Positions 1 to 64,000 of a stretch of 64,000 nt of DNA are shown piece by piece (the stretch's first letter is position 1; every line of letters begins with the position of its first letter). The notes under the pieces are model-generated. The model was not told where the DNA came from, ran no database searches, and saw only the letters and a list, made by a program, of their open reading frames with translations. The stretch comes from Limihaloglobus sulfuriphilus (lineage in GTDB: Bacteria; Planctomycetota; Phycisphaerae; Sedimentisphaerales; Sedimentisphaeraceae), in the NCBI RefSeq assembly GCF_001999965.1, contig NZ_CP019646.1:1364001-1428000 (forward strand). Direction: 5' to 3'. Made by a program: the position numbers and the translations under genes.

Positions 1-80
1 TCACCCAAGAAGCAGATGAGCCCTATTCGTATAACTCTATCTATTTATCTAAACGCACTTTTGCGTCATAAACTCAAAAT

Positions 81-1073
81 CTATTTTAAGATGCCCAGAA
101 TCTCTTCAAATGTATCACAATAGTGATTACACAATCCAAGCGTTCCGCCCTGGATGATGTTGCCGTCTTTTATGCCGATAGCGGCAAATCCGGCAAGCCG
201 GATAGAAGAAATTCCCGCACTGCTGTCCTCAATACCGACTATGCTGTGCCGCTGGCTGTAATCAAGTCCCAGCCCGACACGCGCAACCTCGGCGTAGAGC
301 CATGGGTGCGGCTTTGGCGAGAGCTCACCAAGCGTGCCGCATGAGCCTTTACGCAAGGGGAAACCGGCAGTAATAATGCTGTCATAGAAATCGTCCGGCT
401 TGCCCATGCCCAGCGTATGAAACGCGTCAAGTATTTCAGGGTATGCCTTTTCGTACAGACCGGAAGTAACCAAACCGAGCTTGACCCCCATGCCCTTGAG
501 CTCCATCAGGAAATCTTTGATGCCCGGCGAGGGTGTAAAGGCCCCCTCCCTGCCGCGGCCTTCGAGAATTGCCTGCATCTCCCGGTGGGTATGTTCAAAG
601 TAGTAGTTCCGGGCCTCTTCCACGGTTTTATCAGGACAGTATTTATTCACGCAGTACTTGAGATGCTCTGAAACACTGTGTCCTGAAACATAAGGCATAT
701 CAGCGTCCTCAAGTTCAAACCTGGGGTTGTCCAGAAGGCTTGCCGTTGTCTGCTGAATAATCCAAATCCAGAATTCCTCGCTGCGGACTGTCGTGCCGTC
801 GAGATCCATAAGTACCGCTTTGAGCGGCTTTTCCATCTTTACTTCCGGAACGGGATAGTATGCAGGGTAGCCCATAGCGCTTTTTACGTATGCGATAGTA
901 CGGTCTTCAAAACTGACAAACTCCACCTTTTTATCGCCGGTGGCATAAATACAAACCACGCCTTCCTTGCCTTCACGGTAGAAACCGTCGCTGCACTGCT
1001 CAAGTTTTATAAATCCGCTCTTCTCTGTAACTTCGCCAATTCCGGGAAGTATTACGCTGTCTTTGTTGTCCAT
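81..1073 (-). CDS. HAD-superfamily hydrolase with an extra N-terminal domain
   Basis: Predicted cytoplasmic haloacid-dehalogenase-type phosphatase of 330 aa. Motif I (MDLDGTT, nucleophile and acid/base Asp) lies near residues 90-95. Motif II is in GLVTSG, the motif III Lys is in LSPKPHPWLY, and motif IV is in GIEDSSAG, so all catalytic motifs are present. The cap between motifs I and II is helical (C1 type), as in beta-phosphoglucomutase-like members. The ~90 residues before motif I are not part of the usual fold and I do not recognise them. The frame is open up to 1127, but the ATG at 1073 (MDNKDSVILP) gives a more natural N-terminus; neither start has a strong ribosome-binding site. Substrate unknown. 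It is divergent from the small gene at 1379. Confidence 0.8.
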   Translation of the reverse strand: MDNKDSVILPGIGEVTEKSGFIKLEQCSDGFYREGKEGVVCIYATGDKKVEFVSFEDRTIAYVKSAMGYPAYYPVPEVKMEKPLKAVLMDLDGTTVRSEEFWIWIIQQTTASLLDNPRFELEDADMPYVSGHSVSEHLKYCVNKYCPDKTVEEARNYYFEHTHREMQAILEGRGREGAFTPSPGIKDFLMELKGMGVKLGLVTSGLYEKAYPEILDAFHTLGMGKPDDFYDSIITAGFPLRKGSCGTLGELSPKPHPWLYAEVARVGLGLDYSQRHSIVGIEDSSAGISSIRLAGFAAIGIKDGNIIQGGTLGLCNHYCDTFEEILGILK

Positions 1074-1278
1074 GAAATTATTCCATATAAGTGTTATTGT
1101 GAGGTAAAGACACTTCAACTCTACCATTTGATTTAAGAATAAACTGAAAGTTTCTAAATTTAACCAAATATGTCAAGAATTAAACTTTCCCAATAAGGTA
1201 AATCTGACAAAAAGCAGCCCCGGATTATTACTCAACTCAACTAAAGATGTATGCCATATAATTTCTTTAATTTCTACC

Positions 1279-1307
1279 TTGTATTACTAAAAAAAATCAG
1301 TGATAAT
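1279..1307 (+). promoter_or_regulatory. Possible sigma70-type promoter for the gene at 1379
   Basis: TTGTAT (1279-1284), a 17-bp spacer and GATAAT (1302-1307), about 70 bp before the start codon. The rest of the 1074-1378 gap is AT-rich and shows nothing else that I can support. Confidence 0.4.
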
Positions 1308-1378
1308 ATGAGCAGTAAATTAACAAATCAGGCTAGAAGACCGTTCGTGATATTTGAATTCTTGAAAAAGGCACCAAA

Positions 1379-1726
1379 ATGAATAAAAATGAAAAACCAA
1401 AAAGCTTAAAGTTTCAATACCTCAAAGCTGACACATACGTAACCTACCATGTTGACGGAGTTTTTGGCGGAATTACCCCAAAAGGAATGGTTCACATGGA
1501 CGTTTTTACAGAAAAATTTCCTACCCCCTCCTGCGTGAGCCACGAGCTTACAGGCGAGGGAAAACTCGGCAAGGAAATTGACAGGGTTGTCCGTGACGGT
1601 GTCATTAGAGAGCTTCAGGCCGGCATGGTTATGGACCTTATGACGGCCCGCCAACTCAGAGACTGGCTTTCCGCCAAGATTGATGAAGCTGTCAAGAGAC
1701 GTAAACCGCCGGAGAGCGAATTATAA
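1379..1726 (+). CDS. Small conserved-looking protein of unknown function
   Basis: A 115-aa soluble protein with no signal peptide or membrane segment. The N-terminal half looks beta-rich (residues ~15-50, YVTYHVDGVFGGITPKG). The C-terminal half is helical (residues ~60-105) and very charged at the end. The order of a strand-rich part followed by a helix ending in a DWLSAKIDEA-like segment faintly resembles small DUF3467-type proteins, but I cannot assign it. A purine-rich AAAAAGG lies ~8 nt before the ATG. It stands alone between the HAD gene and the GntR operon, with a possible promoter at 1279. Confidence 0.6.
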   Translation: MNKNEKPKSLKFQYLKADTYVTYHVDGVFGGITPKGMVHMDVFTEKFPTPSCVSHELTGEGKLGKEIDRVVRDGVIRELQAGMVMDLMTARQLRDWLSAKIDEAVKRRKPPESEL

Positions 1727-2051
1727 CTGTACTTTCTGGCCCAGCCAGCCGCGTTCGACAAAATATAATCCCTGCTGCCAGGGAAGTAAGAGGCAGCAAA
1801 ATACACCTATTTTCCCATTCTCCAGCCATTGATTTATGACTGACTGATTCTTTACCATTATCAAGGATCTGTGTATTGCTCCGCATGGACAGCAGTTTCA
1901 GCACGTTAATTTCATCGAGACGGTATGAAAGCACAGCAGAATTTTGTGCAATCAGTTGCACTTATAAGCTGAATTCAGATATTATATGTACCTGCAACAA
2001 AAGACTTTATAAATTCGAAAGATTCAATTTTAAAAATTTCAAAAATTTTGT
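1727..2051. other. Intergenic region without a recognisable gene
   Basis: About 325 bp between the small unknown gene and the GntR promoter. Short open frames on the minus strand have no start context or family features. I see no RNA gene or convincing terminator. Confidence 0.5.
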
Positions 2052-2094
2052 TTGAAAGCCGGACGTAATACTGTATCATTCAACTAATACAGTA
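2052..2094 (+). promoter_or_regulatory. Promoter and GntR-type operator of the ABC transporter operon
   Basis: TTGAAA (2052-2057), a 16-bp spacer and TATCAT (2074-2079) form a promoter. A perfect 8-bp inverted repeat, TACTGTAT (2069-2076) and ATACAGTA (2087-2094) with a 10-bp spacer, overlaps the -10 box and ends 13 bp before the GntR start codon. The position is typical of a self-repressing YtrA-type regulator. Confidence 0.7.
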
Positions 2095-2107
2095 GAAAGG
2101 CAAAAAG

Positions 2108-2485
2108 ATGCTCTTGCAGATTGACACACATTCAGGAATACCTATTTACCGCCAGATTATGGATCAGATAAGGTATCAGATACTTGCAGAAATACTCAAG
2201 CCTGGAGATCCGCTTGATTCGGTGCGGGAGCTTGCAAGATCGCTTAAAGTGAACCCAATGACCGTCAGCAAAGCCTACGCTTATCTGGAAATGGAGGGAC
2301 TCGTGGAAAGGCAGCGGGGAATAGGTCTTTTTGCCGCTGAATTAAAGCCGGAAGATAAACTGAGCCGCCATACCCAGCTTTTAAGTGAGCTTCTTGAAAA
2401 GGCAGCCGCCGATGCAGCATTGCTGGGAATCAGCAGAGAACAATTTCTTACGCTTGCCGGCAAGGCAGCATCAAAACTTAAATAA
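2108..2485 (+). CDS. GntR-family transcriptional regulator, YtrA type
   Basis: A 125-aa regulator with an N-terminal winged helix-turn-helix (residues ~10-75; GIPIYRQIMDQIRYQIL, then SVRELARSLKVNPMTVSKAY). Only ~50 residues of helical tail follow, which is the short form of the YtrA subfamily. That subfamily controls ABC transporters encoded in the same operon. A GAAAGG ribosome-binding site lies 7 nt before the ATG. It is the first gene of a three-gene operon (22 nt to the ATPase gene) and probably binds the TACTGTAT inverted repeat over its own promoter. The ligand is unknown. Confidence 0.9.
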   Translation: MLLQIDTHSGIPIYRQIMDQIRYQILAEILKPGDPLDSVRELARSLKVNPMTVSKAYAYLEMEGLVERQRGIGLFAAELKPEDKLSRHTQLLSELLEKAAADAALLGISREQFLTLAGKAASKLK

Positions 2486-2506
2486 AAACCGTACAAGAGG
2501 CAAAAA

Positions 2507-3427
2507 ATGAGTTCAGAAAAATTTGTTACTTTTGAAAATGTCGCAAAAAAATTCGGACGCACAACCGCACTTCAACTTATAAATATGGATATAAGCCCGG
2601 GCTCTATTATCGGACTGATAGGCAGCAACGGGAGCGGAAAAAGCACGCTTATTCGGCATATTATCGGGCTTTATCTGCCCACTTACGGGCTTGTAAAGAC
2701 ATTTGGAGTTGAATCGGAAAAACTTACCCCTGCCCAGATGTCGCGTATAGGTTACGTTCACCAGGAAGGACAGCTTCTGGATTGGATGAGCGTTCGGCAG
2801 CACATAGCTTATATCGCGGCTTATTATGACCATTGGAACAAGGCTCTGGAACAAAACTATATTGAGCAGTTTGAGATTGACTTAAAGGCTCGAGTTGGCA
2901 AACTTTCACCCGGCAAACGTCAGCAGTTGTCGATACTCCTGGCAATCTGCCATGAGCCCGACCTTCTGCTGCTTGACGAGCCTGCAAGCGCACTTGATCC
3001 TTTGGCTCGCAGCCGATTTCTTAATCTTCTGCTCGAATTGATACAGGATCATGGAGACCGCACAATCCTTATATCATCACATATTCTATCAGACGTTGAA
3101 AAGGTTATCGACCATGTCATTGTAATGCACGAAGGCCGCATACTTGCTGATTCAGATTTTGATGTTTTGCGGGAAAGATTTTGCCGTGTGACTGTCACTG
3201 CAGATCCTGACACGGCTCTGCCTATACCTTTTGGCTGCGTGATAGAATCTCAGAGTTCCAACGGCAGGACAAACGCTATACTGCAAAATGCAGACATTGA
3301 AGCGCTAAAGAGAAAACTCATTGAAAACAACCTTAAATTCGAGATATCCCCCCTGCCGCTTGAGGAGATTTACCGTCTGGAAATTACCCGTAATTCCGGC
3401 CAGAATATAAGAAAGGCAATGCAATGA
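2507..3427 (+). CDS. ABC transporter ATP-binding protein
   Basis: A 306-aa nucleotide-binding subunit of an ABC exporter. Walker A is GSNGSGKST (residues ~38-46), the Q-loop region is YVHQEGQL (~residue 85), the signature is KLSPGKRQQLSIL (SPGKR in place of the usual LSGGQ) and Walker B is LLLLDEPASALDP. A switch His follows in ISSHILSD. The last ~90 residues form the accessory domain common in this group. The stop codon overlaps the permease start as ATGA, so the two are translationally coupled. With the YtrA-type regulator this is a YtrAB/BcrA-like module, often linked to stress or peptide export. The cargo cannot be read from the sequence. Confidence 0.92.
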   Translation: MSSEKFVTFENVAKKFGRTTALQLINMDISPGSIIGLIGSNGSGKSTLIRHIIGLYLPTYGLVKTFGVESEKLTPAQMSRIGYVHQEGQLLDWMSVRQHIAYIAAYYDHWNKALEQNYIEQFEIDLKARVGKLSPGKRQQLSILLAICHEPDLLLLDEPASALDPLARSRFLNLLLELIQDHGDRTILISSHILSDVEKVIDHVIVMHEGRILADSDFDVLRERFCRVTVTADPDTALPIPFGCVIESQSSNGRTNAILQNADIEALKRKLIENNLKFEISPLPLEEIYRLEITRNSGQNIRKAMQ

Positions 3428-4860
3428 GCCCATTAACTGCAAACTTTAAAATATTCTACCAGAGATGGGGGCTTTACTTCTGGTATTTGATCGTTCTGGC
3501 ACAGGTGCCGGCTTCATTACAATTGGTTTTAGGCTCGAAAACAGACCCAAAAATGCTGGGTATCCCAATGATCATATCACTGCTGACCGGACTGATAGTA
3601 GGCAGTCTTCAAAAAGAAATTTCCTGCAGGCCTGTTACATACTGTCTGCCGCGGCAGTCGAAAATACCCAGAAAAATCATATTCCTGGCAGGCTTCATCG
3701 TTTCACTGGCAATAACTTTGATCGGTTATCGCGTGCTCAGCAGGGTAACAACCCCGGATGCCGCAGTACACATCTTTGCTGTAATCGCTTATTTTGTCCT
3801 TGGATTGAGTATTTACATGTTCAGTTCGCAGTTTGCGTTCTTTGCTGATGAAGCCCCCAACTGGTTCGGGTTCGTATGGGCACTGATGTTTCTGCTCGCG
3901 TTTTTCGGCGGTTTTGAATTTGTTATAAAAATGATCCTTACTTCTCCTTTGGCAATAATCATTCCGGGTGCTGCGTATTGTGTTTATGTGTGGCATTTTA
4001 CCGGCTCACATAAACTCAGGGCTTCACTCTGCGGCAAAGACACCGGCTCCATGTTCGGCAGATGGAACCCCGAGAAGGTACAGAGGGCAAGACTCTCGCA
4101 AATCGCGAAGAAAGCGGGCAAAAGAGGTATTGAAGCGGGCCCGCTGGAGAAAAAAGCTCTTAGAGCCATGTATTCAAGACCTTTTGACAGTCCTGTCAGA
4201 GCCGGTATCGGGGCTCTCTACGCGGCACTGGGCAATATTTTCTGCCTGGGATTTATGCGTCTCACAGGCCCACTGCTTCTTATAATGATTATATACGGCT
4301 ATACGCTTGGCAACGTCAGCTCTTACCCCGGCGGGCCCAAAGGCGTGTTTGTCGGCATTATATATGTCCTGCCGTTGTTCGGAGCAATGATGTGGAAGCT
4401 GCCGGTTCATCCAACGCTCTACATACCGCATGGAAGACGGGAGAAATTTATCGCTACGCTGTTTGCCGCTGCTGCTATAACTGTTTTCGCAACTATTTTT
4501 CTCGGTCTAATCAGCCTTGCCGCCAATGTTGCACAGCCGTATATGCCTCATATAAGTATGCCCAATTATCCCGGTGAAACACTGGAGTTTATGGCACCGC
4601 CAATGCGAATGCTGTACCTGACACCGATGCTGATGCCCGTCGGGTTTACTTTGTCAATACTTTTCACAAACAGACAAGCGCCGCAGATGATACTCGGACT
4701 GGCAGTAATGACAGCCATTTTTGTTTCTAACCTGATAATGTCATCTCACTACAAACTTATTATTCCAGTCGCTGGTTTTCCGCTGTTCTGGGCAATAATG
4801 GTGCTCTCTGCCAGGTGGCGATGCACGAGGTCTAACCTTGTAACTAATTCGGGTTCTTGA
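3424..4860 (+). CDS. ABC transporter permease (membrane subunit)
   Basis: A 478-aa integral membrane protein with roughly ten to twelve hydrophobic segments in two blocks (residues ~20-200 and ~270-470). A charged cytoplasmic stretch rich in Lys and Arg (~residues 200-260) separates them. It starts inside the stop codon of the ATPase gene (ATGA overlap), so it is the membrane partner of that ATPase. There is no extracellular solute-binding protein nearby, which fits export rather than import. It is the last gene of the operon; no clear terminator follows before the tRNA promoter. Confidence 0.85.
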   Translation: MSPLTANFKIFYQRWGLYFWYLIVLAQVPASLQLVLGSKTDPKMLGIPMIISLLTGLIVGSLQKEISCRPVTYCLPRQSKIPRKIIFLAGFIVSLAITLIGYRVLSRVTTPDAAVHIFAVIAYFVLGLSIYMFSSQFAFFADEAPNWFGFVWALMFLLAFFGGFEFVIKMILTSPLAIIIPGAAYCVYVWHFTGSHKLRASLCGKDTGSMFGRWNPEKVQRARLSQIAKKAGKRGIEAGPLEKKALRAMYSRPFDSPVRAGIGALYAALGNIFCLGFMRLTGPLLLIMIIYGYTLGNVSSYPGGPKGVFVGIIYVLPLFGAMMWKLPVHPTLYIPHGRREKFIATLFAAAAITVFATIFLGLISLAANVAQPYMPHISMPNYPGETLEFMAPPMRMLYLTPMLMPVGFTLSILFTNRQAPQMILGLAVMTAIFVSNLIMSSHYKLIIPVAGFPLFWAIMVLSARWRCTRSNLVTNSGS

Positions 4861-4972
4861 GAGGCGAACTTAAAGAAAGCCGCGACGTAATATTTCAAGC
4901 AGGTCTAAGACAACTGCAGGGGCGATAAACAAAAAGTATTTTAATAATTTTACAGTTTTTTTAGTTTTTTGG

Positions 4973-5000
4973 TTGAAAAGCACGAATACAAAAATATAAT
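4973..5000 (+). promoter_or_regulatory. Promoter of the tRNA-Tyr gene
   Basis: TTGAAA (4973-4978), a 16-bp spacer and TATAAT (4995-5000), placed 17 bp before the mature tRNA. Confidence 0.75.
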
Positions 5001-5016
5001 GCCCTATCTCTTTAGA

Positions 5017-5099
5017 GGGTCGGTGCCCGAGTGGCTAAAGGGGACGGGCTGTAAACCCGTTGGCGAAAGCCTTCGTTGGTTCGAATCCAACCCGGCCCA
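5017..5099 (+). tRNA. tRNA-Tyr (GTA)
   Basis: An 83-nt type II tRNA. The acceptor stem GGGTCGG pairs with CCGGCCC (one G-U), the anticodon stem ACGGG pairs with CCCGT around anticodon GTA at 5051-5053, there is a long variable arm (GGC-GAAA-GCC), and the T arm is GTTGG-TTCGAAT-CCAAC. CCA is not encoded. Confidence 0.97.
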
Positions 5100-5108
5100 T
5101 TACGTAAG

Positions 5109-5138
5109 CCTCGCTGAAATAGTATTTTAGCGGGGTTT
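5109..5138 (+). terminator. Stem-loop terminator after tRNA-Tyr
   Basis: A 12-bp stem (5109-5120 with 5124-5135, two G-U pairs), a 3-nt loop, then a short TTT run. It lies between the two tRNAs. Confidence 0.6.
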
Positions 5139-5171
5139 ACTACTGAAGAGACCTGATGTAACAACATCGCC

Positions 5172-5245
5172 GGGCCCATAGCTCAGTTGGTTAGAGCAAC
5201 GGACTCATAATCCGTCGGTCCTTGGTTCGAGTCCAAGTGGGCCCA
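5172..5245 (+). tRNA. tRNA-Met (CAT), probably elongator
   Basis: A 74-nt cloverleaf: acceptor GGGCCCA/TGGGCCC, anticodon CAT at 5206-5208 within CTCATAA, T arm CTTGG-TTCGAGT-CCAAG. The first acceptor pair is G-C, so it is not a typical initiator. A CAT tRNA modified to read AUA (Ile2) cannot be excluded. CCA is not encoded. Confidence 0.93.
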
Positions 5246-5491
5246 TTATCAAAAATCACCTTTTTTGGCTCAAAATAGCCGTTTTCAGTGTCATTAAGCA
5301 GGTTTTTACTGCCTTCCCCTGCAACTGCCAAAAGTTCATATTTGTTCGTGAATTTACATATGTTTTGACGTGTCATGTCAACACTGACGTCAACACATTT
5401 GGCAACACTTTTTATGTCATAAGTGCCTGTTTTTTGCCAGTTCATCTGGTCATTATCCGATAATTTCTGCAAATGTTTTATCGTGTCAAGC

Positions 5492-7486
5492 TTACTTTCG
5501 GCAGTCATAAAGCCTGAAACGATATATGCTGCCCGTTATTCCGTTATTCATAATGCCCCCGAGCACGGCCGTGCCGCTGTCACCGCCGAGATTCAGATTT
5601 TCAGCAGGCTCTGCCATAAAATAATACGGGCTGACAGGAATAGATGAAACAAATTTCCCATCTATATACAGGTGAGCCTTGGAGTTATATACCATCCCCG
5701 TTATTCGTAATCTCCGGCCCAGCGCCGGCTCATGCCCATCAGCAATATACAGCGAGGAGTTTGCCCTATATGCAAATGAGGGTATGCCGTTCTGGAAGAA
5801 GACAGCAAAACCGTTGTTCCAACCGCCCTTTGCCAGCACAATACCGTCACTCTTTGCCTTTACAATTACATCGACAGTAAACGGTCCGCCCTTGAGAGAT
5901 GGGAATTCGTCATTCTCTATGCTCATCACCGGCTCGCCGTCGCATACAAGAGGCTTTCCCTGCTGCTCAAAATCACGTTCAATTATGAGCCCGCTGCCGG
6001 GGCGGGCAGGTTTGTGCCGAACCGGCTTAATTTCCCATTTGTTCTGGTCGTAGCCGGTCTCTTTGATCAGGCGCCGCAGTTCTTTGTGAAGCTCTTTCTT
6101 TTTGGCCTGATATTCTTTGACCATTGCAAGGTTGTGCATTTCATGCGGATCATTTTTAAGATCGTACATTTCATCTATATCATCTAAATTCGGGTAATGT
6201 ATCAGCTTCCAGTCTTGCGTCCGGACTCCTACCATAGTCGGGATTCCCGGCACCAGATCAACAAAATATTCATACAAGAATGATTTACGCCATGAGCTGC
6301 TTTTATCTTCAAAAAGCGGTCTCCATGACTTTCCCTGCATATGCGAAGGAATCCCCGCCCCTGCCAGATCAAGAATCGTTGGTGCCAGATCTATATTGAG
6401 GGCAAGCTCTTCGATGGTTTTACCCTCTTCTACCATTTTCGGGTATCGCATCAGCAGCGGTATTCTTATCGATTCCTCATACATCATGCGTTTATCAAGG
6501 TGCCTGTGCTCGCCGAGAAAGAATCCGTTATCGCCGGCAAATATAATAACCGTATCGTCAAGCATCCCCTTATTTTCCAACGCCTTATACACTTTGCCGA
6601 CTCCCTCGTCCACCGCAGAAAGTGTCCGGTAATAATCCGTATAACTCCGGTTGTCGTAATGATTATTGAAATACGGATTCCACTGCTGCGGCATAGCCTT
6701 TACATCCTGGTATTCTCCCGGACGGGAAGATCTGAAAACACCCTTTATATGATTCTTCGCGAACCACTGGGGCTTTGTCTCGAAATTATCATCAAAGTTT
6801 ACCGGCTTATCAAGCTCGATACCCTCGTAAGTATCACCATGACGCGGGGCGGGCAAAAACGGCCCATGCACGGCCTTATGGGAGAGATAAAGGGCAAACG
6901 GCTGATTTTCATACTGTCTTTCTATGAAATCCACCGCTTTCTTACTTAATATATCTGTTGTGTAGCCTTGAGCTTGATACTCCTTACCGTTTTCAGTGTA
7001 TTGAGGGTCAAAATAAGTCCCCTGTCCGTCGAAACTTAGCCAATAGTCAAAGCCCGGGCGTTCATGGCCACCGGGGCCCTGGTGCCATTTTCCGATATAC
7101 CCTGTCTTGTAATCCTTGCCCTGGAGAATCTGAGCGAATGAGGGGCAATTCTGCCAGTCATAATCGTTGAACGTATTTTGGACAACCCCGTGTATATGCG
7201 AGTAAACGCCGGTTAAGAAACTCGCCCTGCTCGGACTGCATATAGAATGTGTTACGAATGCGTTTTTGAAATACGCCCCCTCTTTGCGCAGTTTATCCAT
7301 ATTTGGAGTCTTGAGCCAGGGATATTTGCCTAAGAAGCCCAGAGCGTCATACCGCTGGTCATCAACCAGGATAAAAACAAAGTTGGGCCTCTTTTGCGAA
7401 ACACGGCTCAAAGAAGTGCCGCGGCAGGCAGCCATAAATGCCAGAGACCCCAATAAACTTGTAGAAAGAAATCTGCGTCGGTCCAT
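5492..7486 (-). CDS. Cys-type sulfatase with C-terminal LamG-like domain
   Basis: A 664-aa secreted sulfatase (S1 family) predicted to remove sulfate esters from a polysaccharide. The N-terminus has a Tat-like DRRRFL motif, and Cys21 sits in a plausible lipobox (FMAAC), so it may be a lipoprotein. The alkaline-phosphatase-like core starts at ~residue 34 with the metal-binding pair VDD (42-43). CSPSR (Cys83) is the formylglycine motif. From ~residue 520 a LamG/concanavalin-like domain follows (DVIVKAKSDG...HLYIDGKFV), probably for carbohydrate binding. The ribosome-binding site is AAGGAAA. It lies 35 nt after the symporter gene and is the last gene of operon A. The maturing enzyme is not in the window. 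Confidence 0.92.
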   Translation of the reverse strand: MDRRRFLSTSLLGSLAFMAACRGTSLSRVSQKRPNFVFILVDDQRYDALGFLGKYPWLKTPNMDKLRKEGAYFKNAFVTHSICSPSRASFLTGVYSHIHGVVQNTFNDYDWQNCPSFAQILQGKDYKTGYIGKWHQGPGGHERPGFDYWLSFDGQGTYFDPQYTENGKEYQAQGYTTDILSKKAVDFIERQYENQPFALYLSHKAVHGPFLPAPRHGDTYEGIELDKPVNFDDNFETKPQWFAKNHIKGVFRSSRPGEYQDVKAMPQQWNPYFNNHYDNRSYTDYYRTLSAVDEGVGKVYKALENKGMLDDTVIIFAGDNGFFLGEHRHLDKRMMYEESIRIPLLMRYPKMVEEGKTIEELALNIDLAPTILDLAGAGIPSHMQGKSWRPLFEDKSSSWRKSFLYEYFVDLVPGIPTMVGVRTQDWKLIHYPNLDDIDEMYDLKNDPHEMHNLAMVKEYQAKKKELHKELRRLIKETGYDQNKWEIKPVRHKPARPGSGLIIERDFEQQGKPLVCDGEPVMSIENDEFPSLKGGPFTVDVIVKAKSDGIVLAKGGWNNGFAVFFQNGIPSFAYRANSSLYIADGHEPALGRRLRITGMVYNSKAHLYIDGKFVSSIPVSPYYFMAEPAENLNLGGDSGTAVLGGIMNNGITGSIYRFRLYDCRK

Positions 7487-7521
7487 AACAATTTCCTTTA
7501 TATCTTGAATTCAAACAACTA

Positions 7522-8904
7522 TTAAATTATGTGATCGGCCTTTTTATCATCTAAGAGTTTTCTTACTTCCAGCATCCGCTCTTTGGTCAGTGAATAGTTC
7601 CAGACAACTATAAACGATATAACAAGCAGTGCGATTGGCAGCAGGGCAAACATAATTCGAAGATTTTTCGAAACTGTATCGGACTGCACATTTATTTCCG
7701 TGTTATATCCAGTCCATTCAAGTATAAATCCGCTAAGGCCAAGAGTCAGAGAAAGCCCAAGTTTTATGAGAAATCCAAACACTGCCCCAAACATTCCTTC
7801 CCTTCGCAAACCGGTCTTGAGCTCATCCAGATCACACACATCCGCCATCATTGAGCTGGTTAAAATGAACACACATGAGAGACCGGGAGACACAAGAAAG
7901 GCAAATACCAGCTGTAGATAAGGCGCATCAGGATTAAAGAGCCACCAGCTTGATATAAATCCCATAATAATGATAAAAAGGCCTGCCAGCAGGGTTTTAC
8001 GTTTGCCAAGTTTCTGGCCGAAATAGTTTATAACCGGCACCAGGATAATACCCGCCGTGCCGTAAACAGTACCGTACCAGCCTGTCCAGGTCGCCGTCAA
8101 TGCTTTATCGCCGGGGCAGATATAAGCCATGTTGATGTAAAATAGAAGCGGAAACGCCAGAAATACACCCGTCAAGGTTACAAGGATTATTACATTGATA
8201 GATAAAAATGGCTTGTTACTTAGAGTGTATTTAAATGCATCTAAGAGTTTTATTTTGGGCTGTGCGGCGTATTCTACATTTTCTTTGGAAAAAAGAACCG
8301 TCAAAACCGCCGCGGCGAAAATCATAATACCAAACAGTGTTCCCACATATCTGGCTCCGACAATCTCGTCGCCCCCGAAGATATCGAGTGTACACAATTT
8401 AAATGCCCATGGAAGCAGCAGCACAGAGCCGATATTCATCATCAGGGTTTTATAGCTCATCACACTGGTTCGCTGGTCATAATCACCGGTCATTTCGTAA
8501 CCGAGCGCATTAAACGGCACAGAGAACACTGTATAAGCCGTAAAAAACAGGATCGATATTAGGAGAAAATAAGCAAAAAGCCCATACTGGCTCAGGCCTG
8601 TCGGAGGCATCCACATTAGAGCACAGAGAATCCCCGCCGCAAGAGAGCCCCAGAACATAAACGGTTTTCTCCTGCCCCATTTAAACCTGGAATTATCGGA
8701 GATATTTCCCATTATCGGGTCGGTAAAGGCATCCCAGAGACGCGGTATAGAGACGGCAAGGCCAATCAGCACCGGGCTTACATGAAGCCCCTGAACATAT
8801 ATCGGGCCGGAAAGCTGAAAAATAATATTCGCCATTATCACATCGGATATCGCACCGAAGCCGTAACTTATCTTCGTAGTTGTCTTTAACTGGCCGCTGT
8901 TCAT
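7522..8904 (-). CDS. GPH-type sugar:cation symporter (MFS)
   Basis: A 460-aa inner-membrane transporter with about twelve hydrophobic segments. The N-terminus (YGFGAISDVIMA) and the cytoplasmic loop PIMGNISDNSRFKWGRRKPF carry the signature of the glycoside-pentoside-hexuronide:cation symporter family (MelB, XylP and others). It would import mono- or disaccharides or uronides released outside by the sulfatases and glycosidases of this locus. It sits between the terminator of the PEP-CTERM gene and the 664-aa sulfatase gene, so its transcription probably depends on read-through from promoter A. The sugar is unknown. Confidence 0.9.
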   Translation of the reverse strand: MNSGQLKTTTKISYGFGAISDVIMANIIFQLSGPIYVQGLHVSPVLIGLAVSIPRLWDAFTDPIMGNISDNSRFKWGRRKPFMFWGSLAAGILCALMWMPPTGLSQYGLFAYFLLISILFFTAYTVFSVPFNALGYEMTGDYDQRTSVMSYKTLMMNIGSVLLLPWAFKLCTLDIFGGDEIVGARYVGTLFGIMIFAAAVLTVLFSKENVEYAAQPKIKLLDAFKYTLSNKPFLSINVIILVTLTGVFLAFPLLFYINMAYICPGDKALTATWTGWYGTVYGTAGIILVPVINYFGQKLGKRKTLLAGLFIIIMGFISSWWLFNPDAPYLQLVFAFLVSPGLSCVFILTSSMMADVCDLDELKTGLRREGMFGAVFGFLIKLGLSLTLGLSGFILEWTGYNTEINVQSDTVSKNLRIMFALLPIALLVISFIVVWNYSLTKERMLEVRKLLDDKKADHII

Positions 8905-8944
8905 AATAAACTTAATTCCAAGACAGATAATAATTTGATGATGA

Positions 8945-8991
8945 CTAAAAAAATACGGGCTGCCAATCTATGTAATGCAAATTGACAGCCC
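8945..8991 (-). terminator. Rho-independent terminator after the PEP-CTERM gene
   Basis: An 11-bp stem, 8957-8967 with 8981-8991 (GGGCTG core, one mismatch), is followed on the minus strand by a T-rich run (8946-8954). It lies between the PEP-CTERM gene and the symporter gene and may act as an attenuator that lowers expression of the downstream genes. Confidence 0.85.
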
Positions 8992-9022
8992 ATATAAAAT
9001 TTCTCAATTGTATGACTGCACC

Positions 9023-9910
9023 TTAGCTGCGTTTTCTGCCAAGTACGATTCCGCCAAGTCCAAGAAGCAGCATGGTTGCCGGCTCGGGGACAGCAGTCAT
9101 TGAAGTGTACCACTCGCCGCCTTCCTGATATTCGACGATAACGGCATCGTTGTTATTACCGTTTGCTGTCAGGTAGCCGTTAGCGATGTAGTTCTCCAGT
9201 TTGGTCTTATCCTGACCTACAAGTATTATTTCGCCGGTGCCGCTTACATCTACCAGACCATCACCTTCAGGAAGCCAACCGTAATCATGATAGAGGTGAG
9301 TCGCGTTGACAGTGCCGCCCGAGATATAAATACGGCCTTTGGCTCCGGCAACTCTACCGGCTTTAAGTGCGCCGCCGACATTCAACACGCCTCCGGTCAT
9401 GTTGAATACACCATCAGAACCACTGTACGCGCCACCAACATCAAAATTGCTGACAGTATTTATTGTTCCGCCGCTCATTTCGATGATGCCTCTGCCTGTC
9501 TTGCCGACAAAAACACTGAGTCCCCCGGCTACGCCTACATTAATTTCTCCGCCTTCCATAATTAGCTTTCCGTAGGCATTTGCATCAGCTACACCAAGAA
9601 GCAATTGACCGCCAATACTTAACGAACCTCCAGTCTGCCTCAGGACAAGCGGACTGCCGTCGCTGTAATGCCGATTGTGAGAGATGTAAACATTCTGTGC
9701 AACCGCCGAATCACCATCCTTTATCAGAGCATCACCGGGCATAAGACTGTTGAAGTAAGCGCCATCAACCGATGTAGGCAAATTATCCCAGTTGCCCGGA
9801 TTGACCCAGTAATTATTAGCCGAATCGCCGTTGTTCCAGAAACAACTTACACCATAAGAGACATTGACAGCAAGAATAACTGCCATACAACAAATAAATA
9901 GATTCTTCAT
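9023..9910 (-). CDS. PEP-CTERM repeat protein, secreted
   Basis: A 295-aa exported protein. A signal peptide (MKNLFICCMAVILAVNVSYG) leads into a Gly/Ser-rich repeat region of parallel-beta-helix character (GGSLSIGGQLLLG, GGEINVGVAGG, GGTINTVSNFD, GGVLNVGGALK, GGTVNATHLYH). It ends in a PEP-CTERM tail: VPEPAT, a hydrophobic stretch and GRKRS. Such tails are recognised by an exosortase, none of which is in the window. The ATG at 9910 is chosen over 9928 because AAAGGAAAG lies just before it. It is the first gene behind promoter/operator A and has its own terminator, so it may be the most strongly expressed gene of the unit. Confidence 0.88.
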   Translation of the reverse strand: MKNLFICCMAVILAVNVSYGVSCFWNNGDSANNYWVNPGNWDNLPTSVDGAYFNSLMPGDALIKDGDSAVAQNVYISHNRHYSDGSPLVLRQTGGSLSIGGQLLLGVADANAYGKLIMEGGEINVGVAGGLSVFVGKTGRGIIEMSGGTINTVSNFDVGGAYSGSDGVFNMTGGVLNVGGALKAGRVAGAKGRIYISGGTVNATHLYHDYGWLPEGDGLVDVSGTGEIILVGQDKTKLENYIANGYLTANGNNNDAVIVEYQEGGEWYTSMTAVPEPATMLLLGLGGIVLGRKRS

Positions 9911-9988
9911 AACTTTCTTTCCTTTCATAAAAGACCACTAACAATTTAAAGCTCAAAACAAATCAAGCCTTACACACTAAAACAAACT

Positions 9989-10035
9989 TTTAAACCGTTT
10001 TAAACAATTCTACAAACGATTTAGACAGATGTCAA
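9989..10035 (-). promoter_or_regulatory. Promoter A with LacI-type operator
   Basis: On the minus strand: TTGACA (10030-10035), a 17-bp spacer, TAGAAT (10007-10012), then the 16-bp palindrome TTTAAACCGTTTTAAA (9989-10004) covering the expected transcription start. Same layout as promoters B, C and D. A weaker AAACGATTT lies in the spacer. Confidence 0.85.
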
Positions 10036-10089
10036 TTTTAAAATAATTTATTGAAAAATTTTACTTTTTAACAGCTATAAATGCAATTC

Positions 10090-12021
10090 TCAAACGCTTT
10101 TAACCCAAACGGGCGTTGACCATGCGCGCTGGCCGTTTGCCTGAACAGCCCGCAGATAATAGAAGTTATCGTCCTTGTCAAGCTCATCTGTAAAGGAAAC
10201 ATTGACGATCCCGTTATCAGCCTTGTCAGACCTGCATATCTGATTGTTTTTGATAAGGAATACTTCAATCCCATCATCTGCGCCGACAACCCTGTATTTG
10301 ATTTCACAGGAACCGACGGCTTCTACCTCGCTGCCCATCATGTCGCCGTTTATGGAAAAATCAATGTACAGACGATCAAATTCCGCGGCATAGACTCGAT
10401 AGTTCCACCATGCATCCCATATAGCTTTCTTTGTAAGCTCCGGCGCAACAAACGCCGCCAGCCCGCCCTTATACATTAGCCAGCATGAACGACCGGGTTT
10501 AGAGACGTGTGTATCTGATGAACCTATGACACCAAAGCGGCAGCCCTTTGCAAGCCCTGCCTGCATTGTCTTTTCGGGGTCTGTAGTATGCAGAGGATTT
10601 GGGTTGCCGTCGTACTCGGATGTACCGTGATTGGATACAATCTCGGCAAATCTGGCGTAAGCCGGATCCCACTCGCCCCATGGATATGTCTTTTCGCCGC
10701 GGTCAAACGCGAAATGGTGCGGCCCGCCGATTACCTTATACCCATTGTCGATATATTGTTCATGTGCCAGCTTATTGCACTGGGCGTACTTGTTCATGTA
10801 ATAATCTGTATGAGGCGCATCATCATCAAGGAAATACAGGTTCACATGGTCGAAATTCGTTCCCGCTTCCTCTCCGAGGAACACAATAAACCTGCCCGGC
10901 TCGTTGAATTCTTTTACCGCCTTCTGCATATGCGGCCAGTCATAATGCCAGTGGTCGGTTAGAGCGCAAACATCGAGATTTGCCTCATCGCGGCCAAAGC
11001 TGTAGTATTCCCAGGCATCCTTGCCGCAGCCGTCAGAGACCATGGTATGGCCGTGCATATCACCGTAGAAAATTCTGTTTTCCGGCATTTTGTCAAAAAC
11101 CATGATCGGCTCGCTGCGGCCCTTGAGGCCCTGCCCTGTCAGAGCTAATCTTTGAGGACCGGCGTGGGGCACACTGATCTTGACCCTTGCCAGACCGGAG
11201 ACAATCTTAACACCCTCTAACAGCAGCTCACCCTGTTCAGTTTTGATATTTACAGTCCCGCTGAAAGATGTTGCAGTATTGTAATATTTATCCTCGGCCT
11301 TTACCATAAGCTCAAAAGGCCTGCCCGCCTGCTGTGTCATCTGGGCAGACGCGTAGAGATGGTCAGGTTTGGAAGCCTTGACATCAAGTTTAGGATATTC
11401 GCCTATACCGTTAAACACTCCGTCGCCGTCATGGTCAACAGCGATAAAGAACTCATGATCTTTATCGGCGGCGATCGGAGGAACTGCGGGGTGTTCCCGG
11501 GTGCCGATGGTAAGCATTATCTTCTGCCCGGGCTTTAACGGTGTATCCTTAACCTTCGCCTGGAGGCACTGATGATATGTAAGAGGCGTGGAGCCTGTCC
11601 AATCATTTGCGGGCGGGCCGCCGGGTGCTCGGTTCATGGATTCCTGAGGAGCCCAGCCGTACCACTTGCAATCGAAATTGGCCCTGTCATCGCCGAGTAT
11701 TCCGATAAATTTCGGGCCCTTGGGGTTTTCTGCCTGAAAACTTGACCAGAAACCGAAATCTGAATTCCAGATAGCGGCATGATGCAAACCAAGCCAGATA
11801 CCTCCGCCGGCCGGAATTCCATCCTTGCCGACTGTAAACTCTATTACCACCTGGGTATTTTCGCCGGCATGAAGGATTGAGGGCTTAACGATTCTGGCGC
11901 TGCCCTGGCCCTTGCCGTCAAAGCTCAGAGCCTCATAGGGAAAAACCATTCCGACACCGGCTGCCGCGAGTGAGTGTTTTATGAAATTACGGCGGGATAT
12001 TGAGTTTGATTTATTTTTCAT
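10090..12021 (-). CDS. DUF3604 protein, PHP-like metal site, Tat-exported
   Basis: A 643-aa protein with a Tat signal (ISRRNFIKHSLAAAG, residues 8-22). Residues ~40-300 form beta-sandwich-type domains. From ~315 the DUF3604 domain begins: FYGDMHGHT (318-326) and LTDHWHYD (354-361) are the His/Asp clusters that resemble the PHP phosphoesterase/amidohydrolase metal site. Members are common in sulfatase-rich loci of planctomycetes and marine proteobacteria, but I know of no firm reaction for them. It starts 1 nt after the stop of the 413-aa gene, so the two are coupled. It is the last gene of operon B. Confidence 0.85.
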   Translation of the reverse strand: MKNKSNSISRRNFIKHSLAAAGVGMVFPYEALSFDGKGQGSARIVKPSILHAGENTQVVIEFTVGKDGIPAGGGIWLGLHHAAIWNSDFGFWSSFQAENPKGPKFIGILGDDRANFDCKWYGWAPQESMNRAPGGPPANDWTGSTPLTYHQCLQAKVKDTPLKPGQKIMLTIGTREHPAVPPIAADKDHEFFIAVDHDGDGVFNGIGEYPKLDVKASKPDHLYASAQMTQQAGRPFELMVKAEDKYYNTATSFSGTVNIKTEQGELLLEGVKIVSGLARVKISVPHAGPQRLALTGQGLKGRSEPIMVFDKMPENRIFYGDMHGHTMVSDGCGKDAWEYYSFGRDEANLDVCALTDHWHYDWPHMQKAVKEFNEPGRFIVFLGEEAGTNFDHVNLYFLDDDAPHTDYYMNKYAQCNKLAHEQYIDNGYKVIGGPHHFAFDRGEKTYPWGEWDPAYARFAEIVSNHGTSEYDGNPNPLHTTDPEKTMQAGLAKGCRFGVIGSSDTHVSKPGRSCWLMYKGGLAAFVAPELTKKAIWDAWWNYRVYAAEFDRLYIDFSINGDMMGSEVEAVGSCEIKYRVVGADDGIEVFLIKNNQICRSDKADNGIVNVSFTDELDKDDNFYYLRAVQANGQRAWSTPVWVKSV

Positions 12022-12022
12022 T

Positions 12023-13264
12023 TTATTCTCCCGTGTTCAGGTTTCGAATCGCGTCATTTGCAGCTTCAATTACCCTGCTGCCCTCAGAATAAACGCCTTC
12101 CCAGTTATACACGGCGATAAATTTACAGCCGGGGTATCTCAGGGAGCTTTCAAACGCACTCTGCCACAAATCTTTTTCTTTGTAGGGTTTCAAGAGAAGC
12201 CACTCAACGATCGCCCACGAAGGGGCATCGCTCTTTTTAATATTCCTCATTATGCCTGTATCTTTTGAGGGATCATCAGCATACCAGTAGCCGCTCCAGC
12301 CGGGACAGGAATATTCATTTACCGCCGCATCGTAGAGCTTTTCGCCGTTTTCATTGCCGACACCGTGGGTAAATATCTTATCACGGGAAAATCCGAAATC
12401 ATATGCATATTTTGCCAAATCCTCAAGATGCCTGCGGACAACCTCCACAAGGTCATTCTCAGTAATGTCGCCGGATGTTCTGATTCCGGAAGTTTTTAAT
12501 GCGGCATACCCGGTCTGGACAAGTCCGCGGCTCAAAACATCCGCCCTGACGGCCCCATACTGCGGGTCATCTTTCACCGGCTTATCAAGATATTCATTTC
12601 CGTTAGGGTAATAAATCGCGTTATAGCAAAGAGAGCTTTCCCAGCCGACGTTTATGCCGACAAAAAGATGTTTTTTATCGTCGGGGAGTGATTTCTGCCA
12701 GTTCATAACTATCGGCATCAAAAGATCCATACCCTCGTGTGTTGCCTTTCGATATGCCGGACTCATAAGATTCGGCGGCGGCAGTACACGTATCTGCCTT
12801 CCCCAGTTTCGCCATGCTATTTTTATTGCGTGCTGCGGGCTCCACCAGGTCCATTCAACGTTTTTGGCATTCTCAGGGTCATAACCTGGTTTTTCCGGAT
12901 CCCACCAGTTCCACAGATCCGGCCTTCCCTGCCACCACTGCTCCCCGTCAAGTTTAACCAATACAGGTACTTGCGTCTCAAGTGAAGCATTAAGAAAATT
13001 ACGAAGCTCGGCGGCTGTCTGCCGGGGGTCTTCAACGCTTAGATAAGAGAAAATCCTTGAGACACCGATTTTGACGTCTTTCTGGGGAGACTGCTCAAAT
13101 TTCGAGGATATTCCCCTGAGGCCCTTGGCGGCCGCTTCGGGCGTTGAAACATCTATACTGCTGTTAAAAATCAGATATTTTAATTCCTGCGGTTTGCGTG
13201 CATCCGCAACGGCAAATGAGGCACAAAGAATATATAAACAGACCAGTAGTTTGAACAGCTTCAT
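12023..13264 (-). CDS. Putative secreted TIM-barrel glycosidase, paralogue 1 of 3
   Basis: A 413-aa protein with a signal peptide (residues 1-22, MKLFKLLVCLYILCASFAVA). I do not recognise a named family. It shares long conserved blocks with the proteins at 18307 and 28878: LDGEQWW (~105), RPDLWNWWD (~114), NVEWTWW (~135), WRNWGRQIRVLP (~151), GWESS (Glu209), YPNGNEY, GYAALKTSGIRTSGDITE, KIFTH and VEWLL (Glu354). Two invariant-looking Glu residues after strand-like segments and many aromatic residues suggest a clan GH-A-type retaining glycoside hydrolase. This is an inference from layout, not homology I can name. It is the second gene of operon B, between the prepilin-like and DUF3604 genes. 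Confidence 0.7.
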   Translation of the reverse strand: MKLFKLLVCLYILCASFAVADARKPQELKYLIFNSSIDVSTPEAAAKGLRGISSKFEQSPQKDVKIGVSRIFSYLSVEDPRQTAAELRNFLNASLETQVPVLVKLDGEQWWQGRPDLWNWWDPEKPGYDPENAKNVEWTWWSPQHAIKIAWRNWGRQIRVLPPPNLMSPAYRKATHEGMDLLMPIVMNWQKSLPDDKKHLFVGINVGWESSLCYNAIYYPNGNEYLDKPVKDDPQYGAVRADVLSRGLVQTGYAALKTSGIRTSGDITENDLVEVVRRHLEDLAKYAYDFGFSRDKIFTHGVGNENGEKLYDAAVNEYSCPGWSGYWYADDPSKDTGIMRNIKKSDAPSWAIVEWLLLKPYKEKDLWQSAFESSLRYPGCKFIAVYNWEGVYSEGSRVIEAANDAIRNLNTGE

Positions 13265-13302
13265 TTGATTCCAAAATTTAAGAACAATAAAAAGTTAAAA
13301 TG

Positions 13303-13318
13303 CTAAATCGACATTTAG
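13303..13318 (-). terminator. Weak stem-loop at the end of the prepilin-like gene
   Basis: CTAAAT and ATTTAG (6 bp, 4-nt loop) followed on the minus strand by a T-rich stretch. Possibly an attenuator or processing site between the first and second genes of operon B. Confidence 0.3.
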
Positions 13319-14226
13319 ATACCCATCTGTGTGCCGTCAACCCAATCGACATGGAAATCAGCAAAGAGCAGATTTGTGCCTCCGCTGCCGCCCCGTTCAT
13401 GCGAGCCGTAATTGTCGATATTGGCATCAGGTGCATATCTCCAGACACTCTGTCCGCGGTCGCAAAACAGTACAGCAACATCGCTGGGCCCGGAACCGCC
13501 GCGGGCTTTGATCTCATCAGAAGACCAATCAGCAGGCTTAACCTGCTTCAGGGCATCAGCCGTTCCCTGCATCAAAAGACTGTAGGCCTTAGACTGTCTG
13601 CCGGCACTGGAATTAAACCAGGTTAAAGTACCGTGTTTAAACCGTCCATATTCATCATCCTCGTCACCGCCAATAAGCAGGTCGTCATTTTTGTTGTTGG
13701 GCCATACCCATGTCGCATAAGAATCGTCTCTTCCCTCTATCGTGTACTTGTCAATAGTGTTGCCGCGGATAGTTACCTGGCCGTCGGGAACTCGTTTCCA
13801 TGTCCCGTTAGCTCCGCGTGCATAGGGGCAGACGAAATATTCAGGTACATAGTTTTCTGTATATACCCTGTAGCGCCCGCTGCCCAGTGACCAGTCGCCG
13901 CTTTCAAAATCATCCATATAGTCGGGCATCGCCTTGGGCCCCTCGAGATAATCGCGGAGTGCTATTGAAAGGTATGTCCATTTGGCAAGCCCCTTTCCGT
14001 TGAGATATTTATGCCCGATAACCGGGACCTTGCCGTCATTGCCCACCTGATACAGCGGTATATACAAGCCTATCTGCTTGAGATTTGCGGCACATGTCAT
14101 AGTTTTCGCCATTCTTCTTACTCTGCCCAGAGCCGGCATAAGAATTGCCATCAGCAGTGCTATAATAGAAATCACTACAAGCAGCTCAATTAACGTAAAC
14201 CCTTTAGCTTTGTTTGCGTACCGCAT
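13315..14226 (-). CDS. Prepilin-like protein with H-x9-DG C-terminus
   Basis: A 303-aa protein with a type IV prepilin leader, KGFTLIELLVVISIIALLM (cleavage after Gly9, Glu at +5), then a single hydrophobic helix and a large globular domain. The C-terminus, LLFADFHVDWVDG, is the H-x9-DG signature of the very abundant DUF1559/prepilin-like proteins of planctomycetes. The ATG at 14226 has GGAG 8 nt upstream; an in-frame ATG at 14238 overlaps that site and is less likely. It is the first gene behind promoter/operator B, ahead of a putative glycosidase, so it may be a pseudopilin-like surface protein co-induced with polysaccharide degradation. Confidence 0.88.
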   Translation of the reverse strand: MRYANKAKGFTLIELLVVISIIALLMAILMPALGRVRRMAKTMTCAANLKQIGLYIPLYQVGNDGKVPVIGHKYLNGKGLAKWTYLSIALRDYLEGPKAMPDYMDDFESGDWSLGSGRYRVYTENYVPEYFVCPYARGANGTWKRVPDGQVTIRGNTIDKYTIEGRDDSYATWVWPNNKNDDLLIGGDEDDEYGRFKHGTLTWFNSSAGRQSKAYSLLMQGTADALKQVKPADWSSDEIKARGGSGPSDVAVLFCDRGQSVWRYAPDANIDNYGSHERGGSGGTNLLFADFHVDWVDGTQMGI

Positions 14227-14270
14227 AATTAACTCCATAATTTATATAAACTAAATTAGAAAAACAATCA

Positions 14271-14315
14271 TTTAAACCGTTTTAGATATTCTATAACAAA
14301 TAAAATGTGTGTCAA
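14271..14315 (-). promoter_or_regulatory. Promoter B with LacI-type operator
   Basis: On the minus strand: TTGACA (14310-14315), a 16-bp spacer, TAGAAT (14288-14293), then the operator (14271-14286, TTTAAACCGTTTTAGA) over the transcription start. It drives the prepilin-like, glycosidase-like and DUF3604 genes. Confidence 0.85.
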
Positions 14316-14340
14316 TATATTTTTTAAATAATTTACTAAA

Positions 14341-17157
14341 TCACCATTCTTCCGGCAGTTGAGAAAAATCATAAAGATCTACCCTGCCGTCACGATTGAT
14401 GTCGGCTTTTAGAAGAAACTCCCTTGAAAGCCATCGGGAGACAATAAAATCAAGATCTAAATAATCTACGCACCCGTCAGCATTAAAGTCTGCCGCGATA
14501 CCTGTATTGTCGTTTGAGAGACTCGCCATAGCACTGCCGCCAAAAGCGCCCATATTTACGCGTCCGCCGTGAGGCCATAATTCAGAACTGTAGCCGAGCA
14601 TGGCTGAGCCGCCATCAATACAGGGACTTGCAACGGGGTCATTAAACCATTTTTTCTGCTCAGGCAGCCATCTGCCGGCCTGTGATTTCAACTGATAATT
14701 TCCGTTTTCTGGGTCGGCAAAACACGGGTCCAGACTGATATTCCCATTGGAAGACAACGGATTGCCTTCTATACAGCTGTAAACAGGGGAACCACCGCTG
14801 AAACTTCCCTGATCATTATCCCATATAATACAGCTGTCTATCAGGGGATTAGAATCGGCAGAGCTTATTCCCAGGCCCTGATTTGAAACAATCGTGCAGT
14901 TTTCTATAACCGGACTGCTTCCTCCGCTGCAAATTACGCCTTCAGTTCCCTCTGTGAGGATAAAGCCTCGCAGGGAGCAGTTTGAATTTTCGCCGCTTTC
15001 AAAGATAACGGCAGGGCCGTATCCGTTGGCGTTAATTACCGCTCCGCCGGAGCTTAGATGAATATTTTTACCTTCAAAATCAATAAACTCGTTATAAACA
15101 CCGTTCTCTACGGTCAAAAGGTCTCCTGAGCTGCTGTCGCAGATTCCATGCTGAATCAAATCATATTCTTTGCCGGAGGTTAGATTTTTTACTGGACCCG
15201 CTGCTGTGATATAGGGATATCTGCCATAAGCCCATTTGAAAGGCGGTATATACGGCTCATAACGAGTATCCGTCTGCCAGACCCAGACATCCTGATAGTA
15301 CATTTCCATCCAGTTGGCGCTGTACGAAAGCCCGTTTTTGAGTATCTGGAGGAATTTTTCGGGCGTATCTTCCTGAAATCTCCGAATTCCGTCTGATTCA
15401 AGTCCAAAATAGCACTGGTCTTTAACGTCCCAGACCAGAGCGACATAATCAGTCATGTTCTCCCTGCCGTCAAAGGGCCCGGGCATTTTTCTCGCATCAT
15501 GATTCAACCCATACAGGGCAAGCACCATTTTGTTATCGCCGCCCTTTAGCTCGGCGTTCCTCTGCAGAGCATAATCGCGGATGGTCTGGGCAACTGCCAG
15601 CTGTTCTGCGGCGGTGCCGGAGCCTCCGGTTTCACTGTGAAGTGCAAGAGAAACCGGAGTGTCCGGGTACTCCTGCAGGAATAAATCTATCGAATACTTC
15701 CAACCATTGATATATTTATCGTACGTGTAGCCAAGTATTTGCGCCTGTGACTCTACCATTGTCCCGGGGAAATTTGTTTCAACACCCCAGAGCGATGACG
15801 GCCCGTTTATCGAAACGTAATGCAGGTTGGGGTGTCCGTTATATCTCGCGGCGACAGCCTTTACCATCTTAGTCATTTCGGCGACATACACCGGATCCCA
15901 GGGGACGGGAGAAACCTCATTGCCGGTAACCGGATGAGTCCAGCCAAACTTCTGGCATTTATCCATCACCCAGTCAGGTGTGACAGAGCAGACCTTTACC
16001 ATAAGAGAAACCATCTTGCCCTTTTGCCGGGCCAGCTCAAGGGGGTAATCAAAATACTCCCAGTTATACTGACCTTCTTCAGGCTCGAGTGCGTTCCAGT
16101 ATATCGTCTGTTTTATCCCTGTAACATGATCAAGCTCAAGAACTCTCTCCATCTTGGTCTGCCAGCTTACCCCGTACTGATCTTCACCCTGTATCATCCT
16201 GAATTTTATGTAGATACCGTCCTTTACCTTCTCCTCGATATGCACATCAATAACGTCTGAATCAACATTACCGAGTTCATCCTCTACATGCAGAGAGAAG
16301 CGGTAATGGCCTTTATGATTAGAATCGAATGATGCCAGGGCCGCGTCCGAATCGAGGATATTCACCTGTACGGGGCCCTCCAGCTGCGACCATTGATAGG
16401 AGGCAATGCCGCCGCCGGCAAATGAACCGGAACCATCCAGCATCACTCTCTGGCCGACATACCACGACTGCGAATCATCACCGGCATCGGCGTAGGGTAT
16501 ATCATCATGTTTGACCATCACCGCCGTTTTACCGGATACCGTCAGTCCGTAATCAACACTCCAGCTGTATCCGCTGCTGTATGTTGTATAATAGACTCCG
16601 TTTGCTATATGATCGTTTACCAGCTCCCGCGCATCGCCGTCGAGAACAAGAACGCCGTCTTTAAATTCTACCGCGGCATCACCTGAAATATTAACCACAC
16701 GGGTATAAAAGGTGCCGGAGGTTAGTTTGAGTCTGCACCCCTGCGCGGCAGAGTTATGAGGCAGCAAAACCGAACCGACGACTGCCTCACCACCGGCAAT
16801 TTCGAGAATTGAGTTATGCGAGTCAGCGAAAACACCAATCCTTACAGTACCCGTCGGCAGTGTTTCAAGTACCCCGCCATTGATTTTGAAAAGCGTATTA
16901 GCGGTATTTGAGCCAACCCAGAGAGTAGCACACTCTGCCCGGGTTCCGTTATTTACAAAACAGTACTTCCCCGAGGCCTGGAAATCGGTATTTATAATCG
17001 CACCGGTTGAGATATCTGAGATGACACCCTCTTCCCAGTTCCCGGTATCACTCCAGAGATGAGAGCCGCCCGCATCATCAAAATTATAAAAGGTCAGACC
17101 AAATGCGCTGCAGGCACAGAGAATACTTAAAAGTAGAAATTGTGTTGTTTTATTCAT
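14341..17157 (-). CDS. Multidomain secreted glycosidase-like protein: PKD, barrel, beta-helix, dockerin
   Basis: 938 aa from the ATG at 17157, which starts a clear signal peptide (MNKTTQFLLLSILCACSAFG). Residues ~20-210 are the same repeat module as in the surface proteins at 9023, 21150 and 22334 (SHLWSDTGNWEEG). A PKD-type domain (~225-310, ADAGDDSQSWYVGQRVMLDG) follows. Next is a GH5/GH42-like barrel (~320-680) with IYWNALEPEEGQYNWEYFD, the usual strand-2 segment of clan GH-A. Then comes a right-handed beta-helix (~690-800, VIENCTIVSNQGLG) and a C-terminal paired dockerin-like repeat (~888-938, DFNADGCVDYLDLDF and DINRDGRVDLYDF). It starts 22 nt after the LacI gene and is probably co-transcribed with it. 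Confidence 0.8.
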   Translation of the reverse strand: MNKTTQFLLLSILCACSAFGLTFYNFDDAGGSHLWSDTGNWEEGVISDISTGAIINTDFQASGKYCFVNNGTRAECATLWVGSNTANTLFKINGGVLETLPTGTVRIGVFADSHNSILEIAGGEAVVGSVLLPHNSAAQGCRLKLTSGTFYTRVVNISGDAAVEFKDGVLVLDGDARELVNDHIANGVYYTTYSSGYSWSVDYGLTVSGKTAVMVKHDDIPYADAGDDSQSWYVGQRVMLDGSGSFAGGGIASYQWSQLEGPVQVNILDSDAALASFDSNHKGHYRFSLHVEDELGNVDSDVIDVHIEEKVKDGIYIKFRMIQGEDQYGVSWQTKMERVLELDHVTGIKQTIYWNALEPEEGQYNWEYFDYPLELARQKGKMVSLMVKVCSVTPDWVMDKCQKFGWTHPVTGNEVSPVPWDPVYVAEMTKMVKAVAARYNGHPNLHYVSINGPSSLWGVETNFPGTMVESQAQILGYTYDKYINGWKYSIDLFLQEYPDTPVSLALHSETGGSGTAAEQLAVAQTIRDYALQRNAELKGGDNKMVLALYGLNHDARKMPGPFDGRENMTDYVALVWDVKDQCYFGLESDGIRRFQEDTPEKFLQILKNGLSYSANWMEMYYQDVWVWQTDTRYEPYIPPFKWAYGRYPYITAAGPVKNLTSGKEYDLIQHGICDSSSGDLLTVENGVYNEFIDFEGKNIHLSSGGAVINANGYGPAVIFESGENSNCSLRGFILTEGTEGVICSGGSSPVIENCTIVSNQGLGISSADSNPLIDSCIIWDNDQGSFSGGSPVYSCIEGNPLSSNGNISLDPCFADPENGNYQLKSQAGRWLPEQKKWFNDPVASPCIDGGSAMLGYSSELWPHGGRVNMGAFGGSAMASLSNDNTGIAADFNADGCVDYLDLDFIVSRWLSREFLLKADINRDGRVDLYDFSQLPEEW

Positions 17158-17179
17158 GTATGTGATTTTGGTTAAGTTA

Positions 17180-18214
17180 TCAGACTGTTCTTCTAACAAC
17201 GAGTTCGCCGCCGTCAATCAACTCATGGTAAGGGCCGGACTGGGGATTTTCAATAAGCTGGAGGATTATCTCTGCCGACCTGCGGCCAATCTCCTGCAAA
17301 GGTTCACGAATTGTTGTCAAACCCGCTCCATGGTCTCCGCTGAGGGGTAAATCGCACATTCCGATTACCGCTACATCGTCTGGAACTTTAATACCTATAT
17401 TTGAAAGTGCGCTTATCAGCGGATATGCAAGAGAATCATTGAGAGCGAAAAACGCATCAGGAGCATTTTTCTTGTTACTGAACATTGCTTCAATTTTTTC
17501 TATGTTAAACTTGGGACAGACAAGCCCATCTGCTATAAACAGGTAATCTTCATTTTTTGCTAAACCGGCTCTACCCAGAACTTCCGTATATGTCTGATAT
17601 CGGCTGATATGGCTTGCCGTCATCACCTTGTTGCCTACAAAGCCGATTCGCCGCCGCCCCTTATCAATAAGGTACTCAACGGCTTTTCTCGCGGCGGGCT
17701 TGCAGTTCCAGACAACAGAGTTGGCCTCTGGGAACTGCTCCAGTGAATCACCCACAAAAACAAAGGGCACTTGATTTTTTAGGATATCTAAATAAAGCTC
17801 CTTGTGCCCGGGTACGGGCTGACATAGAATCCCGTCGTCTTTTCTGCTTATGGCCTGCTCTATTTCTTTTTTTTCAAATTCATACTCATAATTGTGAGTG
17901 CCGATCAAAGGCAGATAATCAGACCCGCTCAAAACCGGCCCCGCCCCCTCCATTATGTCCTGGGCCCAGTCGTTGCGAAGATCTGAAAACAGCACGCAAA
18001 CAACGTTGCTTCTCTGTCTGCAAAGCTGCCTTGCCCAGCGGTTAGGGTGATAATTTAGCTCTTTTGCGAGCTTAATAACCCGCTCCGCGGTCGCGTCAGC
18101 TACGCCGGCCTTTTTCGCACGGCCGTTCATAACCAGCGAGACTGTCGCTTTAGAGACATTGAGCTGCTCTGCGATTGCCGCGATTCCTGTCGATTGTGTT
18201 TTTTTCTTAGCCAT
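17180..18214 (-). CDS. LacI-family transcriptional regulator
   Basis: A 344-aa cytoplasmic regulator. The N-terminal LacI helix-turn-helix (residues ~10-32, IAAIAEQLNVSKATVSLVMNG) and hinge helix (YHPNRWARQL) are followed by a periplasmic-binding-protein-like effector domain (~60-340) for a sugar-type ligand. It is the only regulator inside the polysaccharide locus and the natural candidate to bind the four TTTAAACCGTTTTAAA-type operators at 9989, 14271, 23591 and 34633. Its own promoter lacks that site and carries a different palindrome. In such systems the regulator usually represses until an oligosaccharide or sugar phosphate binds. Confidence 0.92.
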   Translation of the reverse strand: MAKKKTQSTGIAAIAEQLNVSKATVSLVMNGRAKKAGVADATAERVIKLAKELNYHPNRWARQLCRQRSNVVCVLFSDLRNDWAQDIMEGAGPVLSGSDYLPLIGTHNYEYEFEKKEIEQAISRKDDGILCQPVPGHKELYLDILKNQVPFVFVGDSLEQFPEANSVVWNCKPAARKAVEYLIDKGRRRIGFVGNKVMTASHISRYQTYTEVLGRAGLAKNEDYLFIADGLVCPKFNIEKIEAMFSNKKNAPDAFFALNDSLAYPLISALSNIGIKVPDDVAVIGMCDLPLSGDHGAGLTTIREPLQEIGRRSAEIILQLIENPQSGPYHELIDGGELVVRRTV

Positions 18215-18227
18215 TTATTGTTCAATT

Positions 18228-18274
18228 AGTCATAATGTATGACTTTATTATACCATAATCTGTATTTATCTCAA
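18228..18274 (-). promoter_or_regulatory. LacI-gene promoter with a different palindrome
   Basis: On the minus strand: TTGAGA (18269-18274), a 16-bp spacer, TATAAT (18247-18252), then a perfect 7-bp inverted repeat AGTCATA-ATG-TATGACT (18228-18244) at the expected start of transcription. It may be an operator or a hairpin in the mRNA leader. It does not match the operon A-D operators. Confidence 0.65.
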
Positions 18275-18306
18275 AATATTACAATAATTGATTTTGAAGA
18301 TTAACC

Positions 18307-19587
18307 TTACAAACCTTCCGCATCAGTTATTTCAACGCTGGAATCAACAATTTTATTCAATGCCTCAATTGGCGCATCTTTTGAACGGATGCTTTCCCAG
18401 TTAAATATGCAGAGGAATTTACATTTATCATCCGCAAGCGTATTATTGAGGGCAGAAACCCAGTTTTCAACAGTCCAGGGCTTACTCACCAAAAGCCATT
18501 CAACCGCCGCCCAATAGGGAGCGTCTGACTTTTTAAGGTTGCCAACTACAGCTTCGTCCTTCATTGGGTCTTCAGCGTTTTTATAAAAGCTCCAGCCGGG
18601 ACATGAATACTCATTCACAGCCGCGTCATACATAAGCTCACCTTCTTTCCAGCCCACACCATGGGTAAAGAGCTTATGCCGCGGCATACCTGCGGCCGCC
18701 GCTTCTTTAGATAAAAATGTCAGGTACCTTCTTGCTGCTTCGTAGAGGTCTTTTTCGGTTATATCGCCTTCGGTCCTGATACCTGCGGTCTTGATGGCGG
18801 CATAACCTATCTGGGTCACGCCGCGGCTCAGAACATCCTCGGTGACCAATCCGCTTGAAGGGTCATTACTTTCGGGCTGATCCAGCAGCTCGTTGCCGTT
18901 TGGGTAGTACCAGCTGTTCGCGCCGAGGGATGTTTCATGTCCAACCTTAACACCGACAAAGAGATCCTTCTGAGAGTCGGGCAGCTGACCGTACCAATCC
19001 AGTATAACCGGTATAATCTTGCGTATGCTCTCGCGGTTGGCTTCAAGAAACTCCGGACTCATCAGATTCGGCGCGGGAAGCACCCTAAGCTGTCTGCCCC
19101 AGTTTCTCCATGATATCTTTATCGCATAATCACTGTCCCACCATGTCCACTCAACATTTTTGCGGTTTTCGGGATCATATCCCGGCAGAGAATCATCCCA
19201 CCAGTTCCAGAGATCGGGGCGTGCGTCCCACCAATGCTCTCCGTCAAGGTGTATCATGACAGGAGTATCAGTCTTCTGAGCTGATTCGAGAAAATTTCTA
19301 AGCGAAGCTAAAACCGTCTCTTGTGAGGTTCTCAGATAAGAAAAAATGTATCCAAGCCCCACCTTGATGCGTGAGTTATCGTTTTTGGGAAATGACGACA
19401 TAACCTCGCGGAATATTTCAGGATTTATACTTTCCGGGCTCCCCTGGTAACTGCCCTCATCGGGGGCCCTCATAAGAAAAATATATTGAGTATCATCTTC
19501 CTGGTTTGCGGCTTTCATACCAAAACAAAAGCCCGAAAAGATTGAAATGATCAATAGCAAGTGAGTGCTGCGAGTGGTTATTTTCAT
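18307..19587 (-). CDS. Putative secreted TIM-barrel glycosidase, paralogue 2 of 3
   Basis: A 426-aa protein with a signal peptide (to ~residue 23-27). It matches the protein at 12023 along almost its whole length: LDGEHWWDARPDLWNWWD (~114-131), NVEWTWW, WRNWGRQLRVLPAPNLMSP, GHETS (Glu218, where paralogues have GWESS), YPNGNE, GYAAIKTAGIRTEGDITE, KLFTHGVGW and VEWLL. The pair of conserved Glu residues suggests a retaining glycoside hydrolase, but no CAZy family comes to mind. It lies 5 nt after the 495-aa sulfatase gene and is probably translated with it. The frame ends ~90 nt before the LacI gene, which has its own promoter. Confidence 0.7.
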   Translation of the reverse strand: MKITTRSTHLLLIISIFSGFCFGMKAANQEDDTQYIFLMRAPDEGSYQGSPESINPEIFREVMSSFPKNDNSRIKVGLGYIFSYLRTSQETVLASLRNFLESAQKTDTPVMIHLDGEHWWDARPDLWNWWDDSLPGYDPENRKNVEWTWWDSDYAIKISWRNWGRQLRVLPAPNLMSPEFLEANRESIRKIIPVILDWYGQLPDSQKDLFVGVKVGHETSLGANSWYYPNGNELLDQPESNDPSSGLVTEDVLSRGVTQIGYAAIKTAGIRTEGDITEKDLYEAARRYLTFLSKEAAAAGMPRHKLFTHGVGWKEGELMYDAAVNEYSCPGWSFYKNAEDPMKDEAVVGNLKKSDAPYWAAVEWLLVSKPWTVENWVSALNNTLADDKCKFLCIFNWESIRSKDAPIEALNKIVDSSVEITDAEGL

Positions 19588-19592
19588 GCTGT

Positions 19593-21080
19593 TTAGCCCT
19601 TTGAATGTCCTTGTGAATAATATTTGCGTAGAAAATTCCTGAGAACCTTTGCCTTCTCGGGATACTCTTTTATCCGATCGTCTTTTTCGTACGGGTCGGT
19701 CCTCAGGTTGAAAAGCTGACCTTCGGTATCCTCGTCGGGAGTAGGATGGTTTCCGGGCACAAATTCACCGTCGCCGCTGCCGTGTATATATTTCCAGTCG
19801 CCGCGGATGATTGCGAACATACCGCCGCGGCTGTGAAGCACTATACCTCTGTCCCTGTGAAGATTTTCCTCTCCAAAGAAAGCCGGAAGTATATTGCAGC
19901 TGTCCGGGCCGGCATATTCAGGGATATCGTTACCTAAGGCCGCCGCCAGAGTGGCAAGCATATCCGTAAGCACTGTAAGCTGATTGCTTTGAGAACCGGC
20001 TTTTATCTTACCCGGCCATTTTGCCACAAACGGAACCCTCAGCCCGCCTTCATAGATATCGCCTTTATCGCCCCGCCATTTGCCGTTGGGGTTGTAGTTA
20101 TACTCTGCAAACGCAGGCGTGCTGTCATCAACGCCGCCGTTATCACTGGTAAATATAAACAGCGTGCCGTTTTCAACGCCGCACTCTTTGAGAGTTTCCA
20201 TTATCTGGCCGACGGACCAGTCGGTCTCCATCACAAAATCGCCATAATCGCCGACATCACTTTTACCCTTGAATCTGCCGGCAGGGGTGTATGGGGTGTG
20301 AGGGCTGCTCGTAGGAAAATACAGGAAGAACGGCTCGTCCTTATTGTCCTTTATGTATTGCTGAGCTCTTATAGTAAGATCAGAGAGCACCTCATCTTCG
20401 TTCCACCTGGCATCTGAGCCGCCCTCCTGCAGATAACCCCTGATGCCGGCCTCGGGGCTTTGAATCATCCTGACCGGATCATCCGGGTCATGCCTGAATA
20501 TCGTGTCATTTTCCATATAGACATATGGGGGATAAAAATGACCAACCGGCAGACCAAAGAAATAATCAAAACCGATCTCATTGGGGCCGGGATGAATCGG
20601 CGGCCTGAAATGTGTTTCACCGTCAAAATCGTTCGGCGGATACATACGTGTACCAAGGTGCCATTTGCCGATACAGGCGGTCTTATAACCCTGTTCTTTG
20701 AATAGCGATGCGAGTGTGAAGCTGCCCGGCTCAACAAGCAGGGGAGTGTTAGCGATAACTCCTCTCTTGAGCCACGTCCGCCAGCAATACCGCCCGGTCA
20801 AAAGACCGTAGCGGCTCGGGGTGCATATCGCCGCCGGCGCGTGGGCGTTGGTGAACTTCATGCCCTGCTCGGCAAGCCGGTCGATATTCGGCGTCTTTAT
20901 CCGGTTTTCACCATAACAGCCGACATCGTTCCAGCCCATATCGTCCACGAAAAAGAAAACGACGTTGGGTTTTTTCGTTTTTGAATTACCTGCCGCCGAA
21001 GCAAACACGCCCGGATTTGAAAATATACCGGCAAACGCTCCCGCCGCCGCTGCTTTAAGGAAATCACGTCTATTGGACAT
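19593..21080 (-). CDS. Cys-type sulfatase (arylsulfatase A-like)
   Basis: A 495-aa exported sulfatase. The Tat signal is MSNRRDFLKAAAAG, the metal pair VDD is at 46-47, and the formylglycine motif CTPSR is at Cys86 followed by LLTGRYCWRTWLKRG, as in arylsulfatase A/GALNS-type S1 enzymes. Further conserved pieces are GKWHLGT (~145), SSPHTPYTPAGR (~258) and FTSDNGG (~305). No extra domain follows; the length is normal for the family. It would desulfate a polysaccharide in the periplasm or outside. It lies behind a strong hairpin after the 376-aa surface-protein gene, so its expression is probably lower than that of the surface proteins. Confidence 0.93.
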   Translation of the reverse strand: MSNRRDFLKAAAAGAFAGIFSNPGVFASAAGNSKTKKPNVVFFFVDDMGWNDVGCYGENRIKTPNIDRLAEQGMKFTNAHAPAAICTPSRYGLLTGRYCWRTWLKRGVIANTPLLVEPGSFTLASLFKEQGYKTACIGKWHLGTRMYPPNDFDGETHFRPPIHPGPNEIGFDYFFGLPVGHFYPPYVYMENDTIFRHDPDDPVRMIQSPEAGIRGYLQEGGSDARWNEDEVLSDLTIRAQQYIKDNKDEPFFLYFPTSSPHTPYTPAGRFKGKSDVGDYGDFVMETDWSVGQIMETLKECGVENGTLFIFTSDNGGVDDSTPAFAEYNYNPNGKWRGDKGDIYEGGLRVPFVAKWPGKIKAGSQSNQLTVLTDMLATLAAALGNDIPEYAGPDSCNILPAFFGEENLHRDRGIVLHSRGGMFAIIRGDWKYIHGSGDGEFVPGNHPTPDEDTEGQLFNLRTDPYEKDDRIKEYPEKAKVLRNFLRKYYSQGHSKG

Positions 21081-21104
21081 AGTTTTAAATCTGCTTATAA
21101 GAAG

Positions 21105-21132
21105 TAATTAAAAGCGGGCATTTCTGCCCGCT
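21105..21132 (-). terminator. Rho-independent terminator after the 376-aa surface protein
   Basis: AGCGGGCA (21113-21120), a 4-nt loop and TGCCCGCT (21125-21132) form a perfect 8-bp stem, with TTTTAATT after it on the minus strand. It may attenuate transcription into the sulfatase gene. Confidence 0.8.
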
Positions 21133-21149
21133 GTTTGTGTTATGCTGTA

Positions 21150-22280
21150 TTACTCAACGCCTGTCAGCCATTCAGCCGCAAGCATTGCAAAGTCTGTCAG
21201 GTCAACAGAGCCGTCGCCGGAAATATCACCCTGCGGTGTAACGCCTGTGGCGGTTACAACTGTCTGATCGAGGTCAACATCATAAACGGCCTCGATATTG
21301 CCGATGCCGCCGTCAGCTACGAGAGTACCTGCGGCAACCATATCAGCAACCCTTGTCTCAACCTTGTCACCGGAGAGTATCAGCTTGCCCCAGACGATAT
21401 CTACCTGGCCGTTCATGACCCAGACGTCGCCGGCGTACATTGTGCCGTCAATAATCTTGATATACCCGTATTTATCAGGGCTCAGGCTGTCGGGATCCTC
21501 GTTCCAGCCAAGCAGTACCACTCCGCCGGTGCCGTCAGGCTTTGGCGGACAGTTAAACTCGCCTCCGGTCTCGATATAGAGCTCAGCCCTTCCTTTGGGG
21601 CCAAGGGTTACAGGGTAATCCTGATCATCTGCCGTACTGGCATTGAGAACACCGCCTCTTTTGATGGTAATGGTGCTTGTCTTTTCGATTGCATCCTGCA
21701 TGAAACATACGTTTAATTTGTTTGTATTGAAGGTGCCCCCGTCAACAACAAGTTTACCGACAGAATCAACAGGATCGTTTCCGCCGATTAAAGTAACGTC
21801 GGAAATATTTACCGTTCCGCCGTTTACAAACATATCACCCTCTGCGTCACAGCCGATGTAGATTGTAGGAGTATCAACCGTGCCCGCACTTTCGACATAG
21901 AAAATACCGTGTCCGAGATGATCCGGATTCGTGGATACAGAAATATGAGTTGTCGCCGTCACACTTCCATCGTCAAGACGAAGCACAATAGGAGATCCGC
22001 CCGAAGATACCTCCAGCGTATCAGCAAGTGCGGCATACCCTTCACTGATGTGAACAATCTCACCTACATTGTTAATGACAACGCGGTCTGTCTCATTGGG
22101 CAGGCGGAACGGCCAGACAGGGCTGCCGTCGTTCCAGTCACTCCAGTTAAACATATCTGACCACTCAATGGCATCTCCATCACCGGTCCATAAAACAGTT
22201 TCGGAAATGGCAGGCGAAACAGTGAGTAATAATCCAAATATTGAAACGAAGAACAATCTTCTGTATAATACCTTATTCAT
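21150..22280 (-). CDS. Secreted repeat protein with C-terminal dockerin-like EF-hand
   Basis: A 376-aa exported protein. After the signal peptide it starts with a WTGDGDAIEWSDMFNWSDW module and continues with Gly-rich beta-helix-like repeats (GGTVNISDVTLIGG, DGGTFNTNKLNV). It closes with a single dockerin-like calcium loop, GDISGDGSVDLTDFAMLAAEW. There is no PEP-CTERM tail. It is close in layout and sequence to the gene at 22334 and looks like a tandem duplication. GGAG precedes the ATG at 22280; an in-frame ATG at 22292 overlaps that ribosome-binding site. The role is unknown; a surface-bound or matrix protein induced with the degradation enzymes is a reasonable guess. Confidence 0.75.
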   Translation of the reverse strand: MNKVLYRRLFFVSIFGLLLTVSPAISETVLWTGDGDAIEWSDMFNWSDWNDGSPVWPFRLPNETDRVVINNVGEIVHISEGYAALADTLEVSSGGSPIVLRLDDGSVTATTHISVSTNPDHLGHGIFYVESAGTVDTPTIYIGCDAEGDMFVNGGTVNISDVTLIGGNDPVDSVGKLVVDGGTFNTNKLNVCFMQDAIEKTSTITIKRGGVLNASTADDQDYPVTLGPKGRAELYIETGGEFNCPPKPDGTGGVVLLGWNEDPDSLSPDKYGYIKIIDGTMYAGDVWVMNGQVDIVWGKLILSGDKVETRVADMVAAGTLVADGGIGNIEAVYDVDLDQTVVTATGVTPQGDISGDGSVDLTDFAMLAAEWLTGVE

Positions 22281-22333
22281 AATAAACTCCATTAGTATAG
22301 TTTAGTTGTTATTATTATTTACAGAGCCTGGAC

Positions 22334-23485
22334 TTACTTGAGCCAGTCATTGGCAATAATCATCATATCATTGATATCCACGATATAATCTCCTGTAATA
22401 TCTGCCTTTGGGCGCACATTTGAAGCTGTAACCACGGTCTGATCCATATCAGCGTCATATTCAAACTCGACAGTACCGTCGCCGCCGTCGGCTACGATTA
22501 CGCCCGCAGAGACAAGCGTGGGTATCCTGCCGGTACCGGTAGAAGTTTTATCTCCGGCGAGAATCAGTTCGCCCCAGAGAATATTTATCTGCCCGCTGTC
22601 AGCGGAGTTGTATCTTACCCATATATCCTGGGCGTACATGGTTCCATCTTCAATCTCGATATAGCCGAACCTGTTGGGATTGAGCGGAACGTCAACATCA
22701 TTGATCCAGCCGATAAGGACAATTCCTCCGCCGCCGCCGGAGCTTGGCGGGCAGTTAAATGTACCGCCGGACTGGATGTACATCTCACCCCGGCCTTTGC
22801 CGCCCAGACTCAGAGGATAGGTGTTGTCACTGTTTATATTCAGGTTGAGCACACCGCCGTTTTTGATTACAACAGTACTTGTTTTCTCGGTACCGTTAGC
22901 GTAGCTTGCAACATTCATGGACTTGGAGTTGAACGTGCCCCCGTCAACTACAAGAAGCCCCTCAGAATCTTCAGGATCATCGCGTCCGAGCCAGGTTTGC
23001 GCCGCCACATCAACAGTGCCGCCATTTACAAACATCTCGCCCTTAGCTGTACGGCCGATATACATGTGGTTATTGCAGTCAATATAGCCCTGGCTCTCGA
23101 CATATACAATACCATGCCCGTTAAAGTCTGCGTTTGCCGTGAGCTTCATCTCTCCTGCGGTTGTTACACTGCCGTTAATGACTTTTAAAGTAGTCACAGC
23201 GCTTCCGATAGAAACCTCAAGGCCGTTGGCCAGAGCCGCGAAACCATCGTTGATCTCAACGACCGCGCCGGCCTTGTTGATCATAACCCTGTCGGTTTCA
23301 TTGGGCAGTCTGAAAGGCCAGATCGGATCACCGGCATTATAATCAGCCCAGTTATCAACATCTGACCAGTTCACACCGTCGCCGTCGCCTACCCAGTCAA
23401 CAAGCGCGGAAAACGAATCAGAAATGCAAAACAGAAAAACTGAAACCACCAATAAAAACAATAATCTGCACGATAGCTTTTTCAT
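22334..23485 (-). CDS. Secreted repeat protein, paralogue of the 376-aa protein
   Basis: A 383-aa exported protein, first gene behind promoter/operator C. It has the same plan as its downstream neighbour: signal peptide, VGDGDGVNWSDVDNWADY module, Gly-rich repeats (GGTVDVAAQTWLG, DGGTFNSKSMNVA), and a single dockerin-like loop at the end (DITGDYIVDINDMMIIANDW). Shared words such as PIWPFRLPNETDRVMIN and DEDPEDS/DPVDS-type segments support a tandem duplication. The ATG at 23485 has GGAG 8 nt upstream. No catalytic motif is visible. As the first gene of the unit it may be made in large amounts. Confidence 0.75.
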   Translation of the reverse strand: MKKLSCRLLFLLVVSVFLFCISDSFSALVDWVGDGDGVNWSDVDNWADYNAGDPIWPFRLPNETDRVMINKAGAVVEINDGFAALANGLEVSIGSAVTTLKVINGSVTTAGEMKLTANADFNGHGIVYVESQGYIDCNNHMYIGRTAKGEMFVNGGTVDVAAQTWLGRDDPEDSEGLLVVDGGTFNSKSMNVASYANGTEKTSTVVIKNGGVLNLNINSDNTYPLSLGGKGRGEMYIQSGGTFNCPPSSGGGGGIVLIGWINDVDVPLNPNRFGYIEIEDGTMYAQDIWVRYNSADSGQINILWGELILAGDKTSTGTGRIPTLVSAGVIVADGGDGTVEFEYDADMDQTVVTASNVRPKADITGDYIVDINDMMIIANDWLK

Positions 23486-23590
23486 AATAAACTCCATATA
23501 AAACTATTCTTTATTAAGCCGCCGGATACACTCTGCAGGCCAGAGACCCCGGCAACTTTACTATTACTGCATTAAACTACCAATAAGGTT

Positions 23591-23634
23591 ATTAAACCGT
23601 TTTAGATTATCCTTAAAAAACGATAAGATGTCAA
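23591..23634 (-). promoter_or_regulatory. Promoter C with LacI-type operator
   Basis: On the minus strand: TTGACA (23629-23634), a 17-bp spacer, GATAAT (23606-23611), then the operator (23591-23606, ATTAAACCGTTTTAGA). A partial second copy, TTTAAACCG, lies upstream at 23653-23661. Confidence 0.82.
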
Positions 23635-23690
23635 CTTTTTTCTGAAAATACTTTTAAACCGCACATTGATATAAGTTTACAAACACAAGT

Positions 23691-26684
23691 TTAGTTTTGA
23701 CAATTGCCCCGATAAATTGAATGCACGCCCTCCGCCGAGACCGGGACAGAAAATTGGCTTCCCGATAGTGTGATATAATCCACGTCTCCGGCATAAGTAA
23801 AATGCTCTGAGCTGCTTCGGTGAGAGTTTGCCTCAAACGATATATTATTAGCATTATTGATATATACATCGGTATCTGACGACGCCCTGAAAATACAATT
23901 CTCTATAGATATTTCGGTATTTAAAGCGATGTCATAGTCGAACTTAAGGGCGATGCTGTTTAAATCCATATAGCAATTTCTGACAAGAACATCCCGTGGA
24001 TTACCAAGAGAATCCTCAAACAGAATCGCGGCTATCAGAGCCCTGTCAAAATGGGAGTTGAAAATCCTGTGACCGCCGGCACCTGAAATGCGTGATCCGT
24101 ATCCGCCGCTGCAGTAGCCATCTTCGACAATGCAATCCCAGCCGTCGAGCCAGATGCCCCAGCCATCTGCATGAACGGTGCAGCTCCGCAGATAGTTCCG
24201 GCGTGACTGATGCCTCAGAACGATTCCGCTGCCAGTGGTATTTATCAGCCTGATTCGGTCAAGCGTACTGTCTCTCATATCAGTAAAACGGAAAATATTG
24301 CTTACCGAACGGCCTTGATATGAACCGCCGTCAAAGCATATTTTTGTTATATATACGCCGCTAACCGCCTCTTCTGCTGTAATCATAGCCGGCATATCAG
24401 CACCTGCCAGTATTTTACTGGCGGTATTTGCGTCGCCGTCCCCCAGAAGTATGACTCCGCTCTTGAGATAAATAGAGCTTGTTATTTTATACGCTCCTTT
24501 AGGCAGATAAACAATATCTCCGGCATCCGCCGTGTTTATTGCCTGCTGAATCGCAACGGTATCGTCTGCGTAGGCATTGCCCGAGGCGCCGTAATCTTTT
24601 ACATTTATAACCGGCCGGCCCATCGGCGTTACTATATCTTTTTTGCCGAAAGCCGCATAACCAAAATCCTCTTCCAGATGGCCGGCCTCTGAATCAAGCG
24701 ATTGTTCTTCTTCAATAAAGCACTCAACTCCGCCTTTGGCAAAGCCCGACTCGAAAAACCGCCAGGACGCGGTATCTGAATCATTGCAGCTCTGCATTGA
24801 ACCTAAGAAAAAAGGCTCCTTAAAGCTGCTGCCATAGCTGACCCAGCGTGCTTCGCTGCCCAGTGCTGTACTGCCTACACGGATATCACCTTCTTTTGAC
24901 CACCCTGGCGAAATCCCAATATAGTTAATATTTTCCGTCCCATGCGCCGCGGCTGATGACTCCTGATTTTGGAGATACGCCTTGAACCCCTGAGTAGAAC
25001 AAATTGAATAACCCCACACATCCGCTAAAATCCCATAATCAAGGTAATCTACGCTGGAGTCATCGTTTAAATCAGACTTAATGCCGCTGTTCTGATTAAG
25101 CCAGTCTGCCGCGAAAGCTGAAAGGTCAGAGATATTTATATTGTCGTCATTGTTAAAGTCAGCGCCGCGGCACCGGTCAAAAACGCCTATGTCTTTAATC
25201 CGTACTACTGCGGTATTTATGTCATTGTCACCGGCCAGTTGAGCAAAAACAATCGGTGTTGTTTCAAAACTGCCGGCAAATTCGAAAGAATCCCACTCTC
25301 CGGCAGCCTGAACATCCCGAACCGCCTCAACGCTCAACCCGTCCAGCGAATGCCGCCCCTGCTCAATCGCAAAACAGTGTATAACCTCCGCGGCGTGAAC
25401 GCCGTCGAGATAATCCCATTCCTCAAGCAGCAGTTCAAAACCGCTGCAATCAACATTCCTCACCCGTGTTACGCACGGCTCCGGATCTCTGGCTGAGACA
25501 GTTTGTGCGATGACTACAGGAATACCGTCAAAAGGCTCTGAAAAGTCAACTCTCATCCAGCCGTCCGGCCCGGGATTCCAGATCACGGCCTCAGACCAGA
25601 ACTGCGGACTATCCGCCGGCCAGTCGCTTACAGAAAATTCATTGCCAACAGAGCAGGAATTATATCCGGGGATGGCCAGATCCGCGGCGGCAAAAAGGTT
25701 GTCGGTGAATGAAATCCTGTCTGAAACTCCCGTCGTTTTTACGTTATACCCGCAGGCGGGATTTGATGATTTGAACCGATTTTTGGCAATGCTGATATTG
25801 CTTGCGTTGTTAAGCTCGATATCCGTCTCATAATTATTTGAAAAATCACAATTTGTCACAGTTGCAAAGCAATTGAAATCAGCATCTGCAAAAGAAAAAG
25901 AGATGCCCGCATTAAGATTGTTTTCAAACAAGCACTCCGAGACGGCTATATTGCAGTTATAACCCTCTGGGTTTGTAACAGTTATGCCGTTGTAACAGTT
26001 TTCAAATTTACATCTGCGGTACAAATTCCCGCCGTATCTCTCTTCGAGCAGCCCCATGCCGCCTGTAACAACAAGGCCGTTTACATAAGAATCGCTTGAG
26101 CCAAGCCGGAGAGCATAATAATTGCCCGAGATTTGGATCTGTGAATTTACAAACCAATTGACCCAGGAACCGGCATAGTTTTCTGTCCAGCGAGAATAGA
26201 TTCCGCCGCCGCTGACATTATGTATTTTTATCCCTGCGACCCTGCTGCCGAGAAAATCCTGTAAATCCAGAACCCAGCCGATAGTCCAACCGGTATCTTC
26301 CCCGCCGTCAAAGGTGAGATTCTCAATATTTAGGTGATGTCCGTTCAGTTTAGCAGTACGTATCATTGAGGGCAGGCTTGCGCCGGCCTTTATTACACTG
26401 CCGCCGGGGCTATCATCATGACCATCGCCAAGAATAGAGATACAGTTGTATAGTGTTATAGTGTCTGTAATAACGTAAACACCCCGGGGCATATAAACAG
26501 TCCCGCTCTTGCCGTAGCTGTTATAAGCCGCGTCAACGGCTGCCTGTATAGCCGCGGTATCGTCCGCTTCGCCGTCGCCGAAAGCGCCGTAATCCTTAAC
26601 ATTAAAGTAAGCATAATTATCCGTTTGCGATAAAACAGGGAAAACGCAAAAAAACGCGGCTGTAAGAACGGCTGCAAATTTCAC
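23691..26684 (-). CDS. Two-headed pectate-lyase-3-like protein with internal dockerin
   Basis: A 997-aa secreted protein with two right-handed beta-helix domains of the Pectate_lyase_3 type. The first is at ~25-350 (NVKDYGAFGDGEADDTAAIQ), the second at ~690-997 (NVKDYGASGNAYADDTVAIQ). Between them lie H-type-lectin-like beta domains (~360-500 and ~590-680) around a paired dockerin-like repeat (~510-560, DFNNDDNINISDLSAF and DLNDDSSVDYLDY). An internal dockerin is unusual; most are terminal. The fold fits polysaccharide lyases and glycoside hydrolases, but no catalytic residues can be assigned. It begins 3 nt after the 470-aa sulfatase stop codon and is the last gene of operon D. Confidence 0.8.
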   Translation of the reverse strand: MKFAAVLTAAFFCVFPVLSQTDNYAYFNVKDYGAFGDGEADDTAAIQAAVDAAYNSYGKSGTVYMPRGVYVITDTITLYNCISILGDGHDDSPGGSVIKAGASLPSMIRTAKLNGHHLNIENLTFDGGEDTGWTIGWVLDLQDFLGSRVAGIKIHNVSGGGIYSRWTENYAGSWVNWFVNSQIQISGNYYALRLGSSDSYVNGLVVTGGMGLLEERYGGNLYRRCKFENCYNGITVTNPEGYNCNIAVSECLFENNLNAGISFSFADADFNCFATVTNCDFSNNYETDIELNNASNISIAKNRFKSSNPACGYNVKTTGVSDRISFTDNLFAAADLAIPGYNSCSVGNEFSVSDWPADSPQFWSEAVIWNPGPDGWMRVDFSEPFDGIPVVIAQTVSARDPEPCVTRVRNVDCSGFELLLEEWDYLDGVHAAEVIHCFAIEQGRHSLDGLSVEAVRDVQAAGEWDSFEFAGSFETTPIVFAQLAGDNDINTAVVRIKDIGVFDRCRGADFNNDDNINISDLSAFAADWLNQNSGIKSDLNDDSSVDYLDYGILADVWGYSICSTQGFKAYLQNQESSAAAHGTENINYIGISPGWSKEGDIRVGSTALGSEARWVSYGSSFKEPFFLGSMQSCNDSDTASWRFFESGFAKGGVECFIEEEQSLDSEAGHLEEDFGYAAFGKKDIVTPMGRPVINVKDYGASGNAYADDTVAIQQAINTADAGDIVYLPKGAYKITSSIYLKSGVILLGDGDANTASKILAGADMPAMITAEEAVSGVYITKICFDGGSYQGRSVSNIFRFTDMRDSTLDRIRLINTTGSGIVLRHQSRRNYLRSCTVHADGWGIWLDGWDCIVEDGYCSGGYGSRISGAGGHRIFNSHFDRALIAAILFEDSLGNPRDVLVRNCYMDLNSIALKFDYDIALNTEISIENCIFRASSDTDVYINNANNISFEANSHRSSSEHFTYAGDVDYITLSGSQFSVPVSAEGVHSIYRGNCQN

Positions 26685-26687
26685 AGG

Positions 26688-28100
26688 TCAAACCTCAAAG
26701 GGCGTATCTTTGACAAACTTTTTCAGATACGGCTCAATTCCGCCGATACAATCGGTCGGCTTAACCGGCAGCAAATGGGCATTCCACTCGTCAAGCATTC
26801 TGCGGTGGTCTTTTACAATATCTTCATATTTGGAGTTATCATATAGATTCACCGTCTCGCCGGGATCGGCTTTCATATCAAAGAGCTGTTCAACATCATC
26901 GCCGTGATACTTGACATACTTGAAATCATTACTGCGAACCATGCGGCCGATTATATGATGTTCTGAAACAACAAACTCCCGCCAATCGGTATTATTGCCT
27001 TCAAGAAGCGGTTTAAGGCTTCTGCCCCGACTGTGAGGCGGCTCTGAAATGCCGGCATAATCACACAAGGTGCTCATAACATCAACACCGCTGACAAGAT
27101 GCGATGTATCCGTCTTTTTTTCCGCTATTCTGCCGGGCCACGAAACGACGAAAGGCACCTTTACCGACTCGTCGTAGCTGTGCCACTTGCCGACGTTCAT
27201 GTGCCGGCCGAGGCTCTCGCCGTGGTCAGCGGTTAAGATTACAATAGTATTTTCCGCATGGCCGCTGTCCTCGAGAGCGTCTATTACGCGGCCGATATCG
27301 GCATCTGCCATTTCAACCTGCCGGTAATAAATATAGCTGTAATACCGCCATTGATCCTCACTCCAGCCGCGGTAAATGCGCCCGTTCATCAGTTCACACG
27401 ATTTTGGCCGTGATGTGTGGTTGTCAGGCAGTTGCGGCAATTGATCTTCTAAGTAACTGAGCGGAAGTTTTTCCGGATTCAGCCCTTTAACCTTAACCGG
27501 CCAGAAACAAATATCATGAGGCTGTAATATAGATGTAACAAGCAGAAACGGATTGTCGCCAGAACGGTTTTTCAGATATGCTTCACAGTTGCGCGAAACC
27601 TCCGCGTCCGTCAGGTCGCCCTGTCCGCTGCCGTGCGGCAGAACGGTGAAGCCCTCAATCGCTGTCGGCTGGCCCAGGGGCAGGTGCCATTTGCCGCTGT
27701 AAACCGTCTCATAACCGTTATCACTGAACCACTGCCCCATATTGACACAGCTTCTGTGAATCGGCCTGTTATTTGATATCACGCCGGTCTCAACGGGCAT
27801 TCTGCCGGTAAAAAGAGAACTCCTGGCGGGCGAACAAATCGGGTTTGTGCTGTATGACTGCATGAAAGAATAGCCGCGATTTATCAGCCTGTCCATGTTG
27901 GGCGTACTGACATACGGATTGCCGTAAGCCGACAGTGCATCATGGCTTAGCTGATCAAGCAGGACAAACAGGAAATTCGGCCTATTAGCGGCGGGAGCAG
28001 TTTGCGCCGCCGGCGCCAGTCTGCCTGCAAGCATACCGCCTGTCACAGCAAGGCTGCCTTTAAGAAAACTCCGCCGCGTAGATGAGTATGGATTATACAT
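26688..28100 (-). CDS. Cys-type sulfatase (choline-sulfatase/S1-like)
   Basis: A 470-aa exported sulfatase. The Tat motif is STRRSFLKGS (residues 7-16). The usual metal pair DD is LDQ here (49-50), a variant seen in several S1 subfamilies. The formylglycine motif CSPAR is at Cys89 with SSLFTGR behind it. GKWHLPLG and TADHGESLGRH (second metal-site segment) are also present. A strong AAGGAGG lies 6 nt before the ATG. The start overlaps the stop of the 248-aa gene by 8 nt, so the two are translationally coupled. No extra domain. Confidence 0.92.
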   Translation of the reverse strand: MYNPYSSTRRSFLKGSLAVTGGMLAGRLAPAAQTAPAANRPNFLFVLLDQLSHDALSAYGNPYVSTPNMDRLINRGYSFMQSYSTNPICSPARSSLFTGRMPVETGVISNNRPIHRSCVNMGQWFSDNGYETVYSGKWHLPLGQPTAIEGFTVLPHGSGQGDLTDAEVSRNCEAYLKNRSGDNPFLLVTSILQPHDICFWPVKVKGLNPEKLPLSYLEDQLPQLPDNHTSRPKSCELMNGRIYRGWSEDQWRYYSYIYYRQVEMADADIGRVIDALEDSGHAENTIVILTADHGESLGRHMNVGKWHSYDESVKVPFVVSWPGRIAEKKTDTSHLVSGVDVMSTLCDYAGISEPPHSRGRSLKPLLEGNNTDWREFVVSEHHIIGRMVRSNDFKYVKYHGDDVEQLFDMKADPGETVNLYDNSKYEDIVKDHRRMLDEWNAHLLPVKPTDCIGGIEPYLKKFVKDTPFEV

Positions 28101-28839
28101 TGGAAGCCTCCTTTCTAATGTAAAGCTCTAAGCCGGAGACAAGTGCAATCAGCGGACCGTCTTTGAGCACAAAATAGCTCAGCGGCACAACCCCCCTGCC
28201 GATCTGGTCATATATATTCAACACTGCGTTTTGTCCGTTTTCAAAACTAACCTCGGCTGTTTCTCGAAAACTCAGCTTCTGCTCCGGCTTCACCTGATCA
28301 AAATGGTCAAACAGCGTAAAATCTGCCGTTTGGAAAGAGTCCGGCGATAATCTTTGAACAGCATCAAACAATGCCCAGCTGCACGCGCAGGGCCCGGAAA
28401 ATTTAACCGTCTGCTTTATGCCGGCCGAACGGGTTTCAAGATTATCTTTTGAAACTGTACCTTTTTTCTTGATACGGCATTTGTCAACCGGCTTTTTATC
28501 CGGCGTGAGTATTTTTGACTCAAAAACCCATTCCAAGGGAGTTGCCAGCTTGTCGTTTTCGCACAGCATTTCTGCCGTGACATACTGCATATAGCCGCTG
28601 TCCCCTTTAGAATCCTCAAGGAATTTTTCATAGTTCAGATCAATGCGAATTTTTTCGCCGTCATTTACGCGGCGGATTTTCAGTGTGCCTACCTTGTAGA
28701 GTATGGCAGGCAGCGGAGATGTCCAGACATCATAGATGTTTTCCCAGCCGCCTGCGGAATTAAACGGCTGCCGCGGCAAAATCAGCTCTTTCAAAGCAGG
28801 CTCACACGTATTCAGCGGAAAAGGTAGTTGTTCAGACAT
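28093..28839 (-). CDS. Unknown 248-aa protein coupled to a sulfatase
   Basis: I do not recognise a family. The protein is soluble, has no signal peptide and looks beta-rich, with several strand-like segments (KIRIDLNYEKF, EVSFENGQNAVLNIYDQIG, PLIALVSGLELYIRK). An isolated Cys-x-Cys (CACSW) lies near residue 150. The start at 28839 is supported by GGAGG 5 nt upstream; reading further to a TTG at 28851 is less likely. It overlaps the exported sulfatase gene by 8 nt, and the lack of an export signal beside a Tat-exported partner is notable. It might bind or modify a substrate in the cytoplasm; this is a guess. Confidence 0.65.
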   Translation of the reverse strand: MSEQLPFPLNTCEPALKELILPRQPFNSAGGWENIYDVWTSPLPAILYKVGTLKIRRVNDGEKIRIDLNYEKFLEDSKGDSGYMQYVTAEMLCENDKLATPLEWVFESKILTPDKKPVDKCRIKKKGTVSKDNLETRSAGIKQTVKFSGPCACSWALFDAVQRLSPDSFQTADFTLFDHFDQVKPEQKLSFRETAEVSFENGQNAVLNIYDQIGRGVVPLSYFVLKDGPLIALVSGLELYIRKEASNV

Positions 28840-28877
28840 TACTGCCTCCAATTTATCTAAAAACTATATATTCAGAA

Positions 28878-31655
28878 TTACCGTTCAAACATCCAGCCGG
28901 AGCTGAACAGCTCAAGGTCATTTGTATCTAAAACACCATTTCTGTCAAAATCTACCGGTACAAAACCATCCTCGCTGCCCCAGTATTTGCCAAAAATCAT
29001 GTAATCAATCAAATCCACAATACCGTTATTGTCAACATCACCGAGCAGACCGAAACCCTCCGGCGTTCTGCCGGCGTGGGCTGTGCCGCCGTAACAGCCA
29101 ATGTTTACACGTACATTATTATCGTCCTGGTACTCTTGAGCAAGAAAAAAGCCGGGATTACCTCCATCAATACAGGGGCTTGTATTGGCCAGCTGCCTGA
29201 CACCGACAGCGAACATCTCAGAGGTGCCCCTGGCAGAGGCCGGATGGAAGTAACCATCTCCATCAACAAAAAGCGGATCGGATTCTATGTTGCCCAGTCC
29301 CCAGTCCAAAACAGCCCCGTCCTCAAGTGTGATTCCCGACTCTCCGGAATCGATATTAGAATAACTTAGAGACAAATAAGCGTCTCTGAATGCAATCGGT
29401 GCATCTGAGCCGGATTGATTTGCCCATATAACAGTATTTTCTATTGTGACATCGCTGCCGTCAAAGGCACGTATTGCTCCGCCATTGGCCGCGGCATAAT
29501 TTTCGGTTATGGTTGAATTTAAGAGATTCAGGTTACTTTGGCGGCAATAGAGAGCCCCGCCGTTATAGATTGTAGAGTTGCCCTGCAGCAGGGAGTTCGT
29601 TATTTCCACTTGCGGGCAGTATGAAAGATAAACGCCGCCGCCGTTGGTCTGTGCGGAATTACCCATGATTATACATCTCTCTATAGTTAAATTTGAATTG
29701 TTTGCATAAACCGCGCCTCCGTTGGCACTGCTGCCGCCGCTCAATGTTACGCCTCGCAGTGTCACGCCCCCGCCCAGAGAGCCGTTTATATAAACAAGCT
29801 GGCTTTGCCCCTGAGCATCGATAACCGTATCAGCGACGACATCCCAGTCCGCAGGGTCTTCTGAGACCAGCGTCAATGATTTGTCTCCAATCAAGAGGCT
29901 CTCATAGTAGCGGCCTCTGGGGATTACAATTGTGTCTCCATCAGCGGCGTTATCGATTGCCTGCTGAATTGAAAACTCAACAACGGGATGAACCTGTATA
30001 TTTTTGATAGCATCAAGGATAGCGCTATTGCCTCTCATGCGGTCCCAGTTGTAGAGGCAGATAAAACGGCATCTCTGATCAAGATTATTTCTGAAAAAAA
30101 GCTCCCAGTTGGCAGCGGAGTTGTACCCCTGATACCATGTTTCAGCAAACCCCCAGTACGGCGAATCAGAGGCATTTATCGCGGCATCTATATCCGGCTC
30201 AAATGTCCTCATAGATGAATTAGAGCTGGTATATCTTGACCAGCCGGGGTTTGAGTATTGATTGACCGCGGCCATATTTGCCCCGCTCGCGTCAAACGGC
30301 CAGGAGTGTGTAAATAGTTTTTCGCGCGGCACACCTAAGCTGCTTGCCTTTTGCGCAAGATCCTCAAGATGCATCCCTGTTGCCGCGGCAATGTCAGATT
30401 CAGTGATGCTGCCAGATGTTTTAAGGCCCGAGGTTTTCAGTGCCGCGTAACCTATCTGCTGCACACCGTATGCCGGAGGGTTGGAGCCATTTACGCCGTA
30501 AGTGGGGTCATGAGACTCATCGTCCGGCCATGTTTCGATATAATAGTTGCCGTTAGGGTAGTGAAAGGCGTTGAGTCCTATTGAGCTTTCCCAGCCGATC
30601 TTTATGCCGACAAAAATATCTTTCCGGCTTTCTGGCAGATTCTCCCACCAGGAAAGGATAACCGGAATATAGACATCATAGGCCTGATGGCATATCTGCC
30701 TGTATTCAGGGCTCATATAATTAACCATAGGCAAAACCCGCAGCTGCCTGCCCCAGTTTCTCCAGCAGACCTTTACGGCATCGGAGGAGTCCCAGCTTGT
30801 CCATTCAACATTTTCTTTGTTCGCGGGATCATATCCCGGCCCGGAAGGATCCCACCAGTTCCACAACTGCGGAACATCGCCAAGCCAGTTCTCCACGTCA
30901 AGCTGAACCATAACGGGCACATTCCGTGCCTCAGCGGCGGCAAGGTAGGCATTGAGCTTATTCAGACCGATTGTGTTTGAATACCCCAGGCAATTTATAA
31001 TGTAGCTGCCGCCGGATTTGTACGGTGAATCAGCGGGATTAGGCACCAGTTCTGCAATCTCGCCAACCTGATCCGGAATCGGAACCGCCAGATGCTCGGT
31101 TACATTTCCAAGGACATACTTCGTGTTCCAGTCCCCCGGTTCAAAATCGGCTTTGCCCGACAATGCAAGCCAGTCAATACGAATCTCTGCATCGGCTACC
31201 TGCTCATAACCGACCTGAGAAGCAAAGGGCATATCAAGACGAATGCCGCGTATCTCGCCCTCAAACGGCTCCCCCTCTACAACAGATGAAGCAACATTCA
31301 ACCTTACTGTTTTCTGACCCGGGTATAAAGTAAAATACGCCAGGCCGTATTTGTCATCAACCCGCCAGAAGATAAACCGGCAGGGTATCCCCTCGACAGG
31401 GATTTTGTAGCCAAAAGTATTTATTGCCAGCTCTGTAAGCTCATCGGCGTTGAAGCTCGCCGCGGTTTGTATAATCGGGTACCATTCGGTGTGTGTGCCG
31501 GGGAACGTCTGAACCATGCAGCCGTCTTTTTGCTCAAGCGCAGCGGCATCACCTGCAACAGACCAGCCCTGCAAACCGTCGTTGAAATCATAAACAAGTT
31601 CAGCATAGGCGATACTGCTCAATGCAAACAATACTGACAGGAGTTTTATCTTCAT
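28878..31655 (-). CDS. Secreted fusion: paralogue 3 of the barrel family, beta-helix, dockerin
   Basis: A 925-aa protein with a signal peptide (to ~residue 18). Residues ~19-165 form a carbohydrate-binding-like beta domain (LVYDFNDGLQGWSVAGD). Residues ~175-555 are the third copy of the barrel family found at 12023 and 18307 (LWNWWDPSGPGYDP, NVEWTSW, WRNWGRQLRVLP, IGWESS, YPNGNYY, GYAALKTSGLKTSGSITE, LFTH). Residues ~560-780 are a right-handed beta-helix (ITNSLLQGNSTIYNGGALYC). The C-terminus (~868-925) is a paired dockerin-like repeat (DVDNNGIVDLIDYMIF and DFDRNGVLDTNDLELF). It lies in operon D between the GH38-like gene and the 248-aa gene. Confidence 0.78.
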   Translation of the reverse strand: MKIKLLSVLFALSSIAYAELVYDFNDGLQGWSVAGDAAALEQKDGCMVQTFPGTHTEWYPIIQTAASFNADELTELAINTFGYKIPVEGIPCRFIFWRVDDKYGLAYFTLYPGQKTVRLNVASSVVEGEPFEGEIRGIRLDMPFASQVGYEQVADAEIRIDWLALSGKADFEPGDWNTKYVLGNVTEHLAVPIPDQVGEIAELVPNPADSPYKSGGSYIINCLGYSNTIGLNKLNAYLAAAEARNVPVMVQLDVENWLGDVPQLWNWWDPSGPGYDPANKENVEWTSWDSSDAVKVCWRNWGRQLRVLPMVNYMSPEYRQICHQAYDVYIPVILSWWENLPESRKDIFVGIKIGWESSIGLNAFHYPNGNYYIETWPDDESHDPTYGVNGSNPPAYGVQQIGYAALKTSGLKTSGSITESDIAAATGMHLEDLAQKASSLGVPREKLFTHSWPFDASGANMAAVNQYSNPGWSRYTSSNSSMRTFEPDIDAAINASDSPYWGFAETWYQGYNSAANWELFFRNNLDQRCRFICLYNWDRMRGNSAILDAIKNIQVHPVVEFSIQQAIDNAADGDTIVIPRGRYYESLLIGDKSLTLVSEDPADWDVVADTVIDAQGQSQLVYINGSLGGGVTLRGVTLSGGSSANGGAVYANNSNLTIERCIIMGNSAQTNGGGVYLSYCPQVEITNSLLQGNSTIYNGGALYCRQSNLNLLNSTITENYAAANGGAIRAFDGSDVTIENTVIWANQSGSDAPIAFRDAYLSLSYSNIDSGESGITLEDGAVLDWGLGNIESDPLFVDGDGYFHPASARGTSEMFAVGVRQLANTSPCIDGGNPGFFLAQEYQDDNNVRVNIGCYGGTAHAGRTPEGFGLLGDVDNNGIVDLIDYMIFGKYWGSEDGFVPVDFDRNGVLDTNDLELFSSGWMFER

Positions 31656-31684
31656 TCTGGATCTCCGATTATGGGTATTAGCAC

Positions 31685-34597
31685 TTATTGATTTTTCGCA
31701 GCAGCCGCGATACCGAGACGAACCGATACAATTTCAGCCTTGCCGGCCTCAAAGATGACTTGATTGAAATCTTTGACTTCGAGCGGGCATTTTTCTTTTT
31801 CTTCCAGTGTAATCTTATACGCGGACTTGATACCGGCTGTGCTTGAAAGTTTGACTTTTATCGTTTTATCAGCAGTATTGAACCCTCTTAGAACAATATC
31901 ATCGCTGTATTGTGCTTTTTTGAGTGAGGTAACAATAAAATTATCGTTATCAACCGAGAAGAACGAATACGATTTGGGCAATGAGCCTTCATGTCCGCTG
32001 CACTGAGCGGCACGCAGAGCGGTTGTGTATTCATTGGCCTCTGCCGCCACGCGTCCCTTGCGGAAATTCCCGCTGTGGCAGTAAACGGCATATTTATAAC
32101 TTCTGCTGCCCTGGCACTGTGCCAGCGGCTGCGGCTCATAGGTCTCGGTTGGATTACCGGCTGTCCCGAAACAGCGCAGAAGCGTCAGCATGATACTGCG
32201 GTCTTTGTTATCCGCGACCTCATATTCCGGCAGACCCCGGTGCATAACCGAAAGGCCGCTCTTTTCATCAGAGACATCAATAAAAGAATGGCACGGCAGT
32301 GTCTTGGCCGCTTCCTCGTACCAGCCGCTGGAGTCGGGAATCCGGATATCGCGGCTGACAACATCGAAAGGCGTATCAACACTGCAATGCGTCACTTCGC
32401 TCTTGCCCGTCGGGAAACCGACCCGGAGCCTGTGGTCTTTTATGTTATTATCTATGAAAGTCTCGAATTCAAGTTTTCTGCTTGATGCGCAAAGAGTTAC
32501 CTCGGTTCTCATACGAAGCGGAACCTTAACAGAGCTTCTCTGAGGGGCGCTGTTATCTACCCATTTTTTACCGTGGGGAACGTGAATCTTTGTCTCGGAG
32601 AACAAACCCTCGGGCAGAAGCCATTCATGCTCAATACAATATCGCGACATGAGCGGCCCGGAATGTACAAGAGAAACATCTGCCGGCCGGCCTTTCGTTG
32701 TATATATCTGGTTTTTGTTTGGCGGGCAGTGTATCAGCGGGCCTCCGGCTTCGCCGCTGTCCTCAAAATAATTGAGCCCGTCATAACTGGTCTTATTTTC
32801 TTTGTCGCAGAGATTTATTGTGCCGTCAAACTGAATTTCAGCACGAATGTATTTATTCTCAAGCACATTAGGTTCAGGCGTAAGCGTCTCAACCGGCCGG
32901 TCAACAGAATTTTTGGCTTTTGCTGTAAAGCATTTGTATCCCATAGCTGGAATATCGTCAGCCTTTATTGCTACTTTGATGCGGGTTGCTTCAAAATTAG
33001 TGGCGGAGCCGTATTTAAGGTAGGTATAAACGGTATCATCGTCCTGCTCAAGAATCTGAGATGGAACCCTTTTCCCCGATTCATCAAAGATATCAATCCC
33101 CAGATCATTTTTGTACATAGTCCCGGGAATATATCTCAACCCCCATTTGTGCGGGATATCCACAGTGCATACAACTTCTTCGCTTCGCGGCTGCGGACTG
33201 CTGTTAAAGATGACAAGTCCGACCTGCTGTGAATCCAAATCAGACATATCTATATTCTGAATAACCGCTGTGAGCGAATCGCGGGTCACAGTCTCAGATA
33301 TATCCCGTGAGTTGTCATATCTCTCTATCATTGATGTGGTTATACGGTCAACATGGCATCCGCCGATACCGTCATGCTGCTGGTTTTGCAGGAGCTGTCG
33401 CCACGCTTTTTCCAACACTGATTCCGGATATCTCCGGCCGGCCAGCATAGCCCACACCGCGGAGGGCTCCGCCCACTTCTCGAGCAGGTATTCACAGGCG
33501 GTATTCATCTGCTTGAGCGGCATCCTGGCGCTGAAAACACCTATATAAAGCGGCGCAAACGGATCGCCGGAACGTTCTACATTGAGCATTTCTCCACTGA
33601 GCTGATTCAAATCATTCTCAGTGCCTTGACTTTTAAGCGATTCTTTCACTTTCTCAATGTATTCGGGCAGACTGCTTACAGTAATCTTGCCGTAATCAAT
33701 CTTGTTGTTTATTGCGTCAACAAGGTCCGGAACTATGGGATCGGGGTTTTCCTGATCAAAACCCTGTAAAAACAGCAGTTCAGGTGTGGATGCTTTATCT
33801 TTTACGGTATCAAGCAGAGTATCCATGCCGTTAAGTGCCGCGATTAAATCCTGGCGGCTGCCCTGGTTTACGAAATGATGGTTAATGTCGTGACTGTATG
33901 AATCACAAAGGTTCGCCAAAAATCCCTGGCTGCCGTCTCGGCTCAAAACGGCTTTGGCGTCAATATCGATGTAGGGCCTGTAAACATAAACCCAGAAATT
34001 GAGCCTGTGATACGATCCAAAGGTTATGCCCAGCGCATTTGTGCCGTCGGGAGACTGCCAGTTAAACTCGAGCTTGTCGATATTTGACTGGTCTATCCCG
34101 CGGTAAAACAGGATTGTATCCATCCCGAACTGACTGTATATCTGCGGCAGCTGAGAAACCTGGCCCCAGGAAAATATATTGTAGCCGGCCTTCATCACGC
34201 CGCCCATATCACCGGCTATCTTATGACCCATCAAGAGATTACGCACAAGCGCCTCGCCGCTGACCAAAAACTCCGCCGGCAGCGTGTACCACGGGCCGGC
34301 AAGAAGCCTGCCCTCGCCCACCAGCTTTTCAACTCTTTGGCGGTTTTCAGGCCGCAGCTCGAGATAATCATCGAGAAAAGAAGCCTGAGAGTCAGTATGA
34401 AAATATTTAAATCGAGGGTCCTTCTCCATTGTCTCCAGCAGTATATCAACCGCCTCAACAAGCCGCATCTGTGTCTCGCAGAACGACCAGCGGTACTCCC
34501 TGTCCCAGTGCGTATTGATGATCAAATGCATATTGTAATTCTTTGAGTCTGCATCTTTTGAGTCACTTTTCTTAGTATCAACAGGATATAAAGCCAT
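31685..34597 (-). CDS. GH38-like protein lacking the usual nucleophile
   Basis: A 970-aa cytoplasmic protein (no signal peptide) with the GH38 alpha-mannosidase architecture: catalytic barrel, three-helix bundle and C-terminal beta domains. NTHWDREY (~28-35) supplies the first zinc-binding His/Asp pair, and QQHDGIGGCHVD (~410) supplies the later His. The segment that normally reads x-D-x-F-G, holding the zinc-binding nucleophile Asp, is GYNIFSWGQVSQLPQI here, with Phe142 where Asp is expected. Activity as a normal retaining mannosidase is therefore doubtful. It is the first gene behind promoter/operator D, so it is clearly part of the regulon. Confidence 0.85.
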   Translation of the reverse strand: MALYPVDTKKSDSKDADSKNYNMHLIINTHWDREYRWSFCETQMRLVEAVDILLETMEKDPRFKYFHTDSQASFLDDYLELRPENRQRVEKLVGEGRLLAGPWYTLPAEFLVSGEALVRNLLMGHKIAGDMGGVMKAGYNIFSWGQVSQLPQIYSQFGMDTILFYRGIDQSNIDKLEFNWQSPDGTNALGITFGSYHRLNFWVYVYRPYIDIDAKAVLSRDGSQGFLANLCDSYSHDINHHFVNQGSRQDLIAALNGMDTLLDTVKDKASTPELLFLQGFDQENPDPIVPDLVDAINNKIDYGKITVSSLPEYIEKVKESLKSQGTENDLNQLSGEMLNVERSGDPFAPLYIGVFSARMPLKQMNTACEYLLEKWAEPSAVWAMLAGRRYPESVLEKAWRQLLQNQQHDGIGGCHVDRITTSMIERYDNSRDISETVTRDSLTAVIQNIDMSDLDSQQVGLVIFNSSPQPRSEEVVCTVDIPHKWGLRYIPGTMYKNDLGIDIFDESGKRVPSQILEQDDDTVYTYLKYGSATNFEATRIKVAIKADDIPAMGYKCFTAKAKNSVDRPVETLTPEPNVLENKYIRAEIQFDGTINLCDKENKTSYDGLNYFEDSGEAGGPLIHCPPNKNQIYTTKGRPADVSLVHSGPLMSRYCIEHEWLLPEGLFSETKIHVPHGKKWVDNSAPQRSSVKVPLRMRTEVTLCASSRKLEFETFIDNNIKDHRLRVGFPTGKSEVTHCSVDTPFDVVSRDIRIPDSSGWYEEAAKTLPCHSFIDVSDEKSGLSVMHRGLPEYEVADNKDRSIMLTLLRCFGTAGNPTETYEPQPLAQCQGSRSYKYAVYCHSGNFRKGRVAAEANEYTTALRAAQCSGHEGSLPKSYSFFSVDNDNFIVTSLKKAQYSDDIVLRGFNTADKTIKVKLSSTAGIKSAYKITLEEKEKCPLEVKDFNQVIFEAGKAEIVSVRLGIAAAAKNQ

Positions 34598-34632
34598 ATT
34601 GCACCTTTTATTGAAAATTTATTAAATATGTT

Positions 34633-34677
34633 TTTAAACCGTTTTAAATAATACCATATAATAGTTGTCATTGTCAA
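34633..34677 (-). promoter_or_regulatory. Promoter D with LacI-type operator
   Basis: On the minus strand: TTGACA (34672-34677), an 18-bp spacer, TATTAT (34648-34653), then the operator TTTAAACCGTTTTAAA (34633-34648). It drives the five-gene unit down to 23691. Confidence 0.85.
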
Positions 34678-34774
34678 CAGTCATATTAGATCTTTCAAAA
34701 AAAAATCAAACTTTGAGCTTAAATCTTTCGGTCAGCCATTAAGACACTTGCTTTTTGAGGCCTGAAAATTAAAA

Positions 34775-34780
34775 TATAAT
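34775..34780 (+). promoter_or_regulatory. Likely -10 box of the broken sulfatase gene
   Basis: TATAAT 43 bp before the start codon; the -35 region is poor (TTTTGA at a 16-bp spacing is the best match). Confidence 0.45.
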
Positions 34781-34822
34781 TATCAATCAATAGTTAAATC
34801 TATACTTGAAAAAGGGATAAAA

Positions 34823-36751
34823 ATGAACAATTTAACAGGTCTTTCAAGACGTAGCTTTTAAAAATCTGCTTTTGCCGGTCTGGCAGCCTCGGCGGTCCTG
34901 CCGTCTTTTAGCCGCAGTCTGGAGAAACAGCGTCCTAACATACTGTGGATATCCACTGAGGACATAACCCCGCATTTAGGCTGCTGGGGCGAAGAATTCG
35001 CAATAACTCCAAACATTGACCAATTCGCGGCTGAGGGCATCCGTTACACACGCGCCTTTACTGTACACGGAGTCTGCGCACCCAGCAGATCGGGCATTAT
35101 AACCGGCATGTATCCCTCAAGTCTCGGCTCGTGCAACATGCGGTGTACCGCATCAAAGCCTGATTCGATAAAATGCTTTACCGAATACCTCCGCAAAGAG
35201 GGCTACTACTGCACCAACAGGGCAAAAGAAGATTACAACTTTGAGACACCAAAGAATGCCTGGGATGTTTCCGGCGAGAATGACAGTGCAAAGAAAGGCC
35301 CTGTCAGCCACTGGAGAGACCGGCCCGAGGGTAAGCCCTTTTTCGCGGTATTCAACTTCATGGAGACCCACGAATCGAGGCTGTGGAACAGTGCTGATTT
35401 TGAAAACACCCACCCCGAGAAACTAAACAAATCGCAGTGGCAGGATCCGGCAAATATGCAGGTGCCGCCGATTTATCCCGATACTGAAGCGGTAAGGAAA
35501 GACTTTGCCAGGCTATTTGAGCGAATTACCGAGTTTGATTATTTTGTCAAAGAGCGGCTTGACGAGCTCAAGCAGGCCGGTCTTTACGAAGACACCATCG
35601 TGTTTATCTGGTCAGACCACGGCAACGGCCTGCCGCGTGCAAAGAGATGGCTGTACGATTCAGGCACTCTGGCACACATTATTGTTCGTGTACCGGAAAA
35701 GTTCAAAACATACGACTGCCCCAAACCTGGAAGCATTGACGATAGACTTATAAACTTTATTGATCTGGGGCCTACCGTTCTCAATCTTGCAGGAATCAAG
35801 ACCCCTGAACACATGCAGGGACGGGCCTTTCTCGGCGAGAATCTGCCGCCGCAGCGTAATTACATATTCGCCGCGAGACAGAGGATTGATGAGCGGCATG
35901 ACATGATAAGGTCTGTAAGAGACCGCCGCTTCCGCTACATACGAAACTTTATGCCTTTCCAGCCGTATTTCAACCCTGTTCCGTATGCGGAAAAATGTAA
36001 CACCATGAAAGAGCTTCGAAGGCTGCACAAAGATGGTAAGCTCAATGCGGTTCAGGCCCAATGGATGGCAGACCGGAGGCCGTTCGAAGAGCTCTACGAC
36101 CTTGAGAATGATCCGTGGGAGACAAAAAATCTCGCCGATGACCCTCAATACAGCATTAGAAAGAAGCGACTGCAGACCGCACTCTATAACTGGATGGTAG
36201 ATACACGTGACACCGGTTTGCTGCCGGAGCCGGAAATGGCTCTCGAAACGCAGCGCTGCGGCAGTGAATATGAGATTTTTCACTCACCTGAAGGCAAAGA
36301 GCGGGTTGTAAGGCTGCTCAATATCGCAAATGTGTCGTCCAATCCGTCAGATAGTGATCGACCATTGATAAACAATGCCCTTGATAGCAAAGATGCATCT
36401 GAAAGATACTGGGCAGTGCTGGCCTTGGGGGAAATGGACAAACCCGGTAAGAACGGCATTAAGAATCTTGAAAATGCCCTTAACGACGAATCGACAAGTG
36501 TACGGATTGCCGCGGCACAATCGCTGTATTTTCACGGCCGGGAAAAAACAGCCGCCGATTCACTCATAAAAGAACTCTACGCGAAGAATCTTCAGGATGA
36601 GACGGTTCATTATGCGATTAACGTACTCGATTCATACTTCGGAGACGATGCAAAACCGGCTATAGAAAGAGTTAAAGAACTCCAGGATTCAAATCCCGGC
36701 AGATACAGCAAAAGAATGATCGAGATTTTTCTGGAAAAATTCGCCGTATAA
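34823..36751 (+). pseudogene. Sulfatase with HEAT repeats, in-frame stop in the Tat signal
   Basis: A 642-codon frame that starts at the ATG at 34823 after AAAGGGA. It is interrupted by TAA at 34859-34861 (codon 13), exactly where the Tat motif SRRSF(L)K needs Leu; TTA to TAA is a one-base change. After it the frame is open and intact: LWISTEDITPH, the formylglycine motif CAPSR (Cys85), WSDHGNG, then HEAT-like repeats (~480-620, RYWAVLALGEM, VRIAAAQSLYFHG). The next ATG (35108) would lose the catalytic Cys, so it cannot rescue activity. A recent nonsense mutation, a sequencing error or read-through are the options. It is the only sulfatase here on the plus strand and has no LacI-type operator in its own orientation. 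Confidence 0.85.
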
Positions 36752-36849
36752 ACCAGATATTGATAGTGTCTTTCTGTTAATATCCGGCCGGCAAAATCTC
36801 AAAAAACTTACAAACGGAATAGCTTTTTTAAAAATAATAAAAAAAACTC

Positions 36850-36878
36850 TTGCCAAACCTTGATGTTTTATGTAAATT
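36850..36878 (+). promoter_or_regulatory. Possible promoter of tRNA-Glu
   Basis: TTGCCA (36850-36855), a 17-bp spacer, TAAATT (36873-36878), about 50 bp before the tRNA. Confidence 0.5.
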
Positions 36879-36930
36879 CTCCGGTCTCTTATGTTGTAGC
36901 CTCTCTCTATTGAGAGTTGATCATAGACAA

Positions 36931-37005
36931 GGCCCCATCGTCTAGTCAGGTCTAGGACACCGGGTTTTCATCCCGACAACAGGGGTTCGAATCCCCTTGG
37001 GGTCA
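36931..37005 (+). tRNA. tRNA-Glu (TTC)
   Basis: A 75-nt cloverleaf: acceptor GGCCCCA/TGGGGTC, anticodon TTC (36967-36969) in loop TTTTCAT, T arm AGGGG-TTCGAAT-CCCCT. The outermost anticodon-stem pair is a C-A mismatch. CCA is not encoded. It marks the edge of the accessory region that follows. Confidence 0.95.
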
Positions 37006-37013
37006 TTTTGAAA

Positions 37014-37046
37014 CAGCCTTTAAGATGCTTTAAGGGCTGTTTTTTT
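37014..37046 (+). terminator. Rho-independent terminator of tRNA-Glu
   Basis: An 11-bp stem (37014-37024 with 37029-37039, two G-U pairs), a 4-nt loop, then T7. Confidence 0.9.
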
Positions 37047-37542
37047 ATGTCTATTTTTGGAATGTGCTAAGGAATGTGCTAAAAAATGTAGGGAGAAAAT
37101 CGCCTAAAATGAGCACCAAGAAGAGGTTGAAAAAAACTATAAAAACTCTTCATTTTCCCTCTTTTTTGCTTACCCTATTTTACCCATTTAAACTTGCAGC
37201 GTCTTATATCTAGGGCTATAGTTACCTAAGAGTATTTGCAATTTAATATAATTATTCAATGTTTTCTAATGAGATTGAAGACAAGCCCATATAGCAAGCA
37301 GCGACTTCGATTGTAAACTCTTTAAAAATAGTATTTTATAGATATTTAATTACGTATTGCTTCTTTATAACAGCACCAGAGGGGTTTTTGGTTTTTGAAA
37401 ATGAGCCAAAAAGCCATACAAAGCCACATCTCGGAGATGATTTTCACATTTTTTTCACATTAAAGTAGATGAAAAGTGGACAGAAAATAAGCTATGGGCA
37501 AATATGTCAATTTTGGGGGATATGAGATTGCTGAAATCCAAA
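37047..37542. other. AT-rich intergenic region between tRNA-Glu and the Rhs array
   Basis: About 500 bp with no supported gene. It begins with a tandem 12-bp repeat (GGAATGTGCTAA twice, ~37058-37081). Repeats directly behind a tRNA often mark old integration sites, but I found no second copy of the tRNA end in the window. Confidence 0.5.
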
Positions 37543-37591
37543 ACTGCCAATCTGTTCATACTCTGCTATCACGCCGCCCATTTTATCATAG
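37543..37591 (-). pseudogene. Remnant of a further Rhs tip cassette
   Basis: On the minus strand this encodes YDKMGGVIAEYEQIGS, the first residues of the repeated Rhs constant segment (YDKMGNVISEYEQIG elsewhere); homology then stops. The stop codon of the preceding membrane-protein gene lies inside the TATGAT of this repeat. It shows that the array once continued towards tRNA-Glu. Confidence 0.8.
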
Positions 37592-38326
37592 TTCATTTTT
37601 TTTATGTCTAATTGTTCCCAATTTGTTCAGAATTCTTATCAGAATGTATATAGATAAGAACTCAACTAAAAAAACATACGGAATAAGCATAGTTAAGTCT
37701 AAAGATGACACTAAAGGACTAATTTTCAAGATAAATAAAACAGGTATGAATACTGATAATATGAACAAAATAACACAAGAATATGAACCACTAATCTCTT
37801 GATTTCTGTATTTTCCAAACAAGCGACTCAATGCGATAAATATACCGTAAAAAATTACTATGCAAAAGACCATAAGGCAAAAAGTCATAACCCAAGTTCT
37901 AGGATAAATAAGAATGTTAAACTCAGGAAATCCTTGTTTAAGCAAAATTAAACTTTCATTAAGACTCAAATCTTGCGTAAGTTCAGGCAAGGTTTCAAAA
38001 AAGCATGTAATTTCATCTGTAACAGAGTCAATTGCAGCCCAACCATCACGAGTTTTTAAAATAATATATTCTTCTTCAAGTGCAAATCGGTCAACTCCTT
38101 TCAAAATAGGCTCTGTCATTTCCATATTTCCCAACTTTTCTTTAATTATAAAACCAGACATTTCAGTACCGCTCAGAGCTAAATAATATCCGTTTTTAAT
38201 TTTTACATTTGCATCTATACCATTTGTCAGAACAAAGGCAAAGTAAGTTAGATTGTAGCCAATTAAGGTGACACCAATTAAAAAAACAGTAACCATAAAC
38301 ATTTTCATTGCATATCTTAGTTGCAT
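37586..38326 (-). CDS. Multi-pass membrane protein, candidate immunity to tip 4
   Basis: A 246-aa protein with about four membrane segments (residues ~10-32, ~145-168, ~182-203, ~212-235) and a ~100-residue extracytoplasmic-looking domain between the first two. I recognise no family. It follows the Rhs tip of cassette 4 directly; its start overlaps that frame by 10 nt, with GGAGGT just before the ATG. An unrelated small gene placed right after each variable Rhs tip is the usual position of an immunity gene, and the membrane location would protect against a toxin acting in or across the inner membrane. Function inferred from position only. Confidence 0.7.
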   Translation of the reverse strand: MQLRYAMKMFMVTVFLIGVTLIGYNLTYFAFVLTNGIDANVKIKNGYYLALSGTEMSGFIIKEKLGNMEMTEPILKGVDRFALEEEYIILKTRDGWAAIDSVTDEITCFFETLPELTQDLSLNESLILLKQGFPEFNILIYPRTWVMTFCLMVFCIVIFYGIFIALSRLFGKYRNQEISGSYSCVILFILSVFIPVLFILKISPLVSSLDLTMLIPYVFLVEFLSIYILIRILNKLGTIRHKKNEL

Positions 38327-39098
38327 GGTACCTCCAACTTTGCATTGTAGTCATGAAACATATGTATTACTGTCCAATACGGAGTTCCAAACTTGTTCAA
38401 TTCTGTTCCTACATAGAAGTAGCCAAATTTATCTTTTAATGTTATTTCAATTTTGCACCTAACTTCCAATTGAGCACTTCCTTGTCTGCAACAACTTTTG
38501 TGCAAGCAACATACAGGTTTGTAATCAACGGAACTGTAAATTCCTGACAATCGGCCATCACCTTGGTCTCCGCCATTGCCAATGGTACCAGAGAGCGTCC
38601 AATCTCCACCTGAATAATAACCAAAATTATTAAGAGGTAGAGATGCGGTTTGGAACCTCCTTTCACTATCAAGTTGCATGCTCTCTGACCAAAATTTGGC
38701 TAAACCCTCTATGTCTTCATCAACACGTTTGAAAATAGTTCCATCAATAGTGTTTTGGACATAATTTGAAAATTGACTCTTGCCATTAAACTCTACAGTT
38801 TTACCTCCGCCAAAAATCAAATGTGTATTTGCTCTTACTACTCCCCAATTCCCACTCCGGCCTTGTGTATCCCAAACTCCAATATCTTTACATCCTGTTA
38901 TAGAAGATTTATTTCTGAATGATGACATCAGCCCCCAATCATCTCTTCCATTGACAGGGTCGTGATTGGCAAACACCTGCAAACCGGCACCGTCATCAAG
39001 CTGGCGGATTGGGGAGAACGGGTTATTCCAATTTCCATCAGGATTGACTCCGTGCGGGTCATCTGTAATGAATTTACGCTCTGTTGGGCTGTAATATC
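38317..39098 (-). pseudogene. Rhs orphan cassette 4, distal part with variable tip
   Basis: The 3' portion of a tip cassette cut off from its 5' portion (41613-42101) by the IS66-type element. It reads SPTERKFITDDPHGVNPDG, then GLQVFANHDPVNGRDDWGL (end of the conserved core), then a unique 203-aa tip (38317-38928). The tip has VCCLHKSCC near tip residue 139 and TPYWTVIHMFHDYN near the end. Removing the element and one copy of its 8-bp target repeat restores RNRYYSPTERK in frame. There is no signal peptide and no proper start, so it would be expressed only after recombination into the full-length gene. Confidence 0.8.
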
Positions 39099-39157
39099 GT
39101 AAGGTTTCGAGGAACTGCACCCTTGAAAAAAAATAGCTGGGGCAAGCTGGTGGTTCG

Positions 39158-40732
39158 TCAGGAGGCTTTCAATATCTGTTCTTTGACAATTTTGCCTTCT
39201 TCAGTGTTAGACTCAGGTTTCTTCCAGTTGCTGGGGAGAAGCTCGTCTATTTTGTGTCCCGGGTGGGTGCTCACTCTTCTCAGTACATCGTTGAAGTAGG
39301 CGAACGGGTCGTGGCCCATCAATTTACAGCTTGCTACCAGGCTGTAGATAATCGATGCTCGCCAGGCTCCGGCCTCACTTCCGGCAAACATATAGTTTTT
39401 GCGTCCCACCACGACTGTTCGCAGCGTCCTCTCTGCCAGATTATTATCAATATCCAGAATCGGATCCTCCGTATATCTGCACAGGGCATCCCACTGGTTC
39501 AAAGCGTAGGTTACCGCCTTGCCTGTCGGGGTCTTTGGCAGCACTTGAGCATTGTATTCGTCAAGAAGGCTCTTTATTTCTTCGAGTATCGGCACAGCCT
39601 CTTTCTGTCGGGCTTCCAACAGCTGCTCATCGGAGTACTCTTCGCGTTTAGCCCTGCTTTCAATCGCATATAGCCTGCCCCATAATACCGTCATACGGGT
39701 ACCCCTGAGGGGATCGTCATCTATAGCATACTCGAACTTTCTTCGCGCATGGGCGTTGCAGCCAATTTCCGTGGCCTTACCTTTATTAAAAAACTCATCA
39801 TATCCGCTGTATGCATCGGCCTGAACCTTGCCGGCATAATCACCAAGGAATTCCAGCGGCCCTTGTCTTGATCTTGTGGGCGTAAAATCAAACACCACAT
39901 TACTCTTATCATCAATATAGGTCCACAAATAACCGTTATAGGTGGAACCTTTACGTTTTCTGCTCTTTATTGGGATACGGGTGTCATCGGTATTAATCTT
40001 TGGAGACTCAAGAATCTTCCTGTGCATCCTTTTAACCAGGGGTTCCAGCAGATCAGCACATTTATCGACCCAACCACACATTGTGGATACATTTATATCA
40101 ACACCATGCCGCTTGAGGATGCTTTCCAGTCTGTTCAAGGGTGCATGATCACAATACTTACTCGTTATTATATGAGCCAGCAGTCCCTCGCCGGCGATAC
40201 CCTTGTCTATCGCCCTTGGGGGAAGCGGACCAATAGATATCTCTGATTCGCAAGCCTTGCAGCAAAATTTCTTCCTGACATACTCTTTGACGTAAAACGA
40301 TGCCGGGACATATTCGAGTACCTCTGTTGTCTCAGAGCCGATTACTTCCTTAGGCGTATTGCATACAGGACAGATCTTTTCTTCTTCGGAGGGTTCTATC
40401 TCGATGGTCTCTCTCGGAAGGTCAGCCGGCAGAGGGTTACGGCCATTATGTTTTTTCTTTCTGCCGGTCTTCTTGACGGGTTCAGCCTTTTCTTCTCTCT
40501 GCTGCTCTACCTTGGCCTTAACCTCTTCGTACATATCTTCAAACAAAAGCCTTTGGGCGGGATCAAGTTTCTCGCTCTTTTTGCCGAACAGCTGACGCTT
40601 GAGATAATGCAGCTGGCCGGTAAGATCATCTATTTGTTCAAGCAGCGTGAGCACCATACTCTTAAGAGTCTCCACATTGGAGGGTAACTCTTCTTTAGAT
40701 GTTTCAGCTGTTATTTTTGTTTCTTTTGCCAT
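39158..40732 (-). CDS. tnpC: IS66-family transposase TnpC
   Basis: A 524-aa DDE transposase. It has an N-terminal coiled coil (~residues 15-85), a zinc-finger-like CPVCNTPKE...FCCKAC region (~115-165), and a catalytic core with INTDDTRIP, VQADAYSGYDEFF and the final segment LDIDNNLAERTLR. The C-terminal IS66 segment (YSLVASCKLMGHDPFAYFNDVL) is complete. The length is normal for the family. It is the last gene of the element, which appears intact and potentially active. Confidence 0.96.
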   Translation of the reverse strand: MAKETKITAETSKEELPSNVETLKSMVLTLLEQIDDLTGQLHYLKRQLFGKKSEKLDPAQRLLFEDMYEEVKAKVEQQREEKAEPVKKTGRKKKHNGRNPLPADLPRETIEIEPSEEEKICPVCNTPKEVIGSETTEVLEYVPASFYVKEYVRKKFCCKACESEISIGPLPPRAIDKGIAGEGLLAHIITSKYCDHAPLNRLESILKRHGVDINVSTMCGWVDKCADLLEPLVKRMHRKILESPKINTDDTRIPIKSRKRKGSTYNGYLWTYIDDKSNVVFDFTPTRSRQGPLEFLGDYAGKVQADAYSGYDEFFNKGKATEIGCNAHARRKFEYAIDDDPLRGTRMTVLWGRLYAIESRAKREEYSDEQLLEARQKEAVPILEEIKSLLDEYNAQVLPKTPTGKAVTYALNQWDALCRYTEDPILDIDNNLAERTLRTVVVGRKNYMFAGSEAGAWRASIIYSLVASCKLMGHDPFAYFNDVLRRVSTHPGHKIDELLPSNWKKPESNTEEGKIVKEQILKAS

Positions 40733-40842
40733 TTGATAAGACGAAATAGTATTGTTCTTAACGATGAAATAAGTATATCAGAAACAGCTGAAAAAGCAAG
40801 AAAAAATAAGAAAATAAATGCAGTATTTTTAACTTTCAGGGC

Positions 40843-41202
40843 CTATGGAGGCGTTTTACGCTCATAACGCTTTCTTCTTCTCGCCTTGAAAAGATCTATC
40901 CCCTCGAGTATCCATGTAAGCTTTGAAATGTCAACCTCAATTGAGGGTTGTTTTGATGGGTTTTTCAGTTTTTCAAAAGTTCCCTCTTCAAGACGTTTAT
41001 ACCAGATGGCAAAACCTGTCCTGTCCCAGAAGAGTATCTTGCACTTGTCCCCATGCTTGTTGAAGAACACGAACAGATGGCCGCTCAACGGATCCTTGAG
41101 CATAAAACTTTCGGTCAGCATCGAGAGCTTATTGAATCCGCATCGCATGTCGGTAGGTTGAGTGTATATGAATATCCTGACCGATGATGGAAGTGTCAGC
41201 AT
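40843..41202 (-). CDS. tnpB: IS66 accessory protein TnpB
   Basis: A 119-aa IS66 Orf2 protein. The family pattern is complete: YTQPTDMRCGFNKL (residues ~13-26), GHLFVFFNKHGDKCKILFWD (~41-60) and GFAIWYKRLEEGTF. It is required for transposition in studied IS66 members, although its exact role is unclear. It overlaps tnpA by 7 nt. Confidence 0.95.
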   Translation of the reverse strand: MLTLPSSVRIFIYTQPTDMRCGFNKLSMLTESFMLKDPLSGHLFVFFNKHGDKCKILFWDRTGFAIWYKRLEEGTFEKLKNPSKQPSIEVDISKLTWILEGIDLFKARRRKRYERKTPP

Positions 41203-41531
41203 AACCCGGCCTCACGCAGAACACCGACCACGCGGGCCAGCAATTCACTCTCGGTTGAAGGGCTGATACGCAGAACGCTGCCGGAGCTTAGGATAAGTTC
41301 CAGTGGTGTTGGATTACCGGCGGGCAATGTAACCTCGACAAAACCGGATTTCTCCGGCACTTTCGTCGGCTTGTCAGGACTGAGCTTCTTTCGCCAGCTG
41401 TAAAATGTCGGCTCGGATAACCCCTCCTGTTTGCAGAACTGCCGGACCGGCAACCCGCTTGAACGCCAGGTCTCAATTACCATCTCCCAGAACCTGCGTT
41501 GTTCCAGGTCTGACTGTTTTTCAATGCTCAT
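41196..41531 (-). CDS. tnpA: IS66 accessory protein TnpA (helix-turn-helix)
   Basis: 111 aa from the ATG at 41531, which has GGAGA 6 nt upstream; the frame is open to 41561. It has a helix-turn-helix of the IS3/IS66 Orf1 type (residues ~10-45, WRSSGLPVRQFCKQEGLSEPTFYSWRKKL), probably binding the element ends. Confidence 0.92.
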   Translation of the reverse strand: MSIEKQSDLEQRRFWEMVIETWRSSGLPVRQFCKQEGLSEPTFYSWRKKLSPDKPTKVPEKSGFVEVTLPAGNPTPLELILSSGSVLRISPSTESELLARVVGVLREAGLC

Positions 41532-41612
41532 GATTTGTCTCCAGTAATTATCATGAGCCAAATTATCAACTTTTCAAAGATCAATACAAGATGGACTTGC
41601 TCGAGACCTTAC

Positions 41613-42101
41613 GTAATATCGGTTACGCAGGTAATAGTTGCCGGTTTCGTAGTCGAGATAATAACCGTTCCACAAAACGCTCAAGCCTTGCAGGTCAACG
41701 CCCTGGGCTACTGAAGCATTGCCCCAGGCATCATAGATTATCTCATCTATTCCGCCTACGTCGTTTGTCTTGGCTATCACAGAGCCGCGGGAATCGGTCA
41801 AGAGATATGACCGCTGGGAGTAAAAAACTTCATCTGCTATTACAGGAACCCACTCAACAAGGTCGTCGGAATCTATCTCATCGTCATTGTTGGTATCCCA
41901 CGCGGCAAGCTCTTCTAAAGAGCAGTCTGGAGAGCAGAGCCACGCATCGGCGAAATCGGCGAACCACTCATAGACGGTAGTATATGAGTCCGGCGGCATC
42001 TGCATATAGACTACCTCTCCACCGGCTCCGTAAACGTAGTCACGAGCCCAGTTTATACTGCCTGTTCCAATCTGTTCATACTCTGATATCACATTGCCCA
42101 T
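41613..42101 (-). pseudogene. Rhs orphan cassette 4, proximal part
   Basis: The 5' portion of the cassette split by the IS66-type element. It starts at MGNVISEYEQIGTG and runs to LRNRYY. It belongs to the same sub-type as the full-length protein, with DSYTTVYEWFADFADAWLC and a dockerin-like loop DTNNDDEIDSDD. There is no ribosome-binding site before the ATG; homology to the full-length gene starts a few codons earlier (TATGATAAGATGGGC). This fits a silent recombination donor rather than an independent gene. Confidence 0.8.
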
Positions 42102-42191
42102 CTTATCATAGAAAATAATATTTCAGCTGAAATCTTTAGATTTTAAGTATAAAGCTGTTAAGTTAAAGATTTCTAAAACTATAATTTTTCT

Positions 42192-42722
42192 CTAATATCG
42201 AGAAACTCCAATCAAAAATGAACCATCAATCTTTCTATATGATGCCACAAATTTAAATGTATAATTTTTTGATTCTAAATTCGCATAACCCCACAAGTCG
42301 TCTGGTGAACTACCTGACATTTTTTTAGTGTTTAGGCCTAATTTGGAAATATGTTTGGACCAAGATTCAGAAAAACTTTCATAAATGTCTTTTTGATAGT
42401 TATTATAATAAGTTTTGTTATCCTGCTTTACCCTATAGTCAATAAACGAAGTAAAAAAATTGGTAAAAGATTTTTCTTTAGTAGTACCGGAGATTAAGAC
42501 TGTAAAATGCCCTCTACTCATAACATTCGTATGTTGAACATATCTAATACCATCAGATGTATCTAATCCATCTAAATAGTCACCTACATACTTTAGGTCA
42601 GAGATGTTTTCTAATTGCCCTACAGTCCACGCATTTAAAACAGGATAAACAAATACACCCCATATTATTATTAAAGATAATAATACGGCAACAATTCTAA
42701 ATAATATATGTTTTTTTTTCAA
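42192..42722 (-). CDS. Membrane-anchored protein, candidate immunity to tip 3
   Basis: A 176-aa protein with one N-terminal membrane helix (residues ~8-30) and a ~145-aa extracytoplasmic domain. I recognise no family. It starts 5 nt after the stop codon that ends the un-mutated frame of cassette 3 (42728), the same close coupling seen at the other tips. Its role as immunity protein is inferred from position. The tip beside it is broken, so the gene may persist as protection against siblings that carry the intact tip. Confidence 0.68.
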   Translation of the reverse strand: MKKKHILFRIVAVLLSLIIIWGVFVYPVLNAWTVGQLENISDLKYVGDYLDGLDTSDGIRYVQHTNVMSRGHFTVLISGTTKEKSFTNFFTSFIDYRVKQDNKTYYNNYQKDIYESFSESWSKHISKLGLNTKKMSGSSPDDLWGYANLESKNYTFKFVASYRKIDGSFLIGVSRY

Positions 42723-42727
42723 AATTA

Positions 42728-43572
42728 TTATCTCTTAATAAATGTTATATCTGTTGTATCTGTCCAATTAATTTCAACGTTAAAATCAGTATCTAAAATT
42801 TTATCTCCCCAAATATCCCACAATGCTTCGAGAGTTAGCCATGCAGATTGCCCTCCTTTAATCCACCAATTTTCATCTTTGGAAACTCATTCATATGTAT
42901 TAAGTGCTTCTTTAAAATCATGAGCATCAATATCATCATACCAAGTCCACTGAACATCTAAATTATTTGTTTGACAGTTTATTCCTTTACAACACACATC
43001 AAAAGAACCGTTAGCGGAAACACGGTGTGCACCTCCTAACCAATAGGCAGTAGTTGGTGGAATTGCTCCTCCAAAATTCCAGTCGCCTGCGACTCTGTGG
43101 GTGTCAAAACGAATTTTCCCATTACGTTTAGCCTTTTTAATATAGTGTTGTCTAATATAATCCTTAAATCTACTTTCAATTTCTCTCTGCTCATCTTCAA
43201 GAGTATAGCAATTTGTTCTAAGCCTATTAATAATTAGACCAGTTAATAATCTTGAATAAACAATTCCACTTATTTTTGTCCCGATTGAAACAGGAGTTGA
43301 AACTGGTGGTTCCCACCCAGGCAGAGGCTCGCCTGTTAAAGGGTTATCAACTGGATTCCAAGGAGTGGAATCATAGAACAGCCCCCAATCATCCCTGCCG
43401 TTTACCGGGTCGTGATTGGCAAACACCTGTAAACCGGCACCGTCAATGAGCTGGTCTTTCGGGGCGAACGGATTGTTCCAGTTTTCATCAGGATTAACTC
43501 CGTGCGGGTCTTCTGTTACAAAAGAGCGTTCTACAGGTGAATAATACCTGTTTTTTAGATAATAGTTACCGG
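42728..43572 (-). pseudogene. Rhs orphan cassette 3, distal part with nonsense-interrupted tip
   Basis: This continues the cassette whose proximal part is 46247-46740. It reads NYYLKNRYYSPVERSF and onward to GRDDWGL, then a tip with GSFDVCCKGINC and VQWTWYDDID, homologous to the tip of the full-length protein. An in-frame TGA at 42887-42889 stops the tip, but the same frame continues with VSKDENWWIKGG and SAWLTLEALWDIWGD to TAA at 42728. That tail matches the C-terminus of the full-length protein in layout. The tip is thus disrupted twice, by IS21 and by a nonsense codon. Confidence 0.8.
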
Positions 43573-43823
43573 TGTCAATCGGCGCTTTAAATTAGGTCAC
43601 TATGAGCGCGTTCAAAATGGGTCAGTTAAACCAGTTGTTATTTACTATTTTTAGTTTCATTTGTCAAGTTGGATTTGGATAAAACGATTATTTTCGACGT
43701 TATTGGGCAGATACGCCAGGCCTGTTTCGCCCGGACCGGCGGCCGGGTGAGAATGGGCCACCCAAAAAGCTCGTCGGAACCTGGCCGCCGCAAGCCGGGC
43801 GGGACAGGCCGGTTAAGACTGAG

Positions 43824-44591
43824 TCAGCCTTCATGGCCGGCTCTTTTCTCACAGGCACCATGCTCGGCACGGTCCTTGAGACGGTAGCTGCGGCCTGTGA
43901 TGTTGATGATCTCAGCATGATGCAAAAACCTGTCCAGGATTGCGGTTGCCGATGGTACATCGCCAATTAGCTTGCCCCAGTCTTCCAGCGGCCTGTTGGA
44001 GGTCATCATCGTGGATTTGTTTTCATATCGCCGCATAATGATCTCCAGCAGATACTCGCCGCAGCGTTTTGGCAGATGCTTGATGCCCATATCATCGATT
44101 ATCAGCAGCTCCGGCTTGAGATATCTGTTCATTACCTTATCCTGACAGGCAAAGGCATCTTCGTGCAGAAAATCCCTGGCAACATCAAATATCGAGCGGT
44201 ACCGCACAGCCATGCCTGCCTTGACTGCCTGATAGCCTATCGCCTGACACAAATGACTCTTGCCCACACCCGGCGGGCCAAGCAGCAAAACATCAATGCC
44301 CTCACTGATAAAGCGGCATGTGGCCATATCAAATATCCGGCTTCTTTTAATCGAAGTGTTGAACTGCCAGTCAAACTCCTCCAGTGTCTTGAGTTCTCTA
44401 AACCCGGCAGCCTTAATACCCCTTTGGATCTGGCGATGCTTTCTGACCAGCATCTCATCCTGCAGGATCAGTTCTAAAAACTCAGCATGAGTGAGGCTGT
44501 TGCCGGCTGCCTCCTGCAATCGAACTTCAAGTATCTCAAGCATACCTGACAACCTTAGTGATTTTAATGTGTTGTGCAGTGAATTGTTCAT
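43824..44591 (-). CDS. istB: IS21 helper ATPase IstB
   Basis: A 255-aa AAA+ ATPase related to DnaC. Walker A is GPPGVGKSH (~residue 107), Walker B is LLIIDDMGIKHLP (~165) and the sensor segment is MMTSNRPLEDWG. It forms oligomers that select target DNA and stimulate IstA. It starts 34 nt after istA, without the overlap seen in many IS21 members. The GC-rich stretch between it and the left end (~43700-43820) has several short inverted repeats but no gene. Confidence 0.95.
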   Translation of the reverse strand: MNNSLHNTLKSLRLSGMLEILEVRLQEAAGNSLTHAEFLELILQDEMLVRKHRQIQRGIKAAGFRELKTLEEFDWQFNTSIKRSRIFDMATCRFISEGIDVLLLGPPGVGKSHLCQAIGYQAVKAGMAVRYRSIFDVARDFLHEDAFACQDKVMNRYLKPELLIIDDMGIKHLPKRCGEYLLEIIMRRYENKSTMMTSNRPLEDWGKLIGDVPSATAILDRFLHHAEIINITGRSYRLKDRAEHGACEKRAGHEG

Positions 44592-44625
44592 AATAATCTG
44601 CTCCTGAATAAGTTATGATTATTGT

Positions 44626-46125
44626 TCAGCCCAGAACCTCTCTTACGAATTCTCCGTAACTGGAGATATCTCTGATAATAGGGTGCTCATCTATAAATTC
44701 CATCTGGAGCTGCCTGTCACCGCCGTGTTTAATAATACTCCTGATGGTCTTCAATCGAAAAGCATTGTGGCTTAACGCTATTTTACATGCATTATCGATT
44801 TTGTTACCGTTATAGGTATTGGTCATATTCAGCAAGCCCAGAAGTACGCGGATACCAGGTATTCCTCTGGCCTCAAGCATCTGCCGGGCCCATCTCTGGG
44901 CATTCTCACCTATCAGACTGACTCGTTCAAGCATCCATACAACGCCGTTTTCTATCTTTGTTCTTTTCTCTGAATGAATATGTCCGTCCTGAGTCTGGAA
45001 TCTGCCCGGCTCAACTTTAGCGTGAACAACAATCTGCTCCATGCTGCGGTTAAATACTCTTACCATATGGCCGTCCCATCTTGCCCATACCTTGCGGCCG
45101 GTATATTCCGGAGGCACCGAGTAATAGGTCCTCTCTACCTCTATATGGCCGTCCCTGTGAACGGACCGCTGAGCTTCTGTAAATGAAGGAAACCTTCCAA
45201 CCGGAAGCCTCAATAAAGCAGGCTTTTCCTGTTCTGTGAACAATTTGCCTACCTGCTTGCGGGTAGTGCCGTGAATACGGGTATCGGCAATACGGCTCTC
45301 CCAGCTGAGAAGAAACTGATTCTGCTCTGAGAGGCTCTTAAAGCTGCGGCCCTTGAGGGCGTTATTTTTGACATATGCTACTGCTTTTTCAACCTTACCC
45401 TTGTGTCTTGGGGTATACGGCTTACAGGGTAAAATGGCGGTACCGTAATGACGGCAGAATGACACTATTTTTGGGTGTATCTCAGGATCATACCAGTCAG
45501 CTTTGTTTACAGCAGCTTTAAGATTATCTATTATCAGTGTTTGCGGAACACCGCCAAAGTGGTGAAAAGCGTTTTCCAGGCAATTTATAAAGTTATCGCC
45601 GGTCTGCCTGAAAACTGCCTCGCTGTAGGATTTACGGGAGAAGCTAAGCACTACCCGTATTACATGAGTTCTTTTTCGTCTGCCATCTTTCGTTATTACC
45701 GGTGCACCCGTACCAAAATCTATCTGAGCCTCTTCACCGGGCCTGCATTCAAGACGCCTGAACGGAACAGGCGAATTTTTACTGAGGCGGTTGACAAACC
45801 TGCGAACGCTGTGGTAGCTGACATCAGAGCCGTGGTCGTCACGAAGATCCTGCCATATACGCCGGCGGCTGAGCCCCATATCCAGCTTGTTCTTAATTAT
45901 TTCACGGTAAGGCTCACAATTGCTTACCGGACCGGTTGAGCTTTGGGCCACCGACCCGGGAGGCGCGTTAGTGACCTGTTTTGAATTATCATTGTCTGAT
46001 TTTGCATACTTACGCACCGTATCCAGGTGGATGCCAAGCTCTCTGGATATACGCCTGCAAGACCAGTTACGCTCTCTTAATGTCTGTATTACACTTCTTT
46101 TAGTCATTTTTAGATAGTTCGCCAT
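44626..46125 (-). CDS. istA: IS21 transposase IstA
   Basis: A 499-aa DDE transposase. It has an N-terminal helix-turn-helix (residues ~10-40, SVIQTLRERNWSCRRISRELG). The catalytic core has Asp in AQIDFGTGAPV, Asp in TLIIDNLKAAV and Glu in HKGKVEKAVAYVKN. A beta-barrel-like C-terminal domain follows (VERTYYSVPPEYTGRKVW). Length and motifs are complete, so the element is probably functional. Confidence 0.96.
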   Translation of the reverse strand: MANYLKMTKRSVIQTLRERNWSCRRISRELGIHLDTVRKYAKSDNDNSKQVTNAPPGSVAQSSTGPVSNCEPYREIIKNKLDMGLSRRRIWQDLRDDHGSDVSYHSVRRFVNRLSKNSPVPFRRLECRPGEEAQIDFGTGAPVITKDGRRKRTHVIRVVLSFSRKSYSEAVFRQTGDNFINCLENAFHHFGGVPQTLIIDNLKAAVNKADWYDPEIHPKIVSFCRHYGTAILPCKPYTPRHKGKVEKAVAYVKNNALKGRSFKSLSEQNQFLLSWESRIADTRIHGTTRKQVGKLFTEQEKPALLRLPVGRFPSFTEAQRSVHRDGHIEVERTYYSVPPEYTGRKVWARWDGHMVRVFNRSMEQIVVHAKVEPGRFQTQDGHIHSEKRTKIENGVVWMLERVSLIGENAQRWARQMLEARGIPGIRVLLGLLNMTNTYNGNKIDNACKIALSHNAFRLKTIRSIIKHGGDRQLQMEFIDEHPIIRDISSYGEFVREVLG

Positions 46126-46246
46126 AAAGACCTCCGTTATATTTTCGATAATATCGATAATATAACGACTCTAAGGCAAAAACTTCCTTTCAAAATGACC
46201 TATTTTGACCCGCTCATTACTGACCTGTTTTCAGCGCCGCTTAACA

Positions 46247-46740
46247 CCGGTTTCGTAATCGTAATAATAGCCGTTCCAGAGGATTGAGAGGCCTTGCAGG
46301 TCAACGCCTGTAGCTACAGAGGCATTACCCCAGGCATCATAGATTATCTCATCTGTATCCCCGTATTCATCAGAGATAGCAATTACAGAACCTTTATAAT
46401 CAGTAAGAAGGTAGTTAGCGTTAATATCATACATGCCCTCAAAAACATCGCCGTTATCAACGAAATCGTAGAAATCAACCTGCGAATCGCCGCTGGTCAG
46501 CCAAACATCGTTCACATCATCCCAGCCTGTGGTATCCCATACAAGCTGTGCTGCTGTGCATGACGGCGAACACAGCCACGCTTCCGCGAAATCGAGATAA
46601 TCTTCGAAAGCGGTATTCATAGCAGTAGAAGAGGGCATCTGCATATAGACCGCCTCTCCCGAGGCTCCGTAAACGTAGTCACGAGCCCAGTTTATACTGC
46701 CTGCCCCAATCTGTTCGTACTCTGATATCACGTTTCCCAT
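46247..46740 (-). pseudogene. Rhs orphan cassette 3, proximal part
   Basis: It starts at MGNVISEYEQIGAGS and runs to YYYDYETG, where the IS21 element interrupts. It carries the alternative middle segment (AMNTAFEDYLDFAEAWLC and GDSQVDFYDFVDN) shared with cassette 2, not the DSYTTVYEWF type of the full-length gene. There is no ribosome-binding site. The open frame gains a few foreign residues (VKRR) from the element. Confidence 0.8.
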
Positions 46741-46763
46741 TTTATCAACTCACTAAACCAACA

Positions 46764-47492
46764 TCACTTATTGTCCGGAACGGGAAGGGATATTGTCTCA
46801 ATTATATTGTCTTGTGGCACTTGCACATTAGGATATATTGATTTTAATGCAGGTAAAACATCTTTTGGATAGTAAAATTCAATTGCTTGAAGTGATTTAG
46901 CATCAAGTCGTAATATACAACCAGGAATAGGAGGTAAGTCACTACTTACTTTATGGACGAAACACTGATTATCAAGAACAACCCATGTTTGCCAACTGTC
47001 TTGTGAAAATCTATCTGTCCAACGTTCAGGGTATAAAGGATTCGCAAGGATTGAACCATTTTCAGCAACATCTTCAGATAATAATGTGGCAACAAGAATG
47101 CAACTTTCCAATCTTTTCTCAATTGAGTCACTTACCGCCATACTAGTCGGCATGTTTGCCTTATATAGCAATTTCCTTTGAGTGGGATGATGAATTATTA
47201 TACTAAGTCCAAAGTTCATAAGACTCTTGTCATCTACAAGTCCAAACTTTTCGCTTTTAAGTATATCATCTAAGCTTGGCCACTTAGATAGCCCTTTCTT
47301 GTAATAACCATAGCCAAATCCAAATACTGATGCCAAATCATTTATTGCCTTGTCTGAGAGATGCCAAGGCGGCATAGGACTTAATATATAGCCATATCCT
47401 TTTTTTCTTATCATATGGTCATCATAACATAGAATTATGAATGGCAATACTAATATGGCACAGATGAAGAAAGCAGTACTTAATTTTCTCAT
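46764..47492 (-). CDS. Membrane-anchored protein, candidate immunity to tip 2
   Basis: A 242-aa protein with an N-terminal hydrophobic helix (MRKLSTAFFICAILVLPFIIL) that is a signal anchor or signal peptide, and a ~215-aa soluble domain that should face the periplasm. I recognise no family. Its start overlaps the stop of cassette 2 as ATGA, so it is translationally coupled to that tip. Candidate immunity by position and membrane location. Confidence 0.7.
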   Translation of the reverse strand: MRKLSTAFFICAILVLPFIILCYDDHMIRKKGYGYILSPMPPWHLSDKAINDLASVFGFGYGYYKKGLSKWPSLDDILKSEKFGLVDDKSLMNFGLSIIIHHPTQRKLLYKANMPTSMAVSDSIEKRLESCILVATLLSEDVAENGSILANPLYPERWTDRFSQDSWQTWVVLDNQCFVHKVSSDLPPIPGCILRLDAKSLQAIEFYYPKDVLPALKSIYPNVQVPQDNIIETISLPVPDNK

Positions 47493-48799
47493 TTAATTTC
47501 TCTCCAAGATTTATCATTATAGAAATTAAGTGGCCAACCAGAGTAAGAAAAATGCTCTTCTGGTTCTTCTTCATGTTCATAAATACTTTTCGCTTCGAAT
47601 CTTATTCTAATAGGAAAATCTACAGGGAACAACAATTTCGCTGAAATTGTAGGGTTTGAACTGGCCGTTGTAAAACCTAATGCGATTTCCGCCACTCTCA
47701 AAGCTCTGTCTTCTAAACTATTGTAATCTAAATTACCCTCATCTACCCATACATAGGTATTGTCAAATTCAACTTTGCATTTTTTACAATCATATCTAGC
47801 TTTATATCTCGTGACAACACAATACCTGTGTGCTCCATTTAAAGTTGATTTTATCCAAATATTATCTCTTGCATACATATTGGGAAGGTAATTTCTCTCT
47901 GCAGTGCCTTCTTCAGAAGAACGATTGCCTTTAGCTCTAAGCCTAGCACAAATCGAAGTTGCTTTTTGACGAACAAAACCAGCAGTAGGTTCTTTTACTG
48001 AAACTTGTCTTTTGAGATTAGCTGCTCCACTAGTCCAAAGTTGACCGTCACCATTATATCGGTGATTAACAAAAGATATAAAAAACGGAATATCAAGTGC
48101 ATCCGACACAGCAAATAACCCCCAATCATCCCTGCCATTTACTGGTTCATGATTAGCAAACACCTGCAAACCCGCACCATCATCAAGCTGGCGGATTGGG
48201 GCGAACGGATTGTTCCAGTTTCCATCAGGATTGACTCCGTGCGGGTCATCTGTAATGAATTTACGCTCTGTTGGGCTGTAATATCGGTTACGCAGGTAAT
48301 AATTGCCGGTTTCGTAGTCGTAGTAATAACCATTCCACAAAACGCTCAAACCCTGAAGGTCAACGCCTTGAGCTATGTATGGCGTTCCCCAGGCATCATA
48401 GATTATCTCGTCTGTATCTCCGTATTCATCAGAGATTGCAATAACCGAGCCCTTAAAGTCGGTAAGAAGGTAGTTCGCGTTGATATCATACATGCCTTCA
48501 AAAACATCGCCGTTATCAACGAAATCGTAGAAGTCAACCTGAGAATCGCCAGTGGTCAGCCATACATCGTTCACATCGTCCCAGCCGATTGTATCCCATA
48601 CAAGCTGTGCTGTTGTGCAGCTCGGCGAACACAGCCACGCTTCCGCGAAATCGAGATAATCTTCGAACGTGGCGTTCATAGCAGTAGAAGAGGGCATCTG
48701 CATATAGACCGCCTCGCCATCGGCTCCGTAAACATAGTCTTTTGCCCAGCTAAGGTCGCCGCCGGGCGATTTTTCGTATTCGCTTATCACGTTACCCAT
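47489..48799 (-). CDS. Rhs orphan tip cassette 2 (uninterrupted)
   Basis: A 436-aa frame made of the repeated Rhs end segment (residues 1-228, MGNVISEYEKSPGG to GRDDWGL) and a unique 208-aa tip (47489-48115). The tip contains AHRYCVVTRYKARYDCKKC and YVWVDEGN, a diverged form of the CC-x-C core of the other tips. There is no signal peptide, and no ribosome-binding site before the ATG, which lies within the DNA repeat shared with the full-length gene (TATGAT-x3-ATGGG). It is most likely a silent cassette that can replace the expressed tip by recombination in the ~680-bp constant region. It is the only complete spare cassette in the array. Confidence 0.75.
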   Translation of the reverse strand: MGNVISEYEKSPGGDLSWAKDYVYGADGEAVYMQMPSSTAMNATFEDYLDFAEAWLCSPSCTTAQLVWDTIGWDDVNDVWLTTGDSQVDFYDFVDNGDVFEGMYDINANYLLTDFKGSVIAISDEYGDTDEIIYDAWGTPYIAQGVDLQGLSVLWNGYYYDYETGNYYLRNRYYSPTERKFITDDPHGVNPDGNWNNPFAPIRQLDDGAGLQVFANHEPVNGRDDWGLFAVSDALDIPFFISFVNHRYNGDGQLWTSGAANLKRQVSVKEPTAGFVRQKATSICARLRAKGNRSSEEGTAERNYLPNMYARDNIWIKSTLNGAHRYCVVTRYKARYDCKKCKVEFDNTYVWVDEGNLDYNSLEDRALRVAEIALGFTTASSNPTISAKLLFPVDFPIRIRFEAKSIYEHEEEPEEHFSYSGWPLNFYNDKSWREIK

Positions 48800-48837
48800 A
48801 ATATCATAGTTGTTTTTATCCTATAATTAATCAATAG

Positions 48838-49452
48838 CTATTCCGTTCCTTCCATTTGGGAGGCTCTCATAGAAAAGAATTTAAGAATAACTTGACCAGT
48901 CTCAACATCGTATAAACCATTGACCTTAATAAAAAAAGCACCGGTTCCATCTGAGGAATTAAATCGTCCTTGCTTACTTCCAAAGAAATCATCACTATCA
49001 ATAAAGTTTGGTATAGGAGAATCAGACCCTATTCTCCATGCATTTAACAAAGAGTTATGCGTGGGGTTGTAACAGAAATTACCAACGGTAGCTATAAAAG
49101 ATAGATAATTAGGTGGTTTATCAGGTAAATCATGTGGTATGTACACTCCTGCCTCTATAATTTCTGAGGTAGTAACTTCAGGGTTGAAAAACTTTGTAAA
49201 AAGACATAGTTTTGCATAACTTCGTAATTCTCCGCGCCAACCTCTACCGTCCCAGTGAAGAGTATATTCCACATTGCCATCAAATCCAATAGGCGATAAA
49301 AAACCGGGAATTGAAGTCTGAGACAACTCTTGTATTGATTCAATATTGTCAGCCACACCACTATATTTAGACCCATAAATACCTTTATAAATTAGAAAGA
49401 TAGTTAAACAAATAAATACAATGACCAAGACGCCAATAAATATTTTCTTCAT
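48838..49452 (-). CDS. Membrane-anchored protein, candidate immunity to the expressed Rhs tip
   Basis: 204 aa from the ATG at 49452, chosen because it follows GGTGG and opens a typical anchor, MKKIFIGVLVIVFICLTIFLIY (residues 1-22). The rest is a soluble domain that should be periplasmic. It lies 4 nt after the stop codon of the 2580-aa Rhs gene. No family recognised. Position, small size and membrane anchoring make it the immunity candidate for the active tip. Confidence 0.72.
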   Translation of the reverse strand: MKKIFIGVLVIVFICLTIFLIYKGIYGSKYSGVADNIESIQELSQTSIPGFLSPIGFDGNVEYTLHWDGRGWRGELRSYAKLCLFTKFFNPEVTTSEIIEAGVYIPHDLPDKPPNYLSFIATVGNFCYNPTHNSLLNAWRIGSDSPIPNFIDSDDFFGSKQGRFNSSDGTGAFFIKVNGLYDVETGQVILKFFSMRASQMEGTE

Positions 49453-49456
49453 TTTA

Positions 49457-52400
49457 TCACCACCATCTACCATATATATCAATAGGCTCATCTCTGTTAT
49501 CTTCCCACTGGATGACTACGGGATATTCAGCGTTTAACAAACCATCAACTAAAACATTCCAAGTGCCCTCGACAACTGCACCTAATGCATTGCCTGATTT
49601 TTTATACACTTCTTTGTAGTTGTTAGCGTCAATCTCATCGTGCCATTGCCATTTCATATTGACATTGGTCAGTTTACAATGAGAGCCTGAGCAACAATAA
49701 TCAAAACTACCTTTTGCGGTGATTTCATGGGAAGTACTTAACCACCAAAATCCGTCAAAAGGTTTGATTTTTGAGACTTTCCAATTTTCCCCAACTAATC
49801 CGGTCAATTTCGCTGTCCCACTCATTTTGACAATCTTAGTGCGATAAACGTCATCCATACTACCAGATAATTGAGTTATCAATTCATCTAATTCGTCATT
49901 GATATGAGCAGTTACAGGGTCGTTGAACCAATTCCATGTGAAAGTTGCCGCTCGTGCCGCTAAAATTCCCATGATTTTTGTACCTAATGATGTTAGCCCC
50001 CAATCATCTCTCTTGTTAATCGGGTCGTGATTGGCGAAAACCTGCAAGCCTGCACCATCAGTAAGTTGGCGGATTGGAGAGAACGCATTGTTCCAATTAC
50101 CATCAGGATTGATGCCATGAGGGTCTTCTGTTACGAAGCTTCTTTCTACAGGGGAATAATATCTGTTCTTAAGGTAGTAATTTCCTGTTTCGTAGTCGAA
50201 ATAATAACCATTCCAGAGGATTGAGAGACCGTTCAGGTCAACGCCCTGGGCTACTGAAGCATTACCCCAGGCATCGTAGATTATTTCATCTATTCCGCCT
50301 TCATCGTTGGTTTTGGCTATCACGGAACCTTTATAGTCGGTGAAGAAATATGAACGCTGGGAATAGAAAACCTCGTCTGCAATCACAGGAACCCACTCTA
50401 CAAGGTCGTCACCGTCTATTTCATCATCATCGTTGGTATCCCAATCTGTAAGTTCTTCTGAAGTGCAGGTGGGAGAGCACAGCCACGCATCAGCGAAGAC
50501 AACGAACCACTCATAGAGGGTAGTATAGGAAGCAGGAGGCATCTGCATATAGACTACCTCGCCCGAGGCTCCGTAAACATAGTCACGAGACCAGCTTATA
50601 CTTCCTGTCCCAATCTGTTCATACTCTGATATCATATTGCCCATCTTATCATAGACGAACCAGGTTGTCAACGAGCCGACGGTTTTCTTTATCCGCCTGC
50701 CGAGCATATCGTATGCGTAGCCTGCAACATCGCCGGAGGAATCATCAACGTCAACCACCCTGTTTTCAGCGTCAACGCCGTAGAAAAGCCCGTCAGAGGC
50801 GGCATTGGTCGGGTTGCCGAGATAATCGCTGGTATAGGAAGAACTTGCCTCGGCGGTGAGTTTGCCAAGGTTATCGTATGAATACGCCGCACCGTCGCGG
50901 CTTGCAAGGCGGCTCTGGGGGCTCTCTGAAGTATAGCTGTAGTCGGCGGATGCGACAACCGTGCTGTTCAAGGTATAATCCTCATCGGTGATACGCCCAA
51001 CGCCGTCAAAAGAGACGCTGTATTCAATGCCGTTGCCGTAGGTCTTCGCCGCGATACGTGAGCCGATATAATCATAGCTTATAATATCCATCCCGTTATA
51101 GGCTACATCGTCTATGCTGCCGTATCCACTGCGGTTATATTCAACCGTCCTCTCGTTTGGATAGGTAACCCAGGCCAGATTGCCGCGGCAGTCATAGCCG
51201 TAATCAATGGTAACACCATCGAAATCGCCGCAGTTCTCAACAGATTGCTTTAAGTTGCCCAGCCCGTCATAGACATAATAATAAAAGATAGAATCAGATG
51301 AGCCGTCGAACTTGGTTACTTTGTCCTTTAACCCAAGGGCGTTATATACAATCTGGTCGAACCAGCCGGTGCTTCCCATCTCCGTCCAGTCAACCGTCTG
51401 CCCGTAAGCCTTGCCAACAACACGCCCCATCTCATCACGCTTGTAATGGGTCCACTTGCGGTCTTCGGGGCTTGTCTGATTGACATCAGGGTCTTCAACA
51501 CGCAGGATGGTATTTCCACGCATATCGTAGCCGTATTCAAGGGTATTACTGCCTGGATAGTTGATTTTGGTAATTTTATCGAGATAATTATAATCGTAGG
51601 AAGTTGTCCGGCTGTTTTGAGTATCATCATTTTCAGTGGCTGTAATGCTTGCCTGCCTGCCAAAACGGTCATAACCATAGGTCGTTGTGCGTTTTAAGGT
51701 TGAAGAGAGGGGGTTTTCGATTTTGTCTGCCAACTCGCCGGTATAGTAGTAAGTGAAGTATGTAGTCAGCCCGTCGCCGTCCTGATAGCTTGTTCGCCTG
51801 CCCAGGACATCATAAGAGTAGATTTGTGTATAATCATAGTTTGAGCCGTCATAAGTCTCTACTGTTTCAAGTTGTCCCTGATTTGTATAGCCGTAGCGGC
51901 TTGCAGCGACTATAGTATTTGAGCTGTCAGTCGGGTCGATATCTGTTATTGTCTGATACTCACGCTGACCGAGGGTGTTGTATTCATAATCTATTGTTTT
52001 ATATGGGGCAACAGCGTATGTAGCTCCGAAGGAGCTGACGTATTCCTCTTCATAACCGGATTCTGTCCGCCAAACCCTGCCGATTTCCTCATATACATTT
52101 TGGGTATATGCAGATTTAGTCGTTGTCATTCCCAGAGCGGTAAACTGATAAGTAAGCTTTTTGGTAAATTCCAGTCTGCCGTAAACATCATAACAGTAAT
52201 CCGTAACCTTATCGGTTCCTATGACCACATCATCAAACTCTAATGGAGCTGTATCGCTGTGGCCGGACGGGTCAATAAATACGGCAACCCTCTCCTTTTG
52301 ACCTCTGTTGTTGTAACTGGTCAGAACCCGTGAAACAGCAATGGGATTTTCTCCCGGAGCATTTTCAAGATTTAAAAGTTCATTTATACGCAGAGTGGGC

Positions 52401-55400
52401 TTAACCTGCCAGAGAGTTTGGGCAACAGGCTGATTGAGGCTGTTATACAGGGTCTCTGTATAGTTGTTGTAGGTGTGACTGTAAACCGTAGAGTCACCAT
52501 CAAGGGTATATTCCATATCATAATCAGCGTCATATGCCTTCCAGGTTCTGCCTGCGTTGTCATAAGAATAGCCTGCGGTTGTAAGCCAGACGGCAGATAG
52601 AGCATTTCCGCTGCCGTCACGGGTATAATCGCTCAGAACCTCTGTGCTCGTCAACTGACCACCGGTATAATTTCGTTTCTGGATATAAATTCCCTCGACA
52701 TACAGAGCATAATCAAGCATTTCATCGGTATCAGCAAAAGGAAGTTCATTACTGTTGTCAGTTAAAGCATCACCGGCATACTCAAACCTGGCAGAATACT
52801 CAAGCTCTCCGGTAAGATTATACCAGTTCTGCTCGACACGGTCACCTGCCTGATAAACAGCATAACCATTAGTATCATATATACTGCTGTTGCTGTCTGC
52901 TTTTGTCAGGGTCTCAACAAGTCTGCCTTGATAATCGTAGCTAAACAGTTTAATCCTGTCATATTCATCAGGGTCCCGCAGAGTGTCTGAGACGACATCA
53001 TTAGGGTCATCGAGAAGAATCTCTTCATATTTTTCTCCGCGAGAATTATATTTGTACCGGACATCCTTGACAATAGTTTCTGTAGTTGAACCAGCAGAAC
53101 CTTCCACATCTACATAAATCTCACGTTCTACATCACCTGCATAGTTCTTCTCGTATTCGACATAATCGCAAACGCCATCAACGTCACCCACATAATGACG
53201 ATATTTATTGTTGTAGTCATCATAGCCGTAGCTTGCTGTAGCAACTCGCTCAGAGCCTATGCCTTTCCATGTCCTGAAAACCCTGCCATTGACATCATAT
53301 TCAGTTTCCGAGCAGGTCAGAACTACATCCGCTGAACTGGAATTCGTGTATCCTTCCTCAGTCCTTATTACCTGACCGCGTCCATCGCGTATCTGCTTTA
53401 CCCAATGGCCGTCTGGATAGATTGTCATTTCAAGCTCACCTTGATTGTTATAGACATAGTCGGTCTGAATATTGTCACCAGTGTAATAATACTTATAAAC
53501 GCCGGGAGTAGTTTCATACACAAGCACAGGGCCTGATATGTCTTTTTTCTTACGCCCATATAGGTCATACTCATATTGCGTTACACGCCATCCATCCAAC
53601 AGATACTCATCATTTTCCACACTTGTCGCCACAGCATTACTAGCAAGAAAATCATAAAATGTGCCACAATGGCTGTAATAGCTAAACGAACCATCCTGAA
53701 CAGCCTCTAAAATGAATTCAATCCGTCCAGCAGAATCATAATAGTATAGTTTCTGAATCAAGACATCAATGCCTGTATATACAGTCTCTATGTCAGCGTT
53801 AGAGGCTCCATCAAAACCATTAACATCTGAAGGGTCAGCGAACACGAATTCGCTAATAACCTTACCGCCGTCGTCATATTCTTTACCTCTGGAAACGCCT
53901 CTCTTATCGATAGTATATATAACATCACCAAGAGCTGTAGACTTTGATACGGTAGTATACAGCACATTATCCAATGAATCGGTAACAGTAATTCCTGTTG
54001 ATTGATTATAGCCGTCATACCCGTAGGAGGTTATAACTTCATCAGTTCCATTATTACTTACGGTTTCTGTTTCGATACGTCCATCAGGATAGTAGGTATA
54101 ATCATGCCGAAGCAGTATATCTTGATTATTCAGTTGAGCTACAGCCTTATATTCATAATCGAAATAATCGTAAATCACCTGTTCATAACTAACAATAAGC
54201 CGGTCTTCGTCTGAACCACTTGTGCCATACTCATGATATGAGCCAAAGTACTCGTATTCTGAACTATCCCTTAGATTGTACCAGCTAAAAATCTCCTCTG
54301 CCTGTTGGTCGCTGTTGTAGTAGGTCTTCCCAATACAAACTTCTATTTCTGTTCCATCAGATGCAACTTCAATTATTTTTTCAATATCATATCCATCTGA
54401 AGAGCCGTGAAGTTCAGTTCTGCGATAGGTTCCGGTTTCATTGAGAGCCCGAGTGTTAAATTCCGGAGATTTTTCAATGGTTGCTACTAGTACATCATTA
54501 TTATACTCATATTCATATATTGTTGGATAAAACTCTACTGTAACTGTATTTGCTCCATCCTGGTATTCATAGTATCCATTGGCGATAATTGTATCAGTTA
54601 AATCATCTGGTATCTGTAATATGTCTACGTTTTCAGGGTCTGTAAATTGAATTACAGTTTTCTTTGTATGGTCACTTTTCTCAATCTCCAGGGTCAGTCT
54701 GTAATGATTAATGTCTGTGGTATAGTCATAGATAGTCCTAACCTTATTCCCGTTTGCATCTATGCTATAGTCAATATGCTTAACCGGAATGGATACTCCT
54801 GAACCAAGCCATGTATCTGTCAGCCTGTTTTCATCATCATAAGCGTGAGTATAGATTACATTATCTGCTAAATCTTTCTCCTGATATACGTACCCTGAAT
54901 CCGTATAGAGATACAGTCGGCGGTCGCCGGAATTGCAACTTGAGCAACTATTCCCTGAGCCATCACCTCCAAGAACACCTGACACTTCGAAGGTTACAGG
55001 GTCATAATCAATTATATACTCCCTCTCAAGAGCCCCGACGCTGTCTTTATACGATTTTAACTTACCCTCTAAATTGCCACTCGTATGATATTCAAAAGAG
55101 CGTGTAACTCCTGCACTGGTTATAGAAGTCAACTGCTCTCCAGGACAATATGCATCAGAAATTATATTGCCTGCAAGGTCAACCTCCCATTCAAATGATG
55201 CTGTTTTTCTTCCAGAGTCAGTCGAAATACTATACACTAAGATATTATCGCCTGGCATCTGTAGTTGAATTAACTCTTTGGTTGAGTTATCTGTAAGATA
55301 AGCATTAAAGGTAGCCAAATCATTACCAAAAGGATTAAAATCATCCAGTTTCTCTTCAATGAATTCTGCTCCATAGATATATGCCTCATCTATATCTTGA

Positions 55401-57199
55401 TAATAAAGCTCTGTAGCATCATTGGCATGTATCGTTATCTTCGGTGGTATTGAGTCAATTCCAAGGTCTTTGCGATTGCAGCATTCATAACCGTTGGATT
55501 TGAGTGCATATTTAAGGTTATAAGACGAAGATGCGTGTACCTTTTGCCTTATTGGTTCGTTGTCTTGTGACCTGATAGTTTCATTCCACCAAAGTTTAAA
55601 ATTAATATCTAAATTATCATCTCCCTGGTAGGCCTGCACTTTTAGCTCAACAGTGATTTTGCCCTCATTAGAGTTGTAGTCAGCATCGATAATTGTATTA
55701 TCTTCTATGTCATTATCTAAAACTTCACCATCAAACCATACTTTTGCCACATCCATGGCTGGAACCTTCACATTCTCAAGCTCAATACGAAGTGCGTCTC
55801 CATAGGAAGGTAGATGTTGAACTGGGAGATAAAAATCCATTTTCAAGATAAAAGTTTCACCATTTTTATCACCACAAGCGCCTGTATAGATAACTTTGCC
55901 GTCAAACATCTTATCGCCTTCTTTTACCAGAAATATGCCTCCATTTTGTTCTTCTGAAATTGCGTGAGTTTCAATAGCGTCAACGTCTATAAAATCTGCA
56001 TAATCAGTTTCTACGACTACAAGTGCATCTTCCAAATACCAGCCCGTCTCTACATTATCAGCTCCCAACCAGCCATCAAAAGTAGGGTTTAAGCTAAATG
56101 TTTCATCCTCAAGCCCACAACTTAGATTTACACTGTTATAAAGATGGTATAGTTGGTTAGCTGATACGGGATTGTTATGCCCTAAGGCTTCATACTGATT
56201 CAACATTAAATATACCTTAGCGGTGTCGCTGGACGGATACATATTGAGGTCACATGAGTATGTAGTATCGCTAAGGGACTTATACGCATAACCTCCGGCA
56301 AATTGGTCTTCGTTAATAAGGCAAAAGGGAAAGCATGTGCAACACTGAACACAATGACCTATCCAGCTTAAATCGCTTGTGGTAGTTAAGTATCTGGTGG
56401 ATATGCCGGTCGAATACGACAGATTGCTACTGCAACTGACAGTGTCAAAGTCATCAAAAAAAACACTGTCTGCTTCTGTCTGTATCTCAGACATAGTTTT
56501 TGGTTCGGGCTCACCGGTGTAATTGCCGTGCAAAGAACAATTTAACACTGTCCTGTTGTTATCGGGATTCCAATTGAAATGACCACTTCCCCTTTGCTGT
56601 GCGTAACAAAGTACGCTCGTACGCGAAGTTTTATTCAGCAATTGAATGTCAGAATAGATTGCGTTTAAAACATTCTGGTGATTCGTTTCGGTTATTTCAT
56701 CTGAATCTATAATTCCTATGGTATTGATTGCTAATTCATTACTGAGCTCAACCTCGTAATAATTACATAGGCAATCTTCATCTGAAGGGTCTGAAACATA
56801 TAAGCTCAATCCTTTATCATGACCATTGTCTGTTGTCTCATGTTTTATAGTTAATACGCTGCTCCCAAGGTTCAAATCATAGAGTGAATCAAATAAATAT
56901 TTGGTTACAGCGACAATTTGAGATAAGTCCTTTTGCCTGTCTGTGTCATAGTATCCATCTTCAGGGAATGATGGTGTCTTAATTTCTCTATATGCACAAC
57001 AAAGGTCGTCCCAAGGTTGGCACTTATCTTCTGAATAATAAATAAAATTAAGATAACGACGAACTTTCTGATAATCCCTCATTACTTCTTCAACACTGGC
57101 AATGCCATATGCGTTTCCTGCAAACACTCCTGTCAAAACCATCACAGCAACAAATACAACAAGTCTGGGAACCAAATAGTTTCGGCTGATTAAACTCAT
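49457..57199 (-). CDS. Full-length secreted Rhs/YD-repeat protein with variable C-terminal tip
   Basis: 2580 aa. The N-terminal signal is MSLISRNYLVPRLVVFVAVM...GNAYG (to ~residue 32). A Cys-rich region (~residues 60-350, DDLCCAY, CVQCCTCFPFC) and non-repeat domains lead to YD repeats over ~750-2200 (DYDPVTFEV, GYDNLGKL, YDMRGNTILRV, YDKMGNMISEY). The core closes with NYYLKNRYYSPVERSF, GLQVFANHDPINKRDDWGL, the equivalent of the Rhs core-end motif. The 178-aa tip (2403-2580) holds GSFDYCCSGSHC and MKWQWHDEID. A dockerin-like loop, DTNDDDEIDGDD, lies inside the repeated end segment. By analogy with Rhs toxins, the core forms a shell that carries the tip, which should be the effector. Confidence 0.88.
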   Translation of the reverse strand: MSLISRNYLVPRLVVFVAVMVLTGVFAGNAYGIASVEEVMRDYQKVRRYLNFIYYSEDKCQPWDDLCCAYREIKTPSFPEDGYYDTDRQKDLSQIVAVTKYLFDSLYDLNLGSSVLTIKHETTDNGHDKGLSLYVSDPSDEDCLCNYYEVELSNELAINTIGIIDSDEITETNHQNVLNAIYSDIQLLNKTSRTSVLCYAQQRGSGHFNWNPDNNRTVLNCSLHGNYTGEPEPKTMSEIQTEADSVFFDDFDTVSCSSNLSYSTGISTRYLTTTSDLSWIGHCVQCCTCFPFCLINEDQFAGGYAYKSLSDTTYSCDLNMYPSSDTAKVYLMLNQYEALGHNNPVSANQLYHLYNSVNLSCGLEDETFSLNPTFDGWLGADNVETGWYLEDALVVVETDYADFIDVDAIETHAISEEQNGGIFLVKEGDKMFDGKVIYTGACGDKNGETFILKMDFYLPVQHLPSYGDALRIELENVKVPAMDVAKVWFDGEVLDNDIEDNTIIDADYNSNEGKITVELKVQAYQGDDNLDINFKLWWNETIRSQDNEPIRQKVHASSSYNLKYALKSNGYECCNRKDLGIDSIPPKITIHANDATELYYQDIDEAYIYGAEFIEEKLDDFNPFGNDLATFNAYLTDNSTKELIQLQMPGDNILVYSISTDSGRKTASFEWEVDLAGNIISDAYCPGEQLTSITSAGVTRSFEYHTSGNLEGKLKSYKDSVGALEREYIIDYDPVTFEVSGVLGGDGSGNSCSSCNSGDRRLYLYTDSGYVYQEKDLADNVIYTHAYDDENRLTDTWLGSGVSIPVKHIDYSIDANGNKVRTIYDYTTDINHYRLTLEIEKSDHTKKTVIQFTDPENVDILQIPDDLTDTIIANGYYEYQDGANTVTVEFYPTIYEYEYNNDVLVATIEKSPEFNTRALNETGTYRRTELHGSSDGYDIEKIIEVASDGTEIEVCIGKTYYNSDQQAEEIFSWYNLRDSSEYEYFGSYHEYGTSGSDEDRLIVSYEQVIYDYFDYEYKAVAQLNNQDILLRHDYTYYPDGRIETETVSNNGTDEVITSYGYDGYNQSTGITVTDSLDNVLYTTVSKSTALGDVIYTIDKRGVSRGKEYDDGGKVISEFVFADPSDVNGFDGASNADIETVYTGIDVLIQKLYYYDSAGRIEFILEAVQDGSFSYYSHCGTFYDFLASNAVATSVENDEYLLDGWRVTQYEYDLYGRKKKDISGPVLVYETTPGVYKYYYTGDNIQTDYVYNNQGELEMTIYPDGHWVKQIRDGRGQVIRTEEGYTNSSSADVVLTCSETEYDVNGRVFRTWKGIGSERVATASYGYDDYNNKYRHYVGDVDGVCDYVEYEKNYAGDVEREIYVDVEGSAGSTTETIVKDVRYKYNSRGEKYEEILLDDPNDVVSDTLRDPDEYDRIKLFSYDYQGRLVETLTKADSNSSIYDTNGYAVYQAGDRVEQNWYNLTGELEYSARFEYAGDALTDNSNELPFADTDEMLDYALYVEGIYIQKRNYTGGQLTSTEVLSDYTRDGSGNALSAVWLTTAGYSYDNAGRTWKAYDADYDMEYTLDGDSTVYSHTYNNYTETLYNSLNQPVAQTLWQVKPTLRINELLNLENAPGENPIAVSRVLTSYNNRGQKERVAVFIDPSGHSDTAPLEFDDVVIGTDKVTDYCYDVYGRLEFTKKLTYQFTALGMTTTKSAYTQNVYEEIGRVWRTESGYEEEYVSSFGATYAVAPYKTIDYEYNTLGQREYQTITDIDPTDSSNTIVAASRYGYTNQGQLETVETYDGSNYDYTQIYSYDVLGRRTSYQDGDGLTTYFTYYYTGELADKIENPLSSTLKRTTTYGYDRFGRQASITATENDDTQNSRTTSYDYNYLDKITKINYPGSNTLEYGYDMRGNTILRVEDPDVNQTSPEDRKWTHYKRDEMGRVVGKAYGQTVDWTEMGSTGWFDQIVYNALGLKDKVTKFDGSSDSIFYYYVYDGLGNLKQSVENCGDFDGVTIDYGYDCRGNLAWVTYPNERTVEYNRSGYGSIDDVAYNGMDIISYDYIGSRIAAKTYGNGIEYSVSFDGVGRITDEDYTLNSTVVASADYSYTSESPQSRLASRDGAAYSYDNLGKLTAEASSSYTSDYLGNPTNAASDGLFYGVDAENRVVDVDDSSGDVAGYAYDMLGRRIKKTVGSLTTWFVYDKMGNMISEYEQIGTGSISWSRDYVYGASGEVVYMQMPPASYTTLYEWFVVFADAWLCSPTCTSEELTDWDTNDDDEIDGDDLVEWVPVIADEVFYSQRSYFFTDYKGSVIAKTNDEGGIDEIIYDAWGNASVAQGVDLNGLSILWNGYYFDYETGNYYLKNRYYSPVERSFVTEDPHGINPDGNWNNAFSPIRQLTDGAGLQVFANHDPINKRDDWGLTSLGTKIMGILAARAATFTWNWFNDPVTAHINDELDELITQLSGSMDDVYRTKIVKMSGTAKLTGLVGENWKVSKIKPFDGFWWLSTSHEITAKGSFDYCCSGSHCKLTNVNMKWQWHDEIDANNYKEVYKKSGNALGAVVEGTWNVLVDGLLNAEYPVVIQWEDNRDEPIDIYGRWW

Positions 57200-57271
57200 T
57201 TTTCATCCTGAATTTACTCAAATCATTAAATCTATTATTTTGAACCCCCAGTTAAAAGGTTCACTAAACAG

Positions 57272-57300
57272 ATAATCTGAATATAGTAAAGATTTGTCAA
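57272..57300 (-). promoter_or_regulatory. Possible promoter of the Rhs gene
   Basis: On the minus strand: TTGACA (57295-57300), a 17-bp spacer, GATTAT (57272-57277), about 70 bp before the start codon. Confidence 0.55.
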
Positions 57301-58072
57301 CAGAAAAATTATTTTTTTGTATAATTTTCTTCTTTCCTAATTCTCGTTGTTTTGAACAGAATCAAGATTTTAACAGATTATCCTCAAATTATTACTAATC
57401 AACACCAAAAACTATAAAATCAGCCTAAATAAAACCCGAATAACATACCGCACCACCTCCCCCCAGCTCAGCCAGGGCATCATCCATATTTTTATTATAA
57501 TTACAGCCATAACAGTCCCTGCCCAGATACCCAGATTTTCCGATAATCCTGGTTTTATTTTTACTCTCATATCTTTCAATTTGACGTTTTTACCTATTAA
57601 TTTTCAACCCAAAAATTACCCTGTTTTAAAATTCGCTTTTCAAGGAACCCTATTTTCAAGTAGGAGTCCCATAAAACTTTTACCCCCATGGGTAGGGGTG
57701 ACGCTTAGTTTTTCTATTTATGTAAAAACATATTTAATGTAGCTGGAACTTTTAGAGCAGTAATTTGTTCCAGAGAATAAAAATTATTCTTATTATTTTT
57801 TACTGGGATTCTTAATCTTTTTTTTTCATTTCGGTCGATGAATAAAAATTATTTTTAAAATTTTTCAGCAGTATCAGGTTCTGAATTCTTCAGTTTTTCA
57901 GCCTTTTTGCTCTGGTGACCCTAAAAAAGAGGATTGATATTCTATATAATGCAATAATGCCATTAAAATTATCAGCCTTTATCAGGATTGCCACTTGATT
58001 TAAATACTTCCTCGCGTTACACCAGGCTGCTTTTTAAAACAAAATCTCCAGCTAATTTAAAATGGTTTTTAA
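57301..58072. other. Long AT-rich gap between divergent Rhs and RuvB-like operons
   Basis: No supported gene in ~770 bp. It is rich in runs of T and A. A short GC-rich island near 57690-57705 (CCCCCATGGGTAGGGG) could form a small hairpin. A TATAAT at 58073-58078 may be the -10 box of the plus-strand operon that starts at 58109. Confidence 0.5.
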
Positions 58073-58108
58073 TATAATAAAAAGTTTTTTTTGGAGAAAA
58101 TAAAATAA

Positions 58109-59113
58109 ATGGCAGGAACAGACGTAAATCAAGTAGCAATATCAAGCCTTAATCACATAAAAGGTCAGGATAAAGTTATAGATGTATTGAGGGTCAACAT
58201 TGATGCTTACTTTAATAGCCGCCAGAATGGCACGTGTGCTTCGTTCGGCCCAGCCCTACTTGTCGGTCCATCAGGCACTGGAAAGAGCCTTGTTGCAAAG
58301 GCTGTGCATTCTGAGCTTGCAAATCTTGACTTAATAGAGGCAAACTCAGAAATGCTTACTGTTGGTGAGATAACTGCTATGCTTATCCAGGCAACCGATG
58401 AGACTACTATCTTCTTAGATGAGGCTCAATCCTTGGATACTAAGGTTCAGCACATACTTCTTACTGCTTTGAGCGAAAAGAAGCTCTTTACCCCAAAGAA
58501 AAACAATAAGGGCGGCTATGCTATTCCCCTTGCTAACTTTACCCTAATTTTAGCATCTACTCACGAGTATCTTCTTCAAGATGCTTTGAGAAATAGAATG
58601 AGGATATACGCCCGTTTTGATTACTATTCAAATGATGATTTGATTGGAATAGTTAAGCAAAGAGCAGACTCTCTTGGATGGGATTACGAGTCTGAAGATG
58701 TCTTGCGAATAATAGCAAAGCGGTCTAAACAGACTCCAAGAATAGCTTTAAATAGGAATTTACAGATGGCCTGGAATGTATGCTCATCTGAAAATCGAGC
58801 TTTAATAACCTTATCTGATACCTTAAGAGCATTTCAATTGCTTGATATCGATGAATTGGGACTTGATGCTTTAGAACGTTCTTACCTCCAAGAACTTTCA
58901 AAAAACGAATCTGTCAGGCTTAATGTTGTTGCATCAAAGATTGGGCTTCCCAGACAGACTGTAGCAAACGTCATTGAACCTTATTTACTAAGGCAGGAAC
59001 TTATTGAAAAGATTGGCTCTGAAAGGGTTATTACAGATAAAGGCAAAGCCCATATTGAGCATTTTTTTAGAAGTAACTGTCTAATTGATGGAGATTTGAT
59101 GACCAATGAATGA
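58109..59113 (+). CDS. RuvB-like AAA+ ATPase
   Basis: 334 aa, nearly the length of RuvB, with its plan: Walker A GPSGTGKSLVA (~residue 54), Walker B IFLDEAQSL (~residue 96), sensor 1 LILASTHE, arginine-finger region LRNRMRIYARFDYYSNDDL (RuvB: LRDRFG), sensor 2 TPRIAL, and a C-terminal winged helix (IEPYLLRQELIEKIGSERVIT). It is diverged enough not to be the housekeeping copy. RuvB drives branch migration of Holliday junctions. Placed with a tyrosine recombinase, it may process recombination intermediates. GGAG precedes the ATG. It overlaps the next gene by 8 nt. Confidence 0.82.
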   Translation: MAGTDVNQVAISSLNHIKGQDKVIDVLRVNIDAYFNSRQNGTCASFGPALLVGPSGTGKSLVAKAVHSELANLDLIEANSEMLTVGEITAMLIQATDETTIFLDEAQSLDTKVQHILLTALSEKKLFTPKKNNKGGYAIPLANFTLILASTHEYLLQDALRNRMRIYARFDYYSNDDLIGIVKQRADSLGWDYESEDVLRIIAKRSKQTPRIALNRNLQMAWNVCSSENRALITLSDTLRAFQLLDIDELGLDALERSYLQELSKNESVRLNVVASKIGLPRQTVANVIEPYLLRQELIEKIGSERVITDKGKAHIEHFFRSNCLIDGDLMTNE

Positions 59114-59552
59114 TAATAAGATGTCAAATTTCAAACCTGTAATTTCTGTCTCAGATGCCTGTAAACTTGTAGGTCTAAGCAGGGCAAGATTCTATCAGTT
59201 GTTAGAAGAGGGAATATTTCCTCAGCCTCTCTATCATATCAAAACTAAGCGTCCTTATTATGACAAGAATTTACAGATTAAGCTTCTTGAAATCAGAGAA
59301 GAAGGCATTGGCAACAACGGCGATATCATTATTTTTTATTCCCCGCGAAAAAAGAAAAATCGCCAAAATAAAAAATCCAAAAAGGAGCATTCTGTTCTGG
59401 ATGATTACGCTGAAACGCTAAGTTCTATGGGAATTTTTTGCAACTCAAAAGAGCTCTCTGCTGCCCTTAAAAAACTCTTCCCTGATGGAGTTGGTGGAGT
59501 TGAAGAAGGGATTATAATTCGGGAGCTTTTCAGATATTTTAAGTCAAAATGA
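59106..59552 (+). CDS. Small helix-turn-helix protein (excisionase/MerR-like N-terminus)
   Basis: 148 aa. Residues ~10-55 read VISVSDACKLVGLSRARFYQLLEEGIFP, followed by YHIKTKRPYYDKN, a MerR/AlpA-like winged helix with a wing. A basic linker (~75-95, RKKKNRQNKKSKKEH) and a helical C-terminal part (DDYAETLSSMGIFCNSKELSAALKKLFP) follow. It overlaps the RuvB-like gene by 8 nt and is 87 nt before the recombinase gene. It could be a directionality factor or regulator of the recombinase; this is inferred from size and position. Confidence 0.72.
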   Translation: MNDNKMSNFKPVISVSDACKLVGLSRARFYQLLEEGIFPQPLYHIKTKRPYYDKNLQIKLLEIREEGIGNNGDIIIFYSPRKKKNRQNKKSKKEHSVLDDYAETLSSMGIFCNSKELSAALKKLFPDGVGGVEEGIIIRELFRYFKSK

Positions 59553-59639
59553 TGTCAATATGGAGTAATAAAGTTGTTAATTTTGTGAACAAATCAAGCA
59601 CAATTGATGTATTTATTTAGCTCATAAGGAGTCGATTTT

Positions 59640-60548
59640 ATGTCTAATTCTTGTCTAACTCTTCTCCCAATGCGGGATAATGTCACTTATCCCGCGTCAC
59701 AGAACAAATCTGCCATTCCCAAGCAGGCAGAGTCCGATGAGCAGCTCATTTCTCTATGGCTTCATGGCCGGAGCAGGCACACTCAAAGAGCTTATAATTC
59801 TGATATAACCAAGTTTTGTAAATCTGTTGATAAACCTTTTCAAAAGATTACCCTTGGAGACTTACAGAGCTTTGCAGATGAATTGATAGAAGGTGAACTC
59901 TCTGACTCTTCTGTCAAAAGAATTTTATCTTCAGTTAAGAGCTTATTTTCTTTTGGACATACGATAGGGTATCTTACTTTTGATGTTGGAGCACCCTTAA
60001 AAATTCCTTCAACAAGAGAAACTATTGCTGAACGTATCTTAAGCCAGGAAGAAGTTCAAAAGATTATATCCTCAGTTTCAAATACTCGAAACAGGCTTAT
60101 TATAAAGACTCTTTACTATACTGGAATTCGAGTTTCAGAGCTTGTATCACTCAAGTGGAAAGACCTTCAGCATCGGGAGCAAGGCGGCCAAATGACAATT
60201 TTGGGCAAAGGGGGAAAATCTAATGTATTGCTAATCCCCAAAGAATTATGGTTTGAGTTGATGCTATTGAGGGATACTGTATCTGGTGAAGGGCCTGTTT
60301 TTAGAAGCCGTAAAGGCGGGCATCTGAATCCAGGTCATGTAGAAAGAGTTCTCAAAAATATAGCAGTAAAAGCCATAGGTAAAAATGCAACTCCCCACTG
60401 GTATCGCCATAGCCACGCAAGCCATGCATTAGACAACGGATGTCCAATTCATCTTGTGCAGAAACAGCTCAATCATAGCTCTATTGCCACTACTGGCAGG
60501 TATTTACACGCCAGGCCTACAGAGAGCAGTTCTAAATATTTGAAGTAA
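59640..60548 (+). CDS. Tyrosine recombinase (XerC/D- or integrase-like)
   Basis: 302 aa. The N-terminal SAM-like DNA-binding domain (~33-115, HTQRAYNSDITKFCK) is followed by a catalytic domain with the full set of residues: Arg164 (TGIRVSE), Lys190 (LGKGGK), His253 and Arg256 (PHWYRHSHASH), His279 (LNHSS) and Tyr288 (TTGRYLH). AAGGAG lies ~10 nt before the ATG. It is the last gene of the three-gene unit. Its size and layout fit both Xer-type and mobile-element recombinases. No attachment-site pair was found. Confidence 0.92.
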   Translation: MSNSCLTLLPMRDNVTYPASQNKSAIPKQAESDEQLISLWLHGRSRHTQRAYNSDITKFCKSVDKPFQKITLGDLQSFADELIEGELSDSSVKRILSSVKSLFSFGHTIGYLTFDVGAPLKIPSTRETIAERILSQEEVQKIISSVSNTRNRLIIKTLYYTGIRVSELVSLKWKDLQHREQGGQMTILGKGGKSNVLLIPKELWFELMLLRDTVSGEGPVFRSRKGGHLNPGHVERVLKNIAVKAIGKNATPHWYRHSHASHALDNGCPIHLVQKQLNHSSIATTGRYLHARPTESSSKYLK

Positions 60549-60597
60549 AAAAATGCTTTGTAGCAGAAACAAATAGCCTTGAGTTAGTTTTCACTTT

Positions 60598-61848
60598 TTA
60601 TAAACCACAATCTGGGTTATACCTATCTCCACACCAGAGCCAATTTTCTACGAACAACTCAAAATCATAAAAATTCACATAACAATCGTTGTTTATATCA
60701 GCCGGATTTATTTCTGAACAAGCAAAAATAACAAAAGGTTCATCACTATTGTCTGTTATAGTGGGATTATCAGACGAACTTACTCTAATAAGACATTGTT
60801 CTGATTCAATATTGGGAGTGGCCCATTCGTATATACCTGAATTAAGCGTTCCTGTAATAATACTTGTCCAAGATAAACCGTTGTCTAAAGAATAATCAAT
60901 ATCAACTGTAGGCACACTAATGTCTCCATCTAGTTGATATTCAACCATTACATGATTTTCTGTCAAATATCTTTCTCCACCATCTGGTGAAATTACTGTC
61001 AAGACTATATTAGGATTTTTAAGTAAAATGGAACCTTCACCTTCCCTGATAAACTGGCTACTAATCGGGTCTCCATTTAAAAGGAAACCTGTTATAACCC
61101 CATACGAATCTTGAATATAACCTAGAGGATAATTAAAATTTGTTCCAAAAATAGTGACTTCACTATTATGTCTAGCATATATTGTGCCATCTACCCAACC
61201 GCCTTTAATTTCTACAGAACTTGAATCTTCTATATAAAGATTGTTTCCCAAATTGCCCCCAGCCATTACAAGCCTAGAATTATTATTTAAAGTTGTATAA
61301 TTGTTGACATTTCCTCCTTCCATATATAGACTCCCTTGGTTGCTTAAATGCAAATATCGCCCTACGGTTCCACCATAAAAATAGACTTTGGAGTTGCCGG
61401 AAATCAGAAAATCTCTGTCTGTCCTGCCAATATGTCCATCATATACATTAAGTTCAGTATCATCATATGTGGATACTGTATCATAGATTGTTCCACCATA
61501 TATATTTCCTTGGCTATATCCATTTAAAACGAGATATCTTCGTATATAGCCTGATTTTATTTCTACATATGAATTCGCAAAAGCAAAAACATCTCTTCCA
61601 TAATCTCCTATCGAACCACCATTTAGAATCAAGTTACTTGAACCATATAGCCATAAGCTTTGAAATATATGTCCATTCGTCTGAACATCTATAGTAGTTG
61701 GCATCTGAGTGTCACTATCAAATACCCGAACCTCATCATCAATAAAGGTGGTTATATAATTATACTCTCCATTATCATACACAACTACCCCGTAATTCAA
61801 ATTGGAACAATAAATGATAAATAAGAATAACGTTGTTACTTTTGCCAT
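60598..61848 (-). CDS. Secreted repeat protein with C-terminal dockerin-like loop
   Basis: 416 aa with a signal peptide (MAKVTTLFLFIIYCSNLNYG). Residues ~40-260 are beta-helix-like repeats rich in Gly, Asn and Tyr (SSNLILNGGSIGDYGRDVFA, GQGNIYGGTIYDTVS-type words). A beta-sandwich-like domain follows (~275-370, SPDGGERYLTENHVMVEY). The end is a single dockerin-like loop, ADINNDCYVNFYDFELFVENW, plus a Cys-containing tail (CGDRYNPDCGL). It is convergent with the recombinase gene, 50 nt apart. Its codon use is much more AT-rich than that of the polysaccharide locus. Confidence 0.75.
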   Translation of the reverse strand: MAKVTTLFLFIIYCSNLNYGVVVYDNGEYNYITTFIDDEVRVFDSDTQMPTTIDVQTNGHIFQSLWLYGSSNLILNGGSIGDYGRDVFAFANSYVEIKSGYIRRYLVLNGYSQGNIYGGTIYDTVSTYDDTELNVYDGHIGRTDRDFLISGNSKVYFYGGTVGRYLHLSNQGSLYMEGGNVNNYTTLNNNSRLVMAGGNLGNNLYIEDSSSVEIKGGWVDGTIYARHNSEVTIFGTNFNYPLGYIQDSYGVITGFLLNGDPISSQFIREGEGSILLKNPNIVLTVISPDGGERYLTENHVMVEYQLDGDISVPTVDIDYSLDNGLSWTSIITGTLNSGIYEWATPNIESEQCLIRVSSSDNPTITDNSDEPFVIFACSEINPADINNDCYVNFYDFELFVENWLWCGDRYNPDCGL

Positions 61849-61919
61849 TTTGTCTCCTTTAAAATATTGAGAAAAAGGCCATACAGTATAGAACCATACA
61901 GCCTTGAATTATTAAATTG

Positions 61920-62552
61920 TTAATTTCGTTTTTTCAAGATGCCCATAAATCCTATTGTAAGGAGTGAAATAGTTGTTGGCTCAGGAACTGCCGTCACAAT
62001 AATATTATCCAAACCCCAACTTTCATCGCTTACTGATTGCATACTACTACCCTGGAAGTTAATTACAACATCATCCTCAAGATGGTTGAAAGTATAAACT
62101 AAATGATAAGTTGAGTCACCAGCCTTGTATCCCAAACTGCGGACAGCAGAAGCTCCCGTATGGGCAGGGTGTGAACTCGGATAGTTGTCAGGGTATGATT
62201 GCCTTGGTCCTTGGCCTGAATTATTTAAATTGGTAAAAGTGGTATTAAGCAACACTGGGCCGTCTTGAATTGCTAATGTCCAAATGTCACCATTATTTCC
62301 ATCCATCGTTTGAAGAATATACAAGTCAAACTCAAGTTTTATATCTGTATGACTTGGAATACTACCCAATGAAAGAGTGACAAGGGTGTTTGACCAATCC
62401 CCAAGAAATCTTTGTCCGGAAGGAGTCTGCTTAATAGTAGTTGCAGACCATTCACTACCTACGGACGACTCAAAATCATTGGAATAGATAGTAGTAGCAC
62501 CAACAAAGTTCCCGGCGAGACAACACACTAATAAACATAGCATCTTTCTCAT
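61920..62552 (-). CDS. PEP-CTERM protein
   Basis: 210 aa. It has a signal peptide (MRKMLCLLVCCLAGNFVGA), a beta-sandwich-like domain resembling carbohydrate-binding/LamG folds (IYSNDFESSVGSEWSA...WGLDNIIV), and a PEP-CTERM tail: VPEPTT, a hydrophobic stretch and KKRN. AAAGGTAAG precedes the start. It lies 71 nt upstream of the 416-aa surface protein in the same direction and may be co-transcribed with it. Confidence 0.85.
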   Translation of the reverse strand: MRKMLCLLVCCLAGNFVGATTIYSNDFESSVGSEWSATTIKQTPSGQRFLGDWSNTLVTLSLGSIPSHTDIKLEFDLYILQTMDGNNGDIWTLAIQDGPVLLNTTFTNLNNSGQGPRQSYPDNYPSSHPAHTGASAVRSLGYKAGDSTYHLVYTFNHLEDDVVINFQGSSMQSVSDESWGLDNIIVTAVPEPTTISLLTIGFMGILKKRN

Positions 62553-62690
62553 TTTACTTACCTTTCAACTAAATAATCATGAAACCCCATATATAGCAAC
62601 CATATCCTATATATTTGAGTTTCTAATCTCTTTCGCATTTTTAACATAAGCATTTAACACAATTACATCTTCTATCATTACATATTAATC

Positions 62691-62723
62691 TGACACGTAA
62701 CTCGTGTCAAGTGGTTTTGACAC
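62691..62723 (+). promoter_or_regulatory. Palindromic operator between the PEP-CTERM and XRE genes
   Basis: A perfect inverted repeat TGACACG-5 nt-CGTGTCA (62691-62709) and a further half-site TTGACAC (62717-62723), directly before the regulator start. Likely autoregulation by the XRE protein, perhaps also of the divergent gene. Confidence 0.6.
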
Positions 62724-62736
62724 TAAAATTGGGTCA

Positions 62737-62982
62737 ATGGCTACAAAATCTCAACATTCTATGAAATATAGGCCCTTACCTCTCTTCCTAAAAAAGATGA
62801 GAGAAGAGGCAGGTTTGACTCAAAGGCAGATAGGAAAGCTCTTAAATAAGCCACAATCCTATATTTATAACTGCGAAGTTGCCAATCGAAGAGTTGATAT
62901 CACTGAATTTATCCTTTGGGCAGAGGCTTGTGGGGTAAATCCCAAAACAGCCTTTAATAACTTGTTAAAAGAGCTTAAATAG
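62737..62982 (+). CDS. XRE-family helix-turn-helix regulator
   Basis: 81 aa from the ATG at 62737. The frame extends to a GTG at 62704, but that codon lies inside the operator palindrome, and an ATG at 62761 is also possible; none has a clear ribosome-binding site. The helix-turn-helix covers most of the protein (LKKMREEAGLTQRQIGKLLNKPQSYIYNCEVANRRVD). Small stand-alone XRE proteins usually repress their own gene and neighbours. An ISL3-type element begins only ~11 nt after its stop codon. Confidence 0.82.
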   Translation: MATKSQHSMKYRPLPLFLKKMREEAGLTQRQIGKLLNKPQSYIYNCEVANRRVDITEFILWAEACGVNPKTAFNNLLKELK

Positions 62983-62993
62983 CCTCTATTTTC

Positions 62994-64000
62994 GGTTCTT
63001 CCGGTTAATGAGTAGGTATCTTTACAAAAAAAGACATGGCTGTATTATATGTGGAAAAAAATAAAACCACATATTTGGAGATATAGCCATGTCCATATCG
63101 TTTTTGCATCATACTTTCAAAACACCTGGAGTTCAACACATTAGTTCTTTTTTTTTTTTGCGACAGAACCGTTCTCAATTGCCGTCTGCACCCTAATTAT
63201 GAGAGGTGCTCTAACTGCAAGTCTCGTAATACTATACACTACGGTAAGAGAACAAGAACTTTCAAGATGCTTCCTGTGGGCAACACAAAAGTTGAAATGT
63301 CAGTCAGCATTCCCCGTCTGCACTGCAATGATTGCGGCAGCATTCGCCAGCCCGATTTACCCTTTGCTGATCCTAAAAAGCATTACGTCAGGGCCTTAAA
63401 GCGTTACGTAATTGACCTGTGCAGGTTAGCTTCTATCCGCGATGTTGCACAGATAACGGGATTGAGCTGGGATACGGTTAAAGATATTCATAAAGAGTAC
63501 TTACAGAAAAAGTACAAGTCGATAAACCTCAAAACAGTCCGCCGGATAGCGATCGATGAAAAGTACCTGGGCAAGAAACGTAAATTCATTACCATAGTAT
63601 TTGATCTGGATATGGGCAGGGTAATACATGTTGGAAATGGTAAGGGCAAGGATGCTCTAAAGGGATTCTGGAAACGCCTGAAAACTTCAAAGGCCAAAAT
63701 CAAGGCAGTCGCCACAGATATGGCCAGCGGGTATATTTTTGCTGTGATGGATAATCTACCCAAAGCAGAGCTTGTACTGGATCACTTCCATCTGGTTAAA
63801 TGGTTCAATGAGAAGCTTACAAGACTGCGAAGGCAAATGTTTAATGAAGCTGATCTGATTGGCAAAAAAATCTTGAAGGGTTCAAGGTGGTTGTTGCTTA
63901 AATGTCCTGAAAATCTCAAGATACATTCACAACAGAATAAAGATGAACGCTATCGTTTACAGCAGGCTCTGGAGTTAAATCAGCCTCTTGCAACGGCATA
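62994..64000 (+). mobile_element. ISL3-family insertion sequence, left part (runs off the window)
   Basis: The left end GGTTCTTCCGGTTAATGAG fits ISL3 terminal repeats (GG-T/C-TCTT start). The transposase frame follows at 63089. The right end and target duplication are outside the window. Confidence 0.75.
63089..64000 (+). pseudogene. ISL3-family transposase, frameshifted at a T12 run, partial
   Basis: The N-terminus starts at the ATG at 63089 (MSISFLHHTFKTPGVQHISS), typical of ISL3 transposases. After a run of twelve T (63148-63159) the frame is lost and closes within ~15 codons. The family sequence continues in another frame from ~63159 to the window end: zinc-ribbon pairs RCSNCKSRN and LHCNDCGSIRQ, then DVAQITGLSWDTVKDIHKEYL, the first catalytic Asp in IAIDEKYLGK, GKGKDALKGFW, and Asp in AVATDMASGY and LVLDHFHLVKWFNEKL. 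A one-base change in the T run would restore it; slippage on the run is possible. The C-terminus is beyond the window. Confidence 0.82.

Follow-up and report, generated by a model that had tools for sequence, protein, structure and literature searches.

Motors of the RuvB family drive branch migration and are familiar from homologous recombination. Among site-specific recombination systems, dif is an 11-6-11 site, and xerS adjoins its site (PMC5357621). In the irs/TnpI system of Tn4430, a core inverted repeat and direct-repeat accessory sites lie upstream of the tyrosine recombinase gene, and in the resolution of Tn3-family elements TnpR and TnpI alternate (PMC7157771). We analyzed a window of 64,000 nucleotides (the whole stretch of DNA; positions refer to it unless given as genome positions) from the complete genome of Limihaloglobus sulfuriphilus (3.87 Mb, one contig), in which a RuvB-like ATPase gene (RuvBL), a gene for an HTH protein and a tyrosine recombinase gene (INT) form a trio. 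We found no description of such a module in the open-access papers searched. Our tentative proposal, which we hold with somewhat less than even confidence and on comparative sequence evidence, is that the trio is an element-borne, self-contained resolution module, in which the HTH protein would build the complex and RuvBL would drive or gate the recombinase.

A RuvB paralogue, an HTH protein and a tyrosine recombinase

The three open reading frames lie on the forward strand. RuvBL (58109–59113, 334 aa) encodes a RuvB-family AAA+ ATPase with a winged-helix C terminus (Pfam RuvB_N, AAA_lid_4, RuvB_C), which retains Walker A (GPSGTGKS, K59), Walker B (D104, E105) and R163. Overlapping it by 8 bp, the second gene (59106–59552) encodes an HTH protein of 148 aa, with a winged HTH (about residues 9–76), a linker and a C-terminal three-helix bundle (92–147). 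INT (59640–60548, 302 aa) is an Xer-like tyrosine recombinase with Phage_int_SAM_1 and Phage_integrase domains and a complete catalytic set: R164, K190, H253 and R256 were placed by alignment, H279 and Y288 by counting along the sequence. A preliminary description had recognized here a RuvB-like ATPase, an overlapping HTH gene and a complete tyrosine recombinase in one operon, without RuvA or RuvC and beside Rhs genes. The reading frames, domains and residues agree with it; the operon contains neither ruvA nor ruvC, the genome has its housekeeping ruvB at another position, and an Rhs-type gene occupies 49457–57199, with Rhs C-terminal pieces and insertion sequences further upstream.

Compared with RuvB, the Holliday-junction branch-migration motor, RuvBL is homologous over its full length (AAA+, lid and winged helix; profile E-value of 4e-76 to 1in4) and shares its AAA+ fold, RuvB_C winged helix and intact Walker motifs. 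Unlike RuvB, it has no RuvA partner gene, it scores far under the RuvB equivalog cut-offs (175 bits against 282 for NF000868, 155.6 against 299 for TIGR00635), and its segment before FTL, which matches the RuvA-contact hairpin, is altered. The housekeeping ruvB (genome position 941851, with ruvA directly upstream) encodes a protein 32% identical to RuvBL. In a quick maximum-likelihood tree, with a careful tree search unfinished, this protein joins the planctomycete RuvBs, and RuvBL stands on a separate branch outside supported branches (99 and 97). The grouping with housekeeping RuvB that would have spoken against the preliminary interpretation does not appear in this tree, and judged from sequence RuvBL is distinct from the housekeeping protein. 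Three very diverged loci (L137–L139) fall nearer to RuvB in the same tree, which therefore does not establish one common origin for the RuvBL proteins as a whole.

The DNA-binding domain of the HTH protein is of the MerR/excisionase type; its structural matches include RdfS and the GIsul2 excisionase (Foldseek, E about 0.03–0.2), and Pfam gives a weak match to AlpA/HTH_17. The family has no housekeeping relative. We considered whether the C-terminal bundle might correspond to RuvA domain III and recruit RuvBL. Length and helix count are similar, yet the idea is unsupported: the profile comparison gave a score of 3.0, where shuffled sequences averaged 3.15, Foldseek returned nothing significant for the bundle, and its retention in L121/L122, where the HTH gene is accompanied by a recombinase but not by RuvBL, counts against a RuvBL-recruiting role. 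The alignment of HTH proteins was too diverged to serve as a scan query, and a scan of genome contigs with the single HTH protein gave no match.

Conservation of the trio and a predicted recombination site

RuvBL and HTH genes are adjacent in 50 nonredundant loci, nearly all from Planctomycetota, and a recombinase gene starts 14–449 bp after the HTH gene in 44 of them; two of the other six run into a contig end. The notion of a joint system could have failed had the three genes not been conserved together; the conserved gene order indicates instead that the trio is a unit conserved across Planctomycetota. Its occurrence is patchy: RuvBL proper is found in about ten of 148 genomes of the order, with up to three copies per genome, and the HTH family in 13 of 161 genomes of the order and 23 of 397 of the class, with strong matches in 8 of 392 genomes sampled across the phylum. 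The wider distribution was sampled by a pattern-based scan of genome contigs and by scans of viral contigs; the loci of the named-genome scan belong to Gemmataceae, Pirellulaceae, Planctomycetales and Phycisphaerae, together with three sets from MAGs not labelled as planctomycetes. Phage and plasmid records gave only RuvB-like matches at 26–32% identity (housekeeping or viral RuvB) and no trio. Across 38 loci the pairwise identities of RuvBL and the HTH protein correlate with r = 0.77, and those of the two with INT with 0.64 and 0.60, all uncorrected for shared ancestry.

The recombinase encoded after the HTH gene is most commonly an Xer-like tyrosine enzyme of ~300 aa and sometimes a serine recombinase. 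Five types were distinguished: type A, that of the window; type B, a second Xer-like enzyme about 27% identical to it; a phage-type tyrosine integrase; a large serine recombinase (L046); and a small serine resolvase (L074), which occupies the slot of the tyrosine enzyme and fits a role in resolution. Serine recombinases form no Holliday junction intermediate, and their sharing of this slot argues against a role of RuvBL limited to Holliday-junction branch migration.

Other genes recur in the vicinity. A second, shorter RuvB-like ATPase of about 250 aa is encoded near the trio in L041 (6434–7186), L042 (11483–12250), L044 (16130–16870), L050 (6108–6851), L051 (7407–8177) and L125 (10266–11144); it is convergent with INT in clade A and lies directly upstream of RuvBL in L125. 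A gene for a Cas4-like PD-(D/E)XK nuclease is recurrent near clade-A trios (L042, 1698–2414; L044, 8006–8722; L124, 1952–2818). The trio of L042 is also flanked by a 1179-bp inverted pair (99% identity; 5163–6341 and 10191–11369), probably an insertion sequence, one copy of which cuts the 3′ end of INT.

The start of INT is overlapped by two direct repeats of 11 bp each, TGTCTAATTCT and TGTCTAACTCT (59641–59662, forward strand). They are phased TGTC iterons, probably the binding sites of an accessory protein, for which the HTH protein is the natural candidate. Within INT codons 11–20 follows a 28-bp dif-type inverted repeat, ATGCGGGATAA-TGTCAC-TTATCCCGCGT (59670–59697; 11-6-11, 10 of 11 positions paired), which is probably the core recombination site of INT. 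Alignment of the HTH–INT intervals places a core, GATAA-N6-TTATC, at the HTH stop codon, followed by TGTC words every 11 bp. With thresholds set after the motif was seen, and with related loci not independent, this core is found with at most one mismatch in 23 of 43 loci (0.245 in shuffles), the 28-bp inverted repeat in 26 of 43 when 11-bp arms were sought as far as the first INT codons (mean of 0.4 in shuffles, 1.0 at random places in the same loci), and TGTY words 11 bp apart in 35 pairs over all loci (0.42 in shuffles). The excess over shuffles is large and spans distant clades. The other 17 loci, including G010 (L039), L075 and L133, fall below the criterion for the 28-bp site. No second copy of this site was seen; resolution expects one site per copy, and the absence is no proof. 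An overlap of site and iterons with the start of INT would explain why the INT N terminus (MSNS...DNV) is alike between types otherwise 27% identical. In clade A the site lies inside the INT reading frame, so that only recombination between two identical copies leaves the gene whole.

Host islands, cargo and alternative roles

The preliminary description had suggested a search for att junctions and a link to an integrative element, and both were found. A tRNA-Glu gene (36931–37005, forward strand) is the integration target of an island whose attL is a 26-bp direct repeat, AGGGGTTCGAATCCCCTTGGGGTCAT (36981–37006, forward strand), equal to the 3′ end of the tRNA gene. Its exact copy, attR, lies beyond the window at genome 1447632–1447657, where there is no tRNA. 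The exact repeat at both ends delimits an island of 46.65 kb (genome 1400981–1447657), and GC content drops after tRNA-Glu from 0.48 to 0.36–0.43. Besides the trio, the island carries Rhs genes, several insertion sequences and a type I restriction system that insertion sequences have disrupted. The trio is separated from attL by about 21 kb and from attR by about 23 kb, and its recombinase is not at an att site; a separate tyrosine integrase of 486 aa is encoded 1.9 kb from attR, and the queries used detected no further tyrosine recombinase in the island. Tandem AATGTGCTAA repeats occur at both inner island ends (37062–37090 in the window, and just inside attR) and are possible arm-type sites of this integrase.

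The same layout recurs, whole or in part, in five related islands. Genome G025 has one island of 45.7 kb in tRNA-Gly (30-bp repeat) and another of 40.8 kb in tRNA-Ser (25-bp repeat). In both, an integrase belonging to the same broad family is found at about 100 bp from an att site, and the trio lies 11–27 kb from the ends. One end was seen in three further cases: in G010 and G079, a different integrase stands beside tRNA-Phe and tRNA-Leu, respectively, at the edge of the low-GC stretch bearing the trio, and in G051 a homologue of the window island's integrase lies 9 kb from the trio, where GC content changes in a sharp step. An empty site for L075 was sought in the congeneric G520 and was not found. 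In clade A and in at least one clade B island, the gene layout thus places the trio in the interior, as a second recombination module. In G025, positions 3872354–3938037 (L151–L156) comprise two islands in tandem within a single tRNA-Ser; there are three att copies, and type I restriction genes occur in the second island as well.

An interior position bears on the possibility that the trio helps integration and excision, with RuvBL as a remodelling ATPase and the HTH protein as a directionality factor assisting whichever integrase is present, and INT as a former integrator now found beside a second one. The resemblance of the HTH domain to excisionases and MerR proteins agrees with this, as do two loci (L043, L047) with a phage-type integrase and an HTH_17 gene at some distance. 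Moreover, the HTH gene is followed by a large serine recombinase overlapping tRNA-Pro in L046 and by a recombinase overlapping tRNA-Ser in L121/L122; there the recombinase is probably the element's integrase, and the pair may therefore also serve integration or excision. Against such a role, clades A and B have an interior INT and a different integrase beside the tRNA. The dif-type site within the INT frame in clade A, together with an HTH–INT distance of at most 200 bp in 43 loci, also means that this is not an occupied integration junction. We consider a helper function unlikely, if still worth entertaining, for the trio as a whole.

Upstream of RuvBL stands a palindrome, AATAAAAATTATTCTTATT (57776–57794), conserved at this place in clade A and the best match in the whole genome, with a second, weaker copy 65 bp further on (57841–57859); by its position and conservation it is probably an operator. 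The paired palindromes (57776–57859) are AT-rich, kept in clade A and essentially unique in the genome. They could alternatively belong to a replication module, in which RuvBL would act as an initiator or helicase-loading ATPase at this AT-rich region and the recombinase would resolve the products. The RuvB AAA+ plus winged helix is like that of Orc1/Cdc6, the second RuvB-like ATPase accompanies clade A and L050/L051, and L041 and L050 have a primase-like gene close to the trio, L043 a weak primase match nearby. An initiator would, however, not be expected to adjoin five kinds of recombinase so strictly, and many clade B and D loci have no replication gene among the open reading frames read nearby; we regard this explanation as distinctly improbable.

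The genes next to the trio are variable. The Rhs-type protein of 2580 aa (49457–57199, reverse strand) is transcribed away from RuvBL. Directly after INT come two genes for secreted or surface proteins (60598–62552, reverse strand), followed by an XRE-type HTH gene (62704–62982, forward strand) that also occurs near the trio in G010 and G079. The interval from INT to the XRE gene (60598–62982 in the window; L039, L044) holds a different set of surface-protein genes in each genome and none in L041 and L042. Defence genes among the cargo comprise type I restriction-modification (window island, L072, L077), Gabija (L075), DRT1a (L073) and a TIR protein (L070). In the wider phylum sample (L070–L077), such anti-phage systems accompany five of nine trio loci, a figure without a matched control. 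The trio as a defence system in its own right was discarded, matches to the mad1/mad8 models being too weak and generic.

This cargo raises the question of an integron-like platform, in which INT would capture variable genes after its stop codon or shuffle Rhs cassettes. In five pairs of related loci, DNA similarity indeed breaks off no more than 3 bp from the INT stop codon and gives way to different cargo. Nevertheless, the putative core lies at the HTH–INT boundary or within the 5′ end of INT, not at its 3′ end, and where present is never occupied by cargo. No cassettes were found at the site, the recombinase lies within 450 bp of the HTH gene in all 44 loci, and the interval leaves room for even a small extra open reading frame in only one of the 44 (372 bp), which runs counter to cassette capture there. 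INT scores 97.3 bits against a cut-off of 265 for the integron integrase (TIGR02249), and no att-like repeat was found at its end. A role in Rhs cassette exchange, proposed in the preliminary description, fares no better: the window and L041 each have an Rhs gene adjoining the trio and pointing away from RuvBL. Such a neighbour is thus present in two of five clade-A loci, in none of the other clades examined and in 2 of about 45 loci overall, so that co-occurrence with Rhs arrays is weak; Rhs genes are found in relatives without the trio as well. Most simply, they are ordinary island cargo, and a cassette platform of either kind seems to us very improbable. That the site lies inside the INT frame in clade A and is never occupied by cargo is easier to reconcile with resolution between identical copies than with the uptake of foreign DNA.

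Two further ideas about the 3′ end of INT were dropped. Direct repeats there that might act as att sites were none of them convincing. A minimal transposable unit formed by the trio and bounded by the INT stop codon would agree with the end of similarity, yet DNA similarity often breaks off where genes end, and terminal repeats were not found.

A possible resolution module compared with known systems

The 28-bp 11-6-11 site and the layout of a core with direct repeats are shared with dif and irs, both of them resolution systems, and this underlies our reading of the trio. As a resolution module, INT would recombine two 28-bp sites in a dimeric excised or replicating element and so keep the element monomeric. 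The HTH protein would bind the iterons and shape the synapse or control its timing, and RuvBL, as a RuvB-type dsDNA motor, would load near the site and then activate or gate INT, as FtsK does for XerCD. The conserved module and its likely target site suggest that a motor of the RuvB type has been co-opted by a site-specific recombinase. More speculatively, and in our view rather unlikely in this full form, a RuvB-family motor and a DNA-binding loader would together be a dedicated dsDNA translocase controlling the element's own recombinase, a self-coded counterpart of FtsK-XerCD-dif that works with serine recombinases too. What matters beyond the mechanism is the link, through gene order in about 50 loci, of a RuvB paralogue to site-specific recombinases that differ in their chemistry. 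The association with both serine and tyrosine enzymes suggests that RuvBL does something different from branch migration, which makes a new role for a classic motor testable. A recognizable module and its target site are also defined for Planctomycetota, a phylum whose mobile elements appear little described in the open-access papers searched.

The GInt islands (ginABCD; PMC5385486) resemble the trio in having an operon of recombinase and small DNA-binding protein genes with variable cargo. They differ in that they have three integrases but lack an ATPase, and in that their operon, located at the end of the island, carries out the integration, whereas that of the trio has one recombinase, after the ATPase and HTH genes.

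The TnpI/irs system of Tn4430 and Tn5401 is like the trio in its core inverted repeat and direct repeats upstream of or next to the recombinase gene, and in that the resolvase, serine or tyrosine, differs between relatives. In contrast, the recombinase of the trio is preceded by the RuvB-like ATPase and HTH genes, its host is a tRNA-integrated island, and no Tn3 transposase was seen among the genes read.

With XerCD/dif-FtsK, XerS/difSL and XerA/dif (PMC5357621), the trio shares a recombinase of about 300 aa with full catalytic residues and a 28-bp site with 11-bp arms, a 6-bp center and ATAA/TTAT inner ends, although INT stays below the Xer cut-offs (168.8 bits against 220 for XerA, 150 against 335 for XerC and 143 against 330 for XerD). 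As in XerS/difSL, the recombinase gene adjoins its site, and as in XerCD/dif-FtsK, a dsDNA translocase would exert control. Unlike these systems, the trio is element-borne, with many copies of the module in different islands, and it combines a motor of the RuvB family, in place of FtsK, with an extra HTH protein and iterons.
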